Virus record (IMG/VR): IMGVR_UViG_3300047557_003955
Location: 1-33,270 of that record
Strand: one strand, 5' to 3'
Length of the DNA: 33,270 bases
Source: a virus
Made by a program: the position numbers and the translations under genes. This document shows positions 1 to 33,270 of this stretch, piece by piece. The notes under the pieces were generated by a model. The model ran no database searches, had not been told where the DNA came from, and saw only the letters and a program-made list of their open reading frames with translations. Position 1 is the first letter of the stretch; every line of letters starts with the position of its first letter.

Positions 1-2
1 CT

Positions 3-1292
3 TCAAATACAACACCACGTACTGTTCCTAGTGCTCCATCAATAACAACAATTACTCCCGGTAATACAACGCTTAGTGTTGAATTTGCATCTTCAGCCTC
101 AACCGGTGGAGCAACCATTTCTGGGTATGACTATGCCATTTCAACAAATGGTGGCACAACATATGGAGCCTGGATATCAACCGGTCTTACTTCTGGTGGG
201 ACATTTTTAATATCCTCGCTAACAAACGGGACAACATACACAATAAAGATGAGAGCAAATAATATTGCTGGCTCAAGTGCTGATTCAAGCTCATCTTCCT
301 CAACCCCAAGAACAACGCCTGGAGCCCCAACAATAAGCTCGATTACAAGAGGTAATCAGCAATTAACGCTTAACTGGACAACACCAAGTAATGGTGGCTC
401 TGCAATAACCGACTATGAGAGGTCAAGTGATGGAACAACCTGGACTTCTATGTCAACAACTGGAAATTCATTTACTGTTACATCACTGGCAAAAAACACC
501 ACATATTCTTTCTATGTGAGGGCTGTAAACGCTGCTGGAGCTGGTGCAGCATCTTCGGTGGCATCAGCACGAACATATGCAAATCCAACTGCAGTAACAG
601 TCACTCTTAACGATTCATGTGACACGACAGCATTTAGTTGGGGATCTTCAAATGGCGATGATCTGACAGTTTCCTATGAATATAGACTTTCAACAAATGG
701 TGGCTCTAGCTATGGTTCATGGGTAGCAACATCAGCAAACCAATCTGTATCTTACTCAACTAGAAATAATACAAGTTCCTATAGGGTTCAAGTTAAGGCA
801 ACAACTTCGGTTGGGGAGGCGACTGGAACATCGGCAGCAAGTACTGCATATGCACTTCAAAACTGCAATGTAACAACACCTAATGGCTGTAGCCAGGGTT
901 GTGGTGTATGTGGAATACAGTATGGAACACTTACGGAGACAAGGCAGAGGTACTATAAGCCTGGATTTGGTTGTGAGGGATCATGCAACGTCGGTGGCGT
1001 ACTATCTAGCTCATGCAGCAACTATGGAAGTTGCTCTGACTGCCAAGGTGCAGTTGGGACCGCACCTTGCTGGACAGATGTTACGGCCAGCTACTACGGA
1101 AACTATGGCTTTACATTTGCTGGAAAATCACTTACCTATTACAACATTGGTTACGGTGAGTGGATTATTGAAACTAGTGGCAATGAAGGCTGTGCTGACT
1201 GTACTGTATATAACTATATTCTTTATACTTGTGGTGGCGCACAGGCCTATATTCAGCAGTGTGGTGGCGGCTACCTGGGTTGCTACGGATAA
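3..1292 (+). CDS. Fibronectin type III repeat protein with Cys-rich C-terminus (5' partial)
   Basis: The frame is open from the window edge, so the start lies upstream; 429 residues are visible. About three FN3-like beta-sandwich repeats can be read from recurring signatures: an SAP/GAP linker, a W or Y near the middle, and NGTTYT- or KNTTYSFYVRA-type strands followed by a Thr-Pro-Arg linker. From about position 850 the composition changes to a domain with many Cys (CSQGC, CGVCG, CSDC, CADC) and many Gly and Tyr, ending in GCYG. FN3 repeats in phage virions usually decorate tail or fibre proteins and bind sugars or cell surfaces. The Cys-rich end could be disulfide-bonded or metal-binding; I do not recognise the family. 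It is followed at 28 bases by a small plus-strand gene. A structural or adhesive role is inferred. Confidence 0.8.
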   Translation, partial: SNTTPRTVPSAPSITTITPGNTTLSVEFASSASTGGATISGYDYAISTNGGTTYGAWISTGLTSGGTFLISSLTNGTTYTIKMRANNIAGSSADSSSSSSTPRTTPGAPTISSITRGNQQLTLNWTTPSNGGSAITDYERSSDGTTWTSMSTTGNSFTVTSLAKNTTYSFYVRAVNAAGAGAASSVASARTYANPTAVTVTLNDSCDTTAFSWGSSNGDDLTVSYEYRLSTNGGSSYGSWVATSANQSVSYSTRNNTSSYRVQVKATTSVGEATGTSAASTAYALQNCNVTTPNGCSQGCGVCGIQYGTLTETRQRYYKPGFGCEGSCNVGGVLSSSCSNYGSCSDCQGAVGTAPCWTDVTASYYGNYGFTFAGKSLTYYNIGYGEWIIETSGNEGCADCTVYNYILYTCGGAQAYIQQCGGGYLGCYG

Positions 1293-1320
1293 ATCAGTCA
1301 ACAAATGGTAGGATAAAAAT

Positions 1321-1521
1321 ATGGGACGTTATTTTTTTGCAGTAGTAGTTGACGGAGAAGTTGCAATGAACTTGCACTTTACCGACGATATAGGTCCACA
1401 GGCAAAAATGCTTAATGCTATTTATAGTAGTAATCCAACAATTATAAAAACCAATGAAATGATTGAAAAGGGTTCAACTTGGGATGGTACTTCATTCACG
1501 CCTCCACAACCAAGCGAGTAA
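1321..1521 (+). CDS. Small phage protein of unknown function
   Basis: A 66-residue protein starting at ATG 1321, with a good ribosome binding site (GGTAGGA) eight bases upstream. It begins with a hydrophobic strand (YFFAVVVDGEVAM) and ends in a Pro/Ser tail after WDGTSFTPP. The pattern of a short beta-rich head plus a 'W.G..F..P' end resembles small proteins coded next to phage tail-fibre genes, but I cannot name a family. It sits between the FN3 protein and a pair of Cys proteins on the same strand, so co-transcription is likely. There is no signal peptide or membrane segment. Confidence 0.65.
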   Translation: MGRYFFAVVVDGEVAMNLHFTDDIGPQAKMLNAIYSSNPTIIKTNEMIEKGSTWDGTSFTPPQPSE

Positions 1522-1531
1522 TATATAAACC

Positions 1532-1780
1532 ATGACAAGTCCATGGCAAGAGTGGAAAAAGAAAAATATAGAGAGACAGCAGTCTGGAGCTGTTTCTCCA
1601 GTTGACTTCTTCAATCCGGATACAGAATATGCTTCTGATGAATTAGCAACCCATAGGTATTTGATGTGTAGTAGTTGCCCATCTTTAATCAAAGCAACTA
1701 AGCAGTGCAAAGAGTGTGGTTGCTTTATGAACCTTAAGGTAAAGCTAGCTAGTGCAAATTGTCCACTTGGTAAGTGGTAG
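1532..1780 (+). CDS. Small four-cysteine (zinc-ribbon-like) phage protein, copy 1
   Basis: An 82-residue protein. The C-terminal half carries C-x2-C, then C-x2-C-G-C-F-M, and ends in CPLGKW, a pattern seen in small putative metal-binding proteins of tailed phages (similar to the DUF6171-type ribbon, recalled from memory). The N-terminal half has WQEWKKKN and VSPVDFFNPDTEYA. No strong ribosome binding site is visible upstream of ATG 1532, so it may depend on read-through or coupling from the gene 10 bases upstream. The next gene is a clear paralogue. Zinc binding is inferred from the Cys spacing; the partner and role are unknown. Confidence 0.75.
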   Translation: MTSPWQEWKKKNIERQQSGAVSPVDFFNPDTEYASDELATHRYLMCSSCPSLIKATKQCKECGCFMNLKVKLASANCPLGKW

Positions 1781-1782
1781 CA

Positions 1783-1986
1783 ATGCCTGATCGTGAAGTA
1801 AAACCCACAGATTTCCTAAACCCATCTACGGAATTTGCGCCTGTTGAACTTAGGCGCAATCGGCTTGACCGCTGTTTAGAATGCGAACATCTTAGAAAGA
1901 CAGTGCGTCAATGCAGGCTCTGTGGTTGTTTCATGATGATGAAGGTTCGCCTTCAGGATGCCACATGCCCCATTGGTAAGTGGTAA
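1783..1986 (+). CDS. Small four-cysteine (zinc-ribbon-like) phage protein, copy 2
   Basis: A 67-residue paralogue of the preceding protein: a DFLNPSTEFAPVEL-type segment, then C-x2-C, C-x2-C-G-C-F-M, and an end of CPIGKW. I use ATG 1783; an in-frame GTG at 1774 overlaps the previous stop and would add three residues. The gene starts two bases after its paralogue, a tight tandem duplication whose copies have diverged between the Cys pairs. Its stop lies four bases from the end of the convergent minus-strand block, so there is no room for a classical terminator between the two blocks. Confidence 0.75.
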   Translation: MPDREVKPTDFLNPSTEFAPVELRRNRLDRCLECEHLRKTVRQCRLCGCFMMMKVRLQDATCPIGKW

Positions 1987-1990
1987 GACC

Positions 1991-2710
1991 TTAAAATTTA
2001 ATTATGTAGTTAAGTATTATTGTAGGTTGAACATTCTGTGAGTTTCCAGAACCGGTTTGTGCATTTGTTATTGATACATTGCTGGTCACGCTATGTCTAT
2101 GGTTTGCACTCTGTGTTCCGGTTGAGAATGGGTGCGAGTGCTGTGGGTAAGCTGCCCCGCCTGAATAATCTGTAAATGCTCCAGAACCACGGCCAACTGC
2201 ATGGTTGTAATCCAAAATTGTGCCAGCAACACCTACAACACGAAGAAATGATGTAGATGCATTTTCTCCAGTTGATCCGGAGTGGCTATGGTTTGCGTTT
2301 TCTGTATCAGATAAAACTGCAGAATTAGTGAGCGTATTAGCGTGGCTATGCTGATGTACTCTTTCGTCGCCACCTGCCTGGCCAAGAACAGTCCCGAAAA
2401 AACCACTATTTCCGCTAGTAATTCTTGAAACAACACTGGTTCCACCCTGCGATGACATGTCCTGATCCAAGCCTGCAGGGACACGACCTCTCATATCCGG
2501 AAGATTGAATGTAGTTACCCCGTCACCAGAGCCATAGTATATTCCTATCACTGAAAATAAATTTGAAAATGTTACCCTACTTATTGTTTGACCTGCACAA
2601 ATTAACCACCCAGAGGGGGCAATTAATCCAGCAAACGGGGAAACCATCCCAGCAGGAAGCGGTGATGCCCCAGCAGTAATGTTTGCGACATATGGATTCC
2701 TGCTTGTCAC
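1991..2710 (-). CDS. Phage tail collar domain protein (Mdp-like)
   Basis: 239 residues. Residues ~21-82 form a phage tail-collar domain (PF07484 type): SPFAGLIAPSGWLICAGQ, then FNLPDMRGRVPAGLD. The rest is rich in His-x-His motifs (HQHSH, NHSHS, QHSHP, NHRHS) separated by Ser/Thr/Gly strands, like the fibre tips of T4-type phages, where HxH motifs bind iron. This suggests a trimeric receptor-binding or short-fibre tip. The start is GTG at 2710, overlapping the TAG stop of the upstream gene by one base (TAGTG), so translational coupling is likely. It is the last gene of the 22-kb minus-strand block. The collar domain call is strong; iron binding is by analogy. Confidence 0.88.
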   Translation of the reverse strand: MTSRNPYVANITAGASPLPAGMVSPFAGLIAPSGWLICAGQTISRVTFSNLFSVIGIYYGSGDGVTTFNLPDMRGRVPAGLDQDMSSQGGTSVVSRITSGNSGFFGTVLGQAGGDERVHQHSHANTLTNSAVLSDTENANHSHSGSTGENASTSFLRVVGVAGTILDYNHAVGRGSGAFTDYSGGAAYPQHSHPFSTGTQSANHRHSVTSNVSITNAQTGSGNSQNVQPTIILNYIIKF

Positions 2711-3060
2711 TATGAAATCCTATTTACGTATCCATTTATAAGGATGACATTCGTTGTTCCAGCAAATGCCTTAACTATGAGGCCATTCTGCAGTGGAAGA
2801 CCGGGGACAACTAATGTGTATCCACTTTCAGCTGGAATTGTCACTTCAATATTCCCATCTGGTGCCGTTGCTTCACCCCATTCAACGGTTAGTTTTACAG
2901 ATGATGTCGAGCTATTTACAGCATAAAGCCATATCTCATCAATTGATGAAGTGCCAGACACAGCAGTATGTATCGTCGTACCTGGAGTAGCAGTTGCTCC
3001 AACCTTAATTTGCTTACCGTTTGTGCTTCCGCTTAGGAGCACTTTACTAAAGGTTGCCAT
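2710..3060 (-). CDS. Small beta-rich structural protein
   Basis: 116 residues, dominated by alternating hydrophobic and Thr/Ser strands and ending in INGYVNRIS. The pattern (KQIKVGATATPGTTIHTA..., EIWLYAVN, then IPAESGYTLVVPGLPL) resembles small single-domain phage baseplate, decoration or fibre-associated proteins; I cannot assign a named family. It is coupled to the tail-collar gene by a TAGTG overlap, so the two products are probably made in similar amounts and may act together at the fibre tip. There is no signal peptide or transmembrane segment. Confidence 0.72.
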   Translation of the reverse strand: MATFSKVLLSGSTNGKQIKVGATATPGTTIHTAVSGTSSIDEIWLYAVNSSTSSVKLTVEWGEATAPDGNIEVTIPAESGYTLVVPGLPLQNGLIVKAFAGTTNVILINGYVNRIS

Positions 3061-3109
3061 CTATGACCCCAGAATGATTGTCAGATTACTGACATTAATA
3101 ATACTGCTT

Positions 3110-3298
3110 TTAATCGGCTTGCTGATCGCCCTGTGGCACAAAAGAAGCAGGACTTGGAATCTCCTGATTATCAGCGTTGAACGGTAGCCCTTGAAATTTA
3201 GCTAGACGACTTGAGAGCACAATGTTCTCCAATGTAAGCGCCTGGACGCGCTTTACCAGTTCATCAATAATCAGTTGTGGTTCAATTTGTTCACTCAT
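3110..3298 (-). CDS. Small coiled-coil-like protein of unknown function
   Basis: 62 residues. The first ~36 (IIDELVKRVQALTLENIVLSS) have heptad-like spacing of Leu/Ile/Val and charged residues and probably form a helix or coiled coil. The C-terminal third is Pro/Gln-rich and likely disordered. It starts at ATG 3298 with no clear ribosome binding site. It lies between the GPx-like gene and the small beta-rich gene on the same strand, with gaps of 36 and 49 bases. Short coiled-coil proteins at such sites can be fibre chaperones or trimerisation partners, but that is a guess. Confidence 0.55.
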   Translation of the reverse strand: MSEQIEPQLIIDELVKRVQALTLENIVLSSRLAKFQGLPFNADNQEIPSPASFVPQGDQQAD

Positions 3299-3334
3299 AT
3301 GGATGACTATAGCAGGAAGATAGATAGCCGTGCT

Positions 3335-3937
3335 TTATATTTCAGTATATTCCTGATTGAGGGCCTCTTCTATGATTCCACATAGCCGTTGATACTCCAC
3401 TTCGGGGGGATCACATTGACCGTCGTTATACGCATAGTCAAGGAGAGCTCCGTTCATGATTCTGGTTAAATAGTGTCCATTTTTATCAACTATGAATTTT
3501 TCAAAGTTTCCAAAAATTGGTGTATTTTCTCCACCTGGGTTTAAAAAGCCATAGAGGGGGTGGGGGTGTTTTTCTTCCTCATCGCAACGAGATTCACGAG
3601 ATACGATCATCTCACTAAATGGGTATGTGACACCCCACTTCTCTTTTGCATAATCTTCTGACTGTTTACCATTAGAGATGCCATCTTCATAGATCCCATA
3701 TGTAACCTTTGGGCCGCAGTAATCATTTGTAGGTACGGCCACAACCTGGAAACCATGGTCTTTATAGGTTTGATAAAGACGCTCAATAATTCCAAACTGG
3801 GGGGCATTACCACAGTCACCAGTGGTGTTAATAAATAAAGTAACCTTGCCTCTGAACTTGCTCAGAAAGTTCTCTTCTCCATCAACACTCCTTAGTGGGA
3901 TGTCGTAGGCAGAAGAATATTTACTCATATTAGTCAT
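3335..3937 (-). CDS. Glutathione peroxidase-like thioredoxin-fold protein
   Basis: 200 residues with the GPx layout. GKVTLFINTTGDCGNAPQ holds the peroxidatic Cys42 (family: GKVLLIVNVASKCG..PQ). ERLYQTYKDHGFQVVAVPTND gives the second strand, HPLYGFL is present, and GNFEKFIVDKNG matches the family WNFTKFLVD.DG. Family members reduce H2O2 or lipid peroxides with glutathione or thioredoxin. Two of the usual catalytic tetrad look replaced: the Gln after P-x-N is Asp/Tyr (PTNDYCG, with an extra Cys74) and the Trp before NF is Gly143. Asn144 and Cys42 remain, so activity may be altered. The start ATG 3937 has a strong site (AGGAGA, six bases away). It lies just downstream of three oxygenases on the same strand; a redox role linked to Fe(II) enzymes is inferred. 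Confidence 0.8.
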   Translation of the reverse strand: MTNMSKYSSAYDIPLRSVDGEENFLSKFRGKVTLFINTTGDCGNAPQFGIIERLYQTYKDHGFQVVAVPTNDYCGPKVTYGIYEDGISNGKQSEDYAKEKWGVTYPFSEMIVSRESRCDEEEKHPHPLYGFLNPGGENTPIFGNFEKFIVDKNGHYLTRIMNGALLDYAYNDGQCDPPEVEYQRLCGIIEEALNQEYTEI

Positions 3938-3976
3938 TTTTTTCTCCTACTGGGATTCTATCATTTTTACATACAC

Positions 3977-4744
3977 CTAATTTACCTGGCGTTGATATAG
4001 GTTGTATTTGCCAACATCATCCATTAGATGTGGTAGCCACCTATACTGACTCAGATAGTCATCCGTAGCAGGAACTGGAGGCATCCCTTCTGATAGGTAA
4101 CCATGACAGAACCATTGTAGATACGAGATTCTTTCTCCAGACGTAGTCGGGAGAACCTCATGGGCTCCAATAAATGTTGACGGATATAACAATATTGATC
4201 CGGCCGGTGGTTTTACTGAAATCCCCCATGTTCTGAATTCAAGTTCTCCACCCTGATAGTCGTCAGTCCACAGCATTGCAGCCGTAAGGGTATTATGTAG
4301 CGATTTTTGATTAATTGGTGGTTCCCCAATCTCTCCTGGAACAGATACATCAGAATGACAACCTATATTTTGCCCATTTCTATAGGTTGCTATATGACCC
4401 CGAACTCTCCACTTGATTGATTCTGTGGCTACTGGAAATACCCTACAGTACTCAACAACGGCTAAATATAAAGCTTTTTCACAGTCAATAATGAAGTTTC
4501 TTTCACGTTCACCAATCAAATCATGCTGAGGAAGTGTATCTATAAATCTTTCTGGAGCACTATTTACTGATTCGGCATCAAACTCATACCCACCCATATT
4601 AATTAGTCGGCCTTGTTGGTTGATGTATTTGTCTCGCTGTCCAATTGTTCTAAGGGACGAAATATATTGCTTAATAAATTCTTCGTCTATCTCAACAGCA
4701 TTTTCAAATACTGCTATGCCATTTCCAAGATGTCGCATTTTCAT
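3977..4744 (-). CDS. 2-oxoglutarate/Fe(II) oxygenase, prolyl-hydroxylase-like (group A, copy 1)
   Basis: 255 residues with the double-stranded beta-helix motifs of P4H-type dioxygenases: H130-x-D132 (CHSD), distal H195 in IGAHEVLP, and R205 (SGERISY) for the 2OG carboxylate. DDYQGGELEF and SILLYPS are the family's core strands. Such enzymes hydroxylate Pro, Lys, Asn or other residues or metabolites using O2 and 2OG. The N-terminus (HLGNGIAVFENAVEIDEE) is shared with the next two upstream genes, forming one subfamily. I kept ATG 4744; ATG 4738 is also possible. The gap to the upstream gene's stop is five bases. The substrate is unknown; virion proteins are a reasonable inference from the context. 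Confidence 0.9.
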   Translation of the reverse strand: MKMRHLGNGIAVFENAVEIDEEFIKQYISSLRTIGQRDKYINQQGRLINMGGYEFDAESVNSAPERFIDTLPQHDLIGERERNFIIDCEKALYLAVVEYCRVFPVATESIKWRVRGHIATYRNGQNIGCHSDVSVPGEIGEPPINQKSLHNTLTAAMLWTDDYQGGELEFRTWGISVKPPAGSILLYPSTFIGAHEVLPTTSGERISYLQWFCHGYLSEGMPPVPATDDYLSQYRWLPHLMDDVGKYNLYQRQVN

Positions 4745-4749
4745 ATCTT

Positions 4750-5625
4750 TTACAGGGAAAATCCGGGTACGGTGATACTGGTGCCACCCTTACTAAGGAC
4801 GTGATTTTTAAAGTCGTCACGTAGTGATGGCATATAGACATTTGTGGCAAATTGAGCAACATCTGGAGATTTTATTGGATCAACGACATTCTCATTTACA
4901 GCTGAATTTGGAGAACCATGCGAATACCAACCTAGATAGGAATACCTTATCCCATCCTCAACCGGCAGCACTTCATGCGCAGCCATATAATTTGCTGGAA
5001 ACATTAGGATGCTACCACGCTTTGGTACTATGCGGATATCTAAGTAATTAAAATAGTGATGACCGCCTGTAAAATTTGTGCCGTCTAGTTTATCCCCAGA
5101 CTCAACAGAATCGTTGAAATATATTAGGCATGAAACACTGCTTCTAGTTGCAAGCTGATCAGATGGTTCATCTATTCCATAGCAGTAATCAACACTGGTA
5201 TCAGAGTGAACACCTAGATATACGCCTGGTCCATACGAAACTATGTGACCTTTTACTTTCCACCAGATATTCTTAAATGCAATTGGAAACATCTCAAGAT
5301 ATTTAAGTAGATATGTGTCTCTTGATTCTTCTAGGAATCCCAGAAATTTCATTACCTCTGGGTCTTTATCCTGGTGGGCCATTGAGCCTCGCCTTGGCAT
5401 TCTATTGACGTCTTCATAATCAAAGTAATAACCACTTCTATTTAGGTAAGCCTTTTTGCCTGTTTCTGGATTTATTGCAGGTTTGTACATCTGGTCTTGT
5501 TCGCGTGAAACAATTTTTTCTGCAAATTCTGTTGCATATTTTTGTTCAAAAAAAACTGCATCTTCAAAAAGAACAACACCGCCACCAAGGTGTATCCCAT
5601 TGACATTGTTGTTAAGCATAACCAT
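4750..5625 (-). CDS. 2-oxoglutarate/Fe(II) oxygenase, prolyl-hydroxylase-like (group A, copy 2)
   Basis: 291 residues. All key residues are present: H140-x-D142 (GVHSD), distal H217 (AAHEVLP), R227 (GIRYSY). The strands CLIYFND, HHYFNYLDIRIVP and GSILMFPANY are typical of the fold. The N-terminal HLGGGVVLFEDAV block, the KGHIVSYGPGVYLGVHSD block and the length match its two neighbours, so this is a tandem triplication with strong divergence. An insert (VESGDKLDGTNFTGG) lengthens the loop before the second half of the barrel. It overlaps the upstream copy by 14 bases. The first ATG (5625) is used, with ATG 5619 as an alternative. Only a general hydroxylase activity can be assigned. Confidence 0.9.
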   Translation of the reverse strand: MVMLNNNVNGIHLGGGVVLFEDAVFFEQKYATEFAEKIVSREQDQMYKPAINPETGKKAYLNRSGYYFDYEDVNRMPRRGSMAHQDKDPEVMKFLGFLEESRDTYLLKYLEMFPIAFKNIWWKVKGHIVSYGPGVYLGVHSDTSVDYCYGIDEPSDQLATRSSVSCLIYFNDSVESGDKLDGTNFTGGHHYFNYLDIRIVPKRGSILMFPANYMAAHEVLPVEDGIRYSYLGWYSHGSPNSAVNENVVDPIKSPDVAQFATNVYMPSLRDDFKNHVLSKGGTSITVPGFSL

Positions 5626-6469
5626 GATCTTTTTGTCTACCCTCTACTGCCAATAGATGTTCTGGTCGTGTTGTGTCGTCTGGATATTTATTGCGAATAT
5701 ACCTTTCGTAGTCTTCTATTATTGTCTTCATCCAGAACTGTCCGCCAATGGTGGTTGATTTGCGTTCATCTAAGGGGTTAACCCCCCTGGCTATGTCCTC
5801 TGAGCCCTGAGCAAACCACGCTAGATATGAATAGCGTGTCCCTCTTGTAACCTTAAATATTTCGTGAGCACCAAGATAGTTCGCTGGCATCATCAATATG
5901 TCGCCAGTTTTTGGTTTGATATCTATACCGAAGTAGGGTATTTCCATATGGCCACCAGAAAATGAGTAAGGAACATCATCCTCACCGTCATCTATGCAGT
6001 CGTTTAGATATATCAAAGCGCTTAAAACATTACGTGTTGCATGTTCATTTATTGGAATAGCGCCGTATCTATAGTTAACATCATTGTCTGAGTGAAAACC
6101 AAGTGATGCTCCTTTGTCGTATCCAAGAATGTGTCCCTCAGTTCTCCACCATAAAGATTGAAGAATTGCAGGAAAAATTTCTATATATCTAAGCAGGGCT
6201 TGGTATATGGCTTCTTCGCATTCCCTAAAGAAATCAGCATCAAGCCCCATTATGCGTACTGGTGTTTTGTTCATTTTTTCTAATTCATAAATAAATCCAC
6301 CTTGATTAATTGCATGGAGTGGATTTCCCTGCTCGTCATATACGACAGTAAACATTTTGCTACGAGCTTCTTCCTTCATGCGATCAAGCATGGGAATTAT
6401 GGTTTCCTGAGGAACAGAAATAGCATTTCTGAAAATTACTGTTCCCCCGCCAAGGTGATTGGCAATCAT
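5612..6469 (-). CDS. 2-oxoglutarate/Fe(II) oxygenase, prolyl-hydroxylase-like (group A, copy 3)
   Basis: 285 residues. The iron ligands are H126-x-D128 (GFHSD) and H202 (GAHEIF), and R212 (GTRYSY) would bind the cofactor carboxylate. It begins with NHLGGGTVIFRNAI like the other group A copies and has the YLND...SGGHMEIPYFGIDIKPKTGDILMMP core split over two strands. The start ATG 6469 has a GGAGA site four bases upstream and follows a 96-base intergenic stretch, so this gene may head a sub-operon with the two copies downstream. The C-terminus has an extra ~65-residue helical tail (WMKTIIEDYERYIRNKY) lacking in copy 1. Confidence 0.9.
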   Translation of the reverse strand: MIANHLGGGTVIFRNAISVPQETIIPMLDRMKEEARSKMFTVVYDEQGNPLHAINQGGFIYELEKMNKTPVRIMGLDADFFRECEEAIYQALLRYIEIFPAILQSLWWRTEGHILGYDKGASLGFHSDNDVNYRYGAIPINEHATRNVLSALIYLNDCIDDGEDDVPYSFSGGHMEIPYFGIDIKPKTGDILMMPANYLGAHEIFKVTRGTRYSYLAWFAQGSEDIARGVNPLDERKSTTIGGQFWMKTIIEDYERYIRNKYPDDTTRPEHLLAVEGRQKDHGYA

Positions 6470-6565
6470 AAACTCTCCGGTGTTTCCATATTTGGGTATT
6501 TCACTCAGTAAAAACTTACTACGAGAAATGTCGCTAGAGAGATACAGTAAATATTTTCTATAATT
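6470..6565 (-). promoter_or_regulatory. 96-base leader upstream of the group A oxygenase trio
   Basis: A non-coding gap inside the otherwise gapless minus-strand block. Read on the minus strand it is A+T-rich at its 5' end and ends with a clear ribosome binding site (CCGGAGAG) before ATG 6469. A promoter is plausible because of the gap length and the good leader, but I see no convincing -35/-10 pair and no terminator hairpin with a T run. Confidence 0.3.
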
Positions 6566-7300
6566 TTAGTTTTTAGTAAATACTGTTGTTCCGTAGAATG
6601 CAGGGTTATGTGTGGTTGTTGAGCTGGGTTGCGATTTTAGTATTTCATGCATTTCATAAAGAGCATGCGACTCAAAATTTTCTGAGTATATGCGACCATT
6701 ATTGTTCGTAAGCATTATTACCATTGTCCCACCAGGTTGCAGGGCGTCAATTAAGGACTGCAGATATTCAAGGTTGTTTGCCACGTCCCAGCTATAGCTA
6801 AATATGAAATCATAGACTTGTCCCTCTTGGTTTAGGTCACTAATATCCACAACTGAGTATGTGAAGTTATATGCACTATGGACTTCTCTTATGAACTTTT
6901 CATAGAAGAAAAGATTAAGCGTATTAACAAATGTGATATCCGGATTTCTGCCAGTATCTTCTAGATGGGCGAAAATTAAGCCAGCTGATTCAGGGCTTGT
7001 AATTAGCATTTTTTCAGGTTTTATAGCAGAAACCAACATAACTGATGCATGAAGGGCACATTCTTTAGTCAGAATTGTCCAGTCTGGAGTTAGGAATGCT
7101 TGCGTTTCCCATCTCCAGATTTCATCATTACTGCCTATTGCTATAACCCTTTTGTCTGGGTTTGTTGAATTTACAAAATTCATAACATTTTTTGACGCAT
7201 CACAAAAAACGGTATTTAATTCTTCATGGATGGCATCGTCACTGAGTACACCGGTTAGATGTTTAGTAACAAGTGCCTGCTTAATGGTTTGGTTATCCAT
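6566..7300 (-). CDS. SAM-dependent methyltransferase-like protein
   Basis: 244 residues. The second half reads as a class I methyltransferase core: YSVVDIS (acidic residue after strand 2), VYDFIFSYSWD (strand 4), then LQSLIDALQPGGTMVIML (the post-core PGG turn and strand 5). The usual Gly-rich motif I is not obvious; KRVIAIGSNDE or a later strand may take its place, so SAM binding is probable rather than certain. It overlaps the upstream unknown gene by eight bases. It sits among enzymes that modify protein or small molecules, so a role in decorating virion or surface components is possible. An alternative is a Rossmann-fold protein without activity. Confidence 0.6.
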   Translation of the reverse strand: MDNQTIKQALVTKHLTGVLSDDAIHEELNTVFCDASKNVMNFVNSTNPDKRVIAIGSNDEIWRWETQAFLTPDWTILTKECALHASVMLVSAIKPEKMLITSPESAGLIFAHLEDTGRNPDITFVNTLNLFFYEKFIREVHSAYNFTYSVVDISDLNQEGQVYDFIFSYSWDVANNLEYLQSLIDALQPGGTMVIMLTNNNGRIYSENFESHALYEMHEILKSQPSSTTTHNPAFYGTTVFTKN

Positions 7301-7634
7301 TTGCGATGATTGTCCTTACGATATTGCGTTGCCACCATAGCTTTCTCAGTGGTCTTACGATGTGATTGTGCCTATTATTGGTCCAGCTTGACGCAGCAAG
7401 AATATTTTTTTCTGTTGACAATGTACGATAAATACTCTTAGCCTGATTTATAATGTCATCAATTACTAGTTCATCAAAAGATGACCAATCCGTAATACCG
7501 AGTGCGTATAGCAAAAATGCCAGCTCGGACTCAATTGATTCAAGATCATCTTCTGGTGAATAGCCAGAATTTACATCTGCACCGCTGGAGCCATCCCATG
7601 ATGTGGCGGGATTATATTCAACAACTCTCCTCAT
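7293..7634 (-). CDS. Conserved-looking phage protein of unknown function
   Basis: 113 residues, not recognised. It has an acidic N-terminal half (SPEDDLESIESELAFLLYALGI) and a basic, Trp-rich C-terminus (SWTNNRHNHIVRPLRKLWWQRN). ATG 7634 has a GGAGA site nine bases upstream. It overlaps the methyltransferase-like gene by eight bases and follows the next upstream gene after five bases, so it belongs to the same transcript. No membrane segment, signal peptide or catalytic motif is visible. Confidence 0.6.
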   Translation of the reverse strand: MRRVVEYNPATSWDGSSGADVNSGYSPEDDLESIESELAFLLYALGITDWSSFDELVIDDIINQAKSIYRTLSTEKNILAASSWTNNRHNHIVRPLRKLWWQRNIVRTIIANG

Positions 7635-7639
7635 TTGGA

Positions 7640-7882
7640 TTATTCTCCATCTGATTGAGGATTATTGCCCTCTTTAGTGGCAAACTCAGAGTCACCCATT
7701 TGGACAAGACTACATATTGTCGCGAATCCATCTGGGGTTTCATACGACATCTTTGAAGCATTCCAACGAAAGACCTTTTGTTCAGTCTTATCATCCATGT
7801 CATTTTGTGTGTTCCCAGAATTTTTTTCCAGCATTGAATCGCTCGCAGATTTAGCGAAAGGTATTTTGGGATTAATTTTCAT
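7640..7882 (-). CDS. Small hydrophilic protein of unknown function
   Basis: 80 residues, with many charged and polar positions and a Trp (VFRWNASKMSYETPDGFATICSLV). ATG 7882 lies one base after the stop of the upstream gene, typical of this operon. A competing minus-strand frame (7618-7803) is shorter and overlaps the next gene more; I take it as a shadow. No family recognised. Confidence 0.55.
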   Translation of the reverse strand: MKINPKIPFAKSASDSMLEKNSGNTQNDMDDKTEQKVFRWNASKMSYETPDGFATICSLVQMGDSEFATKEGNNPQSDGE

Positions 7883-7883
7883 A

Positions 7884-8108
7884 TTAGGCCAACTTTGAAT
7901 AAGCGCTAATCTGGACTTTTAGGCATTCATGAGAGTGCCATAGTTCACTATTTATCCCGTCATCACTAGGGGTAATTGGATTCTCATATTCTTCCGGCAA
8001 ATCATCTGGATCAATTGACAGCATGAGTGCGAGCGCATATATTGATTGCTCTAGATATGCTTTAGCTTTGTTTTTAGCTTTTAACTTATCTTCTTCTGAA
8101 ATACTCAT
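7884..8108 (-). CDS. Small helical protein, tandem paralogue pair (copy 2)
   Basis: 74 residues, predicted mostly helical. It resembles the upstream gene product: a basic helix, then a hydrophobic helix containing LEQ (YLEQSIYALALMLSIDPDDL here, NLEQHVFSLILEAGFDPDNF there), an acidic linker, and a Ser-His with Leu at the C-terminus (WHSHECLKVQISA against VRSHVLLRAALDS). The shared plan points to an old tandem duplication. It may be a small structural or regulatory subunit; no function can be named. Confidence 0.6.
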   Translation of the reverse strand: MSISEEDKLKAKNKAKAYLEQSIYALALMLSIDPDDLPEEYENPITPSDDGINSELWHSHECLKVQISAYSKLA

Positions 8109-8140
8109 TGCACTGCTTTCTGGATTGATGCCAGCTTATA

Positions 8141-8389
8141 TTAAAAGCGTTCTTCGTACTGGTCCTTTACTGTATTCAGACTATCAAGTGCAGCGCGCAG
8201 TAGGACATGTGAACGGACAAACTCCTGAGATATGTTGTCAAATGTAGGAGAGAATGACTCGCTATCAAAATTATCTGGGTCAAATCCAGCCTCAAGGATA
8301 AGGCTAAATACATGTTGCTCCAAGTTGGCGATACTTCTCTCGTATATGGCCTTCTTTTTTGCCTGTGAAAGATTATTTGAAAATGCCAT
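8141..8389 (-). CDS. Small helical protein, tandem paralogue pair (copy 1)
   Basis: 82 residues. It starts at ATG 8389 with a good site (GAGG, six bases away) after a 105-base gap, so it may head a transcript. The N-terminus is basic (SQAKKKAIYERS), followed by a hydrophobic helix (HVFSLILEAGF), an acidic loop (DPDNFDSESF) and a helix with Ser-His. It aligns by eye with the product of 7884-8108. It is too hydrophilic for a membrane protein. Function unknown. Confidence 0.62.
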   Translation of the reverse strand: MAFSNNLSQAKKKAIYERSIANLEQHVFSLILEAGFDPDNFDSESFSPTFDNISQEFVRSHVLLRAALDSLNTVKDQYEERF

Positions 8390-8494
8390 TATATTTCCTC
8401 GTGTTGACCTGACGCTTGCCTATATTTTACATTACTTTAGTCGCATATATATGTTTATTATTAATTGACAGATAGATAGGTAGCCCTTGTATAC
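8390..8494 (-). promoter_or_regulatory. 105-base intergenic leader with an extended -10-like element
   Basis: This gap separates the DUF6065-like gene from the small paralogue pair. On the minus strand it carries TGTAAAAT (8431 to 8424), an extended -10-like element about 35 bases before ATG 8389, and then a GAGG binding site. Nearly the same octamer precedes two other genes in this window (29367-29374 and 32036-32043). No -35 hexamer and no clear terminator are visible. A short AATTGACAG sequence (8463-8471) also occurs in the other long leader at 24200-24208. Confidence 0.35.
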
Positions 8495-9193
8495 CTATTC
8501 TGGGACGCTGAGCTTAGGCAACCCCATAAAAGTTGGCCCGATTCTGTTGCCATCTGCATCAACTCCAGTCTTTATCCCCTTTGTCCATGTCCACGGATTT
8601 TCTTGATTATTTTGCATTTTTAGTGCATTGTACTTTTTTCGTGCCTCAATGAGTTCTGGGTTGTCGCCCAGGTTAGATACCTCAAATTCAACAGATGGCA
8701 AAACTGAGTCATGAATAAAAGTAAAGAAGCAGTAGGGTGAACCTGCTGGGAAAATTACAGGCTCATTTATCTTGGTAATTTTCCAGTTCATCTGGACCTC
8801 ATCCGGCCACCAAGAACTTGGAATTGAGGCAGCTAGTGGTACTGCTCCGTCTATAAAAAAATTAGGTGATCCAGTAATCCATGTTGAATACCCATCTTCG
8901 GTATTTATTGTCCACCCCATACCGAGGGATATAATTCCAATTATTGAAGGGTATGCCACTGTTCTCCCAGACTGTTTACCTCCGCTAAGAACAACTGGAG
9001 GTGTATTCCCTCCATCCCATTTAACTACTAGTTCTTCCTGAAGAACAAGCTCCCAACCCATGACATTAGCTACTGTCATTGGAAGACACTGATAGGCATG
9101 CTTATTGTAAGTTTCATCCATCCAATCCCTTTTTACTCGAGATTGTCTTATTTCGGGTGCTGATTGATGGTTTTTTGTAAGACTTACTTTCAT
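8495..9193 (-). CDS. DUF6065-like protein
   Basis: 232 residues. The block from RDWMDETYNKHAYQCLPM through NVMGWEL and VVKWDGG, then a long beta-rich region (SLGMGWTINTEDGYSTWITGSPNF; VIFPAGSPYCFFTFIHDS), matches my memory of the DUF6065 family, whose function is unknown but which turns up near oxygenases and peptide-modification genes in bacteria and phages. The C-terminus has a YNALKMQN helix and ends WTKGIKTGVDADGN. ATG 9193 lies two bases after the stop of the upstream oxygenase, with no strong binding site, so coupling is likely. The family name should be checked by profile search. Confidence 0.65.
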   Translation of the reverse strand: MKVSLTKNHQSAPEIRQSRVKRDWMDETYNKHAYQCLPMTVANVMGWELVLQEELVVKWDGGNTPPVVLSGGKQSGRTVAYPSIIGIISLGMGWTINTEDGYSTWITGSPNFFIDGAVPLAASIPSSWWPDEVQMNWKITKINEPVIFPAGSPYCFFTFIHDSVLPSVEFEVSNLGDNPELIEARKKYNALKMQNNQENPWTWTKGIKTGVDADGNRIGPTFMGLPKLSVPE

Positions 9194-9195
9194 TA

Positions 9196-9918
9196 CTAAA
9201 ACTTAAAACGTCCTTGCTCTTGGGAGTACCCAGGTATCCCAGCTCCATATGTTATTGGGGTACCATCAATATTCTCTCCACGACCATGCCTATGTGTTCT
9301 GTCGTTATAGTCAAACATTGTGACAGCTGCGTATTTCGTACCGGAAATAATAGGTTTAGCTGCATGGGCATATATATATGTAGATGGGAATAAAACAATA
9401 TCTCCGTAGGATGGGGTGAATGTCACATTAAGAAACGGAAACCAGAGTTCTCCACCCTTATAGTCGTCATTGAGATACATAACCGATGAAACAGTGCAAT
9501 TGTAGGAAAATCCATGATCGGAATGTACGCCGAAATGTTGCCCTGGCCTATAGCGCACATAGTTTATAGCCTCCATGTAATCCATTCTGATGTTGTATCT
9601 AGACTCATAGTCTTGCAAACATACGGTTAGGCGTTCAACTGTATCGTTATAGATGTTTTTAAGTTCGCAGAATTGGGTGGGTAAATGCGATAGGTGGGTT
9701 TGCCCTATCTTGCAATCAACACAATCCCGATATTCTGGCATCTTCTGCTGATCACCAACTAATGCGTCCATCCACATAAATGGAGCCATCGAGCTATCCC
9801 CAATAGTTTCCTCAAGTCTTTCAGGGATTCTTAGCTCTACAGGGAGTGCATTCCTGTAACACAGAAGACCCATGATTGGATTGCCAATATATTCTGCTGT
9901 AACCATTTTATTTTCCAT
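9196..9918 (-). CDS. 2-oxoglutarate/Fe(II) oxygenase, prolyl-hydroxylase-like (group B, copy 1)
   Basis: 240 residues from ATG 9918. The motifs are H132-x-D134 (GVHSD), SVMYLNDDYKGGELWFP, PSYGDIVLFPS and H185 (YAHAAKP), with K195 (SGTKYA) where most neighbours have Arg; Lys is also the usual cofactor-binding residue in prolyl 4-hydroxylases. A Cys pair (DCVDC) lies in the variable N-terminal half. I prefer 9918 because it begins just after the upstream stop (9920-9922); ATG 9960 would overlap by 41 bases, and ATG 9906 has a GGA site. An enzyme of the hydroxylase class is secure; the substrate is unknown. Confidence 0.88.
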   Translation of the reverse strand: MENKMVTAEYIGNPIMGLLCYRNALPVELRIPERLEETIGDSSMAPFMWMDALVGDQQKMPEYRDCVDCKIGQTHLSHLPTQFCELKNIYNDTVERLTVCLQDYESRYNIRMDYMEAINYVRYRPGQHFGVHSDHGFSYNCTVSSVMYLNDDYKGGELWFPFLNVTFTPSYGDIVLFPSTYIYAHAAKPIISGTKYAAVTMFDYNDRTHRHGRGENIDGTPITYGAGIPGYSQEQGRFKF

Positions 9919-9919
9919 C

Positions 9920-10675
9920 TTAGATGTGCCTACATTTTGATACGGCTCTGATATAGGCATCTGTTGCTTGTTTCATTGCTTCAGCAAACCTATCACTTAA
10001 TATGTATTTTTTCAATAATTCATTTGAAGTTGAGTTACTGCGGCCATCAAGTGAGTGTATTTCTGAATTCACATATAAATCAGAATTGACAGCAGATAAT
10101 AGTTTTTTACAAATTTCTATGTGCGTTAATTTAGAAAATATTTCAAATTGTGCTAGATAGCAGTAATCTTTCAAATCTATACAAAGATTTGTCATTCTTG
10201 TATAGTAATTTATGCATTTATTAATATAAATCTCATCATCTTTGGTATAGAGACTGGACGAGAGTGCCTTTATTATTGGGCTAAATCCACCACCTGGACT
10301 ACTAGTGGACATTGAAATGTATGAACTGATTGCATCTTCTGGTTTTCTTGTAGTAAGAATAATGCAATCAACATTATTAACTGCATTCTCTATAATTTTT
10401 TGACTATGGCTAAGTCTGCTGGGAATAGCTAATTGTGGTATTCCAGATAGGGCATGGAAACGAAGAAACCTATTGCCCTGCCTGGGAAAGCCATCAATCA
10501 TGATGCGCTTAGCACCTACCTCCCTGTATTGACTATCGGTTTCTGGACCAACAGTCCAGTCAGCTTCTTCCCATCTAGATATCTCTATATTAAAAAACCA
10601 ATTTCCACTATCTGGTGGCAGTGTTCTAACGCTATTTTTGTGTTTACCAGAATGGTTTTTCTGTTTCATTGACAT
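9920..10675 (-). CDS. Sulfotransferase-like P-loop protein
   Basis: 251 residues. MIDGFPRQGNRFLRFHAL resembles the 5'-phosphosulfate loop of sulfotransferases (family: PRSGT.WL), and CIILTTRKPEDAISSYIS resembles the 3'-phosphate motif with its Arg and Ser. Members transfer sulfate from PAPS to sugars, lipids or tyrosine. A regular Leu/Ile helix-rich C-terminus follows. I start at ATG 10675 (or 10669) because the longer frame begins with TTG at 10708; either way the gene overlaps the upstream oxygenase by 26-32 bases. Its place between oxygenases suggests action on the same target, but this is inferred. It could also be a kinase-like P-loop protein. Confidence 0.6.
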   Translation of the reverse strand: MSMKQKNHSGKHKNSVRTLPPDSGNWFFNIEISRWEEADWTVGPETDSQYREVGAKRIMIDGFPRQGNRFLRFHALSGIPQLAIPSRLSHSQKIIENAVNNVDCIILTTRKPEDAISSYISMSTSSPGGGFSPIIKALSSSLYTKDDEIYINKCINYYTRMTNLCIDLKDYCYLAQFEIFSKLTHIEICKKLLSAVNSDLYVNSEIHSLDGRSNSTSNELLKKYILSDRFAEAMKQATDAYIRAVSKCRHI

Positions 10676-11399
10676 CTTCGCGTTTTTTATTTGGAAATCT
10701 TTGTCCAAATATTGTCATTGTTTGTGGAATATTTGACCTGGAAAATATTCGCTGATTTTCCATTGAATCTTCTGCGCTGTAGTCAATAAAATTTAATGGT
10801 GTTTCGTCAAGAACAAATGTGCGCCATAAATACTGGAGTTTCGGTGTTGTAAAAAATGTCATCATTGCATACCGATATCCGCTAATTATCTCTCTTACTC
10901 CGTGTATATAGAAATGCGTACCTGGGAAAAAAATTAGCTCTCCTGGTTCTGGCTTTATTTCAAGATCATGGTCTGGGAAATATATTTCCCCGCCGACATA
11001 GTCGTCATTCAGGTATGTCAAGGCCGCATATTCTATAAATATAGAAGAAAAATTATTTATATTTGAAATATCCCAAGTATCATAATTCCATTTAAATTGT
11101 GCCTCGCAGTCAGAATGCGGAGCCTGAAATTCGCCCTTAAACCACTTACGAACTGTGGTGCCGGACATGTCCGTTACATCAATACCATATGTCCTTGAAA
11201 TTATTTTTTCTACATTGAGTTGGTAGCTTTGAACCAACGAAGTTATTTCCGTATCTGGCCTGAACTGTAGAATTGCCCTTGAACTAATCGTTTTGCCACC
11301 TATTTCTGGTTGAGCATTGGCAAATTCTACGATTTTAGCAATTTCTTTGTGGTTTAGGAAGTTTTTAATGCGATGTATATTCTGTGAAAGTGCCTTCAT
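10644..11399 (-). CDS. 2-oxoglutarate/Fe(II) oxygenase, prolyl-hydroxylase-like (group B, copy 2)
   Basis: 251 residues. H95-x-D97 (APHSD), YLNDDYVGGEIYFPDHDLEI, PGELIFFPG, H166 (IHGVREI) and R176 (SGYRYA) make a complete active site. The start ATG 11399 overlaps the upstream stop as ATGA; a longer frame from 11444 would add 15 residues inside the upstream gene and is rejected. The N-terminal half (RIKNFLNHKEIAKIVEFA) is the usual cap helix of this family. The C-terminus extends about 55 residues beyond the barrel and overlaps the sulfotransferase-like gene. Confidence 0.9.
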   Translation of the reverse strand: MKALSQNIHRIKNFLNHKEIAKIVEFANAQPEIGGKTISSRAILQFRPDTEITSLVQSYQLNVEKIISRTYGIDVTDMSGTTVRKWFKGEFQAPHSDCEAQFKWNYDTWDISNINNFSSIFIEYAALTYLNDDYVGGEIYFPDHDLEIKPEPGELIFFPGTHFYIHGVREIISGYRYAMMTFFTTPKLQYLWRTFVLDETPLNFIDYSAEDSMENQRIFSRSNIPQTMTIFGQRFPNKKREDVNETEKPFW

Positions 11400-12199
11400 G
11401 GATTTTCGCCAGTGCTTCCACGATGAGCATACCCATCGTTCCACTCTAAAGGAAAAGATGCTCGTTGTTCATCGGACAGTTTTGAATACATATTATGTAT
11501 TGCGCTGTGCATTGTGATCAATTTTGGTCTAGCAAAGTGTGTTATTAAATTCCACCTTGTTCCATTAGAAATCTTGCGAACTCCATGATTATATTCAACG
11601 CTCCCTGGAAAGAAAACAAGTTGACCCGGGGTATGCGTAATCTCTATGTCATATGCTTCAAAATAGAGTTGACCGCCATCATAGTCGTTATTGATATATA
11701 TGTTTGCTGATATGTCAATTAGACTCGGTTCATATATATGCATTGGTGAGTAATCAACAAGATAAGAGATGCCATTAGGGCCTATTCCTTCTGAGTCAGT
11801 GTGGCCGGGACAAAAACCACCAGATAATGTTTGGTGTCTGTTGAAATTAAATATTGGTACTACCTGATGACCTACTTCATAAGAAATTACTTTCTTAGCC
11901 TTATCCATGTATTTGTCTAGCAGTTGATGACCTCTATTTCTCTGAAAATCAACTGCGTATTTCATGCATAATTCTCTGTACTCACCAGAAGTATGCTCAA
12001 TAAAATCCATGCATGGAATTTTTTCATACCACCATGAATCTTTGTTATAGCGACACAGCTCATCAAGTATCTGAAGATCATCTTTTTCTATGAAGTTATC
12101 TATTATTGTGATATATCGTGGATGTGCAGACTTTAGATCTTGTTTATTTGTCAAAATGATTGATTCAACATCATATTTTGAGTAGTGAGTTGGGCGCAT
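11396..12199 (-). CDS. 2-oxoglutarate/Fe(II) oxygenase, prolyl-hydroxylase-like (group B, copy 3)
   Basis: 267 residues. The iron site is H133-x-D135 (PGHTD, with Thr in place of the usual Ser) and H205 (YNHGVRKI); R215 (NGTRWN) would bind 2OG. The core strands are ANIYINNDYDGGQLYFEAYDIEI and PGQLVFFPG. The N-terminal YITIIDNFIEKDDLQIL is the same cap element as FLNHKEI in the downstream copy. It starts seven bases after the stop of the upstream oxygenase and overlaps the downstream one as ATGA. The loop between H-x-D and the next strand is long (GIGPNGISYLVDY...), perhaps a substrate loop. Confidence 0.9.
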   Translation of the reverse strand: MRPTHYSKYDVESIILTNKQDLKSAHPRYITIIDNFIEKDDLQILDELCRYNKDSWWYEKIPCMDFIEHTSGEYRELCMKYAVDFQRNRGHQLLDKYMDKAKKVISYEVGHQVVPIFNFNRHQTLSGGFCPGHTDSEGIGPNGISYLVDYSPMHIYEPSLIDISANIYINNDYDGGQLYFEAYDIEITHTPGQLVFFPGSVEYNHGVRKISNGTRWNLITHFARPKLITMHSAIHNMYSKLSDEQRASFPLEWNDGYAHRGSTGENP

Positions 12200-12206
12200 T
12201 GATAAC

Positions 12207-12845
12207 CTACTTAAATTCTTTAACTGTATAAAATGATGGCGTCGTATATCTCTCTCCAGATGTAATCATGCTCACACCATGAAGATAATTGACATCTCCT
12301 GGATGGATTACTGCCAATCCAGGTTTTGGCTTTATACATATATCGTGCTGTGGATAGTAGAGCTCTCCGCCCCCAAAATCATCGTTATAGTAGAACAGGG
12401 AATTAATGTCATAGTCAACAAAGGCATTTGGATTTCCGTCATTTAGTTGCTTATCCGCATGGGGCCGCTGTTCAATTCCTGGTCTCCATTTCATTATCAC
12501 TGGAGGCCTTCTGCTTACCGTGCATTTAAAACGTGTTTCAATTTCTATCTGCATTTTGTCTATGTATTTATCAATAATTAACCAAATATCCGTATTTAAC
12601 CTTTTAAGGATTTCACTACTGCATTGCCTGTCATTCCAGTAGTCAGCGTTATATAGGCATGTTCCGTCTTCTGCAAAAACACTTTCTTTTTCATTATTCC
12701 ACTCGTCTATTGTCGGGCAGAACTTTTGAATCGCAATCAAATCTTCTGTGTCAATAAAATTCTCAATGACGATTATGTTGTCTGGGGAGTCACCAAAATG
12801 ACCGGGCTCCACAAACCATGGTGACTTTTCATCTAAATGGTTCAT
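12207..12845 (-). CDS. 2-oxoglutarate/Fe(II) oxygenase, prolyl-hydroxylase-like (group B, copy 4)
   Basis: 212 residues, the shortest of the seven. H129-x-D131 (RPHAD, with Ala instead of Ser), LFYYNDDFGGGELYYPQHDI, PGLAVIHPG, H189 (YLHGVSMI) and R199 (SGERYT) are intact, so it should be active. VIENFIDTEDLIAI is the cap element. It is the first oxygenase downstream of the PPYF-repeat FN3 gene, 36 bases after that gene's stop, with no obvious ribosome binding site; read-through from the fibre genes is likely. Confidence 0.9.
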   Translation of the reverse strand: MNHLDEKSPWFVEPGHFGDSPDNIIVIENFIDTEDLIAIQKFCPTIDEWNNEKESVFAEDGTCLYNADYWNDRQCSSEILKRLNTDIWLIIDKYIDKMQIEIETRFKCTVSRRPPVIMKWRPGIEQRPHADKQLNDGNPNAFVDYDINSLFYYNDDFGGGELYYPQHDICIKPKPGLAVIHPGDVNYLHGVSMITSGERYTTPSFYTVKEFK

Positions 12846-12881
12846 GAAAAAAAGTCTATATCATCCCAAAGATGATCCCTA

Positions 12882-13631
12882 CTACTTGAATTCTGGTGGG
12901 AAAAATGGTGGGAACCACGGTGGAAACCACGGTGGGAAATATGGCGGGAAGTACGGCGGAAAATACGGTGGGAAATACGGTGGAAAATAAGGCGGGAAGT
13001 ACGGAGGAAAATAAGGCGGGAAGTACGGAGGAGCAACAGGTGTTATTGCTCCAGTCTGCGAAGCATTACTTTCTCCGTAGCTGTTGTATGCGGTTACGGT
13101 AAAAAAATAAGCAGTTCCGTTTGTTAGTCCGGTCTTTGTAAAGCTTGTCCCCGTGATTCCTTCGTCAGTCGCCACAAGTGAGCTATTGCTATTTAGATAT
13201 GTTCTAACTCTGTAGTTAGTGGTTCCTGTCCCAGCAGCCGCAGCAGTCCAAGTTATTGTTGACTCAGCATTTCCACCATTGGTTGCAGATGCATTACTTG
13301 GAGCCCCAGGCTCGTTTCCAGCAGTAACGGAGTTTGATGCGCCTGACGAATCAGACTCAACCCCCGTACTTGAAACGGCTTTGACGGTAAAAGTATATGC
13401 AGTACCAGCTGTTAGACCAGTGACAATAATCGGGGAAGATGAGCCAGTTGCAGTTACGCCACCCGGAGAGGATGTGACTGTATACGAAACGGTCCCCTTA
13501 CCCCCATATGTTGATCCCGTGAATGCAACAGATATAGCCCTATCAGTATTGAACTGAATAGATGCAGTTCCAATAGTGGGCGTAGTCGGCTTTTTGCCAC
13601 CGCTCTCGTCATCGCCAGAAAAGAAGGTCAT
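12882..13631 (-). CDS. FN3 protein with C-terminal PPxF tetrapeptide repeats
   Basis: 249 residues from ATG 13631, which overlaps the stop of the long fibre as ATGA; a longer frame from 13697 lies inside that gene and is rejected. After a short acidic N-terminus (DDESGGKK) come two FN3 domains (residues ~15-100 and ~108-198), each with VTGLTAGTAYTFTVKA- or LTNGTAYFFTVTA-type strands. The last ~50 residues are twelve tandem tetrapeptides: eight PPYF, two PPWF, one PPFF and one PPEF, then a final Lys. The PPxF tail is likely an extended polyproline-type rod or adhesive end. It sits directly between the fibres and seven prolyl-hydroxylase-like genes, which makes its Pro residues candidate substrates (inference). 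Confidence 0.85.
   Translation of the reverse strand: MTFFSGDDESGGKKPTTPTIGTASIQFNTDRAISVAFTGSTYGGKGTVSYTVTSSPGGVTATGSSSPIIVTGLTAGTAYTFTVKAVSSTGVESDSSGASNSVTAGNEPGAPSNASATNGGNAESTITWTAAAAGTGTTNYRVRTYLNSNSSLVATDEGITGTSFTKTGLTNGTAYFFTVTAYNSYGESNASQTGAITPVAPPYFPPYFPPYFPPYFPPYFPPYFPPYFPPYFPPWFPPWFPPFFPPEFK
12888..13031 (-). repeat. Twelve 12-base tandem repeats coding PPxF
   Basis: 144 bases made of twelve 12-base units at the 3' end of the FN3 gene. The units differ mostly at synonymous or single positions (CCN-CCN-TAY/TGG-TTY), giving PPYF eight times at the upstream end and PPWF, PPFF and PPEF at the stop-proximal end. The near-identical units suggest recent slippage or unequal exchange and so a length that can vary between isolates. 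Confidence 0.92.
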
Positions 13632-16600
13632 GCTGAAAGGTCTCCAACTGCTACCCAGGTATCCGTTGCTCTCTTGATGAGTGTAGCCGATGACCACTGG
13701 GCTCGTAGCTTAAGTCCTGGCGTTCCGTTTATTGTTACTCCGGCGCCTGGAGTTAATGTTGTTTGCCCTGCGCCTACCTGAAGGATGCGGATTTGCGTAC
13801 CAACTGGATAAGCAACAGAGGAGTTTGGCGGGATTGTCAATGTATTTCCAGAAGCTACATTCATTTCAATGAGCTTGTCCTTATCCCCAAGCACTGTCGT
13901 GTAGCTGGATGTTTGGGCATTTGTTACAACAGTGCTTGACGCATACTCTCGAGCAGTAGTTCCGTCTCCAACAATAATCTTGAAGCCAGTGGAGTCGTAC
14001 GCAACTCTTCCAGCAGTTGTTGATGTTGTTGTACTGAGAGTAAGGGTTGGAGTTGCAATTGTTGGGCTAGTGCCAAATACCAAGGCGCCAGAACCAGTTT
14101 CATCAGAAATCACCCCAGCAAGCTCGGATGATGATGTAGCAGCAAATACGCTTAGCTTGTCTGCAACATAAGCAACTGTTCCTCCTGCACCAAATGATAC
14201 TGAAGAAGAGTCTGTTCCAGTAAGGGTCAGCGTGTTATTGGCCGTAAGCGTCTTGCCGTCTGCAATTGTCAGTGTTGAACCAGTTGCTGGTGCGGTAATA
14301 GCAACCTTATTGATACTGGTAGCACTTGCAACACCAAGGCTTGGAGTAGTCATTGTCGGACTACTCAGTGTTGCCGTTGCTATGGTTGGGCTACTAGCAA
14401 GAACAATAGAACCTGAACCAGTTGTTCCGTTGCTGAGGTTAGAAGCGGCAATTTGCGACCCATTGATATGGACAGCGCCAACATCAATTGTGCCGAGTGT
14501 TCCAGAAAATACTTCAGATGTATTTGTTGCATCTGGAATAAATGTGAACTTCCCTGATGAATCGTCAAAGCCAAAGAATCCGACTTTAGCGGCTGTACCA
14601 TTGTGCCAGTTGAACTCAACGCCACGATCCTTACCATCGTCAGATACTGGAGCAGTATCACCGCCAAGCGTGATGATTGGGTCGTCAAGTGTGGTTGTAG
14701 TTGAATTAACGGTCACAGTTGTTCCGTTAACGGTTAGGTTGCCAGAAACAACAAGGTTATCGTCAACGGTGACTGTTCCACCTGCTGAGTCAATTGTTAG
14801 ATTGCCAGTTGACGTATCAATCTCGCCAGCAGCTGTAACCCCAATTTGTACCGCATCTAGCGTTGCTCCAGCAAAAGTTGGGCTTGATGTAGTTGCGATG
14901 TTCTGCGGGAGCGACAGTGTAACTGCTGCTGTCTCCGAGCCGGAGCCAGACACTGAAATTTGATCTGTTGTGCCTGCAATTGTCGCAACATAGTTACCAC
15001 TTGTATCTGTTCCAAGAGCAACCGCATTCGCTGCAATTGAGACAACTCCTGCATCAGTTATTGAAATATCACCGGTAATTTGCGTGTATGTTGGCACACC
15101 GGAAGAGTTGGCCAAAACAACATATCCGCCCGTCCCTGTTGCAAGCTTTGATAGCGCAATTGCTGCAGAAGCATTTATGTCGTCATTGACAATTGTTCCA
15201 TCAGCAATCATCGTGCTCGTAACGCTGCCGGTGTCGCCTGTTGTGACTAGCGTTCCGGTGACATCTGGGATTGTGATTGTTCTATCTGCAGTTGGGTTAG
15301 TAACAGTAAGCGTGGTCTCATTTGTATCGTCACTCGAGCCTTCAAAAATAATGCTTGAGTCAGACAAATAAAGACTTGAAATGCTTGGAGATGTCAGAGT
15401 CTTGTTTGTTAGCGTCTGAGTTGTATCTGTACCCACTAGTGTTGTAGTCGCATCAGGAAGAGTGATGGTTCTATCATTAGTTGGGTCAGTTACGGTTAGC
15501 GTTGTTTCAAACGCATTATCTGTTGCACCTTCAAAAACAATGTTTCCGTTGAGCGTAAGGCCAGCAAATACTGGTATATCTGATGCTGCTACAGACTGAC
15601 CAATCGCAATAGTTGCAGTGCTTCCCTCACCAGGGGTATGCGTGATTGTCACGCCAGCCCCAGCTGTTAGGTCGGTTAGGTAGTTTCCAACTGTGTCTGT
15701 GCCCAGGTTTATTGGGTCATTTACCCACGCACTTCCATTCCATTTTAAGAAATCTCCGCTTGCAGCACTTGTTATCGTGACATCGGATATGTCATCTAGA
15801 GCAAGTTGGCCCCATTCTAGACCAGTAGTCTGTGCTGAGTTTGCCTTCAGGATATAACCATTGGTGCCAACGGCTAGAACGGACGGTGTTGATGCACCGC
15901 TGGCTGAAATTAAGTCACCCTTTGCTGTTAGTGTTGCTTTAGTAATTACAGACGAGAAAGAAACAGATGATGTTTCTTTACCAGTTATGCGTCCATAGCT
16001 ATCTACCGTTATTCCGCTTACAAAAGTTGTCGTAGCAGAACCAGAAGAATCAGTCTGAGTAACAGTTCCGAGGTCAATACTGTCAGCATTGACTACAATT
16101 CTTCCACTATTGGCAGTAACAATATCTATTGTGTTGCCAGTCTTTGTCATTCCAGTACCAGCAACAAGTGTTGCTGTTCCGGTGAATTGAGTAAAGACAA
16201 CGTCATCTGTACCCAGCACAATTGCACCAGCAGTGCCAGTTCCTTGTGATGTAAGAATAAAGCCTTGGTTTGCGTGTGTGGAACCAAGGAGTACAAATAC
16301 TGCGTCTCCAGCCTTTACCTGACCTGCAATGTTGTTATCCGCATCGCTAGCTCTTGTAAGAACATATGCGACGCTTACGCTTCCCTGTGTTGTAACAACA
16401 TATATACCGTTTTGCTTTGCATCTGCCTGATTTTGTACCAGGATTCTGTCTCCGTCACTTGCGTTAGCGCCGTCTACGATAAGTCTCGCATTTGAGCCTC
16501 CGGTGAGTGTTGCGCCAACACCACTAGTTCCATTGTTATAAGTTGGGCTATTTGGGAGAACGGCAGCTGTTGCATAATCAACAGCTTCGTGCCAATTAAT

Positions 16601-19591
16601 TCCAGCTGCAGCGGAATCTACATATGCACGTGTAGCAATAGTTGAAGTATCAACTGCAACTGTTGGTGTTGCATTTTCACCGCTGTTATTTGTAAGGGTT
16701 ATGCCTGTGCCGGCAACAAGAGAGGCCACATAGGAGCCAGTTGTATCTGTTGCCAACGCAATTGTTCCAAGTAGGGCAACAGTTCCGGATGCATCTGGGA
16801 GCGTAATTGTGCGGTCAGCCGTTGGGTCGGCAACAGTAAGAGTTGTTTCATTATCATTAGCAGTTGCGCCCTCAAAAATGATATTCCCATTTAGATTGAG
16901 GCCACCAAATGTTGGCGAATCACTTGTTGCCACGGACTGGCCAATTGCTATTGTTGGAGTTGAGCCTTCACCGGAGTTATTGCTAAGAGTAACTCCCGTT
17001 CCCGCCACTAGAGAGCCAACATAGTCACCAGAAGTATCGGCTCCAAGATTGATCGTATCGTTGGTCCACTGCGCAGATGCGCTGTTATAACGCAGGAACT
17101 GACCATCTGTTGGAGAGATGAGATAGACATTATGTAGCTCATCAAGTTCGTAGCCATTTTGGGTGGCAACATAGATGATTCCATTTACCGTTGCTCTAAC
17201 TACTACGCCTATAAATATGAGATGGTCTGGCGATACTGGTTTTACATTTGTAAATGCGCCATTCTTATTCAACCAGAGAACATCACCCTCTGTATAGCCG
17301 GTAGATAGGTTTATGCCGTCTACATAACCACGAGTGATAACTGGACCATTGTTTGATGCAGTTATGTTTGCACCGACTACACCAATCGTCTTTGATGATG
17401 TTGCATCAGATGTATTATCGGCTCTCTTTACGGTTGCGTGGTCGCCTGTTGCTCCAAATATATAAACACATGTTCCTGTTGTTAATGTCGTTGCCTCGGC
17501 ATTACGCACATAAGAGACAAGTGGTATATGGCTATTTACCCAGCTTGTTCCATTATAAGAAAGACTTTGGAACTCTTCTGGTGAAGTTATTACAACATCT
17601 GATAGGTTATCTAGTGATGCGTTAAGCGAAATAGATGCACTTGAACCCTCTCCCGGAGTATGCGAAACAGATATTCCCGTTCCTGCGGTTACATCTGACA
17701 TGTAGTTGCCAGTTGTATCGGCCCCAAGAGCGATAGTCCCAAGAAGAGCTACTGTTCCTGTTGCATCTGGAACTGTTATTGTTCTATCTGCCGTTGGATC
17801 AGTGACTGTAATTGTTGTTTCAAAGTCGTTTGCAGTAGAGCCCTCAAGAACAATATTTGCACCGTTTATTGTTAGACCAGCAAATGTTGGAGAGTCGGAT
17901 GTACCGATTGCCTGTCCAATAGCAACCGTTGGGTTTGAACCTTCACCGGGGGTATGAGTTACCGTTACTCCAGTTCCACCGGTCACATCGGATACATAGT
18001 TTCCTGTTGTATCCGTTCCAAGGGCAATAGTTCCAGAAAGCGCAACAGTTCCAGATGCATCTGGGAGCGTAATTGTCCTATCGGCTGTTGGGTCTGTGAC
18101 CGTTAGAGTCGTCTCAAATTCATTTGCAGTTGCGCCTTCAAATGACAAGTTTCCATTAAGGCTTAGACCGGCAAATACTGGAGAATCAGATGATGCAACT
18201 GACTGTCCAATGGCGATAGATGCGCTTGATCCTTCGCCTGGAGTGTGAGTAATGGTGACACCAGTGCCAGCAACAATATCTGACATATAGTTGCCAGTTG
18301 TATCTGTTCCAAGTGCAATTGCTCCAAGTGTTGCAATATTTCCATATGCGGAGCCATCATTTGTGATTTCCCATTTATCGGAAGTTTCGTTCCAGCGAAC
18401 TAGAACATTTGGGGAATCTCCGCGTTCAATTTCTATTCCCGCATTCATAGACGGGGAACCCGTAACATTAGAATTCAGAACAACTATGTTGTCTTCAACT
18501 ACTAGATTTTGCGTATCAAATGTTGTTGTTGTGCCTTGAACAGTAAGGTCACCGGTAACAATCAAATTGTCATCAATTGTTGTAGTACCAGTAGCTGAGT
18601 CAATGGTTAGGCCACCGCTTACGGTGTCAATCTCATTAGCGCCTGTAACACCAATGTTGATATTGTCTGCTGTAACTCCAGCAAATGTTGGGCTTGATGT
18701 TGTAGCAATATTTTGTGGTAGCGAAAGCGTTATTGATGCAGACTCGGAACCAGATCCAACTACTGAGACCTGATCGGTTGTACCAGAGACTATGGCAACA
18801 TAGTTGCCCGTTGTGTCAGTTCCAAGTGCAACAGCATTTGCAGAAATTGCTGCGACCCCAGAATCACTAATTGTTATATCACCAGAAATTTGGGTATAGG
18901 TGGGCACACCTGATGAGTTTGCCAATACAACATAACCAGCAGTGCCATTAGCCAGCTTTGAAAGTGCTATTGAGGCATTAGCATTTATATCTTCATTGAC
19001 AATTGCCCCATTGGCAATCATTGCACTTGATATTGTTCCGCTATCTCCAGTTGTAACAACAGTTCCGGTGACATCAGGAATAGTGATTGTTCTATCTGCT
19101 GTCGGATCTACAACCGTAACAGTTGTTTCAAATTCATTAGCCGTAGCACCCTCAAAAACGACATTTCCATTTAGAGTTAAACCTGCAAATGTTGGAGAGT
19201 CACTGGTTGCGACAGCCTGACCAATGGCAATTGTGGGGGTAGCACCCTCGCCTGAGTTGTTGCTTAGGGTTACGCCTGTTCCAGCAACAAGAGATGCTAC
19301 ATAGTCACCAATTGTGTCAGTAGACAGATTAACTGCATCATTTACCCAAGCTGTGCCATTCCAGCGTAGAAAATCACCATTAGCTGCTGATGTAATCGTT
19401 ACATCGCCTAGGTCATTGAGGGTTATGCTATTTGCTGTATACGCAAGCGAATTCCATACAGTTGAACCATTGCCAATTTTAAACTTTCCAGTATCTGTTT
19501 CTAGGCCTATTTCGCCTGAGTACAGCACGGTGTTTGCTGATGTCCATTCAGCAGCCGTACCTCTTTTTACTTGAATTCTTGCACCAGACAC
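13628..19591 (-). CDS. Giant repeat tail-fibre protein
   Basis: 1987 residues. Residues ~4-52 (ARIQVKRGTAAEWTSANTVL..., KFKIGNGSTVWNSLAY) look like the N-terminal domain of phage fibres related to the major tropism determinant, likely the virion anchor. The rest is repeats of about 100 residues: DVTITSA..GDFLRWNG.AWVND, then GTDTTGNYV...GTGVT, HTPGEGS or NNSGEG, SDSPTFAGLTLNGN, and TVTDPTADRTITLPDATGTVAL. Unique inserts lie near residues 680-815 (VSYVRNAEATTL...ELDELHNV) and in the middle (YVDSAAAGINWHEAVDYAT...NGIYVV). The C-terminus (TLTIPPNSSVAYPVGTQIRIL...) is a beta-domain shared with the 79-residue protein at 20573. The start is GTG 19591, overlapping the upstream TAG. It probably binds the host surface. 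Confidence 0.88.
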   Translation of the reverse strand: MSGARIQVKRGTAAEWTSANTVLYSGEIGLETDTGKFKIGNGSTVWNSLAYTANSITLNDLGDVTITSAANGDFLRWNGTAWVNDAVNLSTDTIGDYVASLVAGTGVTLSNNSGEGATPTIAIGQAVATSDSPTFAGLTLNGNVVFEGATANEFETTVTVVDPTADRTITIPDVTGTVVTTGDSGTISSAMIANGAIVNEDINANASIALSKLANGTAGYVVLANSSGVPTYTQISGDITISDSGVAAISANAVALGTDTTGNYVAIVSGTTDQVSVVGSGSESASITLSLPQNIATTSSPTFAGVTADNINIGVTGANEIDTVSGGLTIDSATGTTTIDDNLIVTGDLTVQGTTTTFDTQNLVVEDNIVVLNSNVTGSPSMNAGIEIERGDSPNVLVRWNETSDKWEITNDGSAYGNIATLGAIALGTDTTGNYMSDIVAGTGVTITHTPGEGSSASIAIGQSVASSDSPVFAGLSLNGNLSFEGATANEFETTLTVTDPTADRTITLPDASGTVALSGTIALGTDTTGNYVSDVTGGTGVTVTHTPGEGSNPTVAIGQAIGTSDSPTFAGLTINGANIVLEGSTANDFETTITVTDPTADRTITVPDATGTVALLGTIALGADTTGNYMSDVTAGTGISVSHTPGEGSSASISLNASLDNLSDVVITSPEEFQSLSYNGTSWVNSHIPLVSYVRNAEATTLTTGTCVYIFGATGDHATVKRADNTSDATSSKTIGVVGANITASNNGPVITRGYVDGINLSTGYTEGDVLWLNKNGAFTNVKPVSPDHLIFIGVVVRATVNGIIYVATQNGYELDELHNVYLISPTDGQFLRYNSASAQWTNDTINLGADTSGDYVGSLVAGTGVTLSNNSGEGSTPTIAIGQSVATSDSPTFGGLNLNGNIIFEGATANDNETTLTVADPTADRTITLPDASGTVALLGTIALATDTTGSYVASLVAGTGITLTNNSGENATPTVAVDTSTIATRAYVDSAAAGINWHEAVDYATAAVLPNSPTYNNGTSGVGATLTGGSNARLIVDGANASDGDRILVQNQADAKQNGIYVVTTQGSVSVAYVLTRASDADNNIAGQVKAGDAVFVLLGSTHANQGFILTSQGTGTAGAIVLGTDDVVFTQFTGTATLVAGTGMTKTGNTIDIVTANSGRIVVNADSIDLGTVTQTDSSGSATTTFVSGITVDSYGRITGKETSSVSFSSVITKATLTAKGDLISASGASTPSVLAVGTNGYILKANSAQTTGLEWGQLALDDISDVTITSAASGDFLKWNGSAWVNDPINLGTDTVGNYLTDLTAGAGVTITHTPGEGSTATIAIGQSVAASDIPVFAGLTLNGNIVFEGATDNAFETTLTVTDPTNDRTITLPDATTTLVGTDTTQTLTNKTLTSPSISSLYLSDSSIIFEGSSDDTNETTLTVTNPTADRTITIPDVTGTLVTTGDTGSVTSTMIADGTIVNDDINASAAIALSKLATGTGGYVVLANSSGVPTYTQITGDISITDAGVVSIAANAVALGTDTSGNYVATIAGTTDQISVSGSGSETAAVTLSLPQNIATTSSPTFAGATLDAVQIGVTAAGEIDTSTGNLTIDSAGGTVTVDDNLVVSGNLTVNGTTVTVNSTTTTLDDPIITLGGDTAPVSDDGKDRGVEFNWHNGTAAKVGFFGFDDSSGKFTFIPDATNTSEVFSGTLGTIDVGAVHINGSQIAASNLSNGTTGSGSIVLASSPTIATATLSSPTMTTPSLGVASATSINKVAITAPATGSTLTIADGKTLTANNTLTLTGTDSSSVSFGAGGTVAYVADKLSVFAATSSSELAGVISDETGSGALVFGTSPTIATPTLTLSTTTSTTAGRVAYDSTGFKIIVGDGTTAREYASSTVVTNAQTSSYTTVLGDKDKLIEMNVASGNTLTIPPNSSVAYPVGTQIRILQVGAGQTTLTPGAGVTINGTPGLKLRAQWSSATLIKRATDTWVAVGDLSA
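17700..18300 (-). repeat. Two adjacent ~300-base repeats within the giant fibre
   Basis: The stretches at about 17700-18000 and 18000-18300 code successive ~100-residue units with the same order of motifs (TTGNYxSDV/I..., THTPGEGS, SDSPxFAGL, TADRTIT, GTVAL). Similarity is visible at the nucleotide level. Further diverged units occur near 15470-15720, 16720-17040 and 18800-19310. Boundaries are approximate. Confidence 0.7.
18530..19105 (-). repeat. Long internal duplication in the giant fibre, copy 1 (copy 2 at about 14715-15290)
   Basis: Roughly 190 residues near the N-terminus (TTGDSGTISSAMIANGAIVN through SPTFAGVTADN to the DDNLIVTGDLTVQGT strand) recur near the C-terminus (TTGDTGSVTSTMIADGTIVN to DDNLVVSGNLTVNGT), offset by about 3815 bases. 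Many residues are identical, for example GYVVLANSSGVPTYTQI and LSLPQNIATTSSPTFAG. This is a block duplication rather than a single repeat unit. Confidence 0.8.
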
Positions 19592-19899
19592 TAGAGTTCT
19601 CCTCCATCAAACGTAACTATTATATAACCTGTCACTTCTGCCTCGAGTGGCCCTGCATTTGCGTCGCCACCGTCTATATCTCCAGACCCACCAGAACCTG
19701 GGTCATCATTTACCCAGTTTGTTCCGTCATAAGTTAGGACTTGATTTGCTGTTGGACTGGTTAGAACAACATCACCAAGATCCTCAAGGTCTATCGCTTC
19801 ACCTACTAGTACCCATTTTTCACCGTCATATGACCATGTATTTGAGCCGACTGTATGGGTGTCGTTTAGTGCTGGGGAATTTGGAAAATCTATTGCCAT
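19591..19899 (-). CDS. Short fibre-module protein
   Basis: 102 residues. MAIDFPNSPALNDTHTVGSNTWSYDGEKWVLV is a common small beta-domain at the start of phage fibre proteins. DLEDLGDVVLTSPTANQVLTYDGTNWVND is the same module as DVTITSAANGDFLRWNGTAWVND in the giant fibre. A Gly/Asp linker and a last strand (YIIVTFDGGEL) follow. Its TAG stop overlaps the GTG start of the giant fibre, so this may be an N-terminal piece of what was once one polypeptide, or a separately made assembly partner. Confidence 0.75.
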   Translation of the reverse strand: MAIDFPNSPALNDTHTVGSNTWSYDGEKWVLVGEAIDLEDLGDVVLTSPTANQVLTYDGTNWVNDDPGSGGSGDIDGGDANAGPLEAEVTGYIIVTFDGGEL

Positions 19900-19901
19900 C
19901 T

Positions 19902-20573
19902 CTATACCGTCTCAAACTTAAAGCTTGTTACTGGAATGATATTTGACCATTCTGTAAATGTTGAGGAACCACCAAGCTGAGTTGGTATTCCAGTAGTAGG
20001 CCCAGAACCGTGAGCGCCCCACCAAGTTTTATTTATTGCCGTCACGACTGCAGTAGTTCCACCAACAACAGCAGTACGATTTGCGTTGAGAGTCTTAAAT
20101 GTCCTGTAATAAGGTCCACTTGTGACACCAATCAAAAAGTATCTATTTGCAGCAACGCTTAGTTGGCTTGAGAATGTTAACTGATTAAACCCGCCAGCCG
20201 TATAGCTGAATGCCTGGCTAGCACGTTGCGTCTCTCCGGTAAACCCGCTCTGAGTATTATTAACGCTCGCAACAGCAGTACGTATGGCGATTACATTGGT
20301 TCCATTTATCATCGTTGCAACACCGGCACGCTGTGTTGTTGCCGAAATCTTAACGGCAACATGTGCATAGAACATTTGCCAGCAGAGATAATTTGTGTAT
20401 GGCGTCCCTGGCGCATCTTCCGTCGTAACACCAGATTGACTCGTCCATGAGTCAAAGTATGTGCCAGAAGTCCAGGCAACTTCCGTTCCAAGCGCGAGAG
20501 CCGGATCACCGCTAGTTGCTCCAGAAACGGTTGCTATTTTTGTACTAGCAAGAAGGGAAGAGAAACCGGCCAT
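19902..20573 (-). CDS. Probable phage structural protein
   Basis: 223 residues from ATG 20573, which overlaps the upstream stop as TAATG; the longer frame from 20975 is a shadow of upstream genes. The protein is beta-rich and low in charge, with recurring Ala/Thr/Gly strands and aromatic clusters (YTNYLCWQMFYAHVAVKI, RYFLIGVTSGPYYRTFKT, TWWGAHGSG). Two neighbours on each side are fibre modules, so a tail-fibre or tip role is likely. I do not recognise a family. There is no signal peptide. Confidence 0.7.
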   Translation of the reverse strand: MAGFSSLLASTKIATVSGATSGDPALALGTEVAWTSGTYFDSWTSQSGVTTEDAPGTPYTNYLCWQMFYAHVAVKISATTQRAGVATMINGTNVIAIRTAVASVNNTQSGFTGETQRASQAFSYTAGGFNQLTFSSQLSVAANRYFLIGVTSGPYYRTFKTLNANRTAVVGGTTAVVTAINKTWWGAHGSGPTTGIPTQLGGSSTFTEWSNIIPVTSFKFETV

Positions 20574-20812
20574 TATGTGAGTCCAGTTCCATTTATAAAC
20601 CATGTGGTTGATGCAACTTTTATAAGCGTAGCAACACCATATGGTGCAAGCGTTCTTGAACCAGTAGTCCCAGTACCAGCGAGATTTAGTGTGTCTGATG
20701 TTATGGAGATTGTTACCGTCGCACCGGCAGCCGAAATAATTGTTACAACAGAACCAATTGGAAAAGCTACTGATGAATTTGCCGGGACGGTGACAGTAGA
20801 AGTTGATGTCAC
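20573..20812 (-). CDS. C-terminal fibre beta-domain, probably split off by a frameshift
   Basis: 79 residues starting at GTG 20812 (GTGA overlap with the upstream stop). TVTVPANSSVAFPIGSVVTII...TLAPYGVATLIKVASTTWFINGTG is a known fibre C-terminal domain and matches the end of the giant fibre (TLTIPPNSSVAYPVGTQIRIL...SATLIKRATDTWVAVG). Upstream of the GTG the same frame codes NQGKHVYV, which looks like the usual lead-in strand of this domain, so the domain seems to have belonged to the upstream fibre gene. It could be expressed by coupling, by frameshifting or as a stand-alone protein. Confidence 0.72.
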   Translation of the reverse strand: MTSTSTVTVPANSSVAFPIGSVVTIISAAGATVTISITSDTLNLAGTGTTGSRTLAPYGVATLIKVASTTWFINGTGLT

Positions 20813-21693
20813 ATATACATGTTTGCCTTGATTTGTGGCAACCCAATATAACCAATAGCTTCAGAGCTAGTTGATGTAGTGCCAGCTTTTGCATTCCCTT
20901 CAATGCTTGCAAACTGAACAGAAGCTGATGTAGCCACGGATTGTCCAATTGCAATTGTTGGTGTTGCGCTCTCACCAGAGTTGTTTGTTAGCGTGATTCC
21001 AGTACCCGCCACAAGAGATGAGACATAGTCCCCGCTTGTATCGGTGCCAAGAGTGACAGAATTAGGGGCAATTGTTGTATTTATGGTCACATTAGCTGAA
21101 CCATCAAATGATACTGATCCGGAAACATCGCCACTTAGTGAAAGTGCTCTAGCTGTTGCTAATTTTGTAGCAGTGGCTGCATTGCCAGTTATGTTTTCAG
21201 CGGTAGTTGAATTTCCGCTACTACCCATTTCAACCCAGTATGAGTCGTAGTAGACAAATGTTCTTCCAGTATCTGATTCATACCAGAGATCTCCAGATGT
21301 CAATTCCTCAGATGGTGGAGAGTCTGCAACAGTTAGGGTAGCCCCATCAACAGTTATCTTGTTCCATGTTGCATTTGACCGAAAATAAAAAGTGTTATTT
21401 GTTGTATCTACTGCTATTGCGCCATCAGGCAGGGATACGGTGGGGGAACCGGAAGTTGCAAGGGTTATAACCCCACCGCTTGCAGAGAATATGCCTTCTG
21501 TTAATAGGGTGTCAGAATCGCTCCGGTAAAGCTTTGTGTCACCAGATATTGAGCCACTTGACCATGTAATTCTACCGCCGGCATCAATTCTTATGCGTGG
21601 TTGGGTATCGCCATATACACGAGCAGACACAGCCTCATCAGAGGGGGATGCAAATTCAATCCCCCTCAGGGGAGTGCCTACAAATTTTGTCAC
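20809..21693 (-). CDS. Tail-fibre protein, apparently truncated at its C-terminus
   Basis: 294 residues, GTG start at 21693 with GAGG close upstream. It opens with MTKFVGTPLRGIEFASPSDEAV, then has SGDLWYESDTGRTFVYYDSYWVEM, NITGNAATATKLATAR, SLSGDVSGSVSFDGS and the same SGDYVSSLVAGTGITLTNNSGE module as the giant fibre. The reading frame then ends abruptly at IGLPQIKANMYM. The expected closing beta-domain lies in the next frame immediately after (20573-20812), which suggests a frameshifting deletion just before the stop. Without that domain the product would lack the usual fibre end. Confidence 0.85.
   Translation of the reverse strand: MTKFVGTPLRGIEFASPSDEAVSARVYGDTQPRIRIDAGGRITWSSGSISGDTKLYRSDSDTLLTEGIFSASGGVITLATSGSPTVSLPDGAIAVDTTNNTFYFRSNATWNKITVDGATLTVADSPPSEELTSGDLWYESDTGRTFVYYDSYWVEMGSSGNSTTAENITGNAATATKLATARALSLSGDVSGSVSFDGSANVTINTTIAPNSVTLGTDTSGDYVSSLVAGTGITLTNNSGESATPTIAIGQSVATSASVQFASIEGNAKAGTTSTSSEAIGYIGLPQIKANMYM
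21660..21676. repeat. 17-base direct repeat with hairpin potential, copy 1
   Basis: TCCCCCTCAGGGGAGTG occurs here, inside the start of the fibre gene 20809-21693 (coding the TPLRGI region), and again unchanged at 21721-21737, 61 bases away. On the minus strand it reads TCCCCTGAGGGGGA, able to form a five-base-pair stem with a four-base loop. Confidence 0.85.
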
Positions 21694-21720
21694 GACCTCA
21701 GCCGACCTTTTTGAATTGGC

Positions 21721-21737
21721 TCCCCCTCAGGGGAGTG
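21721..21737. repeat. 17-base direct repeat with hairpin potential, copy 2
   Basis: The second copy of the repeat lies in the 48-base gap between the stop of the holin-like gene (21742) and the start of the fibre gene (21693). Here the stem reaches six base pairs (CTCCCC/GGGGAG around TGAG on the minus strand). It is not followed by a T run, so it is not a classic terminator; it could slow the polymerase, be a processing site, or be a recombination scar. Confidence 0.8.
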
Positions 21738-21741
21738 TTTA

Positions 21742-21927
21742 TTACTTTCTTCCGAAAGCCTTGTCTTCCTTGTTTAGGTATCTCATTGCGACCGGAAGAG
21801 CTGCAGCCCAAAGTGCATTGAGTGTCAGCTTCCAATCCTGTGTGGATGCCCATGTTGCAAGGCCGGCACCAAGAACGCTTCGTGCGTAAGATGCAAGCAT
21901 TGCTTTTTGTTCTGCTGTTAGTTTCAT
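21742..21927 (-). CDS. Holin-like small membrane protein
   Basis: 61 residues: MKLTAEQKAMLASYARSVLG, a weakly hydrophobic stretch (AGLATWAST), a more hydrophobic helix (LTLNALWAAALPVAMRYL) and a charged tail NKEDKAFGRK. This plan (a helix ending in LP-VA-RYLN-x-x-D-x-AFGR) occurs in small proteins of aquatic phages annotated as holins. ATG 21927 has a good GGAGA site. It lies between two fibre genes and away from the endolysin, so it could also be a tail or superinfection-related membrane peptide. Confidence 0.55.
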   Translation of the reverse strand: MKLTAEQKAMLASYARSVLGAGLATWASTQDWKLTLNALWAAALPVAMRYLNKEDKAFGRK

Positions 21928-21936
21928 TGTTTCTCC

Positions 21937-23412
21937 TTAGCCAATGACAATAACGATATAAGAGTTGCTAGATGGTGCAGAGGCAAAGTTGACAGTGACC
22001 GTATCAGTATCTGTCCTGATTGTGTCTGCTATTACTGTGTCGTAGGTTGCTGCATCGTAGACCTGAATCATTACTTCACGTGTACCAAATGAGTGGACAA
22101 CCGTATATGAAGTATTTATCCCATCACCAATAGTTTTAGTTACTTTACGAGTGAGGGATGGGGCACTTACACCAGATCCCTGTGTTCCTCCTGCTGCAAG
22201 GTTTGTTCTTGCATTGGCGGCAGTTGATGCATTGGTGCCGCCATTGGCAATTGGAAGAATTCCGGTTACTGCTGCTGACTGGTCTAGATTTATTGAACCA
22301 AATGCTGGAACGCCACTAGCTCCAGCGCGCAATACCTGGTACTGGGTACCAGCTGCAGTTACGTCCAGGGCACTAGTACCATTACCGTAAACAATGCCGT
22401 TGTCGGTGAAGGACTCAACACCAGTACCACCAGCAGTTACGGCAACAGTAGTTGCATCCCATGTACCAGTTGTTATTGTTCCGAGGGTGGTTATTGAGGT
22501 TTGTCCGGCATAAGTAGCCGCAATATCTACAGTGTCAGCATTGACAGTTATTCTGTCTGCCGTTCCGCCAACATTAAGCGTATTGCCGGATTTTGATAAA
22601 CCATCACCAGCAGTTATTTGTCCAGTTCCAGAGAACTGCGTAAATACAAGCGAAGTACTACCAAGAGTGATCGTGTCATTTGTTGTAAGTACCCAGCCAG
22701 TATCAGCATTTGCTGTTCCCTCCGTAACAAAGGTAAACATTCCCGCTGTAACTTCTGATGATTCATCTGCATCAGAAGCCCTAGACGGAGCCCCAGATGC
22801 TGCTACTACATAAATGCCATTTTCAGAAGCTGTAGCCTGATCCTTGACCAAGACTCTGTTTCCAGCAACTAGGGTTACACCGTCAATCGTGTCTCCTGCT
22901 TCCAGCTGAGAAGCAAGGGTAATTGAAGCCGTAGTTGCTACCCTTACAGATTCTTTTACATCAAGGCCAGACCTAGCAGCATCAACATAACCCTTTGTCG
23001 CTGCATGGCTGGAATCGGTTGGGGTGCCAAATTTTGCTTGGCCATTTACATCGCGTATTACCAGCTTGCTTGCAGTCGCTTCAGCAGTAGCATCAGATAG
23101 TTTTGAAAAATCAGATGCTGACATCAAGCCAGCACTTGCTGAAGTAGCAAGATTTGGCGTGATTGTTATAAGGCCATTTGAGTCACTGATTGTCAGCGCA
23201 GATGAGTAGGCACCAGCCGAGGATACTGATGTAATGGATTTTCGCCATGTTGAAGTAGTAGCGTCATATACTTTAATAACACCTTCAGTGCTATTAAATA
23301 TCATGCGCCCATCAAAATTGCCTGAGCCTGGATCTGTGGCCAACACCTCAAAGGTGCTATTCAAAATTTGATTCTGATTGAGGTCAAGATTTGTTACAAA
23401 TTTTGTAGCCAT
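21937..23412 (-). CDS. Tail-fibre protein
   Basis: 491 residues, ATG 23412 with GAGG four bases upstream. The N-terminus MATKFVTNLDLNQNQILNSTFEVL is a common fibre anchor. Then come ATKGYVDAARSGLDVKESVRVAT, TIDGVTLVAGNRVLVKDQATASENGIYVV, RASDADESSEVTAG and LVFTQFSGTGQITAGDGLSKSGNTL, the chain typical of long phage fibres. It also has ILPIANGGTNASTAANARTNLAAGG, and a final domain (YTVVHSFGTREVMIQVYDA...NSYIVIVIG) shared with the 103-residue protein next door. The giant fibre has the same NGIYVV...VFTQFTGTA module, so these proteins exchange parts. It probably recognises the host or joins fibre segments. Confidence 0.9.
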   Translation of the reverse strand: MATKFVTNLDLNQNQILNSTFEVLATDPGSGNFDGRMIFNSTEGVIKVYDATTSTWRKSITSVSSAGAYSSALTISDSNGLITITPNLATSASAGLMSASDFSKLSDATAEATASKLVIRDVNGQAKFGTPTDSSHAATKGYVDAARSGLDVKESVRVATTASITLASQLEAGDTIDGVTLVAGNRVLVKDQATASENGIYVVAASGAPSRASDADESSEVTAGMFTFVTEGTANADTGWVLTTNDTITLGSTSLVFTQFSGTGQITAGDGLSKSGNTLNVGGTADRITVNADTVDIAATYAGQTSITTLGTITTGTWDATTVAVTAGGTGVESFTDNGIVYGNGTSALDVTAAGTQYQVLRAGASGVPAFGSINLDQSAAVTGILPIANGGTNASTAANARTNLAAGGTQGSGVSAPSLTRKVTKTIGDGINTSYTVVHSFGTREVMIQVYDAATYDTVIADTIRTDTDTVTVNFASAPSSNSYIVIVIG

Positions 23413-23424
23413 TGGCCCTCGTCT

Positions 23425-23736
23425 TTATGTCAAATATGCGAATCCCGAAAATGCTGACGTGAATTCCAGTACTACTTGGGAATCACTATTGTATTTTACC
23501 TCACCAATGACTACGGTTCCTGCAGTATCAACAATCGTTACAGAAGGTCTTCCGCCTAAGCTGTGGTTAATTGTCCACGTGGTAGCAGCTGACTGCTGAG
23601 TATGCACATATCGTCTTGTGTTACCGGAAGAAGATCCACCAGACCTAACAACAACCTGGTTTGGAGCATCTTGATTGATGATTACTTGATTTGGAACATC
23701 TTCAACTATGACGACATTGTTCGGAACATTGCTCAT
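23425..23736 (-). CDS. Fibre C-terminal domain protein with NH2 repeats
   Basis: 103 residues, ATG 23736 overlapping the upstream TGA as ATGA. The N-terminus has three short copies of a PNxVVI/V unit (VPNNVVIVED, VPNQVIINQD, APNQVVVRS). The rest (TWTINHSLGGRPSVTIVDTAG...VLEFTSAFSGFAYLT) is the same module that ends the 491-residue fibre, so it is a free-standing fibre tip or baseplate-facing piece. It is translated with the neck/baseplate-like gene upstream. Confidence 0.75.
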   Translation of the reverse strand: MSNVPNNVVIVEDVPNQVIINQDAPNQVVVRSGGSSSGNTRRYVHTQQSAATTWTINHSLGGRPSVTIVDTAGTVVIGEVKYNSDSQVVLEFTSAFSGFAYLT

Positions 23737-24104
23737 CTGGTTACCTGCGGTATCAATGTGAAGTTTCCTCTTATGACCCTTGATACAAATCCAGTTGGTG
23801 ACTCAATTTCTAGGTCATAGACGCCATCAGAAGTAATTTGCGATGTTTGTTCGTCTGTCATATTTATTCTTATGGCATTTGACACCGATGCAGACTGTAC
23901 TTCTATGTCACCAGTTGATGAATAAAGTCCAATAATGATTGTGCTGCTTTCAGTTGTACGCCTGACCTGCATGCTTGCTGAGTACCCACTCAAGTCAAAT
24001 GGTAAATATGTATCCGGATCAGTTGGGTCTGGATACTCAATCTCTATCAGCCTGGTGAAGGTCGCCCCCTGCTCACAGGTTATGTTGTAAATACCTGAAA
24101 TCAT
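23733..24104 (-). CDS. Phage structural (baseplate or neck-like) protein
   Basis: 123 residues from ATG 24104; two extra codons to a TTG at 24110 are ignored. ISGIYNITCEQGATFTRLIEIEYPD, then YSASMQVRRTTESSTIIIGLYS, and VYDLEIESPTGFVSRVIRGNFTLIPQVTR match a small beta-sandwich protein coded before fibre genes in many tailed phages (seen in databases as a hypothetical or BppU-like N-terminal domain). It is the first gene of the minus-strand block after the divergent leader, so its transcript should start in that leader. Confidence 0.75.
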   Translation of the reverse strand: MISGIYNITCEQGATFTRLIEIEYPDPTDPDTYLPFDLSGYSASMQVRRTTESSTIIIGLYSSTGDIEVQSASVSNAIRINMTDEQTSQITSDGVYDLEIESPTGFVSRVIRGNFTLIPQVTR

Positions 24105-24218
24105 CCGCAACCATTCCCAAGCAGTCCTACCAAGAATTGTAGATTAGGAGATGCCTTTATAAGTAGAAGTTATGGGCTAGTCTCAGTACCGATTTCCAAA
24201 ATTGACAGCAAATAACAT
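24105..24218. promoter_or_regulatory. Divergent leader between the fibre block and the glycosyl operon
   Basis: 114 bases between two divergent genes, the only large divergent gap in the window, so it must hold promoters or leaders for both directions. It contains TATAAGTA (24158-24165, plus strand), which is palindromic at its core (TTATAA) and could serve as a -10-like or T4-late-like element both ways. AATTGACAG at 24200-24208 lies only 11 bases from ATG 24219, too close to be its -35. No operator-like long inverted repeat is visible. Confidence 0.4.
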
Positions 24219-25367
24219 ATGAGGAAAAAACAAAGTCCATCAAGACTTGACACATCTGGCCGAAGGATTGATGTGAGAAATAGCGGACAAAATACAATTG
24301 CATTCCTGACAAGCGACTGGGCATGGGGAACTGAACCTCTCCAGCCAAATGGTTGTGCTTGGTATAGGTGTGTTCTGCCTGGAGTTCAGTTAGAAAAGCT
24401 CGGCTGGACTGTCGGAGTTGGAATGCCGTGCTTCAATGAAAGAGATGGCTTTGGTCTTGTTTCCTCTGAGAATAAAGGGATACACGGCTGGGATCTCATA
24501 GTTTTTAAGCTCCTAATGCATAAAGACATACTTGAGTGCATGAAAAAAGCCCTAGACATGGGGCAAAAAATTATTGTTGATGTTGACGATTTTTTTGATG
24601 GGCTTCATGAGGAGAACAGGGCTTTTGAGGCAACTGATCCAGATAAAAATCCAGACAACAATAGAAAAATACTCCACGAAATTATTTTGCGTTCAACGGC
24701 AGTAATAACCTCAACGCCATTTCTACGCGACTACTACTCGCAGTTTCATAAGAATGTTTTTATGGTTCGTAATGGCATAGATTCGGAAAGATTTCTGCAT
24801 ATACCAAAACCCAGGCGCCAGCATCATAGAACAAGAATTGGATGGGTTGGGGCCACACCGTGGAGATCCAGAGATCTTGATGAAGTAAGTCCTTTTATGA
24901 ACAGCTTTATGGCGCTAAATAATGTGAGATTCCACCATTCTGGCGACACTGCTGGTGCAAAGAAAGTTACAGATGAACTTAAAATTGAATCTAAGTGGTG
25001 CTCAACTCTGCCACTAGTTCCAATATCTGAATACCCTAAATTATTTAGCCCGATAGATATTGGGATAGTGCCACTAAGGGATGTTCCATTTAATCATGCA
25101 AAATCCTTTATAAAGGGTCTTGAATACGCTGCTGCTGGAATTCCCTTTGTTGCCTCTTATTCTCCTGAATATGAATTTCTTGCCAATGATGGAATAGGAA
25201 GAATTGCCAGAAATACCAAAGAATGGGAATATCACTTAAAAGAATTGCTTGACCCAGCAATGAGACGTGATGAAGCAGCCATAAATAGAGAAAAACTTCG
25301 CAATTACACCATTCAAGCTAGGGCGAATGATTGGGATGAAGTTTATAGAAAGATACTAAATGGGTAG
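24219..25367 (+). CDS. Glycosyltransferase, GT-B (GT4-like)
   Basis: 382 residues. The N-terminal half has NTIAFLTSDWAWGTEPL.PNGCAWYRC and KIIVDVDDFFDGLHEE. The C-terminal half has VFMVRNGIDSERF, RTRIGWVGATPW, HHSGDTA and LFSPIDIGIVPL, then KSFIKGLEYAAAGIPFVAS, the E-x7 motif that holds the donor nucleotide in GT4 enzymes. It would transfer a sugar from a nucleotide donor; the acceptor is unknown. It starts at ATG 24219 without a strong binding site. It is the first gene of an operon with two more glycosyltransferases and a nucleotidyltransferase, which fits building a surface or virion glycan. Confidence 0.87.
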   Translation: MRKKQSPSRLDTSGRRIDVRNSGQNTIAFLTSDWAWGTEPLQPNGCAWYRCVLPGVQLEKLGWTVGVGMPCFNERDGFGLVSSENKGIHGWDLIVFKLLMHKDILECMKKALDMGQKIIVDVDDFFDGLHEENRAFEATDPDKNPDNNRKILHEIILRSTAVITSTPFLRDYYSQFHKNVFMVRNGIDSERFLHIPKPRRQHHRTRIGWVGATPWRSRDLDEVSPFMNSFMALNNVRFHHSGDTAGAKKVTDELKIESKWCSTLPLVPISEYPKLFSPIDIGIVPLRDVPFNHAKSFIKGLEYAAAGIPFVASYSPEYEFLANDGIGRIARNTKEWEYHLKELLDPAMRRDEAAINREKLRNYTIQARANDWDEVYRKILNG

Positions 25368-25370
25368 TTT

Positions 25371-26024
25371 ATGGATGATATTCAATGGTCATTTGGAATA
25401 GTAACTGGTTATGAAGATCATAACAGACTGAACGAAATTATTTCAAGTATAGAAAAACTTAAAATACCAGAATACGAAGTACTTTTTATAGGTGGTAATC
25501 GTGGTGACTACTCCTCTGAAAACACCAATGTTGTTTTTCTAGACTTTGATGAGTCAATAAAGCCAATATGGATTACTAGAAAAAAGAATATTCTTGCCCA
25601 AAGCTGTAGGTACGAAAACCTTGTACTAATGCATGATTACCATGTATTTGATACATCTTGGTATTCAGAGTTTAAAAGATTTGGAACAGATTGGGATATA
25701 TGTTCGTGCCCTCAATATCTAATAAACGGCGCTAGAAATCCAATGGATTGGTCATTATGGGATAAGCCAGGACATGGAAGAGCATGGTCGCTTGATTATA
25801 ACGACTGGTCACAAACTCAATATATGTATATATCTGGTGGATTTTTCATCGTAAAGAAGCATGTGATGCTGGAAGAACCTCTTGATGAGTCTCGTGGGTG
25901 GAACGAAGAAGAAGATGTTGAATGGTCCCTACGGGTAAGGGATAAGTACGTAATGAAGTGCAATGGTAGAAGCATTGTTAGACATAACAAGTGGCATAGA
26001 CATGCAGGGCCCAAGCCGTCATGA
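25371..26024 (+). CDS. Glycosyltransferase, GT-A (GT2-like)
   Basis: 217 residues. WSFGIVTGYEDHNRLNEIISSIE, YEVLFIGGN and ITRKKNILAQSCRYENLVLMHDYHVF form the GT2 nucleotide-binding core, with HDY in the DxD position. YISGGFFIVKKHVML and SRGWNEEEDVEWSLRVR provide the acceptor loop and the catalytic acidic residues. At 217 residues it is about a minimal catalytic domain. It begins three bases after the previous stop and overlaps the next gene as ATGA, so the three are coupled. The sugar and acceptor cannot be read from the sequence. Confidence 0.85.
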   Translation: MDDIQWSFGIVTGYEDHNRLNEIISSIEKLKIPEYEVLFIGGNRGDYSSENTNVVFLDFDESIKPIWITRKKNILAQSCRYENLVLMHDYHVFDTSWYSEFKRFGTDWDICSCPQYLINGARNPMDWSLWDKPGHGRAWSLDYNDWSQTQYMYISGGFFIVKKHVMLEEPLDESRGWNEEEDVEWSLRVRDKYVMKCNGRSIVRHNKWHRHAGPKPS

Positions 26025-27391
26025 ACAATAGACTTGTCATATTTGATCTTGATGGAGTACTCATTGAGTCAAGAGACCTTCATTATCATGCACTAAATAA
26101 AGCTCTTGAAAATATTGACAATAAGTATGTCATAACGAGAGAAGAGCATCTATCAACATACGACGGACTAGGTACAACCAAGAAGCTAGAGATGCTTTCG
26201 CAGTCAAAGGGTCTGCCGAGCGATTGTCACCAAAAAGTCTGGGAAGATAAGCAATCTCAAACCATTGAGTTAATTCGTAAGTTTCCAAAGAACTACGAAG
26301 CAATACAAATAGCTGAAGAACTCAGAAATCGTGGCTGGAAAATGGCAGTCGCTAGCAATGCAATTCGGGAAACAGTGATTGCTGCTCTAGATGCTATTGG
26401 AATGCTTCCTTATATCAGTTACATAATGAGCAATGAAGATGTAAAACATCATAAGCCATACCCGGAGATGTATTGGCGTTGCATGATTGCCCTTAGCTGT
26501 CATCCATCTCAGACCGTAATAGTTGAGGACTCTCACATAGGTAGACAGGGGGCAATAAGTTCTGGTGCCCACCTTTATCCAATCAAAGATTCTTATGACC
26601 TAAACAAAGAAAGATTCATGGCAATGATTAACGATTTTGAAAATACAAACACATCAGCAGTTGCGTGGAGGAATGAAAAAATGAATGTTCTAATACCTAT
26701 GGCTGGTGCTGGGTCAAGATTTGCTCAAGCTGGATATACATTTCCAAAGCCACTTATTGAGGTAAATGGAAAACCAATGATTCAGGCTGTTGTAGAGAAC
26801 CTAAATATTGATGCTCACTACATTTTCATAGTTCAAAAAGAACACTATGAAAAATATAATTTAAGGCAGGTTTTAAGTCTAATAAAGCCTGGTTGCGACA
26901 TAGTACTTGTTGACGGACTCACAGAGGGTGCTGCCTGCACCACATTGCTCGCTAAGGAGCTTATTAATAACGAAAATCCACTATTGATGGCAAATTCTGA
27001 CCAGATAGTTGAATGGAACAGCAATGAATGCCTATATGCGTTTGATGCAGATGAAATAGATGGTGGAATCTTGACATTTAAAGCAACCCACCCAAAATGG
27101 TCGTATGCGAAAATTGGAGAAAATGGGTTTGTGACAGAGGTTGCAGAAAAGAATCCTATATCAGATAACGCAACAGTTGGAATTTATTACTGGAAACACG
27201 GCTCCGACTATGTCAAGTATGCGGAACAAATGATCTCAAAAAACATACGTACAAACAATGAGTTCTATGTCTGTCCAGTATTCAATGAAGCAATTGAGGA
27301 TTGCAAAAAAATAAGAGTTAAAGAGGTTTCTCGCATGTGGGGAATTGGGACACCAGAGGACCTAAATACATATTTGGAGAACAACAAATGA
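26021..27391 (+). CDS. HAD phosphatase - nucleotidyltransferase fusion
   Basis: 456 residues. Residues 1-~205 are a HAD hydrolase with all four motifs: FDLDGVLIES (D9, D11), VASNA, HHKPYPEMY (Lys) and VEDSHIGRQGA (Asp). Residues 221-456 are a nucleotidyltransferase: MNVLIPMAGAGSRF, FPKPLIEVNGKPMIQ, LLMANSDQIVEW (metal Asp) and RMWGIGTPEDLNTYL. The first could be a sugar-phosphate phosphatase or mutase, the second a sugar-1-phosphate nucleotidyltransferase making NDP-sugars for the operon's glycosyltransferases. The start ATG 26021 overlaps the upstream stop as ATGA. The junction keeps a strong internal ribosome binding site before codon 221, so the second domain may also be made alone. Confidence 0.88.
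   Translation: MNNRLVIFDLDGVLIESRDLHYHALNKALENIDNKYVITREEHLSTYDGLGTTKKLEMLSQSKGLPSDCHQKVWEDKQSQTIELIRKFPKNYEAIQIAEELRNRGWKMAVASNAIRETVIAALDAIGMLPYISYIMSNEDVKHHKPYPEMYWRCMIALSCHPSQTVIVEDSHIGRQGAISSGAHLYPIKDSYDLNKERFMAMINDFENTNTSAVAWRNEKMNVLIPMAGAGSRFAQAGYTFPKPLIEVNGKPMIQAVVENLNIDAHYIFIVQKEHYEKYNLRQVLSLIKPGCDIVLVDGLTEGAACTTLLAKELINNENPLLMANSDQIVEWNSNECLYAFDADEIDGGILTFKATHPKWSYAKIGENGFVTEVAEKNPISDNATVGIYYWKHGSDYVKYAEQMISKNIRTNNEFYVCPVFNEAIEDCKKIRVKEVSRMWGIGTPEDLNTYLENNK
26667..26683 (+). promoter_or_regulatory. Internal ribosome binding site before the nucleotidyltransferase domain
   Basis: GGAGG (26667-26671) lies nine bases before an in-frame ATG at 26681, exactly at the start of the nucleotidyltransferase domain (MNVLIPMAGAGSRF). 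It looks like the relic, or the working start, of a once separate gene. Confidence 0.65.
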
Positions 27392-28095
27392 GCAAAGATA
27401 AAGTTGACTATCTTGCAATGCAGAATAGTTACTACGATGAATACGCAAGTAAATGGACTCTTGAATTTAGGGATCCAGTTGTCGGGTCTTACGATGCCCA
27501 TAATAACTGGGAAGATTATGATAAATATCTGTTTAAGGGTATAAGTACTGATAAAAAGATTGCCCTTGAATATGGCTGTGGTCCTGGTCGTAATTTAGTT
27601 AAGTTTTCTGACAGGTTTGAACGTATTGACGGCATTGACATTTCAAGTATAAATATTGAAAAAGCAAAGCTTAATCTCTCACATAACGGAATAATAAATT
27701 CACGCTTGTTTGTAACAACAGGAGATAATCTTTCTGAAATAGGTGACTCTTCGTATGATGTTGTATTTTCGGTAATATGCCTCCAGCATATTTGTTCATA
27801 CGACATTAGATTTAGTATTTTTAAAGATATTTACAGAGTACTTAAACCAGGTGGAAAACTATGTTTTCAAATGGGTTTTGGCGGAAAAGGTGAAATACCG
27901 ACAGCAAATTATTACGACAATGTTTTTGATGCTGTAAGCACAAATGGACATGCCGATGTAAGCATCACTGATGAAGAAAACCTCAAAGATGACTTACTTA
28001 ATAAAATTGGCTACCAGGTTTACAAATCGCACATAAGACCAACAGGGCCCGGTGATAACCATGCAAACTGGATTTGGGTTCAGGTATCAAAATGA
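27388..28095 (+). CDS. Class I SAM-dependent methyltransferase
   Basis: 235 residues from ATG 27388, which overlaps the previous stop as ATGA; a longer frame from 27337 is inside the upstream gene. Motif I is LEYGCGPGRNL (residues 60-70), followed by RIDGIDISS (Asp84 on strand 2), YDVVFSVICLQHI (motif for strand 4) and VLKPGGKLCFQMGF. This is the Methyltransf_11/25 plan, acting on small molecules, sugars or lipids. In this operon, O-methylation of a glycan is the natural guess. The C-terminal part (YQVYKSHIRPTGPGDNHANWIWVQ) may bind the acceptor. Confidence 0.86.
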   Translation: MSKDKVDYLAMQNSYYDEYASKWTLEFRDPVVGSYDAHNNWEDYDKYLFKGISTDKKIALEYGCGPGRNLVKFSDRFERIDGIDISSINIEKAKLNLSHNGIINSRLFVTTGDNLSEIGDSSYDVVFSVICLQHICSYDIRFSIFKDIYRVLKPGGKLCFQMGFGGKGEIPTANYYDNVFDAVSTNGHADVSITDEENLKDDLLNKIGYQVYKSHIRPTGPGDNHANWIWVQVSK

Positions 28096-28544
28096 GACTT
28101 ATAGCTCATCGTGGAAATATTAAAGGATCAAATCCAAGCCTCGAGAATAGTCCAACATATATTGATGTCGCATTAATGCGCGGGTTTGACGCCGAAATTG
28201 ATATGCGGATCGTGGGGGGACAGATATATTTTGGTCACGATGAACCGGAGTACAGGGTTGAGTTAGCTTGGATTTCTGACAGGCAAGAAAGTCTATGGGT
28301 TCACTGCAAAAATACAGAAGCTCTATCATTTTGTATAGAAAAAAATATTCATTGTTTTTTTCACAATACTGATGACTACACAATAACTAGCCAAGGATTC
28401 GTTTGGGCCTATCCGGGCAAACCCCCAACTTCAACCAAATGCATATGCGTTATGCCAGAGAAAATTGATAAACAAGACTTACAACTTTATTTTGGAATAT
28501 GCTCAGACAATATTTTATCGGTATTGGAGAATCTCAATGATTAA
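28092..28544 (+). CDS. Short glycerophosphodiester phosphodiesterase-like protein
   Basis: 150 residues from ATG 28092 (ATGA overlap). RLIAHRGN...SLENSPTYI holds H6 and R7, FDAEIDM has E35 and D37, and YFGHDEP has H49: the catalytic and metal residues of the GDPD fold. Typical members have about 250 residues; this one ends early after the WAYPGKPP and LQLYFGICSDN strands, so it may be a compact or partial barrel. It could act on phosphodiester-linked substituents of a glycan or lipid. It overlaps the next gene by eight bases. Confidence 0.7.
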   Translation: MRLIAHRGNIKGSNPSLENSPTYIDVALMRGFDAEIDMRIVGGQIYFGHDEPEYRVELAWISDRQESLWVHCKNTEALSFCIEKNIHCFFHNTDDYTITSQGFVWAYPGKPPTSTKCICVMPEKIDKQDLQLYFGICSDNILSVLENLND

Positions 28545-29334
28545 AGAAATTGACTACCAGAAGCATTTTGTCATCGGAACCCCACTTGTTGGGTGGAAGT
28601 GCGATTCCTTTGAACATATGAGCTGGATTGAAGATCGCCACGCAATCATGTCAAAATTTCCGAATGCTAAATGGTTTGCAGCGTTTGAGCTTGATAATAG
28701 AGGTATAGAGCCATTTGCTGATGTGATTAACGCCCTAAGGGAAGTTAATGGAGATTATTGGACATATTCCATAAATGACATGGAATCTAAAGTTACTTCT
28801 TCAAATAGGTGGATTCGTATAGAAACTGGTCGCAATCTAATACGAGAATTTGCACAAAGATATAGGGTAACGAGCGGTCACCACTGGGGAGAGGACTGCA
28901 CGGAAGAAAACATAGGTGTGGTTAATTACCAGGCAGTGCTATATGTTGATTCAGATATTTCACTGAATGCTGAAATAGTTGAAAAAATGCTTGAAGTTGA
29001 CAGACCACTTGTTGGCGTTAATGTGCCTCAGTACGGTCTTCAGGGAAAAATTATTAGCGCTAACCCACCGATTCAGGAGCACTGGACGACCGCTGGGGCG
29101 CTTCTTGTTAACGCACCAGCATTTTATGACCTTCCCTGGTACCACAATTCGTACCTAAATCTCAGTGATGATCCAACTTTTCAGTCAATGGCAGAAAGGC
29201 TCCTAAGAAGAGAGGGAGTACATAACCTTGATACAACCTATGGAATGACATGGGTACGCAAGGATGTAGATGCCAACCATAAGGGAAAACTTCTAGCAGT
29301 TGAGGACAGAAACATCTCTGACCGTGTTTTATAG
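28537..29334 (+). CDS. Glycosyltransferase-like protein, GT-A
   Basis: 265 residues from ATG 28537, which has GGAGA six bases upstream; the longer frame from 28465 lies in the previous gene. FVIGTPLVGWKCDSFEHMSW, RIETGRNLIREFAQ, NYQAVLYVDSDISL (D138-S-D140 as DxD) and WTTAGALLVNAPAF resemble GT-A enzymes of the GT2/GT62 kind. NLDTTYGMTWVRKDVDANHKG near the end may hold the catalytic Asp. It closes the glycosyl operon. The family is a judgement by eye. Confidence 0.68.
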   Translation: MIKEIDYQKHFVIGTPLVGWKCDSFEHMSWIEDRHAIMSKFPNAKWFAAFELDNRGIEPFADVINALREVNGDYWTYSINDMESKVTSSNRWIRIETGRNLIREFAQRYRVTSGHHWGEDCTEENIGVVNYQAVLYVDSDISLNAEIVEKMLEVDRPLVGVNVPQYGLQGKIISANPPIQEHWTTAGALLVNAPAFYDLPWYHNSYLNLSDDPTFQSMAERLLRREGVHNLDTTYGMTWVRKDVDANHKGKLLAVEDRNISDRVL

Positions 29335-29366
29335 AACAATTGTTTCACCTTTTAATTATTTTGCAT

Positions 29367-29396
29367 TGTAAAATTGGTTGGTCGGAGGGCCAACCA
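29367..29396 (+). promoter_or_regulatory. Leader with -10-like element and hairpin displaying the ribosome binding site
   Basis: TGTAAAAT at 29367-29374 is an extended -10-like element. It is followed by a perfect seven-base-pair hairpin: TGGTTGG (29375-29381) pairs with CCAACCA (29390-29396), and the eight-base loop TCGGAGGG holds the GGAGG site. Transcripts reading through from the glycosyl operon would contain the whole hairpin; those started at the -10-like element would lack most of its 5' arm. Confidence 0.55.
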
Positions 29397-29397
29397 G

Positions 29398-31836
29398 TTG
29401 AAAAAAAATAGGTCTTTAAAACTTAGATCAGGCTGGTGGGTGCCGGTCTTTGCTCTTTTTGTAGGCTTTTTTAGCTCACCAATAAATTCTCAAGCCTCTG
29501 CCGAGCAGGGCGACAGGATTATCTTCTCTTATAACCCATCAAGCGTCTACCAGGAAGTTTCAGTAAATACTTCTGGTAAGACAACACTCACTGCTACTGT
29601 CCGAGCCGCACAAACCGAATATGGACCAGACCAAATTCTTGTTGGAATAGGTCTGTATGGTGCTGGTGGTGGCGGAATATATTCCCATGACACAGGATGG
29701 GTCTCACTTGGCTCATCTGGCTACTCAGATATAACGATTTCAGTAACATCAGCTGGCGTTGGTCAGGGGTGGGGGGAAGTGGCGACCGCTCGACTCACCG
29801 TTGCTGGAGATGATGGCGAATTCTGGGCTGGGAACTATGGTCCAAATATTGAGTCAGCTTCACTCAAGTTTGATGGATCAGAAATTTTATCTAATGTTGA
29901 ATTTTCATCTGGAATACAAAACTGGATATCTGATGTTGGCTGGCAAGAGTGCCAGGCAGTAACTGGAGATAAGCCATGTGCAACTGTTGGCCTCACTGCA
30001 CCAGCAACTGGGTATCCATCTGATCAAAACTGGGAGTCTGTTACCTATGGTGATGGAAAGTTTGTTGCCGTTGCATCATCTGGTTCTGGAAACAGGGTGA
30101 TGACGTCTACAAATGGAAATTTATGGACATCTAGGGAATCAGCATCTGATTCAAATTGGCAGTCAGTCATTTATGCCGGAAACCAATTCGTAGCTGTCGG
30201 CTCAAACGCTGTAATGACATCCCCAGATGGTATTACTTGGACATCAAGAACATCTCCAGGTGGTGAATGGCAGTCAATCGCACACTGCAACAATCTATAT
30301 GTAGCGACTGCTACTTGGGGCTCAAATTATGTAATGACATCAACTGATGGAATTACATGGACTGTCCGTACACCAGCATATGCATGGTCACACGATGCCG
30401 TGGCATGCAGTGGATCAATTCCACGCTATGTATCCGTATCTCAGTTTGGTCGAGCATGGTCGTCGGCAGATGGAATGACTGGATGGTCAATACAGAACCC
30501 TGGATCAATTGTTGATATAAGAAATCTAGCTTTTGGTGGGACACGATTTACATGGCTTGAGTACAGCACTCAATCCGGGAATAGATATGGAGCATCATCT
30601 ACTAATGGTGTCAACTGGACAGCTTACATGGCTCCAGCGAATCAATGGAGGCACATAACATATGGTGGTGGTCAGTTTGTAGCTGTTGCCGAAGGTGGGG
30701 TGAATACGAGAGCTGCGTATTCATCTGATGGAATAACCTGGACCCTTGGAACCGGAATACCTTCAAACTCATGGCAATCTGTTGCTTATGGCTCTGGAAA
30801 ATATGTCGCTGTAGCGAATTCTGGAACTTCAAATAGGGTAGCTACATCTTCTGATGGTGCGATTTGGAACTCACTTTCTATAGCTACTACCACTACTACC
30901 ACTACTACCACTACTACAACTACTACAACCACTACAACTATCCCCGAAACGACTACAACTACTGCTCCTGAAACAACTACTACAGAAGAGCCAGTTTTTG
31001 TTCCATCTCCACAAACAACTGTTCCAGAAACTACAACAACTCTTCAAGAAGTGACGACAGTTCCAACTACTACAATAATTGAGACAACCACTACACAGAC
31101 TACGGAACCAGAGCAGATAACGGAAGAAACTTCGCCACCTACAACAGTAAAGGAAGAAAATGACGGAGGAGAAGCCACCCAAACAGCGGTACCTGAACCA
31201 GCGCCAAACGAAGAAAATGAAGAGCAAACGCAGGAAGAACTAGATCAGGTATCTGCTGAAAATCTAGATGAAGTTCTTTCTGGAGAGTTATCCGAAGAGA
31301 TAATAAATGAAGTTCTTGATCTAGTGTCAAGCGGTGAACTATCTCAAGAAGAGATATCTAAAGTAGTTGAGTCAATAATTGAAAATGGTATAGATGCTGA
31401 AGTGGCTGAAGAGCTTGCAACTAGCCCTGAAGTCCTCCAAGCTGTTACGGCTGAAGAAGCAAAAGAAATATTTTCTTCCGTTGATGTATCAAGCCTGTCA
31501 GAAGAAGAATCTCAAGCAATCGTTGATGCTGTTCAAGATGCACCACAAGAAGTACGAGAAGAATTTGAAGAAGAAATAAATGTATTTGGTGGTGGTTTTG
31601 ACAACTATGTAGCCGTTGGATCAACTGTGACCGTTGGTGAACGTCGAGTTCTGGTAGCGGTTGCTGTTGTATCATCTATTACGACTATTGCTACATCTTC
31701 AGCTCCGCCATCTAGTGGTGGGCCTTCGGGTCCTTCTGGTGGAAGCGGACCATCAGGTGGGCCTTCTGGGCCAAATAACGAATCTACAAGTGGGGAAGAA
31801 AAAACAAGGGGACGCAGGCGCAGGGGGACAAAATGA
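29398..31836 (+). CDS. Secreted propeller protein with Thr-rich stalk
   Basis: 812 residues, TTG start at 29398 with GGAGG nine bases upstream; 29374 is a weaker TTG. A signal peptide is clear (MKKNRSLKLR, then VPVFALFVGFFSSP, ending ASA at 35). A beta-sandwich domain (~36-180) precedes seven repeats at 211-493, each with W-x-S-V-x-Y-G-x-G-x-F-V-A-V and a xSxDGxxW end, likely a seven-bladed propeller. Then follow a Thr-rich stalk, an acidic Glu-rich helical region (AENLDEVLSGELSEEIINEVLDL), a hydrophobic segment (RRVLVAVAVVSSITTIA), a Pro/Gly/Ser linker and a basic tail GRRRRGTK. It could be anchored to the host surface or virion. It lies just after the glycosyl operon; its Thr residues might be glycosylated (inferred). 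Confidence 0.8.
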   Translation: MKKNRSLKLRSGWWVPVFALFVGFFSSPINSQASAEQGDRIIFSYNPSSVYQEVSVNTSGKTTLTATVRAAQTEYGPDQILVGIGLYGAGGGGIYSHDTGWVSLGSSGYSDITISVTSAGVGQGWGEVATARLTVAGDDGEFWAGNYGPNIESASLKFDGSEILSNVEFSSGIQNWISDVGWQECQAVTGDKPCATVGLTAPATGYPSDQNWESVTYGDGKFVAVASSGSGNRVMTSTNGNLWTSRESASDSNWQSVIYAGNQFVAVGSNAVMTSPDGITWTSRTSPGGEWQSIAHCNNLYVATATWGSNYVMTSTDGITWTVRTPAYAWSHDAVACSGSIPRYVSVSQFGRAWSSADGMTGWSIQNPGSIVDIRNLAFGGTRFTWLEYSTQSGNRYGASSTNGVNWTAYMAPANQWRHITYGGGQFVAVAEGGVNTRAAYSSDGITWTLGTGIPSNSWQSVAYGSGKYVAVANSGTSNRVATSSDGAIWNSLSIATTTTTTTTTTTTTTTTTTIPETTTTTAPETTTTEEPVFVPSPQTTVPETTTTLQEVTTVPTTTIIETTTTQTTEPEQITEETSPPTTVKEENDGGEATQTAVPEPAPNEENEEQTQEELDQVSAENLDEVLSGELSEEIINEVLDLVSSGELSQEEISKVVESIIENGIDAEVAEELATSPEVLQAVTAEEAKEIFSSVDVSSLSEEESQAIVDAVQDAPQEVREEFEEEINVFGGGFDNYVAVGSTVTVGERRVLVAVAVVSSITTIATSSAPPSSGGPSGPSGGSGPSGGPSGPNNESTSGEEKTRGRRRRGTK

Positions 31837-32006
31837 AAATCCTTAGAAAGCTATGGGACATAACTGGAGACTTCATCTGGACGATTATCGGTAGTATCAC
31901 CGTAATAATCACCTTGTCTGGAGACACCCAAAGAACTGTGCTCATAATGACAATAGTTGGGACAATACTTCACTATTTTTACAAGATGGTTTCATCCAAA
32001 GAATAA
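31833..32006 (+). CDS. Small two-transmembrane protein, candidate holin
   Basis: 57 residues: KILRKLWDITGD, a hydrophobic helix at ~14-29 (FIWTIIGSITVIITLS), a short polar turn (GDTQRT) and a second helix at ~35-50 (TVLIMTIVGTILHYFY), then KMVSSKE. Two transmembrane spans with charged ends fit a class II holin. ATG 31833 overlaps the upstream stop as ATGA. The endolysin follows after 78 bases, which supports lysis. Other small membrane proteins cannot be excluded. Confidence 0.65.
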   Translation: MKILRKLWDITGDFIWTIIGSITVIITLSGDTQRTVLIMTIVGTILHYFYKMVSSKE

Positions 32007-32035
32007 ATTACTCAAATTAGTAAACAACTATTTGC

Positions 32036-32043
32036 TGTACAAT
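32036..32043 (+). promoter_or_regulatory. Extended -10-like element before the endolysin
   Basis: TGTACAAT lies about 40 bases before ATG 32085, in the 78-base gap after the holin candidate. It matches the TGTAAAAT elements before 8389 (minus) and 29398. No -35 hexamer is seen. A strong site, GGAGG at 32076-32080, precedes the ATG. Confidence 0.35.
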
Positions 32044-32084
32044 ATGCAAGCCAATTTTGTTTGGTTGTTCTAGTTGGAGGATTT

Positions 32085-32612
32085 ATGCCCAGAAAGTACA
32101 CAGGCAATTCTGATGGACTGTCAAAGACTGGAAAGGCCCGCCCTGGTCTAGTCAAGTTTATGCAACTAGCTGAAAAGCGCTGGGGCATCAATAATCTTGG
32201 CACATTTGCCAATCGCTCAATGAACAACCCAAAGGCAACCAAGGGTGACCCAAAGTGGCTAAGTGTCCATGCAACTGGTCGTGCTGCCGACTGTGGATAT
32301 GACAAGCGCAAGGTCGGCGTTGATATGTGGGATTGGCTTGTTGCCAACACAGCAGCTCTTGGAATTGAAGAACTCCATGATTATGCCTTTGACAAGGATG
32401 GCAAAGAGGGTCCGGCAAAGGCATGGGGCCGTGGATATCGCTGTTCAAGAGGAGAAGGCGTAAAGGGCGTAAAGATTTACGACGATAAAGACAACGCTGG
32501 TTCAATGGGTGGTAAGTGGATCCATATAGAGCTTTCACCGGAAATGGCCGATAATGCTGCAAAGTTTGAAGCAGCCTGGAACGCAATCCCATACACACCT
32601 CCGGCAGCGTGA
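32085..32612 (+). CDS. Endolysin, M15-type D-alanyl-D-alanine peptidase fold
   Basis: 175 residues, ATG 32085 with GGAGG four bases upstream (the frame from 32061 begins with TTG and is less likely). SVHATGRAADCGYD gives H62 and D69, the S-x-H-x-x-G-x-A-x-D zinc motif, and GGKWIHIELSP gives H147 as the third ligand, as in VanY/DacB-like enzymes that cut peptide stems of the cell wall. There is no signal peptide, so release would need a holin. Two small membrane proteins flank it (31833 and 32616). RPGLVKFMQLAEKRWG at the start is a likely helix around the active site. It probably lyses the host at the end of infection. Confidence 0.82.
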   Translation: MPRKYTGNSDGLSKTGKARPGLVKFMQLAEKRWGINNLGTFANRSMNNPKATKGDPKWLSVHATGRAADCGYDKRKVGVDMWDWLVANTAALGIEELHDYAFDKDGKEGPAKAWGRGYRCSRGEGVKGVKIYDDKDNAGSMGGKWIHIELSPEMADNAAKFEAAWNAIPYTPPAA

Positions 32613-32615
32613 AAA

Positions 32616-32891
32616 ATGGAAGCGATTACGGTAGCCATAATTGGTGCTATCGGTGCTGCTCTTGTTGCATTTATTGAAAAAGGCAATAGAGAGAATAGAT
32701 CTGACCATAGGGCACTTGGCGAAAAAATGGAATATATCGGCAAGTCTCTTGGTATTTCCATAGACAGAGTTGAAAAAGCTGTTGATAGAACAGAGCTGAA
32801 AATTGATGCCCATATTGCAGACCATGCACGTGGCGAATTTGACGAAGAAGTTGTTGTTGTTACTCAAAAAGGTGGCCAACGTGGCAGGTAA
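32616..32891 (+). CDS. DUF2746-like one-transmembrane protein
   Basis: 91 residues: an N-terminal membrane segment (ITVAIIGAIGAALVAFIE), then charged helices (KGNRENRSDHRALGEKMEYIGKSLG) ending in a basic QKGGQRGR. The plan of one TM span plus a soluble coil resembles DUF2746 proteins of actinobacterial phages, often coded next to the endolysin and thought to be holin- or lysis-related. It starts four bases after the endolysin stop. The family name is from memory. Confidence 0.65.
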   Translation: MEAITVAIIGAIGAALVAFIEKGNRENRSDHRALGEKMEYIGKSLGISIDRVEKAVDRTELKIDAHIADHARGEFDEEVVVVTQKGGQRGR

Positions 32892-33090
32892 GAAGCCAGC
32901 AAAGCCAATGGCTGGTCAGGCAAAGAAGGTTGTGCTTGATCCAGAGATTTATGGCGTTGAGATTAGATATGTAGGCACAAAAGATTCTTCATGCTGTTGC
33001 CCAACATGTAAAAAAATAACAGTTCGTGGAATGATGCGACTAAAGAATGACAATTTCTACTGCTCGCTTACATGCGCTAAAGGTTCGTAA
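32881..33090 (+). CDS. Small zinc-ribbon protein
   Basis: 69 residues from GTG 32881, overlapping the previous gene by 11 bases; a GGTGG run precedes it. A basic Lys/Pro/Ala N-terminus (AGKKPAKPMAGQAKK) is followed by DSSCCCPTCKK and later FYCSLTC, two Cys pairs spaced as in a zinc ribbon, so it may bind nucleic acid or protein. The longer ATG frame from 32803 lies inside the upstream gene. Confidence 0.6.
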   Translation: MAGKKPAKPMAGQAKKVVLDPEIYGVEIRYVGTKDSSCCCPTCKKITVRGMMRLKNDNFYCSLTCAKGS

Positions 33091-33111
33091 ATAGAACAAT
33101 TTGGGGGAAAA

Positions 33112-33270
33112 TTGATTAAGGGGATATCTGGTAAGAAGCTTCTTGCAGCAGTATTTATTCTTTCTGCTGCTATTGCTCCATTTTTGCCTACCTATGATTC
33201 AGGGGAAAATAGGATTCTAGTTGGAGGAGAAGCTGTTGCTTCTGGTTCAGGCGGACCAATAGTCCTAGAC
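33112..33270 (+). CDS. Secreted protein, N-terminus only (3' partial)
   Basis: The frame is open from TTG 33112 to the window end (53 codons). A GGGGG site (33103-33107) precedes the start. The N-terminus has a Lys pair, a hydrophobic core (LLAAVFILSAAIAPFLP) and then a polar region, a signal peptide or lipid-free export signal. VASGSGGPIVLD follows. Like the propeller gene it uses TTG, and both follow an ATAGAACAAT string (29331-29340 and 33091-33100). Function unknown. Confidence 0.6.
   Translation, partial: MIKGISGKKLLAAVFILSAAIAPFLPTYDSGENRILVGGEAVASGSGGPIVLD

Follow-up and report, generated by a model that had tools for sequence, protein, structure and literature searches.

Seven 2OG-Fe(II) oxygenases next to a proline-aromatic tail array: a proposed phage cassette for prolyl hydroxylation

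Seven intact and distinct oxygenases

Why would a phage keep seven different 2OG-Fe(II) oxygenases in one island, and on what would they act? The window analyzed here is a whole IMG/VR virus record of 33,270 bases, in which a first-pass annotation had proposed seven intact reading frames, each with an H-x-D motif, a distal His, and an Arg or Lys. All seven were found to be open on the minus strand, with every one of these residues in place (Table 1). A profile search of the whole record with PF13640 (2OG-FeII_Oxy_3) gave matches in exactly seven places, and these were the seven ORFs. When the whole proteins were scanned with the same profile, five oxygenases scored clearly over the 27-bit cut-off (30-45 bits), 11396 was at the threshold with 26.6 bits (28.1 in the record search), and 12207 stayed below the cut-off at 22.8 bits (24.6 in the record search). 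Despite this sub-threshold score, 12207 is clearly 2OG-like, as it matched phrog_61 (E=5e-18) and its AF2 model resembled prolyl hydroxylases. The proposed membership in the 2OG-Fe(II) superfamily was supported, with the HxD...H triad and a distal R/K found in 7/7 proteins. The iron and 2OG ligands were also retained among relatives of the oxygenases. The NCBIfam models for the PKHD-type hydroxylase/YbiX equivalog (PRK05467) gave only 12-36 bits for all seven, against cut-offs of 143-399.

Table 1. Oxygenases of the island and neighboring features in the window. Residue numbering starts from ATG 9918 for 9196 and from ATG 11399 for 10644.
Feature	Position	Strand	Remarks
Glutathione-peroxidase-like protein	3335..3937	-	Present in ~20 other array loci too
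2OG-Fe(II) oxygenase 3977	3977..4744	-	H130/D132/H195/R205; second subgroup
2OG-Fe(II) oxygenase 4750	4750..5625	-	H140/D142/H217/R227; second subgroup
2OG-Fe(II) oxygenase 5612	5612..6469	-	H126/D128/H202/R212; second subgroup, PKHD-like
DUF6065 protein (PF19541)	8495..9193	-	146.5 bits against a cut-off of 26.6, E=1e-42
2OG-Fe(II) oxygenase 9196	9196..9918	-	H132/D134/H185/K195; predicted fold closest to prolyl 4-hydroxylases
2OG-Fe(II) oxygenase 10644	10644..11399	-	H95/D97/H166/R176; start taken as ATG 11399
2OG-Fe(II) oxygenase 11396	11396..12199	-	H133/D135/H205/R215
2OG-Fe(II) oxygenase 12207	12207..12845	-	H129/D131/H189/R199; predicted fold closest to prolyl 3-hydroxylase 1 and P4H
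Tail-type protein, 249 aa	12882..13631	-	Two Fn3 domains and a C-terminal array; proposed substrate
(PPxF)12 array	12887..13030	-	PPYF x8, PPWF x2, PPFF, PPEF
Repeat fibre, 1987 aa, Mtd_N domain	13628..19591	-	Adjoins the array gene on its upstream side

The seven enzymes had been described as distinct and non-identical, in agreement with their pairwise local identities of ~24-37%. A closer relative for each of them, with 48-78% identity, was found in another record (L028). With this low mutual identity and a separate closer relative for each in that record, the seven oxygenases are old paralogues kept together and not recent copies. Recent duplication or an assembly artefact was ruled out by the relatives that each paralogue has elsewhere. 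In the tree, 3977, 4750, and 5612 formed a clade with support of 100/100; no single clade was shown for the remaining four. The pN/pS values against the nearest relatives (0.21-0.47) only suggest purifying selection, synonymous sites being saturated in the dN/dS comparison.

The array gene and its association with oxygenases

Directly upstream of 12207 is a gene that the first-pass annotation had overlooked and that, judged from its sequence, is a candidate for the likely shared substrate of the oxygenases, as its product carries a (PPxF)12 array. The gap to 12207 is 36 bp on the same strand, within a tightly packed gene run, and on the other side ATG 13631 of the array gene overlaps the stop of the fibre gene (ATGA). 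The phage setting claimed for the island was supported in the form of a tail module. The array DNA has 10 distinct units among 12, with synonymous differences and 76% matches at period 12. Since its units vary at synonymous positions, the array is kept at the protein level, and recent DNA slippage was ruled out by the same variation. With its repeated prolines encoded next to prolyl-hydroxylase-like enzymes, the array protein was an obvious candidate for their substrate, and the pairing was therefore tested across records.

Of 79 loci with relatives of 12207, 64 had an array gene, and many of the other loci are short contigs. All of the whole records searched in this set (41/41) carry oxygenases, up to 12, but as the loci were picked by an oxygenase the set tests the array side only. 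The other side was covered by 50 IMG/VR records for which the sole criterion of choice was a DNA match to (PP[FY]F)3P. PF13640 was present in 45 of these, with a median of 6 and a maximum of 11 oxygenases and four or more in 35 records; 5/50 were without any oxygenase. Among 50 records picked by a random 15-mer, PF13640 was found in 4 and PPxF in none. The first-pass annotation had set seven copies against the one or two familiar in aquatic phages; they are indeed real and distinct, but their number is not exceptional, as 4-12 per cluster is normal in array-bearing phages.

A further 50 records were picked by an Fn3 pattern, and an array pattern (PPxF or FFxPPx) was then sought anywhere in each record. 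Oxygenases were present in 17/18 records with the array pattern versus 8/32 without it (Fisher p=3e-6), and four or more oxygenases in 14/18 versus 3/32 (p=2e-6), both p-values being optimistic because the records share ancestry. The choice of FFxPPx was made once this set of 50 had already been read; with the PPxF pattern alone, oxygenases were found in 9/10 versus 16/40. Where PPxF was absent but four or more oxygenases were present, (FF[AS]PPG)n or PFFP-type arrays were found in all nine records that had the cluster in the locus, and no Pro-aromatic array was found in the 24 oxygenase-free loci read in this set. Independent of the choice of pattern is G187, the only random record with a tight oxygenase cluster (five genes in 5.3 kb). 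Its array was predicted before fetching, and an Fn3 protein with (FFSPPG)n was indeed encoded upstream on the same strand, with two DUF6065-type genes between the oxygenases. Two random records with scattered or single oxygenases (G150 and G158) had no array in the 17-18 kb read, PPxF having been sought in the whole record.

The gene order was also regular. Loci retrieved by means other than oxygenase homology held 119 array genes, and the oxygenase closest to each was downstream in 114 cases and on the same strand in 102, with a median gap of 138 bp. The motif differs between arrays while proline and the aromatics stay, and in the array survey the residue x of PPxF was F in 1561 cases, Y in 453, H in 114, W in 12, and another residue in 7. 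The array proteins fell into 18 clusters by leader sequence, and for nine of these clusters one locus or more also had an oxygenase. A search of 257 Gb of bacterial and archaeal genomes gave six matching stretches in all. Three of these were genuine arrays, located on phage-like contigs that had been binned in MAGs, and for two of the three the available stretch has oxygenases downstream; the other three were incidental runs. A BLAST search of isolate phages with the array protein gave one weak Fn3 match, in a Micrococcus phage; as BLAST masks the array, isolates with arrays may be missed by this search. No matches were found with PF07068 (T4-like gp23), and the controls were likewise without any.

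Could the association be one of location only, with the oxygenases traveling in a shared, exchanged tail module and modifying other virion parts, glycans, or host surface molecules? The cassette does sit among tail genes, glycosyltransferase-like genes are present elsewhere in the window, and oxygenase-free arrays exist: those of the L093 type (5 loci) and the L107 type (3 loci), which lie inside longer proteins, had no oxygenase in the fetched stretch. Conversely, no array was found near the cyanophage and marine single-cell oxygenase loci. Such an exchange, however, would not predict oxygenases in 17/18 array-bearing Fn3 records against 8/32 array-free ones, and the link persists over different array motifs and unrelated terminases. 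The terminases of two array phages are near psiM2 and Gordonia phages in one case and near Moorella phage MTATph1 in the other, and the cassette is therefore not tied to a single phage lineage. We therefore consider co-location alone an improbable explanation.

DUF6065 is a regular third partner, found near nearly every oxygenase cluster. The family has 103 members in 102 array loci, and in the Fn3-scan loci DUF6065 or its sister cluster was present in 36/40 with both array and oxygenase versus 5/40 with neither. Counted by record in that scan, PF19541 was over its cut-off in 16/17 with four or more oxygenases and matched weakly in the 17th (G127). No solved relative of DUF6065 was found, and the idea that it is a divergent 2OG enzyme was dropped, as there was no profile link to the oxygenases either. 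The bacterial DUF6065 loci (Sinorhizobium and Niveispirillum) had no oxygenase nearby. For the gene at 9920-10708, a sulfotransferase had been considered and was rejected, the idea having come from a motif impression alone, with database support absent.

Predicted folds and candidate target residues

The proposed check by structure prediction was carried out for 9196 and 12207, and both models are double-stranded beta-helices with prolyl hydroxylases as best matches. The AF2 model of 9196 (pLDDT 86.7, 57 sequences) had as first Foldseek match the viral collagen prolyl hydroxylase vCPH of PBCV-1 (5c5t, E=1e-10), followed by Chlamydomonas P4H. With VIA-align, three prolyl hydroxylase structures (Trichoplax PHD, Pseudomonas P4H, and Chlamydomonas P4H with a (Ser-Pro)5 peptide) matched it at Z ~20 and an rmsd of 2.4-2.9 over 175-196 residues. 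The model of 12207 (pLDDT 89.5) was closest to human prolyl 3-hydroxylase 1 (P3H1; Z 17.1, rmsd 2.8 over 176), a lead tied within ~1 Z with PHD2, and its closest Foldseek match was Bacillus P4H. Profile searches of PDB sequences agreed with this kinship for both proteins. Among 2OG enzymes, the prolyl hydroxylases are thus the nearest to 9196 and 12207 by both predicted fold and profile, which speaks for kinship and not for a given substrate. For the subgroup of 3977, 4750, and 5612, the nearest solved relatives were PKHD-type hydroxylases, then P4H.

Proline as the target residue is suggested by this fold kinship, which does not prove it. The oxygenases might instead modify non-proline residues (Tyr, Phe, His, or Asn/Asp) of the array or of neighboring tail proteins, as the x position of PPxF is nearly always aromatic, 4-12 enzymes are many for proline alone, and an Asp/Asn beta-hydroxylase (PF05118) is encoded in some array loci (e.g., L055:6905-7681). 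This is unlikely, although it is the alternative that we would consider first: prolyl hydroxylases were the top structural matches of both models, and proline is common to all array motif types. A host target is far less probable. Bacterial prolyl hydroxylases act on host-type proteins such as EF-Tu or ribosomal proteins, and the structural matches include Bacillus and Pseudomonas P4Hs that were crystallised with EF-Tu or shown to modify it, so that a takeover of translation or oxygen sensing can be imagined; this would, however, leave both the several paralogues and their tight linkage to a proline-array tail gene unexplained. Least probable of all is the oxidation of DNA bases by TET/JBP-like enzymes, as in hypermodified phage genomes. 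DNA enzymes are mentioned in some PHROG names and 11396 had a weak Tet_JBP match (E=0.009, below the cut-off), but the two modelled enzymes match protein hydroxylases structurally and the oxygenase genes are located in a tail module.

A proposed tail-hydroxylation cassette and its known counterparts

We favor a model, to which we give a probability of roughly two in three, where the island is one case of a widespread phage cassette whose enzymes hydroxylate prolines in the array of the phage's own tail protein. From the association and gene order reported above, together with the predicted folds of two enzymes, we infer that the array would be the substrate, and the residues modified, the timing, and the role in the virion are put forward in the same conditional sense. 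The cassette would have three parts: a tail protein, here of Fn3 type, whose Pro-aromatic array is (PPxF)n in this phage and (FFxPPG)n or PFFP-type in others; a set of prolyl-hydroxylase-like 2OG-Fe(II) oxygenases, mostly 4-12 in number, whose genes follow the array gene directly; and a DUF6065 protein. That these three parts together yield a tail fibre which is hydroxylated at many sites and resembles collagen or extensin seems to us somewhat better than an even guess. The array protein and its hydroxylases would be made from the same tightly packed gene run, and with O2, 2-oxoglutarate, and Fe(II) the oxygenases would hydroxylate array prolines before or during tail assembly. Some prolines may be modified at C4 and others at C3, the paralogues dividing the sites among them. 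The hydroxyprolines could then stiffen a polyproline-type rod or offer OH groups for contacts or sugars, and the fibre tip might become stiffer, sticky, or sugar-accepting.

If this model is right, the tails of some phages would have fibres with hydroxyproline, produced by enzymes kept for this purpose, virion-protein hydroxylation would be the task of a dedicated multi-enzyme phage system, and tail maturation would depend on oxygen, iron, and 2-oxoglutarate. A function would be in sight for DUF6065 and for a large class of viral P4H genes, and small prolyl hydroxylases of new sequence specificity could be obtained from the cassettes. In aquatic surveys, viral prolyl-4-hydroxylase genes rank with the most frequent auxiliary metabolic genes; they were found in 62% of Baltic Sea water samples, and the way in which viruses use them "remains cryptic" (PMC9301287). 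The pairing of array, oxygenases, and DUF6065 turns this into a testable question in which substrate and enzymes are named. Viral P4H itself is already known, but the array-oxygenase pairing is without published description in the open-access literature searched: no paper was found there for the array strings, DUF6065, or a pairing of proline-rich tail and 2OG-Fe enzymes, most subscription journals lying outside that scope.

Phage 2OG oxygenases are known and common, and the Phold authors noted that such phage proteins are similar to the prolyl hydroxylase EGLN3 (PMC12774648). The PHROG 61 oxygenases of cyanophages and Melnitz phages belong to the same superfamily, and the enzymes of the window match phrog_61. 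Unlike here, those examined are present in single or few copies, and the ones of P-SSM4 and S-PRM1 are beside DNA-replication genes in an array-free neighborhood. The PKHD-type hydroxylases (PiuC and Sbal_3634) are like the phage enzymes in being the nearest solved relatives of 3977, 4750, and 5612 and in the weak NCBIfam similarity of all seven, but they are encoded by cellular iron-uptake-associated genes and not in tail modules, and the phage proteins are far under the NCBIfam cut-offs.

Closer in kind is PBCV-1 vCPH, a virus-encoded prolyl hydroxylase and the first structural match of 9196. The peptide substrates of the PBCV-1 enzyme are reportedly proline-rich repeats that occur in proteins of the virus itself, and to our knowledge PBCV-1 has a single such prolyl hydroxylase. 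It comes from an algal virus, whereas here a phage tail protein and Pro-aromatic arrays are combined with DUF6065 and as many as 12 enzymes. The PBCV-1 P4H and its peptide substrates are the subject of Eriksson et al. 1999, as cited in PMC9301287. The collagen P4H/P3H and the plant and algal extensin-type P4H systems likewise combine a repetitive proline-rich structural protein with dedicated prolyl hydroxylases, and as in the collagen system both P4H-like and P3H-like predicted folds are present among the phage enzymes. The phage array, in contrast, is made of PPxF without Gly-X-Y or SPPPP, no secretory pathway is involved, and its hydroxylation is so far a proposal. Even so, the recurrence of the pairing in many different phages suggests that they modify their own tails, as animals do with collagen.

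Accessory genes of the oxygenase run

Genes of other types lie inside the run of 2OG-Fe(II) oxygenases or at its end. The nested ORF starts with a P-loop-like stretch, GFPRQGNRFLR, and, judged by eye from its sequence, looks like a sulfotransferase; database searches gave no support for this identity. Relatives of the methyltransferase-like protein were found in ~31 other array loci, that is, loci of other virus records encoding a Pro-aromatic repeat array. The glutathione-peroxidase-like gene was also seen repeatedly in these loci, and its product might have a role in peroxide handling or redox state.

Features in the window and in array loci
Location	Feature	Remark
Window 3335-3937	Glutathione-peroxidase-like gene	Closes oxygenase run
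Window 6566-7300	Methyltransferase-like protein	Weak hit in Pfam
Window 9920-10708	ORF	Nested, oxygenases 9196 and 10644 on either side
Window 24219-29334	Gene block, opposite orientation	Glycosyltransferase-like protein, HAD-nucleotidyltransferase fusion
L215:8643-9971	Array protein	Region beyond array
L121:6071-7390	Array protein	Region beyond array
L423:5000-6340	Array protein	Region beyond array

Other genes of the window

The oppositely oriented block possibly supplies additional sugar or surface genes. Elsewhere, two neighboring small paralogues (1532-1986) have the motif CxxC...CxxCGCFMxxKVxLxxAxCPxGKW in common, and in an 820-aa protein (29374-31836) a long run of Thr residues precedes an acidic region rich in Glu/Ser.

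Recurrent and additional families in array loci

A second recurrent family, that of L222:2820-3599 (65 members over 56 loci), has no Pfam match and frequently adjoins the DUF6065 gene in array loci. In several array proteins, among them those at L215, L121 and L423, the C-terminal region after the array is intein/Hint-like, with weak, below cut-off matches to Intein_splicing and Hint_2, and might be involved in array cleavage or attachment. Array locus L055 encodes an aspartyl/asparaginyl beta-hydroxylase (6905-7681; PF05118, 4e-25), and the set therefore includes further hydroxylase types in some phages.
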